A DNA stretch of 64,000 bases from Isoetes taiwanensis (lineage: Eukaryota; Streptophyta; Lycopodiopsida; Isoetales; Isoetaceae): assembly GCA_021234155.1 (NCBI GenBank), contig JAJEKV010000095.1, positions 933,524 through 997,523 on the forward strand. Reading direction: 5' to 3'. The position numbers and the translations under genes were made by a program. Under the pieces are notes generated by a model. The model did no database searches and was not told the DNA's origin. It saw nothing but the letters and a program-made list of their open reading frames with translations. Every line of letters begins with the position of its first letter. Positions within the stretch are counted from its first letter, which is position 1. Positions 1-64,000 of this stretch are shown piece by piece.

Positions 1-1
1 A

Positions 2-616
2 TCTGCATTTTCTAGTGTTATTCATGCGGATTCTGAAGCAAACAATGACTTTCGGGGTTCGGAAGAAGGAGAAACAGAAGCAAATAATGATTTGGGCGGG
101 CTAGAAGAAGGAGAAACAGAAGCAGGAGTTCAGGTTGAAGCCGGCCCTTCTTCGGAAGAAGGCCTAGCGTTCCCACTAGGAAGAGTGAAGAGAATAATCA
201 AGCTAGATGAGGATATTAAGCTGGTTTCTGGTGAAGGAATGCGTGCAATAACTGGAGCAACAAAGGCATTTCTTGAATGTTTAGTAGAGGCTGCATTTGA
301 TGTGATGGTAAGAAATAAACATAAAAGCATTAGAAGGGCAGATGTTGAGCAAGCAGTGAAGAACAAAAGTAGGTTTCATGAATTTATTGGAGATTCACTT
401 GCCTGTGCCAAACCTGTGATGGAGAGTGATAGCGATGATAATGAAGATGAGGCTGGAAATGATGAAGATGAGGAGTCTGGCAAGAGTAGAAAAGTGGCAA
501 AGAAACAGGTCCTCCCTCCTCCTCCTCCAGGAAGTCGATGCATTACAGATTTCTTTGGCAACTCGAAGAATGCTGGAGATCAACACATTGCTGAAGCAGA
601 TGTGACAATGGCCTAG
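2..616 (+). CDS. Histone-fold protein, NF-YC/DPB3 (Pol epsilon small subunit) type, 5' end missing
   Basis: The frame is open from the left edge to the TAG at 614-616, so the start codon lies outside the window; the first in-window codons encode an imperfect acidic repeat (EANND..GEEGETEA). A histone-fold core follows: FPLGRVKRIIKLDEDIKLVS, then GEGMRAITGATKAFLECLVE, then a third helix around RRADVEQAV. This is the CBFD/NF-YC/POLE4/CHRAC1 class, which pairs with an NF-YB/DPB4-like partner in replisome or remodelling complexes. The C-terminal half is an acidic tract (DSDDNEDEAGNDEDEESG), a basic patch, a five-proline run and ITDFF, which resembles a PCNA-binding PIP box. Class assignment is firm. 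NF-YC10/NF-YC13/POLE4 orthology is inference, because the family cannot be separated by eye. The last exon is apparently unspliced within the window. Confidence 0.85.
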   Translation, partial: SAFSSVIHADSEANNDFRGSEEGETEANNDLGGLEEGETEAGVQVEAGPSSEEGLAFPLGRVKRIIKLDEDIKLVSGEGMRAITGATKAFLECLVEAAFDVMVRNKHKSIRRADVEQAVKNKSRFHEFIGDSLACAKPVMESDSDDNEDEAGNDEDEESGKSRKVAKKQVLPPPPPGSRCITDFFGNSKNAGDQHIAEADVTMA

Positions 617-1729
617 ATTGAACTCTTTCCAGGTTTTTATATTTTCTTTGTCACTGCGTGTTTCAGATCTGCAATATTGCATAGACATTACTATCAGGTT
701 TTCTACGTTTATGCATTTAACCGAAGATAATGTTGCTGCATTTTGTACATCCAGAATTATCCCTGTGTTTTATTGTCAGATTGAGAACCCTAATTGCCAA
801 TAGTGTCTTGTGGTTCCAGATTTACCACATTAACACTGTTTTGAGAATCTTATGAACAATGTTTCTAAGTATTTGTTTGTCTTTAAGCAGCTAAGACATC
901 TTTATATGCAAGAGCACATGCTTCTGTAAAAATCTAGATATTTAAAGAGCGCCAAGGACTTTATTGATTACTAACGGTGTCGGTCAGCTATCAAAATATT
1001 TTTTTTCTAGATATCTCAAATGGAGATAATTTTGTTTTATTTGGAAAACTCAGTACATTTCACTGTCTGTCTAAGAAGACAGCTTGCTTTCAAGTTCCAA
1101 GCCAAAGTATGAGATGGAAGTCTATCCATAGAGATGATTGACAATCCGTTGATTTTTGTGAATAACCTCTGTCAAAGTTCTTTTGTCTAAAGACAGTTCA
1201 ATTTGTCAAATCAACAATGCAAAAACAAGAATTTAAGATCCTCTTCGTTTTAATGGAGGCTTGTTTTATGCCATTTCTCAGGTTTTACCATATATACAAG
1301 GGATAATAAAAATAGTTCTTCTCATGAAAGTGTTGATACTTACTGCAATCAGTAGTTTCTGCCAATCACAATAGAACAAAGAGATGGTAATTTTGAGAAC
1401 TGTGGCTCAGCTATCTGTCAAATTAGGAAGTGCAGATTTGGTAAATACCTGTGTGTCTTATTAAGCTGGCAGGTTGTTCAAGTTGCAATTCGTTTGTTAC
1501 CTTTTTGATTAATCCTAAAGGAGTCACGAGAACTGGTGACCACCATGGGTTCCATATTTAACGAAATGTGGTGGTTGTAGTATTGGCAATGTGGCCAGAT
1601 GGCTTTCAAGAAGGGGCTTAGATTAGATGTACAATCTAGTGGCTATATCCCCCAACCCAAGTGAAACATGGTTTTCCGACTAAATGGAATGTGACGAGGA
1701 ATGACATAATATTTGGTGCCAGAATAAAT
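617..1729. other. 3' flank and intergenic sequence
   Basis: AT-rich sequence after the histone-fold gene, including its 3' UTR. No ORF of substance, RNA gene or repeat structure was recognised. Confidence 0.6.
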
Positions 1730-2062
1730 GAGATAAGATTTTTCCCAGTAATGGGGCCAAAATGCACCTTTTTGGATGCCTGGCTAGTAGATATATGCTC
1801 TAGTGGGTACGATATATAAGCCAAATTGGTGGGTTTCTCGTTTACGAGATGAAAGGTCAATAACAGATTACTTGATGCAGCACAGAATAATGAATGAGAT
1901 AAGATTTTTCTCACTAATGGGGCCAAAAAACACCTTTTTGGATGCCTGGCTAGTGGATATAAGCTCTAGTAGGTAGGATATATACGCCAAATTGATTAGT
2001 AGATTGAAAGGGAAGAGCATGGGTTTTCCGTTTAACGAGATGAGGTAAGGCCAAATTACAAT
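1730..2062. repeat. Two-copy tandem repeat, unit ~166 bp
   Basis: Two head-to-tail units, 1,730-1,895 and 1,896-2,062, both beginning GAGATAAGATTTTTC and sharing CACCTTTTTGGATGCCTGGC. Similarity falls off toward the end of each unit. A weaker partial relative may precede them near 1,640-1,700. Confidence 0.8.
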
Positions 2063-2833
2063 CTTTTTGGTTCACCACATAGGATACGTTTTTTTTCAAA
2101 TTGCACCACAATATATGGGATTCGATGAGCTCCGCTTTGGGTATAAATAGTGCTGCTAATATAGCCATCTGTTTATCAAACAGCAGTTTATATGTCTGTT
2201 GTGAAAGGATCCAACAGATTGGATGAAACAGCAAGCAGAAGAAGGCTGGGCAAAAGGGGCCAAGTTAAGGCGGCTATTGTGGCAGAAGTTGCAGAGTCTT
2301 TTACTTGTGTTTGCAGCAGAATTAAATCTTCCATAACAGGCTATTCTTCAACAAAATCTTTAAATTCCTCAAGGTGTTCTAGTCTTTCTTCTTCCACGCC
2401 ACCCTCTTCGCCCTGGGGCTCTTTCAATTCCGTCAAGAGCCAAGATCTGGCAGGTTTAGATATCGAAGATTGAGTGCTGGATTCTTGTGTTTTTTTTGAG
2501 GTCTGCAAGCATCACCTTGACAGATTGGTTGAAACAGGGCCATGGTTTTCAGAGTATAGCAGAAATTTCTGTGTGGAAGCCAAAGACTCAAAACCGATGT
2601 CCTGGTCTTTGTTTTTGCACACATTCTCTTCCAATTGTACAGTCATAACAAATAAAAGTGCTATTGAACACAGTTTTTTGCTCGAAAGTATTTATCTTCT
2701 AGGAATAGGTCGATTAAATTAAATTATGATTGTAAACTAGGAGCTATTCTAGGTAACAAGGATTGCATTAAAGTTATTATGTGACATATTTTTCTCAACC
2801 ATCACTATGTCTCATAGCCCCGTCTTGCCATTG

Positions 2834-3907
2834 CCATGTGGGCATGTTGAGACAAAATGTTTTTGTCTCCATTACCTCTGGTCCATCTGAATTTGTCAAA
2901 GGCAACCTGGAAAAATGGCTAATTTTTGTTTTTGCTGCACCCTTTTGACGTGGCATTCATCTCGGCACTTGATTTTGAGATTGTATGGTTTGGATTTGTG
3001 CCACGTTTTAGAGGAGGAGGTTTTTTCTTTTTTTTTTTGGTTTGTTTTTGGGGGTGGGGGGGGGGGCTGTAAATTGAAACTGTCCGGTACAAATTCAAAA
3101 CAGTGTTCAAAAATTTCAAAGGCAACATGAGCTGGTTTTGTTTCTTCTCCGAATTTTGCTTCTGATTTTGTCTTCCTATGCTTGTCTGAAGTCAACGGTT
3201 GAAGAGTGCAATGTGAACACCTTAATTTGACCAAGTGGAAACCTACTTCTACGCTAATGTGGATGTGCCCTTAGTGTAAATGAGACTTCATGACATAGTT
3301 GTCTTAGTACTAGATTATTACATCGTAAACCATTAGAAGGCAAAATTCCTGGCTTTTTTCATGTTTGTTCAGAAACAGGTATTTTTTGTCCTGGTGGTTT
3401 CTGGCGGCACCGCTTACAACATTGCCATAGCTTCAGTTAAATTGAATTCATATTATAAACTGACAGAAAGACCTTCTCCATTTCAATCATAGCACAGATC
3501 ACTGATAGGCGAAAGCTCCTTCCAGTGTCTCGTGATGTGTGTGTGTGGGGGGGGCAAATCCACAACCAGGTTAATCGACAAAACGAGAAGGTAAATCGAC
3601 GAAGAAATTTGTTTAAATCCTAAAGTAAATAAAGGATTCAATAGTTGCATGCTATTTTCCGACCCTTCTTAAAATACTCAAATACCAAAACACTATGGTC
3701 CAGCCTTCAAATATAGACAAATTCTCAGAAAAAGGTGCACTATATATATACTATTTAATACACCTGGATGAATACGGTAATCAAATCACAAAACCCACTA
3801 TTATGATAGATATTACAATGGGAACAAAAGACCAGGAGGAGAAAGAAGCTTATTTTATATGTATCCTCTCTTCAATCCAATCCAATCCTTTTATGAAATA
3901 ATTTCAA
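2834..3907. other. Non-coding flank inside the duplication
   Basis: Flank between the gypsy target-site position and the copia LTR. It holds a poly-T/poly-G tract at about 3,010-3,066 and some small unconvincing ORFs. No gene was recognised. Confidence 0.6.
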
Positions 3908-4289
3908 TGAAATTAAATATGATGCATATGGCAGAAAAACAAGAACCTTATATATTCATACATAATTGAATAGATTATGGAATCATATATTCATGTATGA
4001 ATATGAGAATACATATCTGTCTTGAGACAGTTGCAGACTGGAAGGGCTCCCCCGTGAGTTGAATGTGTTTTAATATGGAAAATAGGACAGTTTATGTAAG
4101 CAGGTGAAAGGGCATATGAAAGGTCATGAGGGCATGTCTATTGGGAAAAGACATGGCTTATGGAAAAGGTATGATTATTGGTCATGGATCAATGAGGTGG
4201 ACAAGCCTATGTGGCTTAGGGGATGACGTGGCAATAATGTGCGTTGGAGTAGAGGCAGCGGATAACTCACGGAATCTATTCCGTTAACA
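3908..4289 (-). repeat. Copia 3' LTR, copy A
   Basis: 382 bp, beginning TGAAATTAAATATG and ending ATTCCGTTAACA on the plus strand, so it is bounded by TG..CA. The 5 bp on its left, TTCAA (3,903-3,907), recur to the right of the full-length sister element at 36,513-36,517. Matches 29,065-29,446. Confidence 0.92.
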
Positions 4290-4301
4290 CTCCCCCTTAG
4301 C
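4290..4301 (-). promoter_or_regulatory. Copia polypurine tract, copy A
   Basis: Plus-strand CTCCCCCTTAGC reads GCTAAGGGGGAG on the element strand, immediately next to the 3' LTR, where plus-strand DNA synthesis is primed. Confidence 0.85.
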
Positions 4302-5925
4302 CGATGCACAATGGGACTATCGTTTATGTTGAGGCTTTGTCTGCATAGAATAAATTTGTCTGTTGGTAGAGGTTTTGTAAGAAAATCTGCTACCGTATCT
4401 TCAGTGCGGCAATATTGAAGTTGAATCTTCTTCTCAAGAATCTTTTCTCGTACAAAGTGGTACTGGATCTCAATATGTTTTGATCTAGCATTGATTCTTG
4501 GTTGTGTTGCCATGCTGATGCAACTTGTGCTATCAGTCTTGATTAACACTGATCCTTGTGAAGGTATCAAGATGTCTTGAAGTAATCTGCAGAGCCATAT
4601 AGCTTCTTTTGTTGCTTGGAAAATAGCTATATATTCTGCTTCAACACTTGATAACCAGGAGATGGTGCTTTTTCCAAGTTGAAAACAATATCCAGTTGTG
4701 GACTTGCGAATTTCAACATCACTTGCATAAGAAGCATCACTATATCCTGTGAGTATGAGCGAACCACCTTGTAATGTAAGTCCAAAGTTAGGGGTTCCAG
4801 AAAGATAGCGAAGAATTCTAGCGCAGTGCATAGGTCCTGGATTACTCAAGAATTGACTCACAAAACTGACTGCGTGAGCAATGTCAGGTCTTGTACATAT
4901 AGCAGTATACATGAGACTGCCTACTGCACTTGCATATAGGGTGTATTCTTCATGATCTCTTCTTCTTGAGGGTTTTGAGGACACATATCTTTGGACAATT
5001 TTATATTCATATCCATTGGAGTACTTATTGGCTTACTCTTATCCATCTCAAATTTCTTCCAGAGGTCTTCAATATATTTTTGTTGATTGAGATGAATTGT
5101 CTTCTTTTTCTGATTTCTTAGGACTTGGATTCCTAAGCAGTAAGCAATTTCACTGTAATCAGTCATTTGAAATTCTTTGGCAAGGATTTGTTTACTCTCG
5201 CTCAGAAAATTCAAGTTGTTGCTTATTAATATGGCATCATTCACATACAGAGCGAGGAGCAATATATGACAGTTTCTCTTCTTGATATAGATGTTACTGT
5301 CTGCTCCCCCTTGCTCATAGCTATGTGACTTGAGAAAGGTGTCAATCCGTTGATACCATGCTCGTGGAGACTGCTTGAGGCCATATAAAGACTTATGTAA
5401 CTTGCATACTAAAGTCTCTTGTCCAGGTTGAACATAACCTTTGGGTTGTTTCATGAAGATATCTTCTTCCAAGTTACCATTGAGAAATGCAATCTTAACA
5501 TCCAATTGATGGATGTGCATATCTTGAGCAGCAGCAAGTGTGAGGAGAGTTCTGATGGATGTCATTTTGACAACATGAGAGAAGGTATCAAGGTAATCAA
5601 TCCCTTCAATTTGAGAATATCCTTTTGCTACTAATGTTGCTTTATAACGATCAATGGATCCGTCAGGTTTATATTTGCGTTTAAAGAGCCACTTACAACC
5701 AATTGCCTTACGCCCTGGTGGGAGTGGTTGCAAGGTCCGTGTTTGATTCTTCATGGGAGAGTCATATTCATAAGTCATAGCATCATGCCATTCTTTGGAA
5801 TTTGGATATGATAAAGCATCTTTAAGAGTCAATGGATCACCAACTATGGGCATAGCAAAATGCTTCTTTAGTGTTTGCATGGAAGACTTCAAAGCCTTCA
5901 AAGACGGAGTACGTTTTCGACCATA
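4302..5925 (-). pseudogene. Copia reverse transcriptase and RNase H, copy A (broken)
   Basis: Reads [54 protein letters not shown] and SLYGLKQSPRAWYQR, which are hallmark copia RT blocks. RNase H follows with SDASYASDVEIRKSTTGY and LSSVEAEYIA. The catalytic YVDD is YVND (LALYVNDAILISNN), so polymerase activity should be lost. A frame break lies near 4,921-4,984, and the RNase H lacks nine codons present in copy B (around CSKKQPTIS). This segment is separated from integrase by one TGA at 5,926-5,928 that copy B shares. Confidence 0.9.
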
Positions 5926-7356
5926 TCAACTTGTACTTGGGGATGCCACTAGAGGAAGTGGGCTATCCATAAATTGTTGCACATGATCAGGGGCTTCATC
6001 ACTCGAGGTGATTGTTTGGGCATCTTGAACATCTTCATCTTGCATAATTTCGGGAGCAAGTTCTTCAATGTTTGTAGTTGCTGGGGCTTCCTCTGGAACT
6101 ATAACAGGAGCTTGTTGCTCTGCTTGACTAATTGTAGGATTGAGTTGCATGTTATCATCTTGAGTGAGAGGAGATATAGGAGGATAGAGGACTTGCCAAG
6201 GGCCTTGGCACCAAGATGTAGGAGATACATCTTTCAGATTCCAGAAGGTATCTTCAACAAACGTAACATCTCGGGAGATGAAAACCTTCTTGGTAAGGGG
6301 GTTGTACATACGATATGCCTTGGCAGACATACTGTAGCCAACAAAGATACGCTTGATACTATGGTCCTCCCATTTTCTTCGTTTTTGTTTAGGTACATGC
6401 ACATATCCAATACAACCAAACACTTTTAGATGGGATAATGTTGGTTGCTTACCAATCCAAGCTTCATATGGAGTTTGATCTTGCAATGCTTGTGTGGGCA
6501 ATCGATTTTGAATATAAGTAACTGTTGCTAGAGCTTCGGCCCAAAAATAATGAGGAAGTTGACTCAAATGCAACATACTTCGTGCACTTTCAGCAAGAGT
6601 GCGATTCTTTCTCTCGGCTACACCATTTTGTTGAGGAGAGTATAAATCATCAAATTTGTCAATTCCATGTTGGGCACAGAAACTTGTGAATGCCTTGGAG
6701 ATATATTCACCACCATTGTCAGATATGAGACATTTGATGGTTCTTCCAAGTTGGTTCTCAGCTAGAGCTTTGTATTCTTTGAAAGCTTCTAAAGCTGCAG
6801 ATTTCTTTTTAAGAAAATACACAGTGGTGTATCTAGAGTGATCATCAATAAATGTGATGAAATATTTACAACCATTATTAGAAAGTATTTCGGACTCACC
6901 AATGTCAGTGTGGACCAAGTCAAGTGGATGCTTGGCTCTTGAATGACTGACCTTGGGAAAGGGTAACCGATGATGCTTGCCAATTAAACATGCTTCACAT
7001 ACTGGCAAACTTGTATTTGGCTGAATATTGAAATCTCGAACCATCTTCTTGGAGTGGAGTTGCTGCAAGGCATGCAGTCCAGCATGTCCCAATCGTAAGT
7101 GCCATTGATAAACATCATTGGGAGTAGTGGTCACTGCATTGATAGAGTGTTGAGGCACATTAGAAAGTGGGAATCTATAGAGACTTCCTTCCCGTACGCC
7201 TTGAGCAAGTTTGCGTCCATGAGAATCTTGAAGTTGGCACTCATTGATGCCAAATTGGACTTTTAAGCCAACATCATAAATCTTGCTAACTGAGAGCAAG
7301 TTCTTGGTCAAGCGGAGTACATGTAATACATCATGTATTGTTTTGATCGATCCATC
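5926..7356 (-). pseudogene. Copia integrase, copy A
   Basis: Starts at PDGSIKTIHDVLHVLRL, at the MITE insertion point. The GAG-pre-integrase zinc-binding part reads WHLRLGHAGLHALQQLHSKK with CEACLIGKHHRLPF. The rve core has HTDIGE, ISDNGGEY and NGVAERKNRTLAE, the D,D-35-E triad. A copia integrase C-terminal region follows (SHLKVFGCIGYVHVPKQKRR). Near the third catalytic residue copy A reads IDKFDDLYSP where copy B has IDRNLTAPYSP, a local scramble. Frame ends at TGA 5,926-5,928. Confidence 0.9.
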
Positions 7357-7364
7357 GGGCATTT

Positions 7365-7967
7365 CATGGAATAATTTAAGGGCTAAATTAGCTATTTGGC
7401 GATTTTTTAGCACATTTTCAAAAAGAATTGGCTAAAGTAAATGAAAAAAAATGTGGAAAAAATTAATAATTTTAGCTTAAGTTTTTTCGGGACTGCATCA
7501 ATCCTAGAGCTCTTTAGCCAAACACGAGAAAGTAAAAGAGTCAAATTTTGTATTGTTTAGCTAAACCAGAGAAACTTTTAGAATGAATTTCGGGCTAGTT
7601 TAGCTAACATCATTCTAGTTTATAAGAAATATATGATTAGTAGTTTAGTTTCTAGCATTATAAATTAATTTGAGGCCTAGACTTGCTAGTTAGCATTATT
7701 TTAGAATGTCTTCACAAAGAAAATGACTAAAATAAGTGTAAACAATTGAAAGGAAGTATAGTAATTTGGCTTGATATTTTTCGTTGGCCACACCAGAGAA
7801 ATTTTTGGGATGATATTTGGGTTAGTTTAGCTAAACGCTATAAAGTATGATAGGAAAAATATGTAGAGTTTAGCTAAACCACAGAAAGTTTTGGGATTAA
7901 TATCAAGCAAGTTTAGCTAAAGTCATTCTGGCTAATAAGAAATATGCGATTGGTAATTTATTCTCTG
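7365..7967. mobile_element. hAT-like MITE in copia pol, copy A
   Basis: 603 bp, flanked by an exact 8-bp target duplication GGGCATTT (7,357-7,364 and 7,968-7,975), the length made by hAT transposases. The ends CATGGAATAATTTA and, reverse-complemented from the right, CAGAGAATAAATTA form an imperfect terminal inverted repeat. The interior is AT-rich and non-coding, with repeated TTTAGCTAAAC motifs. It splits the codons between VSVQMP and PDGSIKT. Matches 32,554-33,157; a partial third copy is at 11,663. Confidence 0.88.
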
Positions 7968-7975
7968 GGGCATTT

Positions 7976-9068
7976 GCACCGAAACTTTGCCTTGTCCTTC
8001 GATCTTCGAGGGGACTATCATCTCCTAAGAGAACAGTCTGCCCAGATGGCATCTTTTGATATGTGATGAAAGAATCACGTTGTGGAGTCATATGAGCAGT
8101 ACATGCTGAATCTAAAAACCAACCACTAGAATGGGTAGTCACAGAAGAACATGAAACTTGTGAGACACATAACCTTTCTTGATGATCATTGATGATCACG
8201 TTTGCCTTGTTACGCTCTTTTGCAAGTCGAGTGTAACAATCTTTGGCATAATGGTTTGGTTTGCCACAATAATTGCATATTAATTTGCGATTCATGGGCT
8301 TCTTGTTGAATCCTTTGCTTGCATCATCCTTATTGAAGGATTGGTGATTGAAGGACGAATTGGATCGTGAATTGGGTCGAAACTTGGGCTTGCCTCCAGA
8401 GTTTGACCGCTTGTTGCTTGAGTATAAAGCAACAACCCCATCACCAGAAGTGTTCAATGACTTTCTTCTAGTTTCTTCTTGAAGAAGCATGGCTATGGTG
8501 GATTGCAGTGACATGATATTAGAGACGGCTGCGGCTGATCTGGCGCCTCCCATTGCTTGAGCCCTATAGATTGTATAAAAGTATCATAGGAAGGAGGCAA
8601 ACTTCCTAGAAGGGTCATCACTGCATCAGAATCTTGAATTGGAGAGCCAACTGCGGCAAGTTGCTCCAAAAGTGTCTTGAATTCATTGATGAATTCGGCC
8701 ATGCTTTGATTTTCCACCATTTGGAGAGATTTATAAAATCGTTTTCTTAGAAAAAGTTTGGTGCATGCATCTTGAGGTTCGTACATACCAACTAGATGTT
8801 CCCAAGCTTCTTTGGACGTTTTGGCGCTGCTGACATGAATCACCACATTGTCCTTCAGATTGAGTATGTTAGCAGCGAGTGCTCTACCATCTCGGGCCTC
8901 CCATTTGGCCTTCTCTTCTTGGGCAGTTGGTCGCGCTTCAGAACCATCAACCATCCTCCATAAATCTTTTTCTAGAAGTAGCATCTTAATTTTATGTTTC
9001 CAGTGATGGAAACCGACGCCGTCAAATCTCTCTATGAGACGATGTGTCTCGGTTAAAGTAGCAGCCAT
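7976..9068 (-). pseudogene. Copia gag and protease, copy A (frameshifted)
   Basis: ATG at 9,068 begins MAATLTETHRLIERFDGVGF, a copia gag (UBN2/DUF4219-like) region. A CCHC zinc knuckle follows (CNYCGKPNHYAKDC). The protease motif is SGWFLDSACTAHMT, keeping the catalytic Asp that copy B has lost. A frameshift at about 8,525-8,530 separates gag from the knuckle and protease; copy B reads straight through here, so this is a mutation or consensus error specific to copy A. The protease is cut at LGDDSPL by the MITE. Confidence 0.9.
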
Positions 9069-9256
9069 AATTATGATTTGATTACAAAAATCAATCGGGG
9101 GGGTAAAAAAATTCAGAGAATTTCTGTCAGCCTCAAAAATGTGCTTCTTCTGCGGTAAACGCCATTTCTTCGTGCTGCTAATCTCTGATTTACTTTGAAT
9201 ATTGCCTTCCGTATTCTTGATTCTCTACGTCGTGCGATTCACTTATTGATGCGAGA

Positions 9257-10140
9257 CCCAACAGTGTTGGCAGCTAGCTGGGGTTTTAACGATTGCAGCT
9301 TGGTATGATTCTGGTCATCTTTTGTCATGGGAGGCTTTTCAGACGAGATTTCTGTTATACAGATGGGATCGGCAAATCTGGGCTGGGGTGGCTAATTTTT
9401 TGCCATCCAATGTGCAGCAACCACAGGCCGATGTGCCTATTTGGATATGTGATGCACGTCTTAAGCCAGAAAAGTTTGTTTCTTCCACGTACAGGCTGCT
9501 TTTAGATTGTGAGCCTCTTCCCCCATCCCAGCACTGGCATCTTCAGGTTCCTCAACCACAGTGGAGAAGTGTTTGGATGTGGACATGGGATAAATTGCTC
9601 CACCCTAAAGTGTCAGCGTTGCGATGGCAAATTCTCCATAGATGTGTTCGAGTGAATGTCTTGGTTCACAAGATGAATCCTAGAGTCTCAGATCGTTGCC
9701 CTCTCTGTGGCCAACGTGTTGAAACTATTGAACACTGCTTCTTCTTGTGCGATCATCTACGGCTTGCTTGGGAGTGGTTGTTCACTCTTTTCAGTGTGTC
9801 TCTCACTAGCCAGGAGATCCTACTTGCACTTTATCCCCCTGTTTGGCCTAGCTTGCGTAAGCGGGCATTTCATCTTGCTTCTAGTTGGATTTTGTGGTCT
9901 ATCTGGCAGAGGCGACGTTTGTGGATTTTCCAAGGTGCACACATCTCTGATCAGCAGCTTCTCCATTGTGCTCAGCAGAAGATCACTAAAGTTTATCGTT
10001 GCTCATCTCTAGCTGATGATAAAAAAAGAGATAATTTGGCAGTCGTATTTACGATGTTCTTCTTATGCATAGACGGGTGTTTTTGCCTAGTTGGGTCAGC
10101 CTATCCACTAGGGTTTTATTCCTGTTTGAGATTCCATTAA
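9257..10140 (+). pseudogene. L1-type LINE 3' fragment (zf-RVT domain)
   Basis: The 9,322-10,140 frame reads WTWDKLLHPKVSALRWQILH, then CPLCGQRVETIEHCFFLC and LAWEWLF. This is the reverse-transcriptase zinc-binding domain (zf-RVT) at the C-terminus of plant L1-like ORF2 proteins. The endonuclease and RT domains are absent, so this is a 5'-truncated remnant. A frame change near 9,285-9,300 precedes it (VLAASWGFNDCSL in another frame). It abuts the break end of duplication copy A at 9,256. Confidence 0.85.
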
Positions 10141-10620
10141 GATTCCCATAGATTCTTAAAGATTTTATTAAGATTCCTTTAGATTCTCCTAGATTCCCAA
10201 AGATTCATTTGAGACTCCCTAAGATTCTCTAAAGATTCGCCTAGATTTTAAAAGAATACCCCAAGATTCCTCTAGATTCTCCAAGAGTCTATCAAGATTC
10301 TCCTAGATTCTTCTAGATTCTCTAAGATTCCATTAAGATTCCTCTAGGTTTTTAAAGATTTTATCAAGATTCCCCTAGATTCCCAAAGAAGCGCTTGAGA
10401 TTTTTATAGATTCTCTTGAGATTCCTCTAGTTCCAATAGATTCTACGAAGATTCCCCTAGACTCCCCAAGATTACATCAATTTTCCTCTAGGTTCTTAAA
10501 GATTTTATCAAGATTCCATTAGATTCCCTTACATTCTCAAAGATGCTCTCTTGAGATTATCATAGATCCTCTCCCCCAGGCCTCTATGGCAAAAAGATAC
10601 ATAATTTATTGTTCAAGACG
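10141..10620. repeat. AGATTC-array fragment (foldback arm)
   Basis: About 45 AGATTC-like motifs spaced 10-11 bp apart. It matches parts of the arms at 12,200-12,640 and 35,093-35,510, so it is a detached piece of a foldback-element arm. Confidence 0.85.
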
Positions 10621-10621
10621 C

Positions 10622-11660
10622 TCAATCCAGAGCACATTCTAACTCAAAATCTTTCATGAACTCAAATAGATTCATTATGTCTTTTCTTTCTTGCCAAACA
10701 GCCTTCACATATGAGCTTAAACGATGTGCTGGTATCTCAAAAAGATCTTTTAGAGAGGTTATTTGGATATCATAGACATCACGAAAATGTGCATAAGAAG
10801 CACATCTTAGGAAAGCATGCTCCTCTGTTTCAATTTCTAGCTCTAGACATGCAGGACACAACCTCTGATTACGAGGAGTACTAGTCCACCTTCTAATCTC
10901 TATATGGAGTGTATGCGATGACAATCGTAGTTGAGAAACAAGCATCCGGTTTTTCCTATCGATATTAGATAGGAGATACTTCTATTCTTTGTATTCCTGC
11001 AAGTCATTGACATTTGTAAGATAAAACTGTTTTTTAACCTCTTTTTCTGACTCCAATATCCACATTTTCTTGACAACTATTTCAGAAACCTGCACGTGAA
11101 CTTCCATGAACTTAAGCGAGATAGGCCAAGTTGCACTACCCAGCCATCTCTCTGCCCACTATTTGACCTCCGAATACCAACCTTTAACAGTGGATTGCTC
11201 TAAAGCCAATCGAGGGTATCGATCACAATACATAGCAAGCACCCTATTGACATAGGTTATGGTCCCGCAAAGAGCTTCTACCTCAAGTGGAAGCATGCCT
11301 GCCTCTGCCAATAACATTTCATACGGTGTTTGGGGTTTTGCCCCAAATTCTATGAGCAAAACCTCTTTTGGACCTTTTCAATTTCATCCCAGCTCTTCTT
11401 TGATAAGCCTGCCCCCCAAATGAGACTACTATAAAGGATCACTGGTTTCACTTGAACACCATATAGCAATCGTCTCAACTTCCAGTGATCGAAATTATTG
11501 ACTTTACACTGATGAAGCATATTGTATAATGCCTGCATGCCTCCTGAAGCCCTCTTTTGGGCCGCCACATTCCATTTATAGTTCTGTGATACTTATACTC
11601 ACTTACTTTCTGTAAAGATATTCCCCCAACAGAGAAGATTGCAGTATCATGCCCCCCCAA
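10622..11660 (-). pseudogene. Jockey/CR1-like LINE ORF2 C-terminal fragment
   Basis: Minus-strand pieces read, in order, GGHDTAIFSVGGISLQKVSE, then KLRRLLYGVQVKPVILYSSL with IWGAGLSKKSWDEIEKVQKR, GAKPQTPYEMLLAEAGMLPL, and a cysteine-rich end (RLCPACLELEIETEEHAFLR). This is the thumb and C-terminal layout of a jockey/CR1-like non-LTR retrotransposon, unlike the L1 type next to it. At least two frame breaks are present (near 11,570 and 11,160). The 5' part is missing; a MITE copy begins at 11,663. Confidence 0.72.
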
Positions 11661-11662
11661 AC

Positions 11663-12067
11663 CAGGGAATAAATTACTAATCGTATATTTCTTATTAGCT
11701 AAAATGGCTTTAGCTAAACTTGCTCAATATTAATCCCAAAACTTTCTGTGGTTTAGCTAAACTCTACACATTTTTCCTCTCATACTTTCTAGCATTTAGC
11801 TAAACTAACCCAAATATCATCCCAAAAATTTCTATGGTGTGGCCAACTGAAAATATTAAGCCAAATCACTAAATTCTTTTCAATTGTTTCCACTTATTTT
11901 AGTCATTTTCTTTGTAAAAACATCCTAAAATAATGCTAACTAGCAAAGTCTAAGACTCAAATTAATTCATAATGCTAGAAACAAAACTTCTAATCATATA
12001 TTTCTTATAAACTAGAATGATGTTAGCTAAACTAGCCTGAAATTCATTCTAAAAGTTTCTATGGTTT
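11663..12067. mobile_element. Third, partial hAT-like MITE copy (inverted)
   Basis: Begins CAGGGAATAAATTAC, the same end as the two complete MITEs, and follows them in reverse orientation with moderate divergence until GTTTCTATGGTTT. There it joins the AGATTC array within a shared GGTTTTCTT. The other third of the MITE is not found beyond the foldback element. Confidence 0.8.
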
Positions 12068-14209
12068 TCTTCGATTCTTAATGCTTCATAAAGATTCCTC
12101 TAGATTCCTCTAGATTTTTTTAAGATTCCCAAAGATTCTCTAAAGATTTCGCTAGATTCCAAAAGAATACCCCAAGATTCCTCTATATTCTCCAAGATTC
12201 TATCAAGATTCTCCTAGATTCTCAGAGATTCCATTAAGATTCCCATAGATTCTTAAAGATTTTATGAAGATTCCTTTAGATTCTCCTAGATTCCCAAAGA
12301 TTCAAAGATTCTCTAAAGATTCGCCTAGATTTTAAAAGAATACCCCAAGATTCCTCTAGATTCTCCAAGAGTCTATCAAGAGTCTCCTAGATTCTTCTAG
12401 ATTCTCTAAGATTCCATTAAGATTCCTCTAGGTTTTTAAAGATTTTATCAAGATTCCCCTAGATTCCCAAAGAAGTGCTTGAGATTCCTATAGATTCTCT
12501 TGAGATTCCTCTAGTTCCAATAGATTCTACCAAGATTCCCCTAGACTCCCCAAGATTACATCAATTTTCCTTTAGGTTCTTAAAGATTTTATCAAGATTC
12601 CATTAAATTCCCTTACATTCTCAAAGATGCTCTCTATCTAAGATTCTCATGATATTCCTCTGGATTCCCTAAGATCCTATAAAGATTATACTAGGATTCC
12701 CTCAACTTGCCATAGATTCCTTGAAAATCGCACATTCCAAAAAAATTCTTAGTGTTCGATCATGTTGGCTCCAACTGCAACAAAATAGTGTCAAAGCACC
12801 ACTCATTGGAAAGCTCTCGACGAGAGGAATCCAACGGCGTGAGTCCCACCTTCATCCAATCCCTCTACCGCAACCTATGTGCTTTTGAAGGCGATTAAAC
12901 AAAAAGAAGCTTCCTAGAATGTCCACTAATAAATGCTTTGCCACCTCATTACTTCTTTCTATTAATGAGGGTGCCACCTCACCTAAAAAAGTTGATGAGG
13001 TGGCGTAGCTTAAGCCCTTGGATTTTGATGGGGACATGCATGAGTCATGCATGGGGGCATACACCCCATCTGTGAACCGTTGGATCAAAGGGGAAGGCAA
13101 AATCCTAGCCCTTGATTTTTATGGGGAAGGTGCAAGGAAGGTGCCAAAAAGTGAATTTGGTGTAGCAGATCTTAACCGTTAGATCAAAAGGTGAGCATAA
13201 ATCCTAGCCATTAACTTTTTAATATTAAATAAGTTTTTTTTAAAAGGAGATGAGGTGGCACCCTTATTAATTAAAAAAAGTAATGAGGTGTCAAAACATT
13301 TATTAGTGGACATTCTAGGAAGCTTCCTTTTGTTTAATCGTCTTCAAAAGCACGTAGCTTGCGGTAGAAGGGTCGGATGAAGGTGGGGCCTACGCCATTG
13401 GATTCCTCTCGTCGAGAACTTTCCAATGAGTGTGCTTTGACACTATTTTGTCGCAGTTGGAGCCGACATGATCGAACATTAAGAATCTTTTTGGAATGTT
13501 CGAGTTTCAAGGAATCTATGGTAAGTTGAGGGAATCTAGGAGAATCTTTATAGGATCTTAGGAAATCCAGAGGAATATCATGAGAATCTTAGAGAATCTA
13601 TGGGAATCTTAAGAGAGCATCTTTGAGAATGTAAGGGAATCTAAGGGAATCTTGATAAAATCTCTAAGAACCTAGAGGAAACTTGATGGAATCTTGGGGA
13701 ATCTAGGGGAATCTTCATACACTATATGGGAACTAGAGGAATCTTAAGAGAATCTATAGGAATCTCATGTGCTTCTTTGGGAATCTAGGGGAATCTTGAT
13801 AAAATCTTTAAGAACCTAGAAAAATCTTAATGGAATCTTAGAGAATGTAGAAGAATCTATAAAAATCTTGATAGAATCTTAGAGAATCAAGTGGAATCTT
13901 GGGGTATTCTTTTGGAATCTAGGGGAATCTTTAGAGAATATTAGGGAGTCTCAAATGAATCTTTGGGAATCTAGGAGAATCTAAAGGAATCTAAATGAAT
14001 CTATGGGAATCTTAATGGAATCTCATAGAATCTTGATAGAATCTTGGAGAATCTAGAGGAATCTTGGGGTATTTCTCAAGAGAATCTTTGGGAATCTAGG
14101 GAAATCTTCCTAAAAGTTTAGAGAATCTAAGGGAATCTTGATGGAATTTTAGAGAATCTAAGAGAATCTTCATAGGATCTTCGGGCTTTATGCAGTCCCT
14201 CATATTACA
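12068..14209. mobile_element. Large foldback element with AGATTC-repeat arms
   Basis: Two ~0.95-kb arms (about 12,068-12,985 and 13,243-14,209) are inverted complements around a ~255-bp loop. Outer arm parts are arrays of AGATTC (GAATCT in the right arm) at 10-11-bp spacing. Inner arm parts are unique; for example CTTCCTAGAATGTCCACTAA on the left recurs inverted near 13,310. The right tip reads, inverted, TGTAATATGAGGGACTGC, the same tip as the block at 34,740. The left tip is truncated. There is no coding capacity; the 12,852-13,100 ORF is fortuitous. Foldback or long-TIR DNA transposon is the best description. Confidence 0.85.
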
Positions 14210-14210
14210 A

Positions 14211-14797
14211 GCAAAAGGGGCCAAGTTAAGGCGGCTATTGTGGCAGAAGTTGCAGAGTCTTTTACTTGTGTTTGCAGCAGAATTAAATCTTCCATAACAG
14301 GCTATTCTTCAACAAAATCTTTAAATTCCTCAAGGTGTTCTAGTCTTTCTTCTTCCACGCCACCCTCTTCGCCCTGGGGCTCTTTCAATTCCGTCAAGAG
14401 CCAAGATCTGGCAGGTTTAGATATCGAAGATTGAGTGCTGGATTCTTGTGTTTTTTTTGAGGTCTGCAAGCATCACCTTGACAGATTGGTTGAAACAGGG
14501 CCATGGTTTTCAGAGTATAGCAAAAATTTCTGTGTGGAAGCCAAAGACTCAAAACCGATGTCCTGGTCTTTGTTTTTGCACACATTCTCTTCCAATTGTA
14601 CAGTCATAACAAATAATTGAAAAGTGCTATTGAACACAGTTTTTTGCTCGAAAGTATTTATCTTCTAGGAATAGGTCGATTAAATTAAATTATGATTGTA
14701 AACTAGGAGCTATTCTAGGTAACAAGGATTGCATTAAAGTTATTATGTGACATATTTTTCTCAACCATCACTATGTCTCATAGCCCCGTCTTGCCAT
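14211..14797 (+). repeat. Segmental duplication, copy B, left part
   Basis: Matches 2,250-2,831 with few differences. It begins directly at the foldback tip and is interrupted at 14,798 by the gypsy LTR, with target site GCCAT at 14,793-14,797. Confidence 0.93.
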
Positions 14798-16417
14798 TGT
14801 GACGCTCCCTGAACATATACGACCCCCGGCCGTATACATACGGGGACTTTCCCCTCCCATGGCGACCAACTCGCCATGAGCAGGGCCCTCCGTCTATTTC
14901 GGGCCATCTATAATATGATGCCCGAAAGAAGGACACGAAGGGGTCATTCGGCCCACGCCTTCAATGGGGCTCCTACGTCGCGGAAGCGTGAATACAAGGG
15001 TTAGCACACAACATAAATCACATATAAATAGCCACCACTAAGGGTGGCATATCCATCCAAATACCAACGGCAAAGAATATGCATCTAAACCTAGGAAAAC
15101 ACCCCAAAACCATGGTTCTACCCCGGTTCAGACTCCAGTGAGGATCGACTGACAGCTAGGCCTCAAGAGATCAGCAGACCGAATCTTGACATGGCGCTAT
15201 CGGCATAGAACATTGGCTAGGGTTGTCCACTCCATCCGCCCCTCTGTGCACACTTTGCGTGATGGGTCAATTCACGCTATGGCGCCGCTATAGCCTTCCG
15301 GGAGACGCAGGCTCGAGGCATCACCCCGCTGAGCCTACTCCGGGGTTCATGAAGTCCCGGTCCCGATGAGGCAGGGGAAGCGCCCCTTCCTAATCACGGT
15401 GGCTCCATGGGCGAAGCTAGAGAATACGTGCGCATCAGCGACCCCGCATCCGTGCGGACTTACTCGCCCTAAATCTACTCAAAGTGCAAGGTGCTCCATA
15501 CGGATCACACCTTCCCACTGAGGGAGTGTCGGACCCATACCCGCCCCTACGTGGCCAGGCCATCGAGGTCTAGCTTCGCTATAGGAGTCCTGTGAGCCTT
15601 TTATGTTCGTGGCAAGACCCCACCTCCACTTCACCACTTGTGTTCCTTGTCCGGGTGCTAAGCCCATTCATAGCATCTATGACCCGGTGGGCTCTTGTGC
15701 ACAGCCGCATTTAACGGGATAATATAGGGCTCTATCTAGGAGCATACTACAATAAATAGCCTCAGAGGTCTCTACCCCTTAATCCCCATTCCGTGAGTAA
15801 CACTAGGCTAACAACCACCAATCCATCCATTACAAGCAAAACCAAAATCAAAATATATAGAGAACTTACCTTTACAATCAAGGGTTAATTCCTACGAGTA
15901 AAACACAGAGAAACGGACCAACAACCCAAACGGGTGCCCAATGGGGCTATCCTAGAATTCACAACTACACTAGCCACCCACCTGTATTTCGGCCTCGACC
16001 CGTTGTCATTGGGGATCTCCATCTGCTTGGTCTTGGTGTTCAGCTTGTGTGAGATTCAAGGTGGCTTCACCTGGTCACAAGGGTGGGCCTCCACTTTGCT
16101 CAAGGTGAGTTGTGGTTGATATGGGGGTGGTGATCCACCCTATTGAACCCAATTAGCATTACCATGCTAACCAATCGAGGGTGGCCACGTGGCACCTTCC
16201 CAAACCATAATTAACTTAATTATGGTTTTTAAATATTAGTTCCTTAATTATAGGTAATTATTGTTAACAATTAAATTAGCATAGCTAATTTAATCCCTTT
16301 TAAGTGAACCCCCCCTAGGTTCCCATACCCCATGTGGCGTATGTAATGGCATGCGATATCCCTGGTGACGTGTCAACATATTTATACTTATACCGTATAA
16401 ATACTTGGAACGTCACA
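14798..16417 (-). repeat. Gypsy 3' LTR
   Basis: 1,620 bp, TGTGACG at the left and CGTCACA at the right on the plus strand: TG..CA with 7-bp inverted ends. Pairs with 26,360-27,993. Differences are mostly short clustered indels. Confidence 0.95.
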
Positions 16418-16430
16418 TTCTCCCCTCCTT
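16418..16430 (-). promoter_or_regulatory. Gypsy polypurine tract
   Basis: Plus-strand TTCTCCCCTCCTT reads AAGGAGGGGAGAA on the element strand, abutting the 3' LTR. Confidence 0.85.
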
Positions 16431-17000
16431 AGAAATAATGCTGTCCTCAGCATTGGGGTTAGATACAAATATACTAATGACATTCTGAAGGAAGGTAATT
16501 CCTTATTTCAGAAGGTAATATATTAAAGCTTTGAAGTTTACAACAGTTTAAGCACGAAAAGTGCAATTCACATCCTTATCATAATTAAAAAGTGCAAGGA
16601 CCAAAGTCCAAGATTAACAACAACAGAACATGTAGATGACATAAAGCTTAAGAGATCGGGTCATCAGGAACCCCCTAACATGGACAGGTCACGTACTGCT
16701 CACTGGCCTGCACATGGTAATATATCAGTTTATATAGATGAAATAATTAGGTTGTGGTTGAAGGGTCCACCCCCTATAAGAAAATAAAAGAAAATTTATC
16801 TACAAGGAACTTATCATGCCTATAGTTCGCAGTTCATTGTATGTAAGGAATGGTCGTTCCTATTATAGCCAAGAGGAATGCAGCTATGAACTACATGCTT
16901 TACAAGCAGTTCGCGGTCATGTCGACATTGACAGTACACCACGTCCTAAGGAACACAAAGGTGATCCCATCATCGATAAGCGTTGTTAACTACGATGCAT
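16431..17000. other. Gypsy 3' untranslated segment
   Basis: 570 bp between the integrase stop and the polypurine tract. No ORF consistent with a protein was seen. Confidence 0.7.
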
Positions 17001-18260
17001 CTACCCCTCTACATATTCTCGGCGAATCAAGTCTTCAAGCTTACCGCCGGGAGCGGGGTTGATAGCATCGTTGATGGTGCGGCCTTGAGATTCGCACATA
17101 AAATCTGGATAGTGCTTCTCAAGGTCTGTTTCCATCACCCACGTAGCATCCTCCACCGGCAAGTGCTTCCACTTGACCAGGTATTGCAACTTTTGAGTCC
17201 TCCGAGTCTGTTTATAAGCCCGGTCAAGGAGAGCTTCAGGCACTATCTCGAGCTGCTCCTCTGTCATTTCGAGGAGGGTTGGGGTTTCCAAAACCTCCTC
17301 TGGATCAGGGGTGTGCTGTTTCAGAAGACTCACATGGAAGACCTTGTGGATCTTCAAACGGGGCGGCAGATCCAAGCGATATGCCTGTTCTCCAATACGC
17401 TCGGTGATTTTGAATGGGCCCGCCCATCTGGGCGCTAACTTCTTGCAGTTACCAATTTTAAGCTTGGCTTGTTTTACCTTAATCTTAAGCCAAACTGATT
17501 CACCCACCTGAAAGACTCGTGGGGTCCTGTGCTTATCGGCTACACTCTTCTGGCGACTGCGTGCAGCCAATAGGTAACCACGAACTTCCTCGACCAGAGC
17601 TTGCATTTCCAAGAGGAGTTGCTGAGAAACCTCCACTTTAGAAACGGGGTTATGCCACGTGTCTGGAGTAAGGCATTGGTAACCATAATTTATCATAAAG
17701 GGAGACATTCTGGAAGATTCCTGTTTCATACTGTTATAGGCAAATTCAACCAGATAAATATAGTCAGCCCATTGGGATTGCTTACTCCACACATAACTTC
17801 GTAGCATATCCTCTATAATACGATTGGTACGCTCTGTCTGACCATCCGTCTGAGGATGATAAGCTGTACTCATGGCAAGCTTGGTTTGGATGGTGGTGAA
17901 GAAATCTTTCCAGAATGCACTTACAAATTTGGGATCCCTGTCAGATACAATGACCCGTGGCATTCCGTGCAACCTGAAGATCTCCTTTGCAAAAAGCAGA
18001 GCAGTATCGAAGGCGGTGTCCGTGGTACGACATGGCAAGAAATGAGCCATTTTCGACAATTTATCGACCACTACCATTAACGCATCATATCCACGGAGAG
18101 TACGTGGAAGGCCCACAATGAAATCCATGGTTATCACCTCCCACTTAACGTTGGGCACATCCAAAGGTTGCAACTCTCCTGGAGTCCTTAATTGTTCGCG
18201 CTTTGGTTCCGCGGGACATACTTGACACACGCTTAATGTACCGGCAATGTCTTTCTTCAT
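17001..18260 (-). CDS. Gypsy integrase with C-terminal chromodomain
   Basis: 419-codon frame beginning in the zinc-binding part (MKKDIAGTLSVCQVC). Catalytic residues: MDFIVGLP, IVSDRDPKF, and TERTNRIIEDMLRSY, the D,D-35-E triad. The GPY/F-like region contains LAPRWAGPFKITERIGEQAY and KIHKVFHVSLLK. The C-terminus carries a chromodomain, KLQYLVKWKHLPVEDATWV then LEKHYPDF, which defines the element as a chromovirus; these domains steer integration to chromatin by contacting histone marks. The first H of the HHCC finger lies upstream near 18,350 in another frame (a break near 18,300), so this is the 3' portion of a broken pol polyprotein. Confidence 0.93.
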   Translation of the reverse strand: MKKDIAGTLSVCQVCPAEPKREQLRTPGELQPLDVPNVKWEVITMDFIVGLPRTLRGYDALMVVVDKLSKMAHFLPCRTTDTAFDTALLFAKEIFRLHGMPRVIVSDRDPKFVSAFWKDFFTTIQTKLAMSTAYHPQTDGQTERTNRIIEDMLRSYVWSKQSQWADYIYLVEFAYNSMKQESSRMSPFMINYGYQCLTPDTWHNPVSKVEVSQQLLLEMQALVEEVRGYLLAARSRQKSVADKHRTPRVFQVGESVWLKIKVKQAKLKIGNCKKLAPRWAGPFKITERIGEQAYRLDLPPRLKIHKVFHVSLLKQHTPDPEEVLETPTLLEMTEEQLEIVPEALLDRAYKQTRRTQKLQYLVKWKHLPVEDATWVMETDLEKHYPDFMCESQGRTINDAINPAPGGKLEDLIRREYVEG

Positions 18261-18357
18261 GGAAGGCCAAAATAACTGGAGCGGATCTTAAAGTAGGTCT
18301 TCATAAAACCCGCATGTCCGGCTATAGGGCTGTTGAAGCGTGTCATGGAGGATTAAC

Positions 18358-19295
18358 TTACGCACCGAAGGAAGTATGAGGTACACACAACTTGTCCTTG
18401 TGATACAACAAATTGCCCTCTTTCTTATATGACCGGAAAGCGTCGCGTTCTTTATCTGTGCGTGCCTCCTTATTAAGACTACTCCAAATTTCAGAGAACT
18501 CAGGATCCGTGGCCAAAGTCTGTTCTATCTGTTTGCCAAACTCACTTGTGAGTGTCGAAATTGCATTACAATGGGTCCGGGTTACCAAGGGATGGCGTGA
18601 TAATGCATCTGCAACCACATTGTGCTTTCCAGGCTTATACATGATCTCAAAATCATATTCCTCGAGAAATTCCATCCATCTCCTCTGACGGAGGTTGAGA
18701 TTGGGTTGGGTGGTTAAATATCGGAGACTTTGGTGATCTGTGTCCAACTGGAATCTTCTACCAAGGAGGTAGTGTCTCCATATTCGCAAAGCGCGAACAA
18801 CAGCTAGCAATTCCTGGTCATGGGTAGGATACCGCTGTTCTGTTTCATTCATCTTCTTTGAATCATATCCCCTCCTGCATTAGAACCCCACCAATGGCAA
18901 TTTTGTTGGCATCTGTGGCCACTAGTTTATCCTTATCAGGATCGGGCAGCGTGAGAACGGGTGCTGAGGTTAAGGCATCCTTAAGCTGCTGGAAACTTCC
19001 CTGAACCTTAGTCTTCCAGTGCTCCATCCAATCCTTCACCTTCTCATGCTTGGTAAGATTTGTAAGAGGGGCTGCAATCCTTGCAAAATCCTTTACAAAT
19101 TTTCGGTAATATCCCCGCTAATCCCAAGAAACCATGGACTTCTGGAGACATTTCTGGAATAGGCCATTCCCTTACGACCTCTATCTTTGCGGGATCTCAG
19201 CAATTCCCTCTGCTGAAATAATATGACCCAAGTAATCAACCTTTGGAGTGGCAAACTTGCACTTAGAGAACTTGGCAAAAAGTCGATGACGCGTC
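18358..19295 (-). pseudogene. Gypsy RT thumb and RNase H (frameshifted)
   Basis: The 18,852-18,358 frame gives NETEQRYPTHDQELLAVVRA, LDTDHQSLRYL and ADALSRH: the RNase H core with its terminal Asp, followed by the linker to integrase (LLYHKDKLCVPH). The preceding part, to 19,295, is RT thumb and connection sequence scattered over frames (LALQKLRR is visible at 19,300-19,320), showing at least two indels. Confidence 0.88.
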
Positions 19296-20399
19296 TTAAC
19301 TTTTGTAGAGCCAACTTAAGATGTTTCTCATGCTCTGTAGGGTCTTACTGTAGATGAGAATGTCGTCAAAGAAAATAACAACAAAGTCATCCAAGTATTG
19401 TCGGAAAACATCATTCATCAACCGCATAAATGTTGCGGGGGCATTAGTTAATCCAAAAGGCATAACGGTAAACTCATAATGCCCATATCTAGTGCGAAAA
19501 GCAGATTTATGGATGTCTTCCTCCTTAATTCTTATCTGATGGTATCCTGAGCGAAGATCAATCTTTGAGAAATACTTGGCCCCTTGCAACTGATCCATTA
19601 GATCATCTGCCCTTGGCAAAGCATAGCGATTTTTGATGGTATGCTTGTTGAGTTGCCGATAATCAATACACATTCTCAAGGAGCCGTCCTTTTTCTTCAC
19701 AAAAAGAATAGGGGCGCCAAATGGCGAAACGCTAGGTCGAATAAAACCTAGGTTTAGCAGCTCTTGAAGTTGTTTCTTAAGCTCTGCCAACTCTGGAAGA
19801 CGCATACGGTACGGGGCCTTGCTGGTAGGCTTAGTACCGGGCTCTAAAGCTATCTCACATTCTACCCCTCTGAAAGGAGGAAGCTTCTCAATTTCGTCCG
19901 GGAAGAGATCGCTAAATTCGTGGAGGATACTGGCAATGCCTCGGGGCAAGGTGTTGATTACTTGGTTTTGTTTAGCATCTGACTCAATAGAAGCAAGTCT
20001 GATAACGCAGAGGAGCTTTTGCTTGCGTATAGCTTTATCTAACTGTCGAATGGACATAGACTGGAGGATAGGGTTGAATGGTTCACCTTTTATAGTTACG
20101 CGGGCTCCATTTGCCGCGTTGAAGGTAACTTCTCTCTTCTCGCAGTCTATGTTGGCTTTTGCAGATGCCAAGAATTCCATCCCAACAATGAGGTCGTATT
20201 TGCCAATATCCATTAACTCGGCACCCATAGCAACTGGTGCGCCTGGCAGCTGCATCTTAAGATTGATGCGACGACCATGAGTATGTCTAACCTTACCACT
20301 GGCTAAAGTGACAGGCCTCGGTCGTGACCTCAGGGTTTTTAGCTGTAGGACCTGGGCCATTCTAGGAGAAGCAAAATTATGGGTACTCCCCGTATCCAT
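19296..20399 (-). CDS. Gypsy protease and reverse transcriptase
   Basis: The frame starts at the protease active site [12 protein letters not shown], with a second flap/core motif [12 protein letters not shown] begins around [16 protein letters not shown] and shows [67 protein letters not shown] and [11 protein letters not shown]. The active site is [13 protein letters not shown], with both Asp residues kept. The frame breaks at 19,296 before the thumb. The ATG is internal to the normal gag-pol polyprotein, because gag's zinc knuckle lies just upstream. Confidence 0.93.
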
Positions 20400-20599
20400 A
20401 AGAATGATGAAAGGGTTACTGTCTACTTGGCCTATGGTGGAAATGACAAAGCAGGTGACTTTTCAAAGATTGCCAGTTTCTATAGCTGCAAGGATATGAG
20501 ACGACCGTGAATGTACTCGGGGCCGCCCTCCTCGGCAGGTAGTGTTGCCTCAAGCTCATCCCGGTCAAGGTGGCCGGCCATGGCCACCGGGGTCCCGGG

Positions 20600-20690
20600 T
20601 AACATATGGGCAATTTTGCATAAAGTGCCCAGTGCCTCATACACACCTGTAGCATGCCTTATCGCGGGCCGGAGCTGTTCTCCGCCTCCT
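20600..20690 (-). pseudogene. Gypsy CCHC zinc knuckle, interrupted
   Basis: The element strand reads ACYRCV, a TGA, then GTGHFMQNCPY, so a nucleocapsid knuckle is recognisable. It carries one extra codon position and an in-frame stop between the second Cys and the His. It joins gag to protease. Confidence 0.75.
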
Positions 20691-20700
20691 TAGGAATGGA

Positions 20701-21783
20701 TCAGTAAGAGGTTTCGAACGTCCTTGCCAGCATTGGTTTTTCTGGCGTGCTAAAAGCGACTTTCTTCTCCTGGCGACCGTAAGTGCTCTGCTGAGAGGGC
20801 CCCGGGCTTGGAGAGCGGGGTTTGTACGGTGTGGATGGCCGGGGCGCGTAGTAAGTAGCGGTGGCGAATCGAGCCACGGGTATGTCCTCCTCGAGGCTCA
20901 ACGCTTTAGCCTCGGCCTCTGCAACTGATTTCGGATCTATGGCTTTAACCATTCGTTTGATCGAGGGTGCCAATCCCTCAATATAACCCTCCACTGCCCT
21001 TTTCTCATTCATACCGGGTACATACAGCCTTAGGCGCATAAACTCATCCGTGTAGGCCTGTACGGACATACTTTTCTGCTCCAACCTGTAGAAAGTTTGG
21101 ATCTGTTGGCATTTGTGTGCACGGGGCACATAATGCGACTTGAAGGCCTTGGCAAACTTTCTGAATTTGCATCTGCTCCTGTCCAAGTGTTTGGCTCTGG
21201 CATAGCCCTTCCACCATATACGGGCAGCTCCGGTAAGGTTTGTGGTGGCAACCTTTCCGGTATCTCTTTCTGTCATGCCATAAGACCTTCCGAATTCCTT
21301 CATTCCATCCAACCAGGATTCGGCATTCAATCCGCCTCTAGACTTCCCATCAAATTGGGCCAACTTTCTATTCTTCCATATGCTGGTTATAGCCGTATCA
21401 ACCGTCTTGCGGTACTCCTTATCTCGGCGCTTTGTATGGTCGCCAGATGATGCAGATGATTCAGTTGACACTGAAGTGGCAGATTTTGAAGAGGTGGCAG
21501 TGTCTCTGGAGGAGCTCCGTCGGCGTTTAGAGTGGGACCTCTTTCGCATCAGTACAGGACTGGTTCGTGGTGGGGACGGCTGCTGTGCAGGTGGACTAGG
21601 TGGCAACGGAGGTAACTCCGGTGCATCCTGTTGTACATGCTGTGGTGGGTTAGCATGCAAGACATAGGCTTGTAATTCGCCTAACTGTCTTTTCATCAGC
21701 ATCAATTCTTGTTCGGGTGTTAATCGACTTGCATTTGAGGGTGGCTGCCAAGCGGCGTTGCGTGCCCCGTCTATATTAAACAT
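20701..21783 (-). CDS. Gypsy gag
   Basis: ATG at 21,783, 360 codons. A proline-rich segment and an Arg/Ser-rich basic segment (RKRSHSKRRRSSSRD) precede the capsid-like retrotrans_gag domain (FDGKSRGGLNAESWLDGMKE, then GAARIWWKGYARA and FYRLEQKSMSVQAYTDEFMR). Intact. It stops before the knuckle, which is in a separate frame in this copy. Confidence 0.92.
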   Translation of the reverse strand: MFNIDGARNAAWQPPSNASRLTPEQELMLMKRQLGELQAYVLHANPPQHVQQDAPELPPLPPSPPAQQPSPPRTSPVLMRKRSHSKRRRSSSRDTATSSKSATSVSTESSASSGDHTKRRDKEYRKTVDTAITSIWKNRKLAQFDGKSRGGLNAESWLDGMKEFGRSYGMTERDTGKVATTNLTGAARIWWKGYARAKHLDRSRCKFRKFAKAFKSHYVPRAHKCQQIQTFYRLEQKSMSVQAYTDEFMRLRLYVPGMNEKRAVEGYIEGLAPSIKRMVKAIDPKSVAEAEAKALSLEEDIPVARFATATYYAPRPSTPYKPRSPSPGPSQQSTYGRQEKKVAFSTPEKPMLARTFETSY

Positions 21784-21994
21784 AAGATGATATAAGAAAA
21801 TTTACAAATGACAATAAGTGTCATACAAGATCATTTTAAGTCGCGGTCGAGAAAACAAAGTGAACACGCAAAATCACGGAAAATTTTAATTACAAGAAGC
21901 AACAAAGATTACATTCAAGAGCTTGATACCGACGATAATTATGACTTATAGTTATATGATACATACATGGACTGATCTGAGGCCATTTTCCTAG

Positions 21995-22515
21995 TCATAG
22001 CGAAGCATAGGAACACACAAAAACCGGAAAATGTGGCTTAAGGGTTTTGCGTGGGATACATGACAAGATAGCGCACACTCTCACGCGGCGACCGACGAGC
22101 TTGTAACGTGCCCAAGCCTGGATAATAACGGGTTGATAATCCCAAGTGGGGCTAATAATAAGACGGTTGAAAAGCCTTCGCAGTGCGTAGAAGATTTGCC
22201 AGAGATGATCATTAGCATCCTCAAAAGCTTCATGTGGGGTCATATTCCAATAATCCCAAGTGCGGGAAAGGGTCCATTTCAGATCATCGTAAGCACGTTC
22301 TCGAAGGAAGTAACTATTTCCATCCCCTTGTCAGGATCATAAGGTTGTTCCGGCACCCTAAGCTCCGCTATCTCATCGTCAACTTCCCGTTCAGGATACT
22401 CGTTGTATCGTTCCCCATAGTCCTGTTCAGGGGGTCCCTATTCATCTCTCCTTATCTGGGATGTTATCCTATCTTCGTATTCCGCCAGCGTTTCTTCTGC
22501 AAAAGGGCGGAATGA
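21995..22515 (-). pseudogene. Accessory frame C of the gypsy element (broken)
   Basis: Spread over two frames: an acidic stretch (RYNEYPEREVDDEIAELRVP) and then, after a shift near 22,290, DDLKWTLSRTWDYWNMTPHE, ALRRLFNRLIISPTWDYQ and AWARYKLVGRRVRVCAILSC. Composition and continuity look protein-coding, but no family was recognised. It lies directly upstream of gag, and nothing suggests it is part of gag. Function unknown. Confidence 0.5.
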
Positions 22516-22689
22516 GTATATTATACTAACAATTCCAGGAGGCTTAATAACTTGTCATGGAAGAGACTTATTCAAAAATTGTATTGGCATTATGTATTGG
22601 ACTAATACAATAAAGAGAAATCACATCACGAATAATAACCATATTTTAAACAACAGTGATTTCCAAGGCAAAATTCATAACACAATAAT

Positions 22690-24081
22690 TTAGGAGCTGA
22701 ATCCCTCGTCTTCATCTATTGGCTGAGGAGGTGGACGATAACGCATCAAAGTGGCGCTGGGGCTAGCAGAGAGGGCGGCTTGAGTTGCGGCCCTCGTGTG
22801 GTAGACAGTAGCCAAAGGTGCCGCCACAAGGAGGCGCATGCTAGTGCAGCCCGCCACGTCTCCCAACGCTGCTATAGCCAAATCTCTACGGACCAGAATA
22901 ATAGTGGTGACACGATAATCAATCTTCTTATGGCCCGCTGAAGTAGATATGGCTCGGAGCGCCCACCAAGAAGCTTCGTAAGAGGGCCCTAAATTCTTGA
23001 GAAGAACAGCACCTCTCCTTGGCGGAAAGCTGAGAGAAAGAATCGGGCCATATGGTTGCCCATTGCCCTAACTTGAGGGTCGGTGGAGGTCTCAGCCTTC
23101 CTTCTCCAAGTCGATGGGGAGCTTTTTCTTCTTCTTCTTCTTGCCTCTCATCCCTAAGGCTGACCTTGGTGTCCCAAAGGTCTTCCTCGTCTTGATCCCC
23201 CTCTCCCATAGTGATTTGCAGAGGCGGATCTCGAAGAAGAGACCGTGTCGGGGCCGCAAATTGCTCTTCTGGAGGTTGGGGGGTGTCAGCTAGCAAGTAC
23301 TGGCGAAGTGACAGAAGAGTCTCAACAGGCTCTTGTTCCTCGGGCCGATATGCCAATAGGCTCTCTAATGTGTAGGTTGCACCACCGGTGTAGTGAAGTC
23401 GATGAAGTCATCTTGGCAATATTCCCTTAAGATCATAGAGAACCTCTACTTTCCCTTGGCGGACCCCAGAAGAACATGGTACGCCCACATGATATCGTAA
23501 GGATTAGGTACTCTTGGTCATTCAAGAGTCTTGTAGGGAAGAAGGTTTAACCCTTCGGGTTTGAGGGGCCTTCTCATGGTACCGGGAGAGCTTCAGTAGC
23601 AAGCTCCTTCCACCTCACAAAATCCCCGCTCATTGACGACCGTCATCTTCTGGGTCAGGAGGTAGAGGTGTAGAAGAATGCTCGGCAGGGATCTCCTCAT
23701 CCTCTATATACTGGTCCATAATGATGGCCAGTGCGAATCGGGCCTCAAAACAAGTTTCCCGATCTATTGTGGCAATAGGGAGGTCGGGTCCCTCGCCGTC
23801 GATGCCCTTGATGACGTTACGGGCATGATCATCACCCCTAACATCCGGTGTAAGGTGTGGAAGTCGAGGTAAAGCTGCTCATCGTCATCATTACCAACGA
23901 TGCGGGCACAATCTCCTCCCCATAGAACCGGAAGGAAGCGCGTAATAACGGGTGGGGCCCGGGTTGGAGATAAGATCTACGGGCCGAAGCGGTAGGGGTG
24001 AAGAAGATCAAAGGGAACCGCAGGGGTCCCAATGCTCTCCGATCCCACGTACCCACTCGCCGCCGAGGTTGGGCGAGCCAT
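22690..24081 (-). pseudogene. Accessory frame B of the gypsy element (broken)
   Basis: Begins at ATG 24,081 (MARPTSAASGYVGSESIGTP) 258 bp after the H3-fusion stop, and runs through at least three frame changes. Middle segments include SLRQYLLADTPQPPEEQF, an acidic/Glu run and HRLGEGRLRPPPTLKLGQWA. The last in-frame part ends RYRPPPQPIDEDEGFSS at 22,690. No family was recognised. Length before decay would have been about 440-460 residues, similar to the H3-fusion ORF. Confidence 0.5.
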
Positions 24082-24338
24082 GAGTATGTGAAGGCGCAAA
24101 GGAGGAGGAAGAAGGCTATTTGGAACAAGAAGGAAAAATGAAACCCTAATGGCCAAAAAGGGCTTTATACTTTTTGGCACATTTCCCGAAATTATTAGTA
24201 AATTTATTATTTATTTAATAACATGTATATTTTTTCAAAATATATTATTTATTTTTTTTTTTTCCACAAACCCAAAACTGGGACTAGTACATGGGTAAAT
24301 TACAAAATTTATACAGCGGAAAGGACATGATCGCCTAG

Positions 24339-25664
24339 TCATCTAAGATCCCCTCGGATCCTTCGTGCCAAGTGAAGGTCCTTGGGCATAATAGTGACCC
24401 GCTTCGCATGTATGGCGCACAAGTTGGCGTCACTCAAAAGCTCAATCAGGTACGCCTCGGCAGCGTCTTGTAATGCAAGGACCGCAAAGGCTTGAAACCG
24501 CAAGTCGGTCTTGAATTCTTGAGCGATCTCCCGCACGAGTCGCTGGAAAGGAAGCCGGCGGATCAATGGCTCGGTAGTCTTCTGATACTTGCGTATCTCC
24601 CGAAGAGCTACCGTGCCAGGTCGGAACCTGTGGGGCTTCCGTGGCTTAAGGGTCGCCTTGAGCGACGGAATGGATTTACCGCCTGTCAAAGGATGCTTGG
24701 TGCGCTCCACGATCGACTCCCTTCTCTGAGCCGATGTCTTCTTGGCGATCGCGGCATCCTGTTGCAGTCGGGTCTTGTAGTGCACCCCACCCCTAACCGG
24801 TCTAGATTTGGTCCTTTTCAGTCTCCGGTTACCCGGCCCGGTCGATTGCTGTGGGTTTGCCGATGGGTCCATGTCAACAGGGTTTGTCTGGGACTCAACG
24901 TTCTGAGCCGCACCTAGGTCCTGCTGTCTATCATCAAAATTCTGCTGCTGCCCCTCCTGCTGATGGCCTAGCTGCTCTTCCTGCTCGTGCTCCTCCTGTT
25001 GGCTATGGAGGTCTTCGCCTTCTTTTCGGAGCCGCTCTCGTTCTTCAGCCCTGGCCTCTCTCTCCAAACGCACTTGAGTACGCCGGGCAATCTCAGTATG
25101 ATACCGGTCCGGCCGTGCCCGCATATCTTCCTGGATGGATTCTAGATGGCACTGGCTAAACCGGGGCGGAACATTTTCAAAAATGAAACTATTGAGGCTT
25201 TCATTCCAAGAAAAGGTGGGAAGGTTAAAGTATTCCTGGTAGGTAAGTATACGACCCCTTCCCAAATAGTAAAAGCGATCCATCCTTAGGTCCGGTGGAG
25301 CGCTGGCTATCTGGTGCAAGTCTTCTAGTCGGGCCAGATGCATGATCCTCTGAGCTTCGTTCCGACTAAGCTCCACAGGGTCTTCATCTGGTCCTGCCAA
25401 AGGGTAAAACTTCACCACTGCCCATGCATGGTCTGGCTGCTCCACAAGAGTGTAGTCCTGCCCAGCTTCGTTCAACTTGAGGAGGAACCGCTCGTTGAAG
25501 TGGAAGATAGGGTAGGGGACTCTTCGGCCCTCGTCAAAGTGCTGGACAAAAAGATTAAGGATGGTATCTATTATTGGGTCCTCGTCCCCTAGATGCTCGA
25601 CTAAAAACAAACGGTGATATACATTCAGGTTTCTTGGTCTACACGGCCGGCTTTGAAGCGGCAT
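24339..25664 (-). CDS. Histone H3 fusion protein encoded inside the gypsy element
   Basis: Intact 441-codon ORF from ATG 25,664; the frame is open farther upstream, but only a TTG is available there. Residues ~1-200 ([18 protein letters not shown] ... [15 protein letters not shown]) match no family I recognise. Residues ~205-260 are charged and Gln/Glu-rich, probably coiled coil ([17 protein letters not shown]). Residues 320-441 are histone H3: a short tail ([12 protein letters not shown]), then [57 protein letters not shown] and [15 protein letters not shown], ending RRIRGDLR. Helix lengths and loop 1 are canonical H3, not CENH3-like. F at position 41 is H3.1-like and L at 90 is H3.3-like in plant numbering. 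The tail lacks the K9-S10 and K27 segments. It lies on the same strand as gag-pol, between 5' LTR and gag. Domain identity is certain; role unknown. Confidence 0.93.
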
Positions 25665-26345
25665 GTCGTACTTAGCAGGGAACAACAAGGGAGAAGGGAA
25701 AAGGAGGCGCTCAAGCAAGGCGGGACGGCGCTAAGGGGTAATCGAGGGCACCGGGGTGTAGGGCAAGTGCAAGGGAGGCGTCGAGGTCGGCTATGGCGGA
25801 ATTGGAGCTTAGGTCCGGCGGCTATGGCGGAAAAAGGTGCTCAGAAGAAACACACGCCCGAAAAGACACTTCAAAATTCAAATTTTAACTTTTGACTTTT
25901 TATTAAAAAAAAATTTAAAAAAAAAAAAAAATTTAAACAAAGTAGCAGATAAAATACGCGGAATCGTATGGGGCTACCGCGTGTTTATCTTGCGTTTTAT
26001 TTTCAAAAAGAAACACCCTCGGATACCCTGGGCCCCTTTTTGTTTTTCGATCGACTGTTGTCCGTTTTGCCTCGAGGAGGCGTGCCCCTAGGGTATTTGA
26101 GAGGTGCCCGATCCATTGGAGCCGCCTTCGGGTCCGAGAGCTGCCTACAAAAAGTTATGGCTCCTCGAAACTTGGGTCCTCCAGGCGGCCTAGACTTCCT
26201 TAGAAATTACAGTCCATTACCTTAACCTAGCACTAAATCAAACATGAAAGACTTAAACAATCACTCTTGCTTAAATTCTCTCCTAACTACCGAACTAGCG
26301 AGTTAGGGTTTGGTCAGTGCTATGATTTCGAGTAACCGAAATCAC
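25665..26345 (-). other. Gypsy leader between PBS and H3-fusion ORF
   Basis: 680 bp of untranslated leader with an A/T homopolymer-rich stretch around 25,900-25,935. No conserved ORF. Confidence 0.7.
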
Positions 26346-26358
26346 GGCTCTGATACCA
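26346..26358 (-). other. Gypsy primer binding site (tRNAiMet)
   Basis: The element strand reads TGGTATCAGAGCC, complementary to the 3' end of plant initiator tRNA-Met, one base from the 5' LTR end. Confidence 0.95.
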
Positions 26359-26359
26359 C

Positions 26360-27993
26360 TGTGACGCTCCCTGAACATATACGACCCCCGGCCGTATACA
26401 TACGGGGACTTTCCCCTCCCATGGCGACCAACTCGCCATGAGCAGGGCCCTCCGTCTATTTCGGGCCATCTATAATATGATGCCCGAAAGAAGGACACGA
26501 AGGGGTCATTCGGCCCACGCCTTCAATGGGGCTCCTACGTCGCGGAAGCGTGAATACAAGGGTTAGCACACAGCATAAATCACATATAAATAGCCACCAC
26601 TAAGGGTGGCATATCCATCCAAATACCAACGGCAAAGAATATGCATCTAAACCTAGGAAAACACCCCAAAACCATGGTTCTACCCCGGTTCAGACTCCAG
26701 TGAGGATCGACTGACGGCTAGGCCTCAAGAGATCAGCAGACCGAATCTTGACATGGCGTTGGCTGGCATAGAACATTGGCTAGGGTTGTCCACTCCATCC
26801 GCCCCTCCTGTGCACACTTTGCAGATGGGTCAATTCACGCTATGGCGTCGCTATAGCCTTAGGAGACGCGGTGCTCGGAGGCATCACCCCCGGCTGAGCC
26901 TACTCCGGGGTTCATGAAGTCCCGGTCCGATGAGGCAGGTCGGAAGCGTCCCCTTCCGTAATCACGGTGGCTCCATGGGCGAAGCTAGAGAATACGTGCC
27001 GCATCGGCTGACCCCGCATCCGTGCCGACTTACTGCGCCCTAAATCTACTCAAAGTGCAAGGTGCTCCATACGGATCACACCTTCCCACCTGTGGAGTGT
27101 CGGACCCATACCCGGCCCTCACATTGGACCGGGCTATCGGGTCTAGCTTCGCTATAGGAGTCCAGGAGCCTTTTATGTTAGGTGCAAGACCCCACCTCCA
27201 CTTCACCCTTTGTGTTCCTTGTCCGGTGCTAAGCGGTACCATAGCATCTATGACCGGTGGGCTCTTGTGCACAGGCCGCATTTAACAGGATATCTGAGGG
27301 GCTCTATCTAGGAGCATACTACAATAAATAGCCTCAGAGGTCTCTACCCCCCTTAATCCCCCATTCCCAGAGTAACACTAGGCTAACAACCACCAATCCA
27401 TCCATTACAAGCAAAACCAGAATCGAAATATATAGAGAACTTACCTTTACAATCAAGGGTTAATTCCTACGAGTAAACACAGAGAGAACAGACCAACAAC
27501 CCAAACAGGTGCCCAACAGGGGCGCTATCCTAGAATTCACAACTACACTAGCCACCCACCTGTATTTCGGCTCGACCCGTTGTCATTGGGGATCTCCATC
27601 TGCTTGGTCTTGGTGTTCAGCTTGTGTGAGATTCAAGGTGGCGCTCAGCTCTGGTCACAAGGGTGGCGCTCCACTGCTCAAGGTGAGTTGTGGTTGATAT
27701 GGGGGTGGTGATCCACCCTATTGAACCCAATTAGCATTACCATGCTAACCAATCGAGGGTGGCCACGTGGCACCTTCCCAAACCATAATTAACTTAATTA
27801 TGGTTTTTAAATATTAGTTCCTTAATTATAGGTAATTATTGTTAACAATTAAATTAGCATAGCTAATTTAATCCCTTTTAAGTGAACCCCCCTAGGTTCC
27901 CATACCCCATGTGGCGTATGTAATGGCGTATGTATCCCTGGTGACGTGTCAACATATTTATACTTATACCGTATAAATACTTGGAACGTCACA
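26360..27993 (-). repeat. Gypsy 5' LTR
   Basis: 1,634 bp, same ends as the 3' LTR (TGTGACG..CGTCACA). Followed by the second GCCAT at 27,994-27,998. Confidence 0.95.
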
Positions 27994-29064
27994 GCCATTG
28001 CCATGTGGGCATGTTGAGACAAAATGTTTTTGTCTCCATTACCTCTGGTCCATCTGAATTTGTCAAAGGCAACCTGGAAAAATGGCTAATTTTTGTTTTT
28101 GCTGCACCCTTTTGACGTGGCATTCATCTCGGCACTTGATTTTGAGATTGTATGGTTTGGATTTGTGCCACGTTTTAGAGGAGGAGGTTTTTTTTTTTTG
28201 GTTTGTTTTGGGGGTGGGGGTTGGGGCTGTAAATTGAAACCTGTCCGGTACAAATTCAAAAGCAGTGTTCAAAAATTTCAAAGGCAACATGAGCTGGTTT
28301 TGTTTCTTCTCCGAATTTTGCTTCCGATTTTGTCTTCCTATGCTTGTCCAAGTCAGCGGTTGAAGAGTGCAATGTGAACACCTTAATTTGACCAAGTGGA
28401 AACCTACTTCTACGCTAATGTGGATGTGCCCTTAGTGTAAATGAGCCTCTTTGTTACTTCATGACATAGTTGTCTTAGTACTAGATTATTACATCGTAAA
28501 CCATTAGAAGGCAAAATTCCTCGCTTTTTTCATGTTTGTTCAGAAACAGGTATTTTTTGTCCTGGTGGTTTCTGGCGGCACCGCTTACAACATTGCCATA
28601 GCTTCAGTTAAATTGAATTCATATTATAAACTGACAGAAAGACCTTCTCCATTTCAATCATATAGTATCGCGAGATCGAAAAAGCTCCTTCCGGTGTCTC
28701 GTGATGTGTGGGGAATCCACAACCAGGTTAATCGACAAAACGAGAAGGTAAATCGACGAAGAAATTTGTTTAAATCCTAAAGTAAATAAAGGATTCAATA
28801 GTTGCATGCTATTTTCCGACCCTTCTTAAAATACTCAAATACCAAAACACTATGGTCCAGCCTTCAAATATAGACAAATTCTCAGAAAAAGGTGCACTAT
28901 ATATATACTATTTAATACACCTGGATGAATACGGTAATCAAATCACAAAACCCACTATTATGATAGATATTACAATGGGAACAAAAGACCAGGAGGAGAA
29001 AGAAGCTTATTTTATATGTATCCTCTCTTCAATCCAATCCAATCCTTTTATGAAATAATTTCAA

Positions 29065-29446
29065 TGAAATTAAATATGATGCATATGGCAGAAAAACAAG
29101 AACCTTATATATTCATACATAATTGAATAGATTATGGAATCATATATTCATGTATGAATATGAGAATACATATCTGTCTTGAGACAGTTGCAGACTGGAA
29201 GGGCTCCCCCGTGAGTTGAATGTGTTTTAATATGGAAAATAGGACAATTTATGTAAGCAGGTGAAAGGGCATATGAAAGGTCATGAGGGCATGTCTATTG
29301 GGAAAAGACATGGCTTATGGAAAAGGTATGATTATTGGTCATGGATCAATGAGGTGGACAAGCCTATGTGGCTTAGGGGATGACGTGGCAATAATGTGCG
29401 TTGGAGTAGAGGCAGCGGATAACTCACGGAATCTATTCCGTTAACA
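29065..29446 (-). repeat. Copia 3' LTR, copy B
   Basis: 382 bp, near-identical to 3,908-4,289. It lacks the TATA-containing stretch found in the right LTR. Confidence 0.92.
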
Positions 29447-29458
29447 CTCCCCCTTAGC
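29447..29458 (-). promoter_or_regulatory. Copia polypurine tract, copy B
   Basis: GCTAAGGGGGAG on the element strand, abutting the 3' LTR. Confidence 0.85.
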
Positions 29459-31111
29459 CGATGCCTGTCGGACTATCGTTTATGTTGAGGCTTTGTCTGC
29501 ATAGAATAAATTTGTCTGTTGGTAGAGGTTTTGTAAGAAAATCTGCTACCGTATCTTCAGTGGGGCAATATTGAAGTTGAATCTTCTTCTCAAGAATCTT
29601 TTCTCGTACAAAGTGGTACTGGATCTCAATATGTTTTGATCTAGCATTGATTCTTGGTTGTGTTGCCATGCTGATGCAACTTGTGCTATCAGTCTTGATT
29701 AACACTGATCCTTGTGAAGGTATCATGATGTCTTCAAGTAATCTGCAGAGCCATATAGCTTCTTTTGTTGCTTGGAAAATAGCTATATATTCTGCTTCAA
29801 CACTTGATAAGGAAATCGTAGGTTGCTTTTTACTACACCAGGAGATGGTGCTTTTTCCAAGTTGAAAACAATATCCAGTTGTGGACTTGCGAATTTCAAC
29901 ATCACTTGCATAAGAAGCATCACTATATCCTGTGAGTATGAGCGAACCACCTTGTAATGTAAGTCCAAAGTTAGGGGTTCCAGAAAGATAGCGAAGAATT
30001 CTAGCGCAGTGCATAGGTCCTGGATTACTCAAGAATTGACTCACAAAACTGACTGCGTGAGCAATGTCAGGTCTTGTACATATAGCAAGATACATGAGGC
30101 GCCCCTCTTGCACTTGCATATAGGGTGTATTCTTCATGATCTCTTCTTCTTGAGGGTTTTGAGGACACATATCTTTGGACAATTTTATATTCATATCCAT
30201 TGGAGTACTTATTGGCTTACTCTTATCCATCTCAAATTTCTTCCAGAGGTCTTCAATATATTTTTGTTGATTGAGATGAATTGTCTTCTTTTTCTGATTT
30301 CTTAGGACTTGGATTCCTAAGCGGTAAAGCAATTTCAACAGAATCGGTCATTTGAAATTCTTTGGCAAGGATTTGTTTACTCTCGCTCAGAAAATTCAAG
30401 TTGTTGCTTATTAATATGGCATCATTCACATACAGAGCTAGGAGCAATATATGACAGTTTCTCTTCTTGATATAGATGTTACTGTCTGCTCCCCCTTGCT
30501 CATAGCTATGTGACTTGAGAAAGGTGTCAATCCGTTGATACCATGCTCGTGGAGACTGCTTGAGACCATATAAAGACTTATGTAACTTGCATACTAAAGT
30601 CTCTTGTCCAGGTTGAACATAACCTTTGGGTTGTTTCATGAAGATATCTTCTTCCAAGTTACCATTGAGAAATCACGGTCTTAACATCCAATTGATGGAT
30701 GTGCATATCTTGAGCAGCAGCAAGTGTGAGGAGAGTTCTGATGGATGTCATTTTGACAACATGAGAGAAGGTATCAAGGTAATCAATCCCTTCAATTTGA
30801 GAATATCCTTTTGCTACTAATGTTGCTTTATAACGATCAATGGATCCGTCAGGTTTATATTTGCGTTTAAAGAGCCACTTACAACCAATTGCCTTACGCC
30901 CTAGTGGGAGTGGTTGCAAGGTCCGTGTTTGATTCGTCATGGGAGAGTCATATTCATAAGTCATAGCATCATGCCATTCTTTGGAATTTGGATATGATAA
31001 AGCATCTTTAAGAGTCAATGGATCACCAACTATGGGCATAGCAAAATGCTTCTTTAGTGTTTGCATGGAAGACTTCAAAGCCTTCAAAGACGGAGTACGT
31101 TTTCGACCATA
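29459..31111 (-). pseudogene. Copia reverse transcriptase and RNase H, copy B (broken)
   Basis: Same domains as copy [36 protein letters not shown] and the mutated active site LALYVNDAILISNN. RNase H is more complete than in copy A because CSKKQPTIS is retained before LSSVEAEYIA. Frame breaks occur near 30,658 and 30,320-30,338; copy A is open at both, so they are specific to B. The TGA separating this part from integrase is shared with copy A. Confidence 0.9.
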
Positions 31112-32545
31112 TCAACTTGTACTTGGGGATGCCACTAGAGGAAGTGGGCTATCCATAAATTGTTGCACATGATCAGGGGCTTCATCACTCGAGGTGATTG
31201 TTTGGGCATCTTGAACATCTTCATCTTGCATAATTTTGGGAGCAAGTTCTTCAATGTTTGTAGTTGCTGGGGCTTCCTCTGGAACTATAACAGGAGCTTG
31301 TTGCTCTGCTTGACTAATTGTAGGATTGAGTTGCATGTTATCATCTTGAGTGAGAGGAGGTATAGGAGGATAGAGGACTTGCCAAGGGCCTTGGCACCAA
31401 GATGTAGGAGATACATCTTTCAGATTCCAGAAGGTATCTTCAACAAACGTAACATCTCGGGAGATGAAAACCTTCTTGGTAAGGGGGTTGTACATACGAT
31501 ATGCCTTGGCAGACATACTGTAGCCAACAAAGATACGCTTGATACTATGGTCCTCCCATTTTCTTCGTTTTTGTTTAGGTACATGCACATATCCAATACA
31601 ACCAAACACTTTTAGATGGGATAATGTTGGTTGCTTACCAATCCAAGCTTCATATGGAGTTTGATCTTGCAATGCTTGTGTGGGCAATCGATTTTGAATA
31701 TAAGTAACTGTTGCTAGAGCTTCGGCCCAAAAATAATGAGGAAGTTGACTCAAATGCAACATACTTCGTGCACTTTCAGCAAGAGTGCGATTCTTTCTCT
31801 CGGCTACACCATTTTGTTGAGGAGAGTATGGGGCCGTCAAATTTCTGTCAATTCCATGTTGGGCACAGAAACTTGTGAATGCCTTGGAGATATATTCACC
31901 ACCATTGTCAGATATGAGACATTTGATGGTTCTTCCAAGTTGGTTCTCAGCTAGAGCTTTGTATTCTTTGAAAGCTTCTAAAGCTGCAGATTTCTTTTTA
32001 AGAAAATACACAGTGGTGTATCTAGAGTGATCATCAATAAATGTGATGAAATATTTACAACCATTATTAGAAAGTATTTCGGACTCACCAATGTCAGTGT
32101 GGACCAAGTCAAGTGGATGCTTGGCTCTTGAATGACTGACCTTGGGAAAGGGTAACCGATGATGCTTGCCAATTAAACATGCTTCACATACTGGCAAACT
32201 TGTATTTGGCTGAATATTGAAATCTCGAACCATCTTCTTGGAGTGGAGTTGCTGCAAGGCATGCAGTCCAGCATGTCCCAATCGTAAGTGCCATTGATAA
32301 ACATCATTGGGAGTAGTGGTCACTGCATTGATAGAGTGTTGAGGCACATTAGAAAGCGGGAATCTATAGAGACTTCCTTCCCGTACGCCTTGAGCAAGTT
32401 TGCGTCCATGAGAATCTTGAAGTTGGCACTCATTGATGCCAAATTGGACTTTTAAGCCAACATCATAAATCTTGCTAACTGAGAGCAAGTTCTTGGTCAA
32501 GCGGAGTACATGTAATACATCATGTATTGTTTTGATCGATCCATC
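31112..32545 (-). pseudogene. Copia integrase, copy B
   Basis: Starts MPDGSIKTIHDVLHVLRL at the MITE junction. The HHCC finger, HTDIGE, ISDNGGEY, APYSPQQNGVAERKNRTLAE and the integrase C-terminal region are all legible in one frame, ending at the shared TGA after VASPSTS. The catalytic triad is intact. Confidence 0.91.
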
Positions 32546-32553
32546 GGGCATTT

Positions 32554-33157
32554 CATGGAATAATTTAAGGGCTAAACTTAGCTATTTGGCGATTTTTTAG
32601 CACATTTTCAAAAAGAATTGGCTAAAGTAAATGAAAAAAAATGTGGAAAAAATTAATAATTTTAGCTTAAGTTTTTTCGGGACTGCATCAATCCTAGAGC
32701 TCTTTAGCCAAACACGAGAAAGTAAAAGAGTCAAATTTTGTATTGTTTAGCTAAACCAGAGAAACTTTTAGAATGAATTTCGGGCTAGTTTAGCTAACAT
32801 CATTCTAGTTTATAAGAAATATATGATTAGTAGTTTAGTTTCTAGCATTATAAATTAATTTGAGGCCTAGACTTGCTAGTTAGCATTATTTTAGAATGTC
32901 TTCACAAAGAAAATGACTAAAATAAGTGTAAACAATTGAAAGGAAGTATAGTAATTTGGCTTGATATTTTTCGTTGGCCACACCAGAGAAATTTTTGGGA
33001 TGATATTTGGGTTAGTTTAGCTAAACGCTATAAAGTATGATAGGAAAAATATGTAGAGTTTAGCTAAACCACAGAAAGTTTTGGGATTAATATCAAGCAA
33101 GTTTAGCTAAAGTCATTCTGGCTAATAAGAAATATGCGATTGGTAATTTATTCTCTG
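32554..33157. mobile_element. hAT-like MITE in copia pol, copy B
   Basis: 604 bp with the same ends and the same 8-bp duplication GGGCATTT (32,546-32,553 and 33,158-33,165) as copy A. It was therefore inserted before the segmental duplication. Confidence 0.88.
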
Positions 33158-33165
33158 GGGCATTT

Positions 33166-34258
33166 GCACCGAAACTTTGCCTTGTCCTTCGATACTGAGG
33201 GGACTATCATCTCCTAAGAGAACAGTCTGCCCAGATGGCATCTTTTGATATGTGATGAAAGAATCACGTTGTGGAGTCATATGAGCAGTACATGCTGAAT
33301 ATAAAAACCAACCACTAGAATGGGTAGTCACAGAAGAACATGAAACTTGTGAGACACATAACCTTTCTTGATGATCATTGATGATCACGTTTGCCTTGTT
33401 ACGCTCTTTTGCAAGTCGAGTGTAACAATCTTTGGCATAATGGTTTGGTTTGCCACAATAATTGCATATTAATTTGCGATTCATGGGCTTCTTGTTGAAT
33501 CCTTTGCTTGCATCATCCTTATTGAAGGATTGGTGATTGAAGGACGAATTGGATCGTGAATTGGGTCGAAACTTGGGCTTGCCTCCAGAGTTTGACCGCT
33601 TGTTGCTTGAGTATAAAGCAACAACCCCATCACCAGAAGTGTTCAATGACTTTCTTCTAGTTTCTTCTTGAAGAAGCATGGCTATGGTGGATTGCAGTGA
33701 CATGATATTAGAGAGACGGCAAGGCTGATCTGGCGCCTCCCATTGCTTGAGCCCTATAGATTGTATAAAAGTATCATAGGAAGGAGGCAAACTTCCTAGA
33801 AGGGTCATCACTGCATCAGAATCTTGAATTGGAGAGCCAACTGCGGCAAGTTGCTCCAAAAGTGTCTTGAATTCATTGATGAATTCGGCCATGCTTTGAT
33901 TTTCCACCATTTGGAGAGATTTATAAAATCGTTTTCTTAGAAAAAGTTTGGTGCATGCATCTTGAGGTTCATACATACCAACTAGATGTTCCCAAGCTTC
34001 TTTGGACGTTTTGGCGCTGCTGACATGAATCACCACATTGTCCTTCAGATTGAGTATGTTAGCAGCGAGTGCTCTACCATCTCGGGCCTCCCATTTGGCC
34101 TTCTCTTCTTGGGCAGTTGGTCGCGCTTCAGAACCATCAACCATCCTCCATAAATCTTTTTCTAGAAGTAGCATCTTAATTTTATGTTTCCAGTGATGGA
34201 AACCGACGCCGTCAAATCTCTCTATGAGACGATGTGTCTCGGTTAAAGTAGCAGCCAT
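33166..34258 (-). pseudogene. Copia gag and protease, copy B
   Basis: One open frame from ATG 34,258 through gag, the CCHC knuckle (CNYCGKPNHYAKDC) and the protease start. The protease motif reads SGWFLYSACTAHMT: the catalytic Asp is Tyr (GAT to TAT), which should abolish proteolysis. Cut at VSVQMP by the MITE. Confidence 0.92.
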
Positions 34259-34500
34259 AATTATGATTTGATTACAAAAATCAATCGGGGGGGTAAAAAA
34301 ATTCAGAGAATTTCTGTCAGCCTCAAAAATGTGCTTCTTCTGCGGTAAACGCCATTTCTTCGTGCTGCTAATCTCTGATTTACTTTGAATATTGCCTTCC
34401 GTATTCTTGATTCTCTACGTCGTGCGATTCACTTATTGATGCGAGAAATAGCACGCTGGATTCTTGATTTCTTGGCCATTGCTTAGATCGTGAGAAACCA

Positions 34501-34513
34501 AGCTCTGATACCA
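34501..34513 (-). other. Copia primer binding site (tRNAiMet)
   Basis: The element strand reads TGGTATCAGAGCT, directly next to the 5' LTR. Confidence 0.94.
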
Positions 34514-34600
34514 TGAAATTAAATATGATGCATATGGCAGAAAAACAAAAACCTTATATATTCATACATAATTGAATAGATTATGGAATCATATATTCAT
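34514..34600 (-). repeat. Copia 5' LTR, copy B, R/U5-side part
   Basis: Matches the first 87 bp of the left LTR (TGAAATTAAATATG...ATATATTCAT). The next bases contain TATAAATA on the element strand (34,606-34,613), a likely LTR TATA box absent from both left LTRs. Confidence 0.85.
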
Positions 34601-34739
34601 ACAAGTATTTATAGGACTCAATACAATAGGCTCCTGTGAAACTTGTTTTTTATATATGGGCCATTATAAAATGAACCAAGATATTTTGGAAAAGGGGGGT
34701 TGAGGATTTTTGAGAAACTTGTATTTTTATACAAGTGTT

Positions 34740-36178
34740 TGTAATATGAGGGACTGCATAAAGCTCGAAAATCCTATGAAGATTCTCCTAGATTCTATGA
34801 AGATTCTCTTAGATTCTCTAAAATTCCATCAAGATTCTCAAAACTTTTAGGAAGATTCCCCTAGATTCCCAAAAATTCTCTTGAGATTCTCCTAGATTCC
34901 CAAAGGTTTTCTTAGATTCTTAATGCTCCATAAAGATTCCCTTAGATTCTTAAGATTCTATGGAGATTCCTCTAGATTTTATTAAGATTCCCAAAGATTC
35001 TCTAAAGATTTCCCTAGATTCCAAAAGAATACCCCAAGATTCCTCTTTATTCTCCAAGATTCTATCAAGATTCTCCTAGATTCTCTGAGATTCCATCCCA
35101 TAGATTCTTAAAGATTTTATGAAGATTCCTTTAGATTCTCCTAGATTCCCAAAGATTCATTTGAGACTCCCTAAGATTCTCTAAAGATTCGCCTAGATTT
35201 TAAAAGAATACCCCAAGATTCCTCTAGATTCTCCAAGAGTCTATCAAGATTCTCCTAGATTCTCTAAGATTCCATTAAGATTCCTCTAGGGTTTTAAGGA
35301 TTTTATCAAGATTCCCCTAGATTCCCAAAGAAGCGCTTGAGATTCCTATAGATTCTCTTGAGATTCCTCTAGTTCCAATAGATTCTACGAAGATTCCCCT
35401 AGACTCCCCAAGATTACATCAATTTTCCTCTAGGTTCTTAAAGATTTTATCAAGATTCCATTAGATTCCCTTACATTCTCAAAGATGCTCTCTTGAGATT
35501 ATCATAGATTCTCTAAGATTCTCATGATATTCCTCTGGATTCCCTAAGATCCTATAAAGATTATACTAGGATTCCCTCAACTTGCCATAGATTCCTTGAA
35601 AATCGCACATTCCAAAAAAATTCTTAGTGTTCGATCATGTTGGCTCCAACTGCAACCACTCATTGAAAAGCTTTTGACGAGAGGAATCCAACGGCGTGAG
35701 TTCCACCTTCATCCGACCCCTCTACCGCAAGCTACGTGCATTTGAAGGCGATAAAACGAAAAGAAGCTTCCTAGAATGTCCACTAATAAATGCTTTGCCA
35801 CCTCATTACTTCTTTTTATTAATGAGGATGCCACCTCACCTCCTTTTAAAAAAAAACTAATTTAATATTAAAGAGTTAATGGCTAGGATTTATGCTCACC
35901 TTTTGATCCAATGGTTAAGATCTGCTACACCAAATTCACTTTTTGGCATCTTCCTTGCACCTTCCCTATAAAAATCAAGGGCTAGGATTTCGCCTTCCCC
36001 TTTGATCCAACGGTTCACAGATGGGGTGTATGCCCCCATGTATGACTCATGTATGCCCCCATCAAAATCCAAGGGCTTAAGCTATGCCACCTCACCAACT
36101 TTTTATCCTAAGGGCCAAGATCAAAAATTTATATCCGATATGCCATTTTGTAACTACCCCCATGAGTTTCTATATACA
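34740..36178. mobile_element. Foldback-derived block inside the copia LTR
   Basis: Begins at the foldback tip TTGTAATATGAGGGACTGC and runs through an AGATTC array (to about 35,600), inner arm, and loop. The loop is inverted relative to the one in 12,068-14,209. The right arm is missing; the block ends in sequence of unknown origin (about 36,100-36,180). Confidence 0.8.
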
Positions 36179-36181
36179 TAT

Positions 36182-36217
36182 TAAGATAAGATAAGATAAG
36201 ATAAGATAAGATAAGAT
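36182..36217. repeat. (AAGAT)n microsatellite
   Basis: Seven pentanucleotide units at the junction where the copia LTR resumes. Confidence 0.9.
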
Positions 36218-36512
36218 ATGAATATGAGAATACATATCTATCTTGAGACAGTTGCAGACTGGAAGGGCTCCCCCGTAATTGTGCAATGCTTGAGTTGAAT
36301 GTGTTTTAATATGGAAAATAGGACAGTTTGTAGGGCATATGAAAGGTCATGAGGGCATGTCTATTGGGAAAAGACATGGCTTATGGAAAAGGTATGACTA
36401 TTAGTCATGGATCAATGAGGTGGACAAGCCTATGTGGCTTAGGGGATGACGTGGCAATAATGTGCGTTGGAATAGAGGCAGCGGATAACTCATGGAATCT
36501 ATTCCGTTAACA
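36217..36512 (-). repeat. Copia 5' LTR, copy B, U3-side part
   Basis: Resumes with TATGAATATGAGAATAC and ends ATTCCGTTAACA, matching the second part of the left LTR with more divergence than the coding region shows. Followed by TTCAA. Confidence 0.88.
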
Positions 36513-36517
36513 TTCAA

Positions 36518-36948
36518 TTTGCAAGGTCTCCATCATTTATAAAATTAATTACTCTGGCTACAAGGACATGAAAACAAGCTTCAACAACTAACAGACCACT
36601 TCATTTACTTCAACTTAACTTTTTTTTGGGTTGCCCCTAAGGGGGCAAGCCCTTGTTGAGGTGGGTTTGTGGCATATGCTAGGTATATGCCAATATATAC
36701 CCAGAATATGCCAATGACTGCTAAAAACCCATCATAGGCTGTAAATGTTAGGTTGCCCTTGTTGCTGAAGAGGAACTGTGGAAACCGGGAAACCGGTGCT
36801 CGCTCCTTGCTCGAGGCTGCAGCTCTACCTCTACACATCCACCATAGCCCATATAATGAGTCGAGCAAGTTTCTATGTGCAGGCTTCGATGGCCTTTGAC
36901 AAATGCGGTGGGTGCTACCATAGCTCTTTCTTGCAGAGGTAGTTTTTT
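36518..36948. other. Non-coding sequence left of the PPR remains
   Basis: Right flank of the copia insertion. The 36,605-36,868 minus-strand ORF has no recognisable motif and is treated as fortuitous. Confidence 0.5.
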
Positions 36949-37580
36949 ATGTTTCTTGCTGATGTTGGTGATGTGGGTTCAGTTCATAAACTGTTGGATA
37001 CGAATCGCCAAATTGGAGTTGGTGTCTCAAATCATCTCTCGCCTGCGGGGAGATGCCCAATCCATGCACTTATGCTCTCGGCATTGCGGAGTTGTGGAAA
37101 TGACAGGCCCCGCCGAAAGGCAAGCTTATTCATCTAGTGATGGTAAGTCGCGACTTCTACTTCTAGCTTCAATTCGGAGGTTGATATGAAGCCCGATAAC
37201 AATATCCAGATCAACGCCTTAAAGCATCTTCATTTCTCCAATCTTTGCCATGTGTCAGGTTGATTCATGCTGCCATAATCATTCGGGGCTTGGAATTAGA
37301 CATCCTTTTAGGAAATAATGTTGTCAATGCATATGGCAAATGTAATTATCTTGAAGATGCAATCAATACGTTTAATGGCATGTCGAACAGAGATGTTATA
37401 TCATGGAATACAATGTTAGCGAGTTCACACAACTTTTGGTCATATGAAGAAAGTTGTTGAGCTTTTCCATCAAATACGTTTTTTTTGAGTAGAGGCGGAT
37501 GAAGTCACCTTTACCATCATCTTGAATGCCCGCACCGCTTGGGGGCATTTGCGGAAGGTAGACCGGTTCATGGGATAGTA
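36949..37580 (+). pseudogene. PLS-class PPR gene remnant
   Basis: Plus-strand pieces in several frames: ALRSCGNDR, LIHAAIIIRGLELDILLGNN, VVNAYGKCNYLEDAINTFNG with NRDVISWNTMLA, then MKKVVELFHQI and EADEVTFTIILNA. These are consecutive 31-36-residue pentatricopeptide repeats of the plant organelle RNA-editing type. At least three frame changes and no N-terminal targeting region, so a decayed fragment. Confidence 0.82.
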
Positions 37581-37846
37581 TAAGTTTAGTCGATTCAAGC
37601 ACCAATCTCTGCGGGATGCCCCACATCCCTTGACATATTTGTGGCTGTATATCCAAGGCACATGCAGTTTACATAAACCCTCTTTTTCATTTCCATTTCG
37701 TTCTTGCAGAGATCTCTAGCAAGTAATAAGGCATATGTGCTCATTGCCATTTTGGAAATCAGTATAATCTGTAAAAGCCTCGGGATCATCTCGCTCATCC
37801 GGAAGCCGAGCCCGAGGCTGGTGCACATTGCGAGGAAGTCCGCCGA

Positions 37847-38044
37847 ACCCTAGCAAATCAGGCATTCTCTTGCAGAGATTAGATTCGAAAGGTGAGCTTG
37901 ATATTTGTTATTCGCGCCGCCCAGAGGTTTAGTATTTATGTCTTTGTTCCTCCTAGCGGACCATCGAACCCTAGCAAATCCGGCATTCTCTTGCAGAGAT
38001 TAGCTTCAAAAGGTGAGCTTGATATTTGTTATTCGCCAGCAGAG
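37847..38044. repeat. Short tandem duplication, ~122-bp period
   Basis: CCTAGCAAATC(A/C)GGCATTCTCTTGCAGAGATTAG... followed by GGTGAGCTTGATATTTG occurs at about 37,850 and again at about 37,972. Confidence 0.8.
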
Positions 38045-38559
38045 GTTTAGCACCCAAACAGCCTAAGTGAATAGAAAGGCAAAAAGTGGAGGTCCCGCAT
38101 TTGATCCGATCTGTTTTCTTTATGTTGTAGGTATTGTAAATCTTTATGGAGCAAGGTGCTGATGGTTTTGTTCAAACAATTAATAGCATCGATATCTCTC
38201 GAGCCAACTGAAGCTGCAATGGTCGGAGCTGCAAATTTAGAACCATTTTGAGCGAAAATCGATGGAGTGCATTTTCTCAAAACACATGAGCGACTTTTAG
38301 TCACGTAATAGTTAGATGGCCGAGAAAGATAAGTGCGAGGGCTTGGTAGATTTTGCACCCCAAACAGGTAATTTTCTTTCTTGAATGCCCTAAATTTCCC
38401 CTTTGGCTAGATCGACACACAACTTTCGGTTGATAGAAATGGAGATTCACCGCAATAACAGAGAAGCAGAAATATAGTTCCCTATTGGTATTAAGAGCTC
38501 AGTTTGATGGTCCAGTGTCTCTGGAGGTAGTCCGAAGATCATGAACATATTTGGAGTGG

Positions 38560-39047
38560 CAATAATGACCCAGTTGTAGCTTTTGCTTAATTTCGTTTTC
38601 TGATCGAAGAAGAAATCCTTGTTCTTTACATATATGAACTCCAACTTGGAAAATGTGTTCAAGGCAAAGGGCTTGGCAAATTTCTCATGCAGTTCCTTGA
38701 GCTCATTGCTCGAAAGGTAGGTTTCGATTTTTGTCTTTGTTTTGCATTTTTTTTTTCTATGCTCTGTCCCTGTTTTGTGTTTTACATTCTATTGGGTTGT
38801 TTCAGAACAACATGAAGGCAGTAATACTTACAGTTCAGAAGAGAAACATAGATGCCATGAATTTCTATACCAAGTTAAGGTCAGTTCTGGGACTGTTATG
38901 CAGGAAGGAAAAAGTTCCAGTTTTGTTCTTTATTCAGTCTGCTTATTTCGGTCTGCTTTGATTTTAGTGATTTTTTTTTTCTTAGATCATTATGCTAAGT
39001 TGATCTTTGCGCACTTCAGGAACTCAGGCGATTCCGACAATGCTTAA
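38560..39047 (+). pseudogene. NAA40 (NatD)-like N-terminal acetyltransferase, 3' part
   Basis: Exon ending at 38,716 reads EEEILVLYIYELQLGKCVQG then KGLGKFLMQFLELIARK, followed by GTAGGT. QGKGLG is the GNAT acetyl-CoA-binding motif A. After an intron ending TTTCAG (38,805), the next exon (38,806-38,879) reads NNMKAVILTVQKRNIDAMNF YTKL, matching the NAA40 C-terminal block. NatD acetylates the N-termini of histones H4 and H2A. A TAA at 38,588-38,590 interrupts the strand just before EEEILVLY. A short terminal exon (about 39,020-39,047) does not resemble the family. Upstream exons may lie at 38,150-38,345 but are not secure. A Helitron begins 12 bp after the stop. Confidence 0.72.
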
Positions 39048-39058
39048 GTTACCACTAA

Positions 39059-41992
39059 CTAGTAAACGTGTGCCCGGCGTTGCCGGGCTAATGTCCTGGC
39101 ATGTGTTTTTACTCTGGTGTTAACTTTCATATGTGCAACTTAAACAACAGATATTGATAAAAATGGACTTTATGTGTCTAAATTGAATCCAATTAGGACA
39201 TCCAAATTGAGTATTTTCACATGAATATGAAATTACTGGACAAACAATTGCAGAACACAGGTGCATGCACCTATCTTGCCGTTAGATTAATGTTCTGTTA
39301 TAAGACTGCCAAGTACAGATGCATGTACCTTTCTCGTCGTTGGATTAATGTTCTCAGAAAAGCTCGGTCGGTATGATCAATTTTGCTCCAGTTTTGCTCG
39401 AGAAGCTAAATTGTAGGCATTTGAAGAATTGTCTTTTATTTGAAACGAATATATTTCAACAGAATTGATACATTTTAAACTGTGTGTTGATATGAATCAA
39501 CTGCTTAAATGGCATCATAGATCCCAGAGAGCCAAAAGATAAACCAAATTTCCCCAAATATTGTCTGTTATTGCCATGCTTCACAGATTGAAGCTGTTCA
39601 CTAAAGAATAAAGCAGCCCTTTATGCGCTTTTACCTTTGCAAAAAAGAACAAAAATATTACAGTTAATAGCTAAATCTATGCATAAATGATATTTGGACA
39701 TTAATTTATGAAAGAACTATAAAACGATCATTGGCCACAAAAAACACCATTTATGCAAAGTCAATGTAAGAATCAAAATTTTTCAGATAAGAACGACCAT
39801 CCCTTATAGCCAGCTTCGAATGAATCTGTTCAGAAAAGAGTAACACAATCTTTACATACGATCTGTTCTTTGGAAAGAAACAAAAACATTACAATTGCAC
39901 CATCACATAGCTAAAGCTTATGCACGCATGATATTTGGAGATTAGTATTTGATATATTTGGAAATGTGCTTATGGGAGGGACAAATACAATATAGTTTAT
40001 GAATGAGACAAAGATGGAGCATTACGAAATTCAAATTCATACCTCAGTTTACAATGTCTAACATTGAACATGCTCTTCCCATAAGATTGTAGAATCTGAT
40101 ATCCAAAGGTGCTTTTATAATTCAAACAGATAGCAATTTGAATTTCTTGTTCATGTAGTCATATAGCAACGAACCAGCAGCTATAAAATGTCACTTTATT
40201 ACACTGGAGGAATTTTGAAAGCAATTATCATAGCAAGCCCCTTTATCGCTGCAAATGCAAATGATAGAACGAAATTGAAAATAAGCCAGGGGACTGGAGG
40301 ACCAAAAACATTTTAGATACATCATGCTTAGGATAAGCTGGATAAACTAAAGTCTGCTATTGGCTAATGCATGTCCAGATTTAAAATACTTATGCACGTA
40401 TATTTGACCCAAATAGAGCTGTAGAAATAAGTTGTAGATGAGCAAGCAAATGCGAACTGCAAAGCAAACGAACCTGGCAACAACTTCTAAAGAGCTTGTG
40501 GGTAGCAGAAAATGTAGTTACCGAGAAATGAAATGATACCTACTAACGTCAAAGCCTTGAATATGTATTCTAATGACCTCCTCTGCCTTATTTTCTATGT
40601 TGTTCTTAGACCTGTCAAAATAAATCAAAATGCAAGATCAGAGCCCTAAAAAAACCATCTGCAAAAGAAATGCAGTTCACATTTTTTATTTTGCTGGCAT
40701 AGAATCAGAGCACATAATTGATAATAATAGAGCTGCAGAATCTTGAAGAATGGAGACTGTGCCAGAACAGGCTTTTAATAACCCAGCAGATCTGGCGCCA
40801 TAATCATTCCCGTTAATTTGCCGTTTTCCACACAGGCATTTTTGCCTTGGCGCGATTTTCTCACATCATTATCTTAACACGATTTCTTGGGAAGATGATT
40901 TTGGCTGTAGATGCATCCTCCAGGCTCAAGGATATGTGCAGAAACCGGCTAAATAAGGCATTCAACAACAGCATATGTTTACACAGACGGAGCAAAACAA
41001 ACCTCTGATAAACCAGACAAATGCAGATTTAGGGTGCAGGGGTTCGAAAGCTGTGCTCCAGCGACTCCTCTTGCTTCAAATGAGAAATTCGATTTTGGGT
41101 GCAGGGGTCATACCTGCTTCAACAACTCCTCTACACTGGAAATACTTTGGTCGCTTGCTGCTTCCTTACTGCCTCTGAATCCTTCGCTCGCTTGCTGCTT
41201 CCTTGCTGCCTCTGCCTTGCTTGCCTGCTTGCTGCCGCTTGCCAAACCAAAGTAACCTAAAAGAGGCACACCACAGTAAGGCTCCAGATCAGAAACGGTC
41301 AATCCAATAAGAAGCACGATGGACAGGGAAAATACGAAACCTTGAGCTGTGGCTACGGTCTTGGTATCGAAACATTAGAGGAGCATTCCTGGAAGAGATT
41401 GATATAAAAGAGTCAACAGAGCTTTGCTCCTTGTTTTCATTGGTGCTTCCTTCCGCTCTATAACTGCCATTGCTCCCGTCTATGCACCTATAATGAAGAG
41501 AAGATAATAAGAAGAAGATTGAAGAGAGGCAGAAAAGAGCAATATTGCAGACCTCCCAGCCAGGTTTTAGCATCTTCCCACCGGACTCTGCAAAATGTAT
41601 TGAGAACCTTATCTATCTGCAAAATGTATTGATTAATCCTTAGCTTTTTTTTTTTGAAGTAGAAAACTCTTCATAAAGCTCCAACCCTTCTAATATGCGG
41701 GGATTAACAAAAGGACCGAGATCTTTAAGAATGCCTGATCTGTAAGAATGCCGGAAATAAGCTTGGAAAACATGATACTGCCAAGGTATTGTGCAAGCGG
41801 GAAGCGGCCAAATAACCCTAACGTAAATCCATGACTGCCATTATGCCATCATCCGAGCGATTTGATTTGATTTTCACTTGCCGGATTTTGATTTTCGGAT
41901 TCCAAAATTTCGCTTTTTTGCCGGATTTCGATGTACACAGGCGGCCGGAAAAAGGAGGACACCCACCCCCAAACACAATTTAAGTAAGTAGA
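39059..41992 (-). mobile_element. Helitron 1 (non-autonomous)
   Basis: On the minus strand it starts TCTACTTACTTAAA at 41,992. It ends with a hairpin GCCCGGCAACGCCGGGC, then CACACGTTTACTAG at 39,059, followed by host T. TC start, 3' hairpin and CTRR end are the Helitron hallmarks. There is no Rep/helicase ORF. The interior contains two imperfect copies of GGGTGCAGGGGT(T/C) near 41,035 and 41,097 and no recognised gene. Confidence 0.82.
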
Positions 41993-42294
41993 CTAGTAAA
42001 CGGGTGCCCGGCGTTGCCGGGCTAATGTTCTGGTATGTGTTTTTGCTCGGCTTTAACGCCCTCGTAAATGTGTCCCAGGGAAACTTCTGATTGTTGGGTG
42101 CCCGGCGTTGCCGGGCATAACTACGATTTTAATAGCCATGAAGTTGTAGACATGTATAAAAGACCTTGCTAAATTTGAAATATAGTTTGAAATTTGAAAT
42201 ATAGTTTGAAAATTAGTTTGTTCTATGTTCGACAAAGGTTCGTGAGAGTATGAGTTGAATAAATGGAAGTTTGAGTTTGTGCAATAAAGTTGGA

Positions 42295-43787
42295 TCTGAA
42301 AATGTCGTGATTGAAAACCAAATTCCATTGCAAAAATACAATGCTCACTTCAGAGTAATCCTTTTGCTCATGGGCCATACATTGGGATACTTAAGGACTC
42401 AATATTAAAAAAAAAATTAAAGAAACGGGCATTAGCAACCATATATTTGAACTTTTGATACTACACCCAATATCAAAATTATATAAAAGGTCACTTCTGA
42501 ATTTTTTCTAGCGTATGCTATACGCAAGGTTGCAAGATAGATTCCCATAATTCAACCTTATTGGTAAGCACTAAACCCCAATGCTTGGATGAGAGTTGTG
42601 CATCAAAGACGAAAGGAAGGAAGGAAGGAAGGAAGGAAGGAAGTTTCTTTTATATGTTTCTCGTGCAAACTCGAAAAAGAGGATCATACCAACTTGTAGA
42701 GATTACATAAGGAGATAACACACCTCACCTATGGAAGTGATGTTGCCCCAAAGGCAAAGTGTGCTGATTGACACTCTTGGCAACACTTGTGCCAAGACAA
42801 ATTATGTTGATTGGCATCTCTTGGCAACACTTGTGCTCTATTTAAGAGGGTATGACCGTGAAGACTGGTGTGAAGTCCGAAGGAGGATGGGGAACTGATG
42901 AGAACGATTAAGGGAATGTATCTAAGTTTTGATTGTGGACCAATCAAGTCTAAGTGAGCTGCAAAATAGATATACTACATTGAGCACCAAATTGTTAGAA
43001 GCGAGCAATAAGCCAAAATATGTGTAGAAATGGAAAAGGACATCGGTTGAGAATATGGTAGAATTAGGAATAGGATGATGGTTATAGTAATCGTTTGTGT
43101 AGTAGGGAACATTGAACGGATTGAATTGAATTGTGGCAAACTCTTCATCTCTCAATTATGTGCTGGAGTAGCTATTTGTTTATCCTATTATAGAAAATTT
43201 CTCATTGTCATGCAAAGCCTTTCTCATTGTCATGCATAGACTTTGCAAATTGTGTTTAAACCAAGGTGTAGTAAGATAATATCTACAAAATACAAAAAAG
43301 TACACCTTATGCATAGTAACCTCCACCCAAGAGGTAACTATGCACATACACCATGCAGATGTACACCCGAACATGTAATGTCTAGTCTACGAAAGTTTTG
43401 TAACACCCCAACATGTAATGTCTAGTCTACGAAATTTTTCAAAGGTGCCATGAATGGGAATTTGAAACTGCCCATTCATCCAAATTTCTAATGCGAACAC
43501 GTAGAACTATAGAATAAAAAATTAGTTACATGCAACACCATTTTCTTAACCAGGAATGCCTCATTGACAAAAGAACAAATTGCTAGGGGCAACTGAGTTA
43601 CCAAATCCAGTCTTAACGACACAACTTAATAAATGTCATAACACCATGCATGAATTTGACATCTACATTCAGATACATCTACTTTTGCTTTACTTTCCTT
43701 CCATCTATTGTGCACGACTTCATCCTCATTTGAACACCAACTTGTGTACACTTCTAAGCACAGAAGGATCAATGCGCCTTTCACAAA
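42295..43787. repeat. Repeat X, copy 1
   Basis: 1,493 bp, near-identical to 46,327-47,820. No convincing gene. Includes a (GGAA)n tract at about 42,613-42,643. Confidence 0.93.
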
Positions 43788-46326
43788 AATTGCCCTTTGT
43801 CCTTTGTGTATTTTTGTAGAAATGGATATCAATACAAACATGGACACTGTCTGGTGTCTGCAGTTAATGCAAGATTTGGAGCTTCCCAAGGCACTTCCCT
43901 TATTTTTATTTATCTTCGGGACTGTATTTGGCATTGCGTTTTCTTCTGTAAATCCTTTGTTTCATTCATATTATCCCAAAGAAGCGTAATCAGGTATATT
44001 CGCTTATCCTGGCTGTTTTGCAATTTACTGTGATAGATAACATCTTAGAGCTAATGGCCTGTGACTATCCTCTGCAGGTTGAGGTTTTAGTGCAGAAGTC
44101 CATGGTCTTTGAGAAGATCAGGTGGCTTGTCTTTCAGAACATATACCTGCTTCAAACTGCAGCATTGATGTGGTAAAATCACAGAAATATGCATTTCTTT
44201 ATATGTAAGTTACTTTCCTACCTCTTATGTTTGATATAGATGTAAAATGCATGTTTGTGTTATTTTTTAATTCGAACAAAACAGTTGTATACGTAACCGA
44301 ACGCCAAAATTGTAAATAATAGTTTATAATGTCTAGTGGTGTCTCTGCATTCATATCCGTTGCTGTGTGCATCAAAGTCTAGGACGTAATAATAGCATTG
44401 AACTTGTTGAAATTTGACTAAAATTTTCATAGGCAAAATTGCATGTTTAACAGAACATTCTGATGATACTCCTCTCACACCACTTTGAATTGTACAAGAG
44501 TCTTACACATGACAAGGGGCATCTGGTGCATTAAGAACTTGGTATATGCTTTTTTTGCCTGGCCTTTGTTAGAAAGGTTTCCCAATGTGCTTTATTTTTT
44601 TTTACTAGAGGTTTGACTTGGTGTAAGTGTTTGCGCTTTTTGTCGTCGACACCTAGCTGGAAGAAACTGAGGCAGTCTTATAGAAGTGTAAAAAATGTAG
44701 AGCCTACCACTTATTCTTGGAAGTCATTCTGGAAGCTAAAGGTTAGGACAGATAGATATATATTATATTAATATCCACGGAGATCCTGTGTGATTACTGT
44801 GATTAGGCTATTTACTGAGAACTAACAGTGGTATCAAAGCAAGTAGATATGCTCAGTAAGGTGTTGACGGAATTTAAACTAGTGTAAAGCACAAGTAGGT
44901 ACAGGCTGAGGAGGAGTTGTAAGGATAAGGATGCAGCCTGTACATAAGATTATTAGATGATAATGTGGCATTGGGGCTGCCAAAGGCTGCAGGCATTTGA
45001 GTTATTGATCAAAGAAACAAGGAGGAGTTCAATCTGCAAGAGGTAAATTGCGTAGGCTTGAATTGGCCCTTTCCAGACCTACAATAATATTTTAGGGATC
45101 AAGGGTCAAATTCTTGTTGAAAACAAGAATCAAGTATCAAGTATTGTATTGTTTTGAAGTAGCATTTTTGATTGATTGTGAATCATGACCTTGAAGTATG
45201 ATTTTATCCACTTCACCCTCGAGTCACGGGGGGCAACCCTCCGTGCGCAGCACCTTGTTTCTTTTTCTTTTTTTAAAGGTGAGAAATGAATTTGGTTATT
45301 TCTGATTTAGCAAAGCCTCTTAACTACTAGGTGAACCATAAACTCATGGTAAATTCTAGCTAAATTGGTCCTATGAACTATTGTAAGCCTTCCTAATCTG
45401 TTAAGTTAATGGGAAACCACAATGTATTTTCTATTAAAGTTAAGAGATGACCATCCAGTTAAGCTAACCTAACTAAAAGCAGAGTGGAAGATCACCTTAA
45501 GATGAGCATTGAAGGCCACCCAACAATGGAAATAGAGGATGCAAATTTTCACTAATCTAATATATATTCTGGGTCGAACAAACAATAGGTCAAATCAATC
45601 AATAGGAGATTCTCATTATAAGCTGATATGCCTCCACCATCCAGCAATTTTATCATTTTCAATGTCAAGGCCCCCGACATATGCACACACAACAGTTGCC
45701 AGATGGTGCCAACAAAATACTAGTTTGGAGTGATGCACGTTTCAAATCCTTTGAAAGCTTTGTTCCCCGGGCATGGCAAATGGATCAAGCACCAAAAATT
45801 TGGAAGTTCTGGCGGACACTTCGGCTCGATCCCAAGAATGTTTACTACATTTGCATATTTTGTATGTGAATATTTTTAATAATAAAAGAAATATCTTGCA
45901 TGGTTGAGAAGAATATGCCTTTTTTTTTTTGCAAAAAGAACCATACGTAACTTACAAAGATCCTGGATATTCGCATTTTTCTCTTGCCATTCTTCGCTGT
46001 TTGTCGTTTTGATTTGGCTTAATTCGATCTGGCAAGTATGGAGGAATGGGTGGCGTCGCAAGAATTCTTATAATTCTTTGCCACCTGAATTTCATAGCAT
46101 AGGCATTTCAAAATGCAGACCGTCATAGCTGCCCTAATTTTTCTCTGCACATGGATTCATGGCTCATTCGGTAAGTTTTCCCTTTTGTTTTGATAACGTT
46201 CTTGAGAAAATAATTTCATTTCAACAAAAACTTATTAGGTCAAGGATCGAATATTGAAGCGTTGTTTGTATTTGGTGATTCATATGTTGATGTTGGAAAT
46301 CTCGTACTCAACCGAGCTTGGAATAA
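43784..46326. repeat. Repeat Y, copy 1
   Basis: 2,543 bp matching 51,117-53,660. It carries upstream sequence and the first exons of the GDSL lipase. TGGTATCAAAGC at 44,829-44,840, just after ACTAACAG, resembles an LTR end plus tRNAiMet primer site and may be a retrotransposon relic. Confidence 0.93.
46113..46326 (+). pseudogene. GDSL esterase/lipase, exons 1-2 only (duplicated fragment)
   Basis: ATG at 46,113 begins MQTVIAALIFLCTWIHGSF, a clean signal peptide. GTAAG follows at 46,171; the intron ends TTATTAG at 46,238. Exon 2 reads QGSNIEALFVFGDSYVDVGN, containing block I of plant GDSL lipases with the nucleophile Ser (GDSY). Coding stops at NRAWN, where repeat X resumes. Exon 1 is intact here but disrupted in the parent at 53,447. 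Confidence 0.85.
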
Positions 46327-47820
46327 TCTGAAAATGTCGTGATTGAAAACCAAATTCCATTGCAAAAATACAATGCTCACTTCAGAGTAATCCTTTTGCT
46401 CATGGGCCATACATTGGGATACTTAAGGACTCAATATTAAAAAAAAAATTAAAGAAACGGGCATTAGCAACCATATATTTGAACTTTTGATACTACACCC
46501 AATATCAAAATTATATAAAAGGTCACTTCTGAATTTTTTCTAGCGTATGCTATACGCAAGGTTGCAAGATAGATTCCCATAATTCAACCTTATTGGTAAG
46601 CACTAAACCCCAATGCTTGGATGAGAGTTGTGCATCAAAGACGAAAGGAAGGAAGGAAGGAAGGAAGGAAGGAAGTTTCTTTTATATGTTTCTCGTGCAA
46701 ACTCGAAAAAGAGGATCATACCAACTTGTAGAGATTACATAAGGAGATAACACACCTCACCTATGGAAGTGATGTTGCCCCAAAGGCAAAGTGTGCTGAT
46801 TGACACTCTTGGCAACACTTGTGCCAAGACAAATTATGTTGATTGGCATCTCTTGGCAACACTTGTGCTCTATTTAAGAGGGTATGACCGTGAAGACTGG
46901 TGTGAAGTCCGAAGGAGGATGGGGAACTGATGAGAACGATTAAGGGAATGTATCTAAGTTTTGATTGTGGACCAATCAAGTCTAAGTGAGCTGCAAAATA
47001 GATATACTACATTGAGCACCAAATTGTTAGAAGCGAGCAATAAGCCAAAATATGTGTAGAAATGGAAAAGGACATCGGTTGAGAATATGGTAGAATTAGG
47101 AATAGGATGATGGTTATAGTAATCGTTTGTGTAGTAGGGAACATTGAACGGATTGAATTGAATTGTGGCAAACTCTTCATCTCTCAATTATGTGCTGGAG
47201 TAGCTATTTGTTTATCCTATTATAGAAAATTTCTCATTGTCATGCAAAGCCTTTCTCATTGTCATGCATAGACTTTGCAAATTGTGTTTAAACCAAGGTG
47301 TAGTAAGATAATATCTACAAAATACAAAAAAAGTACACCTTATGCATAGTAACCTCCACCCAAGAGGTAACTATGCACATACACCATGCAGATGTACACC
47401 CGAACATGTAATGTCTAGTCTACGAAAGTTTTGTAACACCCCAACATGTAATGTCTAGTCTACGAAATTTTTCAAAGGTGCCATGAATGGGAATTTGAAA
47501 CTGCCCATTCATCCAAATTTCTAATGCGAACACGTAGAACTATAGAATAAAAAATTAGTTACATGCAACACCATTTTCTTAACCAGGAATGCCTCATTGA
47601 CAAAAGAACAAATTGCTAGGGGCAACTGAGTTGCCAAATCCAGTCTTAACGACACAACTTAATAAATGTCATAACACCATGCATGAATTTGACATCTACA
47701 TTCAGATACATCTACTTTTGCTTTACTTTCCTTCCATCTATTGTGCACGACTTCATCCTCATTTGAACACCAACTTGTGTACACTTCTAAGCACAGAAGG
47801 ATCAATGCGCCTTTCACAAA
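46327..47820. repeat. Repeat X, copy 2
   Basis: 1,494 bp; continues past its end (CACAAA) into CAGCTACTC, the original Helitron 2 sequence, so this boundary is ancestral. Confidence 0.93.
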
Positions 47821-50432
47821 CAGCTACTCAAATGCAAATAGAGGCTTTTTCACTCATAACAGGTCTTATAACTCAACCAAGCTCAGAATGTCTAGTACAG
47901 CTACGATATGGATGCATATCGCAGTCAGTACTTCAACAGTCAGGACTACATGAATAATATGCAAAATCATCAAAAATAGGACATACACAGCTTATAACAA
48001 ACCGCCTATACGGCCCCCATCTAAATAAACATAAAAATAATCGAATAAATGATGCAATCAAGCTGGATCTACTGTATGAGAACGCAAAGTTTAAAGCCTT
48101 TACTCACCATTTTTAATGAGCAAAGGAAGAAAGCAGACTTGCATTAAACCTTTATATTTCATTCTGCCCGCCTAATTCTTAGTCTTTGAACGATATACCC
48201 AGCAACGATCTGATTTCATCTTGCTGGATATGAGCCCTAGTCATAACCATAGCATGTGGTCTAGTTTAGGGCCATGGAAGATCTGCAAGAAAGCAATATT
48301 TACAAAGTAAATAAAACCAATTGACTTTTGTAGCTGGAAAGGGATCATTTGCAAAAGAGTGGAACAGTGACACCTTTTGGTGGGAAGAATTTGAGAGGCT
48401 CCATAGTACCTTCTTTGTAGAATAACACTCACTCATACAGATAAGCTCAGGACAACTACATATTCCTGGTAAGAGCCACCTCGAACATAAAAGTAATCAA
48501 GCAGTCTTGCATCTCATAGTTTTTCAAAGATATTAGCACTCACAACATGGTGGCTACCCTAATCTGGGATCATCTCTGGGTCAGATATAGCCAGCAATAA
48601 GAACCCAACTACAAAAGTGCAATGAACTCCCCCTGACGTCAGACGCCATGTGCCTATTACATATAATTCAGCAAATTACTACTGAGCACACAGTAATTGC
48701 GAAGGCCCAAAAGAAAAGTCTTAATTGAGCCAACAACCAAAAGGGATGGGCAAAGTCAGAATTTTCTCAAGCTTGCTTCATTGCACATGAAAAAAAATGG
48801 CAAGAAGAAAATCATTAACTTGGAATCATATGTTGGCAGCTTGCAATCTACACAGTTAAGTGGAGTCATTATTGTATCCATTTTATTAATCAGAAATTCC
48901 ATTCCTCATAATGTTGAAACACAATAAAGGCCAACATAAAGGAATACATGTAGAGTGCATACCTATTATTAATATTGACTATGGGAAGATTTATAAGTCA
49001 CCTGCAATTGCTAGGGAATGAATGCTTACATCTATTATATGCTCCAAACCATCCGGCTAATCCTGGATAGAATCCTGCACACAACAAAAGGGGTTTTACA
49101 GCATTTCAAGCCATGGCAGGCCCAGAAATTCTAATAATTAATAATGCATCCATAAATTTAACTATAGGTCTCTAGATCATGTCATCTGCCTGTGTAAACA
49201 ATAATTACCACGCAGGTCGCTAAGCTCTCAGCTTCATCCTCTCAGATGCAATCCGGCACCTCCAACATCGGATCTGGTTAAAAACAAAACGATTTACTTG
49301 CAAAAACTTGCTTACAAAAGCTCAAAGTTGCATCTACATACCTCCAGCCATATCGGGATGGAAGAAAAGAAATTCGTATGCAAGTTCCGTCCGCCATAAC
49401 CAGGAACCAATGCTACTCCGTAATAACCAAAAACCCAGTTGATGCATGCAATAAGCCTGCCAGGGTGTCTCCAGAATCAAAGGCCTGGCTGCAAAAGCTT
49501 TAAAAAATGAAGATATGAAGCTCCATATTGAAGCTTTTGTGTCCGACTTCACCATCGCTCAGTAAACCGAGGAAGGAAAATACAGATTCCAGCTTCTCTT
49601 TCTCCTGCGATGATAGCCGCCTACGAAAGAAAAAGAGCGTTAGGAATAGTAAAACGTTGGAGGGAAGATGAAGTTTGGCCGGAAAACTAAAACATCATCA
49701 GAAAATGCCTTTTTTCCTCAGTCGATTTACCTTGTTGCTTCCTGTGACCTGAGCTCTTCTTCAGATAAATGCAAACACTCAGGTTTTTCCAGAAAATGCT
49801 TCGTTTCTTGACAGTTTGCTACAGTACTAAGCAAGAAATAAAGACAGAAGTTACGGATAAAGAGATAAAGACAGAAGTTATGGACAAAGCAAAAAAAAAC
49901 TCAGATAAAAAAACCTAGAACAAAGCTCCCTACCACTTGTTTCAGCGACCTCTGCTTTGCCACAATGGATTAACTGAAGAAAATTCAGAAAGAACGACCA
50001 CTATTTTGCTTCAACGACCTCTGTCCGACCTCGGCATCGCTCAGTAAACTGAGGAAGGGAAAAATAGATGGATTAATCTGAACGGTTCTATAATATTGCT
50101 CTTGCTACTGCCGTTTACTAAGAAAGGAACAGAACGTTAGAATAATAAAACCTTCGAGGGAGGGTGAAATGTCGGAAAACCAAGGCACGCCGGATTGCTG
50201 TGCTCTGCTTTGGCGAGGCCGCCATGTTGTGTTAACCCAAACGCACCGCCCACACCCAAGCAAGAGAGAGAAAATTGCTGCCGGAAAGACGAAGAGAAAC
50301 AACAAAAATATTTTGAAAGAAGAAGGTTGGCCGGAAACAAAAAAAATTTGCCGGAAAAAGCGTAACATCCGGCGGCCGGAAAGAGGAACCCGGCGTGAGA
50401 GAGAAAGTGCAAAAAATTTTTAAGTAAGTAGA
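47821..50432. other. Helitron 2 5' part, no gene recognised
   Basis: About 2.6 kb of non-coding sequence. A CCGG-rich block (GCCGGAAA repeats, 50,330-50,400) resembles the equivalent part of Helitron 1 near 41,880-41,960. Confidence 0.65.
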
Positions 50433-51116
50433 TTCTTAGGATACAAATTTATATATTTAAGTAGATCCCAATAAGTACCCAACCAAATTTTGTATATAAA
50501 GAATGGCCAGGCCAATTTTTCACACTATTCTTGCTTGGATCTCTTGATCCGCCCGAGATATATAAGAATGAAGGCAATGTAAGTTGCCTAGGCATTTATG
50601 CTTGCACACAACAGTGGCATTTTTATTATACATTTATTTATTTCATATAATAATCATTTCCTATAATTCCTCTCATGATGTTGGATCTACTTTTGTATTC
50701 GAGGCTTAAGGAGAGGCTTAAGGAAAATCTTTGATGTTATTATCTAGGCAATCTTTTCTAAATAGAATCATGTTTAGTCAATTTCTATAAAGTTTCACGT
50801 TTAATTGATCTTTGTAAAATGTTTCAAAGGTCAAAGCATTTTTTACATTCCTCTTGGCTAATCATTGAATGCCAAACCTTTGAATTCCTCTTGGTTACAA
50901 GATAAAAAATGCCAAATCTTTAAATTCTATGCGAGTTATTAATTTATTAATTTGTAGTTGTGATTTATAAATTAGATAACCCCAGCCTATTGATATCAAA
51001 TACCATGCTACATCTATTATGTAGATAATTTAACTATGATGAGCTTGAATCTTTTTTTTCTATTGAATATCAAATACCATACCACTTCTATTACGTAGAT
51101 ATGATGAGGCAAAAGG
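50433..51116. other. AT-rich spacer with short local duplication
   Basis: TATCAAATACCAT(G/A)C... with TCTATTA(T/C)GTAGATA occurs near 50,994 and again near 51,067. Nothing else was seen. Confidence 0.6.
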
Positions 51117-53660
51117 CAAAAATTGCCCTTTGTCCTTTGTGTATTTTTGTAGAAATGGATATCAATACAAACATGGACACTGTCTGGTGTCTGCAGTTAA
51201 TGCAAGATTTGGAGCTTCCCAATGCACTTCCCTTATTTTTATTTATCTTCGGGACTGTATTTGGCATTGCGTTTTCTTCTGTAAATCCTTTGTTTCATTC
51301 ATATTATCCCAAAGAAGCGTAATCAGGTATATTCGCTTATCCCGGCCGCATTTTGCAATTTACTGTGATAGATAACATCTTAGAGCTAATGGCCTGTGAC
51401 TATCCTCTGCAGGTTGAGGTTTTAGTGCAGAAGTCCATGGTCTTTGAGAAGATCAGGTGGCTTGTCTTTCAGAACATATACCTGCTTCAAACTGCAGCAT
51501 TGATGTGGTAAAATCACAGAAATATGCATTTCTTTATATGTAAGTTACTTTCCTACCTCTTATGTTTGATATAGATGTAAAATGCATGTTTGTGTTATTT
51601 TTTAATTCGAACAAAACAGTTGTATACGTAACCGAACGCCAAAATTGTAAATAATAGTTTATAATGTCTAGTGGTGTCTCTGCATTCATATCCGTTGCTG
51701 TGTGCATCAAAGTCTAGGACGTAATAATAGCATTGAACTTGTTGAAATTTGACTAAAATTTTCATAGGCAAAATTGCATGTTTAACAGAACATTCTGATG
51801 ATACTCCTCTCACACCACTTTGAATTGTACAAGAGTCTTACACATGACAAGGGGCATCTGGTGCATTAAGAACTTGGTATATGCTTTTTTGCGGCCTTTG
51901 TTAGAAAGGTTTCCCAATGTGCTTTATTTTTTTACTAGAGGTTTGACTTGGTGTAAGTGTTTGCGCTTTTTGTCGTCGACACCTAAATTTTGGAAGAAAC
52001 CGAGGCGAGTCTTATAGAAGTGTAAAAATGTAGAGCCTACCACTTATTCTTGGAAGTCATTCGGAAGCTAAAGGTTAGGACGGATAGATATATATTATAT
52101 TAATATCCACGGAGATCCCTGTGTGATTCTTGTGATTAGGCTATTTCTCGAGAACTAACGGTGGTATCAAAGCAAGTAGATATGCTCAGTAAGGTGTTGA
52201 CGGAATTTAAACTAGTGTAAAGCACAAGTAGGTACAGGCTGAGGAGGAGTTGTAAGGATAAGGATGCAGCCTGTACATAAGATTATTAGATGATAATGTG
52301 GCATTGGGGCTGCCAAAGGCTACAGGCATTTGAGTTATTGATCAAAGAAACAACGAGGAGTTCAATCTGCAAGAGGTAAATTGCGTAGGCTTGAATTGGC
52401 CCTTTCCAGACCTACAATAATATTTTAGGGATCAAGGGTCAAATTCTTGTTGAAAACAAGAATCAAGTATCAAGTATTGTATTGTTTTGAAGTAGCATTT
52501 TTGATTGATTGTGAATCATGACCTTGAAGTATGATTTAAGCCACTTCACCCTCGAGTCACGGGGGGCAACCCTCCGTGCGCAGCACCTTGTTTCTTTTTC
52601 TTTTTTTAAAGGTGAGAAATGAATTTGGTTATTTCTGATTTAGCAAAGCCTCTTAACTACTAGGTGAACCATAAACTCATGGTAAATTCTAGCTAAATTG
52701 GTCCTATGAACTATTGTAAGCCTTCCTAATCTGTTAAGTTAATGGGAAACCACAATGTATTTTCTATTAAAGTTAAGAGATGACCATCCAGTTAAGCTAA
52801 CCTAACTAAAAGCAGAGTGGAAGATCACCTTAAGATGAGCATTGAAGGCCACCCAACAATGGAAATAGAGGATGCAAATTTTCACTAATCTAATATATAT
52901 TCTGGGTCGAACAAACAATAGGTCAAATCAATCAATAGGAGATTCTCATTATAAGCTGATATGCCTCCACCATCCAGCAATTTTATCATTTTCAATGTCA
53001 AGGCCCCCGACATATGCACACACAACAGATTGCAGATGGTGCCAACAAAATACTAGTTTGGAGTGATGCACGTTTCAAATCCTTTGAAAGCCTGTTCCCC
53101 AGGCATGGCAAATGGATCAAGCACCAAAAATTTGGAAGTTACGCGGACACTTCGGCTCGATCCCAAGAATGTTTACTACATTTGCATATTTTGTATGTGA
53201 ATATTTTTAATAATAAAAGAAATATCTTGCATGGTTGAGAAGAATATGCCTTTTTTTTTTTTGCAAAAAGAACCATACGTAACTTACAAAGATCCTGGAT
53301 ATTCGCATTTTTCTCTTGCCATTCTTCATTTGTTTGTCGTTTTGATTTGGTAATTCTCGATCTGGCAGTATGGAGGTGGTGGTGGCCGTCGCAAGAATTC
53401 TTATAATTCTTTTGCCACACGAATTTCATAGCATAGGCATTTCAAAATGCACCGCCATAGCTGCCCTAATTTTTTTCTCGCACATGGATTCATGGCTCAT
53501 TCGGTAAGTTTTCCCTTTTGTTTTTGAACGCGTTCTTGAGAAAATAATTTCATTTCAACAAAAACTTATTAGGTCAAGGATCGAATATTGAAGCGCTGTT
53601 TGTATTTGGTGATTCATATGTTGATGTTGGAAATCTCGTACTCAACCGAGCTTGGAATAA
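51117..53660. repeat. Repeat Y, copy 2 (parent locus)
   Basis: 2,544 bp, continuous with the rest of the GDSL gene, so this is the source of Y copy 1. Confidence 0.92.
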
Positions 53661-54711
53661 GCCCTATGGCATCAGCTGGCCTGGATATCCAACAGGAAGA
53701 TACTCAAATGGCAGAGTACAGACGGATTTTCTTGGTATAAATTTTGCAAATGTTTATCTGATCCAAGTGAACATTTCAAGCTGGAAAAAAGGCATCAATT
53801 TCTCTGTAGCTGGAAGTGGAGTAACTATGGCATATGGTCTGAGTCCTTTATCCTGGCAAGTTTCAACCCGGCCACCATAGCCCGATCTTGGATATTATTC
53901 TAAGGATTCATTGGCAAAATCTCTTGCAATTATATGTGAGGCTGGGAATGACTATGGTGCAAACAAGGACGCTATTAAAAAGGTTTTATGCTAGGATATG
54001 CTCTAACAATTATAATTGATAAGATTTAAAAATCGTCTCAAATTGAGAGTTTGGTATGAACTTGAAAAAAATAATCTTTGTTGTGATCTCGCAGGACTTT
54101 CACCCCCTGGTCACCACTGTAGAAATGGAATTACAGAGAGTATAAAATGCCTGTATGATTTAGGTCTCAGAAACATGATTGTTTTTGATACTCCACCATT
54201 TGGGTGTCTTCCACTAAACACCATGGATTCAAATCATACATCTTGCAATCTTCGATCATCGACACTCGACCATCATGCACAACCAACTACTCAAATCAAG
54301 TATCCAAAGAACCGATGAGAAATTTAACAGAGCACATATCATTTTCTTGGAGCAATCGAAGGCCTTTCGGCACAGATACTTGGCTCTAGCTCAGTCTGGT
54401 GGTTTCTTCTAAATCTGTGTCTAATTTTTATGTAATTTCTCATTTGCACTACTAATACATTGAGAATCGTAATTGTGAGAACTGGAGCCTTTTTGTGAAG
54501 GAATAAGCTCCACCAATGAGTGTGGAGATTTTGATCTTGGCAAGAAACTTTATCTGATCTGTGACAATCCGAATCTGCGGTATATTGGGATCATGTCCAT
54601 CCCATCAAGCGGGATCTGAGAGCTGCAGTGAATCTCTACTTGTTTCACCAAGGATTTGTAGAATTTTCACCTACACTTTCTTCTTGGCTCAATAATCTAC
54701 CCCAATCCTAA
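53447..54711 (+). pseudogene. GDSL esterase/lipase gene, disrupted
   Basis: Exon 1 (ATG 53,447) has indels relative to 46,113 that destroy the signal-peptide frame. Exon 2 from 53,573 reads SNIEALFVFGDSYVDVGN, then PYGISWPGYPTGRYSNGRVQ, and block II GINFSVAGSG. A TAG occurs at 53,878. Block III (AGNDY) is at about 53,940. CRNGITESIKCLYDLGLRNM with IVFDTPPFGCLPL follows at 54,118-54,230. Block V, YWDHVHPIKRDLRAAVNLY, with the catalytic Asp and His, is at about 54,580-54,640. Stop TAA 54,709-54,711. All catalytic blocks survive, but frame breaks and a stop make it a pseudogene, or a gene with consensus errors. The family consists of secreted SGNH esterases acting on lipids and cutin. Confidence 0.86.
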
Positions 54712-55758
54712 ATGCACCTTTGTGGACCTAATCTAGCCTTTGTGGACCTTTGTGGCCTTTGTGGACACTAACCTTCCATCTATTCCTGCCATCTACGGTC
54801 TTTTATCCACAAACCTTTTTACCTTGATCCGGTAATTTTAACTACTGGTTAATTTTCAGATCATAAAAATTGCATCAAGTTCTGACCGTAATGTTTGTCC
54901 CCCATCGTTGTATTTGAGGAATATGGCGTTCTAGATTTTCGTTTGCATTTGGTAAGCATAACCGTGAAATATGTTAACAAGGCTGCCTCTCCCACTTTAT
55001 TGGCTCCCTAAATTGACTAGAGCAGCCAAGGAGGATCCACTCAAGCGAATCCTCAGGATTCACACAAGCGAATCCTCCTTGGCTTGGAGGATTCACTCAA
55101 GCGAATCCTCCTAGTGGCAGGTGTCAGTTTATAGGCATGCTGCATGTTTTGATTGCACTTTATAGGCCTGCTGCGGAGTTTTTTAGGGTGATTTGATTGG
55201 AGGATTCACTTAACACTAGAGTTGTCCCATGGACTATTTTGGTCCATGGACCAGAAATGGTCCACCATACCCCCTAGCACTCAATTCCATAATTCGCCCT
55301 ATCTATTTATCATTTTCAACTTCTAATTTCATAATCTTATTGTCAACTTGATTTCCTATGATCTCCCAAAAATTGATGGCAAACGGATTTGTGTGCAACA
55401 TTTTTGGATGATTTGAAAAAGGCCAAAATTGGCCTTTTTTAGAAGTCTTCCCACTCATTCTTCCCGTTGCGTGCCCTTTTTTATTTTAGTTAGTCAAGCT
55501 TCCCCAAAGAAGAAGCAATGATGGCAGCCCCGCCAAACAAAAATGGCACAAACGAAGGAGGAGAGATCGTGATTTTGTGAACGGCGAATATGACGCCACC
55601 TCAGATCATTCCTACGGCTGAGATTATAGCCCCAAATCTTGTCGTTTCTTCCCTAAAAGTAGCTCTGATAACAGAGCTTTGGAGAATGCCGGATACTTGT
55701 CCCTTCGATCCTTTTTTTCTCCCACGATTCTTCACCATTTAGCCTCAAATTTGTTGCA
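54712..55758. other. Intergenic, with short direct and inverted repeats
   Basis: Includes a CCTTTGTGGA run near 54,718-54,770 and repeats of CAAGCGAATCCTC with an inverted GAGGATTC near 55,030-55,110. No gene. Confidence 0.6.
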
Positions 55759-56091
55759 ATGGGTAGCTCACGCAAGAGGAAACTAGGAAATGATTTTTTC
55801 AAGCAATTAGTTGGTCGAAAAGTCTTGGTTCCGGCTCTTGAATTTGGAGCAGAGTGGGCACATGAAAAGTTCTTCGAATTTGCTCTAGAAGTTACTCTTC
55901 CAGGTCGGATTTGCTCATACAATTGCAAGAAGAAGGTTTTTGAGATATTTTTTGAAGCGGACAATGATTATATGCAGTTAAATTGGGGGCAAATTGAAAG
56001 ATTTTTAGTTCCAGAGGTAGAAACAGCCAATGAAAAGCTTGAGAAACACTACAAGAGAACATTGATTTATTGTCGCTTTTTTTGTCACTAA
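55759..56091 (+). CDS. Small hypothetical protein, possibly Tudor-like
   Basis: 110 codons from ATG 55,759 (MGSSRKRKLGNDFFKQLVGR). The pattern GRKVLVPALEFG ... FFEFALEV ... KKKVFEIFFEADNDYMQLNW followed by IERFLVP alternates like a small beta-barrel of Tudor type, but no family is recognised. It ends at the edge of a minisatellite, so it may be truncated. Coding potential looks real from composition; function unknown. Confidence 0.45.
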   Translation: MGSSRKRKLGNDFFKQLVGRKVLVPALEFGAEWAHEKFFEFALEVTLPGRICSYNCKKKVFEIFFEADNDYMQLNWGQIERFLVPEVETANEKLEKHYKRTLIYCRFFCH

Positions 56092-56760
56092 AATATTATG
56101 TCCAAAAACCGATGTAAAAGTGACAATAAAAATGACAAAAATAGTGAAATCCAAATGACACTAAATGTGACAATAGAATGATGCAACAGTGACAAAAGAA
56201 AGTGATAAAAGGATGGTGTAAATGTGACTATAATGTGACAATAGAATGATATGGTTTTGACAAAACCATGTGTCAAAAATTTGACAATAAATTGACTTAA
56301 TACTGACAAGAGTAATGACAAACAAATGCTATAAGTCTGACTATAATGTGGCAACAGATGACACAACTATGACAATAGATTGACAAAGTTTTGACAAAAC
56401 CATGTGCCAAAAATGTGTCAATACACTGACTTTAGAATGACAAAAGAAGTGACAAAGAAATGATATAAATTTGACCATAGTGTAACAATAAAATGTCATA
56501 ACTTTGACAAAGATGTTGGAGAAAAAGTGGCACAAATGTGTCAATAGTGTGCCAATAGAATGCCTCAAATGTGACAAGAGGGAGAGAATAAGCCGACAAA
56601 AAAGTGAATATAAATTGACAATAAGTTGGCATCAAAGTGTCAATACGACGACAATAAAATAACAATAAATAGATTTTGAAGTGACAATAGGATGACAAAT
56701 AAGTGCCAATAAACTAACTTTAAAGTGACAAGCTCATAAGAAATTATTCGAGAAGTCAAG
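56092..56760. repeat. Degenerate TGACAATA minisatellite
   Basis: Dozens of TGACAA(T/A)A-type motifs at irregular 15-25-bp spacing. A larger ~118-bp unit, starting TGACTATAATGTG and containing TTGACAAAACCATGTG, is repeated at about 56,225 and 56,338. Minus-strand ORFs here (CHFF-rich) are products of the repeat. Confidence 0.85.
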
Positions 56761-56766
56761 GTATCA

Positions 56767-57498
56767 TCAATCATCTTCTTGACCATCATTGCCAGACTCT
56801 AATATAGTACTATCAATCAGACGTCTGCGCCTGGGTACAACATGGACTACAATCCACCATGTTGGGTTAACAGGGTTTTCAAAAAAGAAAACCTGTTCAA
56901 CTTGTTTAGGGTAAACGAAAGGTTCATTCATCTCTCCAAGAACCTGTGTTGAATCAATTTGGTAGAAACCTGAAGGATGTGATCCCATGGTCTGATTTCT
57001 GCCTCTATAAACAACTTTGAACCATTTTGCCCTCAAGATGGTTACATGGGTAAGAGCATGTTAGGGCCTACATGTTTTGGAAACTACCTGGAAAATACTC
57101 TGGGTAGTCAAAGATGATGATATATTTGAGTTCTTAACATCTTCTTGACATCATAAAGTACCTTACAACATGTATGTACTAGTACTCTTGAACATAACAC
57201 AATTTTTTTTAGTCAATCTTGTCGTCTAGGTACTTTAAAATACAATTATGTACTTGCAGAGAAGTACACAGAAAAGTACCTTTTTGGTAATTTTTTATGT
57301 AGGCCCTAACATGCTTTCACCGACATGAAATGAACGGAAGTCGACATCAATAATATCAGTAATTTGCCCATAATTTGAAGATATGGCCGATTTCTTTAGC
57401 TTTGTGGTGGATTTATGCTGGATTCTGGTTTTTATGCTAGATTGATAGATACTACAATGCCCGAAATGGATTTGGAAGAAGTGAAAAGGAGGCAACAA
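56767..57498 (-). pseudogene. DUF4216-type transposon protein C-terminus, split by a MITE
   Basis: Minus strand reads SNYGQITDIIDVDFRSFHV (57,498-57,323 frame); after the MITE it continues THVTILRAKWFKVVYRGRNQ, then GFYQIDSTQVLGEMNEPFVY with QVEQVFFF and WWIVVHVVPRRRR. This is the DUF4216 domain found at the C-terminus of plant CACTA (En/Spm) transposon proteins. No TNP2 transposase core was seen nearby. Confidence 0.75.
57049..57322. mobile_element. 274-bp MITE inside the DUF4216 frame
   Basis: Inverted ends include GCATGTTAGGGCCTACAT (57,056-57,073) and its exact complement at 57,297-57,314. It is flanked by ACATG (57,044-57,048 and 57,323-57,327). Removing it rejoins the DUF4216 frame. 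Superfamily not determined. Confidence 0.83.
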
Positions 57499-57906
57499 AA
57501 TTGTTCAGTGTGATTTCCAACTAATGGAACAAGATTGCGTATTAAACGGGAGAAAATCATCGAAACGAGAGCGAAAGGAATATTCCTCAAATATTCCCTT
57601 TTTTTTTTTTACAAAAAGGGGGTAAAACTAGGTTAAAAAAAAAAAGATGCATGAAATTCCATTTTGACCCCCCTCCCCAAAATGACTAATTTTTTTGTGC
57701 AATGAAAGAATTGACATTTTTAAAGTGTCACTTTTCTTAGCAAATAGAATGTTCTTGAAGTATAGTTTACGAGAGAATCTCTAATTTCAGAGAATAAAAT
57801 ATTTAACAAAAAATTGAAGTAAGTCCGTAACTGAAACTGTAGTATTCTCAAAATTTGAAGATAGAATCTTCATATTCACATGCAAAATTTGATCTTTTTC
57901 TAAGAC
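57499..57906. other. Non-coding spacer
   Basis: AT-rich, with a poly-T run at about 57,598-57,611 and a poly-A run near 57,636. No feature recognised. Confidence 0.55.
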
Positions 57907-60900
57907 TCAGTTATGTACAAAAGTGTGAGGAGTGATGAGAGAGGGATCCAGGACGTCATCATGTTCATTTATGCCATCCTCATCACCTTCACTTCTTTCA
58001 CTATCACTAGAGGAAGTGCTTGAGTTATCTTCCTCATCACTATCAACAGATGGTGAAGCATTGCCACCACCTTCTTCATCCTCTTCTTCGTAATTACAAG
58101 CTTTTTTAAGCAAATTGATAGTCCCTGGCGTGAGCGATTGTCGATTTCAATTTAAAATCATAGCATAATATAGTCCGTCATTAAGGATCAGCTCATCCCT
58201 ACAACCCACCTTCTTGGACTTTCTCCCTTTTCCTTGGCTTCTCATTTCTAACTCATATCTACCTTCAAAAGCATTTTTTGAGCATGTTGCAAGCCAATGA
58301 ATCTTGAGTTTAGTGACTAAGCCTTCCTCCTTGGTACGTGTCAAGCACTTTTGCTATCGAGAAGATTCGACCTTTGTCATCCTCCTCAGTTGGAAGAGCA
58401 ATTAGCATACCCTTGGTAATTTCTGTGATATTACCTTGAGGCTCATTCCTGCGTCTTGGTCCGAGGTACATGACTCGATCCTCGTCTTCTTCTACTGCAG
58501 ATGCTAACGTAGCATTGCTTGGACCTGCTTGGTCTTTGGGGTTGATAGAAGGTGTTAGGCCATTGAAATGGTTCTTGCAACCTGTCTTAGAGCTATATTT
58601 TTCACAACAATTTTACGTTAGAAAGAAGTTACTCCACCACATCCGATCTTCTTCTAAGAAGTACTTAAAGCTGAGGAAATTCCATTTTCAATGGCTTTTA
58701 AGGATGACTTTCGGGGTACTTTTCTTTCCGCCTTGGACTCCTTAGGATTTTTGAGAGGAAGTTGCTCAAAGACGTTCTCTGAAGGAAGTGTCTGGAATAT
58801 ATTTAAGGAAGCGTAATCCCTCTGGTGGACTCCAGTCCTTAGTTGTGGTATACTTCTTGCCCTGTAAGAAACTCTGGTCATCCTTCAAGTAGAACTTGAT
58901 GTGATGTTGAAAGGTGAGATCATTCAATTTGTTCACAGCTTGTTTCTCAATGCGAACGTTGAGAGAAAATAAACTCTCACGAAATCAGCGTGAGTCTCTT
59001 TAAGAAGATCGATCCTTTGGAGTGGGAGTGTAAGAATCTTCAATAATTGAACTAAAGTAGGAAGAGAGAAAGCCTTCTTCCTTCCTCGAGCCTACGAAAA
59101 TCTCTTGAACATTTGGTCAATTTGATCATGAGTGTGGCCTACAAGTAAGAAACCCAGCTTCACTTTTCTAAAGATCCCTAGCTCCACTAACATGGCACAG
59201 TACGCAAAGAGTGTTTGGTTCTTGTTCTCCCTTGTAGTATTGTCAAGTTGCAGGTAAAGCACTGGTGGTAATTGCTCTTGCTCGCACAGGACCTTGTTAA
59301 GAATTGTAATTGTGAGGTTCGGGTCACCATGCAAGTTTGGATACGTCAAGAATACTTTGCACTTTAGACTTCCTTTGAAGACCATAGCTCCTACAAGGTG
59401 GACCTTAACAAAACATTCCTCTGGCACATCTTTAGGAATGTTCAAGAAATGCGGTAGAGTAGTTTTTTTTTGGTCCATTCCATCAATCTACAGACATAAA
59501 TTGCGGTGGACGTTCAAGAGCTTTTTTTTACGTGTTTGGCAAGCTTTCTTTCTCTCTGGCGCTTGTTGTTCACGATGTCCGGCAAGGTTACGTTGCACAA
59601 TATCGTAGAAGAAATGAGGTCAAAGCATTATCTTTAAAACAAGTGAGAGATTGGAGAACATGAGCTTACTTCTTTCGACCCTCTGTCTTTGCGGTTTCTC
59701 TTTGACTCTTTAATTACGCACACCTTGAGCAAACAAACATTCTATGTCTCACGGGAATTTTCACTAAAACCGAATTCACTTTTCCGGTCACGGTGAAGTG
59801 TGAGTAAGAGATGTCTTTGGTGAGTGCAAGTCTCTTTGTACTCATTAAAAACATCTTTTGGTGATGTTATCGGTTAAATGATACATATTTTGTTAGGGAG
59901 CTTCTCACATGTTTCTCTAAAATATTTCTCCATCCATGACACAAAGAACAAGGGCATGCATGGTTACAACTCTTCTTGGTCCACAATGATCATCAATTCT
60001 TTGGATTTTTGTCCGACCTTTTGTGTATTCTAGACATTACGGTGGACCCTAAGCGGTGGACAACCATAAAGCATTTCGGCAAACTTCTTGGCCCGGTTAA
60101 TGTAGTGCAAGAAGGTGTTGCTTGGTGCGGTCTTACATGATAGGCCAAATAGGCATTACGGTCAGCCAATGTCATTGAACTGTAGTTGTCTCTAATTGCT
60201 CGTAATTTAGCCATGTTAAATTTGTTGATGCAACCCAATGAGCAGCATTTACTTCTTAAAAGTCTTCTCATTTTGTGCTCGTCCATAAGGTTTCTTCTTC
60301 TTACAGAGGAGCATGCTCTCAAACTAAAATCCACCTTGAATTTCTTGGTGGATTGGCTAGAAAATGTGTAATCTCGTTGCAATTCATTGGTGTCTTCATC
60401 TTTAAGAGAGTTCTACTCACGGGGTGACCTCCTCTACCCTTAGTGGTGTGCTTGTAGAGGAGAACAAACCATGGAAGTCGTACCCGGATAAAGGCGGAGG
60501 TGCAGTGTTGAATGAAGGCGATGGGCCACCATATGATGTGCCAGCGAAAGTTGTTGTAGCTTCTTCACAAGGAGTTCGATCAAACATGTCTCTTATAGCA
60601 GACTGAAATTCTGCAAAACCATGTGTCACCACGGTTGTGTGAAGAGGAGTAGATGTTGCAATGTCGTCTTCATTTGTTGTGAAATCGTGGTGGGAGAAGC
60701 TGTGGTGAATCTCACAGTCTTCAGAACGTGCTGTATTCCTTGTTTGTGTAAGTGAAGATGGAGAAACTACAAACGGCTGAGGTAGTCTGTTTCTAAATAT
60801 TCTCTGAGGTCGAGAATTTGTAGTGTCGGGGGATGGTACAAATGGTGGTGGAAGATTGCTTCACGTGCCTTGGTGAGGGTTGGAAAGGTGGTGGCAACCG

Positions 60901-61098
60901 GTTTCCTACTGGACTTGGAGAGGGTTGGAAAGGTGGTGGTAGTCTACTAGTTACTGGACTCGGAGTGTCTTCGAGAAGCAACAAAGACCTTGTCGAGGAA
61001 GGTGTTGAAGAAGCATCTCCGTCTTGTGTTCCATCTGAAGTAGAGGTACTTGGGCAAACAAATGGTGGTGGAAGTTTGTTCACGAAGCAGTTAACCAT
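57907..61098 (-). pseudogene. DUF7869-like transposon-related protein, multi-exon or decayed
   Basis: Segments in order on the minus strand: ATG 61,098 MVNCFVNKLPPPFVCPSTS (Pro/Ser-rich); 60,632-60,417; 60,382-59,993 with CCSLGCINKFNMAKLRAIRD and MTLADRNAYLA; 59,478-59,092 with LPPVLYLQLDNTTRENKNQT and FLLVGHTHDQIDQMF, the signature of the family; about 58,925-58,770 with HHIKFYLKDDQSFLQGKKYT and WSPPEGLRFLKYIPDTSF; 58,344-58,147 with KIHWLATCSKNAFEGRYELE; and an acidic tail to 57,907. The family occurs in plants, algae and animals as repetitive transposon-like genes; the D..RENKN and GHTH motifs suggest a nuclease-type core. Some gaps lack clear splice sites, so decay is likely. Confidence 0.68.
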
Positions 61099-61431
61099 GT
61101 TGAAGAACTGCCAAAAATTGTGGACTTGTTACTAACTCACAAGTCGATTGGACTAAAGATACTCGAGAATACAAATGCTATTCCGGAATACTAATTTGTG
61201 TGCAGCCTTTGCTGTTTGTGCACAGATGCTATTCCAGAATACACTTGGCCAGAGTGTTTGAACAAGACGTATTCCGCATCACATAGAAAAATGCAAATGA
61301 CAGTAACCTACCTTTAAAAAGGAAAATTCAGCGCCTCAGTTGTGTATTCCGCTTCCAGAGATTTAGTCGCCAGCCCGAGCGCCTTCCGATCTAAATTGAT
61401 TTGCTGTATTCCGATTCACATAGCGAAAATA

Positions 61432-63729
61432 ATGGACAGGTAAGCAATTAAAGTACATAGTACGTCTTTCGTGTGTTTAATGTTTTGCTTTTGTAAGTCA
61501 AAGTGTATTCCGGAATACACTTTGCTCTTCTCCCGAAGGGCAAAGTGTATTCTGGAATACACTTTGCTCACTGCCGAAGTGCAAAGTGTATTAGGAATAC
61601 ACTTTGCCCTTCGAGGGAGAAAGCAAAAGTGTATTAGGAATACACTTTGCCCTTCGGAGAGAAAGAGCAAAGTGTATTCCTGCTCTTCTCCCGAAGGGCA
61701 AAGTGTATTCCGGAATACACTTTGCACTTCGGCACTGAGCAAAGTGTATTCCAGAATACACTTTGCACTTCGCCAAAAGCTCAAAGTGTATTCTGGAATA
61801 CACTTTGCCCTTCGGCCTTGAAAACACTAGTTTTTTTGCACTTGAACACCATTTTTTAGCTGTAACAGACCACGAACATACCACATTTTTGTCCAATAAA
61901 GGCATAAAAAATTGTGTTAGAACGACAATATTTGTGTTTCTTTTTTTTTGTCTTTTGCTAGCCTTTAGGGCACATGATTAGTAAATCCTATTCTGGAATA
62001 TAGCTTTCGTCTCATTTTCTGTCTTAACATTATTGTCTTAAACGTTTCTGTGGCAGGGAAGAAGGCAGCAAAAGGGCATCAAAAAAAACTGTGAAGATTA
62101 AGCGTCCACACCCTCAAAAGCACACCGCTGACACGGACGAGCCTACTATTTATGAAAACTTTCAAACGCAGTGGTTCATTACCAGGGGTGCAGACGGAAA
62201 GTACAGCACATTGACGTTTCTGTACGTTTGTAAAAGTGCTGGGAACAAAAGATACGCCGACACAGAGTTTGTCAACCTTGGGACAATTAAAGAGGTCTCA
62301 GAGGTAGCCGGACAAGGAGGTCAGATGGGGAGGCTATCCTTCAAGACCTCCCAAGGGTTCATTGTTGTGGACATCGCCTTCTTTAGAATTGTCAGTGTGC
62401 AACCACAGGCACTGTACAAATTCTTTTCACACTACAGGACTAAACGCAGCCTGTCTTCACTAATTAGACAGGTTTGTACTAGTACAAGCGAAGATTTTCC
62501 TGTAAGTGAGTCAGAGCAGTCAGATGGAGGATCATCACCTTCTCCTAGTAATTCCGGGGGGTCATCAGATGGAGGGTCCTAAGAACTAGAAGAGGAAGAT
62601 CCCCTAGTGCCGCCAAAGAAACTTAGCAGGCCAAGAGCCACAATAGCCGCTAAGGAACCGAAGAAGCGGAAGGTTCAGCAGCTTGAAGTTGCTGAAATCC
62701 CCGAGGGAAGCACAAAAAAACAAAAGGGAAAAGGAAAAGCTCCCGGGGTAGCAATAAAAGAAAAGAAAGTTGATAAGACCTCCGAAAGAATGGAGGTAAT
62801 AAATGCAGAAAAATTTGTACAAGGGGTGATCTATCTCCCTGTAACTTGCATGAGGCTGCCCCCAAAGAATGAAGCTGGTGAAAGGCCGCTTCAGGTTCGT
62901 AAAATATATGCCGACCACTTAAGGAACCTGAAGGATAGAATTAGGAGCAATCCTAATGCTCATGTGGCGCCAATAGTTGTCCTTGTTGACAGGGAGCAAT
63001 GCAACACCCCCCAGGACTATGACAGAGAAAAAGCAGACACTTACACTCACTACGTCTTGGGAGGAAATCATAGCTTCAAGGCAAGAAGACAGGCAGACAA
63101 GTAAAAAAAAAAATAACCCGTGTATCTCTCAGTCCCGTAATGCGGTCATCGTGGTCTCACACCGACGAAGAAGCAAAAATCGTTGCCAACACACACAATG
63201 CTGACAACGAGTACAAATTAAAGATGAGCTTTGTCGACAAGATCCGGTTCATGCACAGGGAGTACATGATTTTTAAAGAAAAATATGGAGAAGACTTGAA
63301 GAAACCGGCCTACTCCTTAGAACTGAAGGAAGCCTGCGCAGTGGAGTGCTGCCTCAAGTACGACGAGGCTAACAAACGGCAGTCACTCATACCGCATGAC
63401 AACTGGTTTCAATTGGCCTTCAGAGACGGCAGAGTAAGTTTCTTTTGTATTCTGGAATAACTTTCTTGCCCTTCGACTGACCTCGTTAATTACTGTGCAG
63501 ATATGGACCTACAAAATGAGATATTTACCATGTTCGAGCGTGGTGAATTGAAAAGTAAAGGAAAGGTCTCAGAAAAGAAAAAAGGTTCTGATGTCCCAAA
63601 AAAAGAAATGACGATAACAGTGTGGAGAGAAATGCAGGGCTTTACTGACATGGACATACTAGAAAGGCTACTGCAGAAGGTCGTAGATAAAGAATTTACA
63701 CTAGAAGAAATGTCCAAGGAACTGCACAG
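61432..63729 (+). CDS. ParB/sulfiredoxin-domain protein, spliced, runs off the window
   Basis: Exon 1 ATGGACAG (61,432-61,439) joins in frame to exon 2 at 62,057 (EEGSKRASKKTVKIKRPHP). Exon 2 carries an unrecognised domain (FQTQWFITRGADGKYSTLTF), a Ser/Gly/Asp-rich linker, a TAA at 62,580, a Lys-rich segment and then a ParB/Srx-like domain: VIYLPVTCMRLPPKNE, VRKIYADHLRNLKDRI, APIVVLVDRE and YVLGGNHSFKARRQ. GGNHS sits where ParB has GxRR and sulfiredoxin GGCHR. A 32-bp intron-like gap (63,101-63,132) leads to HTDEEAKIVANTHNADNEYK; an intron (63,434-63,500) leads to IFTMFERGELKSKGKVSEKK, with one base missing near 63,508. A donor at 63,730 continues past the window. Similar proteins are known to me mainly from invertebrates and non-flowering plants. 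Function unknown. Confidence 0.68.
61440..62056 (+). other. Intron 1 of the ParB-like gene
   Basis: GTAAGC at 61,440 and CTGTGGCAG ending 62,056; 617 bp, with an array of palindromes in its first half. Confidence 0.65.
61497..61815. repeat. Palindrome array GTGTATTCCGGAATACAC
   Basis: Seven full and one half copies of a ~26-bp palindrome whose core is GTGTATTCCGGAATACAC, flanked by CAAA/TTTG, with CCGG varying to CTGG, CAGG-like or AGG. Period about 45-50 bp. Spacers (CTTCTCCCGAAGGG, CCTTCGG) are themselves inverted. Single cores occur upstream (61,180-61,260) and in later introns. Confidence 0.93.
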
Positions 63730-63777
63730 GTAAAGACGACAGAACTTTCGTTTTAGGTTTCTTTCCTTAGCACTAAG

Positions 63778-63890
63778 CGTATTCCAGAATACACTACGAA
63801 TACACTAAGCAAAAGTGTATTCCGGAATACACTTTTGCTTGACGTTGAAAGCAAAAGTGTATTCCGGAATACACTTTTGCTTTACGTTAA
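63778..63890. repeat. Second palindrome cluster, next intron
   Basis: Two full copies of AAAAGTGTATTCCGGAATAC... extended to GCAAAAG/CTTTTGC, plus a degenerate copy (GTATTCCAGAATACAC), in the intron that begins at 63,730. Confidence 0.9.
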
Positions 63891-64000
63891 GAGTTTGTCA
63901 ATGGCCTTAAAAAATACTAGTGTTATGTGAAGTAGATTAAAGAGGAGGCCAAGAGAATTCCATAATTCAAGTACTGTAGTAGAAGACCAGCCTCATAACA

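Follow-up and report, generated by a model that had tools for sequence, protein, structure and literature searches.

A histone H3 fusion gene inside a chromovirus

The window analysed here, a 64,000-nucleotide stretch of Isoetes taiwanensis DNA (contig JAJEKV010000095.1), contains a Ty3/gypsy chromovirus with an additional gene, ORF1, between its 5′ LTR and gag (Table 1). Paired LTRs delimit the element and the short target-site duplication ATGGC flanks it on both sides; gag, protease (PR), reverse transcriptase (RT), RNase H and integrase (IN) follow one another in this order on the minus strand, and the integrase carries a chromodomain at its C-terminus (PF00385, 1.7e-9). The two LTRs have diverged by a K80 distance of 0.0535 over 1610 sites. 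Next to the 5′ LTR lies the primer binding site TGGTATCAGAGC, which we take to be of the tRNA-iMet type. The original prediction had placed ORF1 within the LTR boundaries, on the gag-pol strand of a copy with a broken pol, and this is what we found: the pol of the window copy is broken up into separate frames. By eye, the integrase chromodomain appears to be devoid of two of the three cage aromatics, a likeness to group II plant chromodomains as far as the available part of the literature describes them.

ORF1 has 441 codons from its ATG, and the frame stays open on to 25718. It was predicted to be intact, and the open frame is indeed present; however, residues ~3-22 of the window copy differ from the other copies that cover this part, as if they were locally out of frame, with the remainder in frame. 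The window ORF1 therefore seems to be slightly damaged.

Table 1. Features of the H3-bearing element in the window
Feature	Position	Strand	Remark
5′ LTR (TGTGACG...GTCACA)	26360..27993	-	TSD ATGGC precedes
Primer binding site TGGTATCAGAGC	26347..26358	-	presumably tRNA-iMet type
ORF1: N-domain, Gln-rich linker, basic region and histone H3 fold	24339..25664	-	
ORF1 N-domain, residues 22-200	25065..25601	-	without relatives found outside these elements
ORF1 linker, variable, charged/Gln-rich, residues 201-300	24765..25064	-	
ORF1 basic region (conserved) and altered H3 tail, residues 301-340	24645..24764	-	
ORF1 histone H3 fold, residues 341-441	24342..24644	-	Pfam, solved chains
ORF2 remnant, broken in window copy	22690..24085	-	approximate ends, by eye; ~450 aa where open elsewhere
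ORF3 remnant	21995..22500	-	approximate ends, by eye; ~170 aa where open elsewhere
gag (Ty3_capsid, Retrotrans_gag)	20701..21783	-	
Protease and reverse transcriptase	19296..20399	-	frame stops within RT
RNase H	18358..18852	-	
Integrase and C-terminal chromodomain	17001..18260	-	
3′ LTR	14798..16417	-	then TSD ATGGC

A probable Ty1/copia element (29064-36515), recognised by eye from gag, integrase and RT-like frames on the minus strand and from repeated flanks, adjoins the H3 element. Near it lies an imperfect array of ~31-bp repeats (34780-35600), of which inverted copies are found at 14074-14213 beside the H3 element.

Copies and subfamilies in the genome

We searched the plant's own genome (one plant genome; 1,658,258,908 bases in 1110 contigs) with the ORF1 protein and scored 92 of 13,080 first-look candidates, and the resulting counts are lower bounds. 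Of 100 matches, 16 fragments were set aside and 84 counted, the window included. Of the 84 listed, 41 are free of stops and 43 contain them; among the near-full matches listed, 33 of 62 are stop-free. Stops in about half of the listed copies are as expected of old insertions. The case that no other copy would carry the ORF, named in the original prediction as the finding that would speak against it, is contradicted by these at least 84 non-fragment matches.

Twenty copies of subfamily A, to which the window belongs, were fetched with their flanks. In 19 of them an LTR of nearly full length that resembles the window's precedes ORF1 on the same strand; L011 has short matches only. Within the fetched stretch gag follows downstream in 15 copies, one of these matches being weak; none was found there in L015, L018, L022, L024 and L026. 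The variant L028 (4961-9901) has its gag ~260 bases past ORF1, without ORF2 and ORF3.

At least four subfamilies (A-D) occur in this genome, with a common layout of N-domain, linker, basic region and H3 fold: B (L036-L038 and L043), C (L039, L041 and L042) and D (L040). With a subfamily B query we obtained at least 99 genome matches (94 of 12,170 candidates scored). The flanks that we read, L044 and L047 for B, L045 for C and L046 for D, all show the order LTR, ORF1-H3, ORF2, ORF3, gag, some frames being broken, and PR-RT is reached in three of the four. Sequence related to the window LTR ends no more than ~0.8 kb upstream of ORF1 in all four flanks and is in pieces in L045-L047; an exact primer binding site is present in two (L045 and L046). 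In the D element a second LTR shares 96-97% identity with its partner, and the target-site duplication is TTATC. ORF1 is hence an extra ORF of the internal region that recurs across the lineage, as do conserved additional ORFs (aORFs).

A search of the genome for the H3 family yielded at least 150 matches (150 of 8705 candidates scored), 15 top-scoring and 135 others. The five inspected among the top-scoring 15 are all canonical host H3, and the ten inspected among the other 135 are all of the element type.

A complete H3 fold and an altered tail

The last ~100 residues of ORF1 match Pfam Histone at 6e-41, far beyond chance, and among solved chains the C-terminal part is closest to H3.3 (E 7.4e-49), with H3.1 chains next. 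These two results rule out chance similarity and bear out the histone H3 predicted at this end of the protein. The histone fold is complete and aligns to H3 without a gap. In 23 copies the element folds, all of host length, are 81-89% identical to host H3 over 97 ungapped residues; invariant residues occupy 62 of 95 fold positions and 60 of these 62 hold the host residue, and at positions 86, 105, 107, 124 and 135 the host residue is found in none of the 23. Centromeric histones (CENH3/CENP-A) have diverged strongly from H3 and carry a loop 1 insertion, and the ungapped alignment to host H3 at this level of identity rules out that ORF1 encodes one. In an unrooted tree (30 rows), a branch with support 100/98 sets the 17 element folds apart from host H3. 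This grouping is consistent with descent of the element folds from one H3 gene and would agree with one capture of H3, in line with the captured H3 of the original prediction.

The H3 tail of ORF1 is internal, and a canonical tail with K4, K9, K27 and K36 at a free N-terminus was not found in the protein. A K14-like motif (GGK/AGK/GAK[ST]xP) is kept in 23/23 copies; counting back from it, the place that aligns with K9 holds proline in 22 copies, leucine in one and lysine in none. At residue 36, 21 of the 23 have R and two have K. With its tail both internal and altered, ORF1 does not encode a canonical H3 but a fusion with an H3 fold. An ARKS motif lies upstream of the tail in two of the 23 copies (L041 and L042), where it might possibly serve as a modifiable site, and it counts against a simple reading in which no mark is possible.

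Purifying selection and the history of the 5′ end

Among 15 open subfamily A copies, pairwise dN/dS (ratio of means) was lowest in the H3 fold (0.044), followed by the N-domain (0.087), the basic region with the tail (0.119) and the linker (0.26). Pairs without usable dS (saturated or ≤0.02) were dropped, so that 93 to 105 of 105 pairs were kept depending on the region. Open frames were present in 17 copies (16 of the 20 fetched and the window), of which L015, being truncated, and L020, with scrambled stretches, did not enter the calculation; both are also omitted from the 23-copy tallies, as are L009, L010, L017 and L018, which contain stops. In the codons of the H3 fold, position 2 differs in 0.9% and position 3 in 27.3% of comparisons. 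A second set of copies gave 0.043 for the H3 fold (70 pairs), 0.078 for ORF3 (70 pairs), 0.038 for the protease (15 pairs), 0.060 for RT (6 pairs) and 0.173 for the gag capsid (119 pairs). The value for ORF2 (0.337) is unreliable because the window ORF2 is broken, and it was not used. A kept H3 fused to an element protein had been proposed from the window alone; it recurs in many copies and several subfamilies under strong purifying selection.

Within L044, L045 and L046, ORF1 and ORF2 have diverged from the window far more than protease and RT have. Between all B-D flanks and the window the H3 folds are 79-86% identical and the N-domains 36-46%, with dS saturated in both. The dS of protease and RT is 0.21-0.77 (three of four flanks), that of gag, 0.96-1.81, lies between or above, and that of ORF3 is saturated in three flanks and 0.19 in L044. 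In L044 itself, protease dS is 0.21 and ORF1 dS is saturated. As dS is saturated at the 5′ end and low in protease and RT, the history of the 5′ end is deeper than that of pol in these elements. This suggests that a 5′ module may have been exchanged between elements, and recombination would be the simplest cause of its deeper history.

The N-domain, ORF2 and ORF3

Among 5.8 billion proteins the N-domain had no relative at E values up to 1; since annotated proteomes often omit element proteins, its absence elsewhere is weak evidence. In viral contigs, 63 pattern matches to the N-domain gave no confirmed case. Against PDB and Pfam it produced weak, chance-level matches only, and a single-sequence fold model reached a pLDDT of 44, with no usable fold. 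Its comparison with ORF2 gave no match but is flawed, one of the 12 ORF2 rows (L028) actually being gag.

ORF2 (~450 aa) and ORF3 (~170 aa) precede gag and recur in all four subfamilies sampled, without known relatives. Both are open in several copies and broken in the window copy (21995-24085). ORF2, as single sequence or as profile, had no match in Pfam (E up to 10) or PDB, one member reaching E 0.12, and ORF3 had none in Pfam. From its conserved C-terminal part ORF2 had looked by eye like a second, diverged histone, and Pfam and PDB gave no support for this.

Discussion

In this study we show that a chromovirus lineage carries an H3 fusion that is element-borne, present in many copies and under selection, and whose folds group together. 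How could such a gene have arisen, and what might it do? We propose that a host H3 coding sequence entered the lineage by a single capture, that it became fused behind an element-specific N-domain and that, as the first gene, it was retained while the lineage split into four or more subfamilies. As the fold hardly changes and the rest drifts, the protein would most likely pair with host H4 and join nucleosomes via this fold, although a conserved fold by itself is no proof of nucleosome entry. The ~340-residue N-terminal part would then be exposed on the nucleosome surface, where it could tether element proteins or new cDNA to chromatin in the nucleus, or alternatively mark the chromatin of the target or of the element. 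The altered tail without the K9 lysine may in addition make such nucleosomes hard to silence. That the element makes a nucleosomal H3 which tethers the N-domain to chromatin for its own use has, in our judgement, about an even chance of being right. More tentatively, and with some doubt, one could imagine an element lineage that writes its own chromatin: the fusion H3 would replace host H3 on new copies or target sites, bear an element-specific receptor domain and escape marking at K9, so that this chromatin would be both addressed and shielded, with ORF2 and ORF3 as putative partners in the same nuclear system.

Other roles would use the same protein differently; cDNA packaging, the marking of insertion sites and competition with host H3 had been suggested as possible in the original prediction. 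If the fusion H3 were loaded mainly on element DNA, it could, lacking K9 and K27 sites, block the heterochromatin marking of new copies. The absence of lysine at the K9 place in all 23 copies, the arginine at residue 36 in most of them and the universal K14-like motif are consistent with such an anti-silencing role; however, the missing K9 could simply result from the capture of a 5′-truncated H3, which accounts for the missing tail equally well, two copies have the upstream ARKS, and preferential loading on element DNA is itself putative. We consider this role somewhat unlikely. It seems improbable that the protein works inside the particle, its basic H3 part binding element RNA or cDNA with the help of the N-domain: that ORF1 precedes gag on the same strand and that a conserved basic region lies ahead of the fold would suit packaging or condensation, but a DNA condenser need not retain a whole H3 fold, and this one is nearly frozen. 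Moreover, L028 has, by eye, a zinc-knuckle-like CYRCMRPGHYMQNCP downstream of gag, so that a nucleocapsid seems to be present already.

The free protein could also be a decoy that ties up histone chaperones or modifiers, upsetting host chromatin in trans, since chaperone binding would still be expected of the conserved fold. By itself this offers no account of an N-domain under purifying selection, and we see a slim chance for it. Capture of host genes by transposable elements, H3 among them, is on record (PMC6710886, in the part of the report considered), and ORF1 might likewise be a functionless fragment of host H3 carried along. We regard this as very improbable: dN/dS is 0.044-0.26 across all regions, far from the value near 1 that the original prediction had set against its own proposal, many copies are open and four subfamilies share the gene. 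The numerous copies and the dN/dS values together rule out a one-off passenger.

Since ORF1 is the first gene behind the LTR, gag could be expressed only through splicing, reinitiation or another start. An ORF1 before gag is found in Ogre/Tat elements as well. Plant LTR retrotransposons are known to carry lineage-conserved aORFs in their internal region, upstream positions included, although the most frequent ones follow pol, ahead of the 3′ LTR, unlike the pre-gag ORF1 (PMC7264820, in the sections available). The word 'histone' is absent from the main text of that review, and from that of the Isoetes genome papers (including PMC8566536). Plant chromoviruses, as far as the available part of PMC3350952 describes them, share LTRs, the gag-PR-RT-RNH-IN order and the chromodomain with the H3 element, which differs from them in three additional pre-gag ORFs, the first with H3.

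In the portions of the literature available, H3-carrying hAT elements of fungi and the histones of viruses come closest to ORF1. In Dothideomycete fungi, hAT DNA transposons carry histone H3; there too a mobile element has captured and multiplied an H3 coding sequence, but it is a DNA transposon and not an LTR element, and the part of the report considered mentions no fusion to an orphan domain (PMC6710886). The element described here has LTRs, gag and pol instead of a hAT transposase and terminal inverted repeats, and a hAT-borne H3 is thereby ruled out. According to the parts of the sources considered, bracovirus H4 closely resembles the host histone, has a longer N-terminal tail and joins host nucleosomes (PMC9145170; PMC5423620), and two phycodnavirus-like MAGs encode H3-like proteins whose N-terminal extensions, ~170 residues long, lack known homologues (PMC9145170). 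What these have in common with ORF1 is a histone part behind an N-terminal extension; they differ in belonging to DNA viruses and, in the best-studied case, in being another histone (H4). The terms 'retrotransposon' and 'retrovir' are absent from the main text of the viral-histone review (PMC9145170), and a search of open-licence literature (titles and beginnings of abstracts) found no retroelement-encoded histone.

In large plant genomes, matches to 'histone H3' can be element genes. Retroelements are usually regarded as readers of chromatin, by way of chromodomains and integrase tethers, and not as suppliers of histones. With the H3 fusion they would join the short list of histone-encoding selfish genomes, and a selected, family-wide fusion of this kind would make both integration targeting and escape from silencing testable via a single protein.
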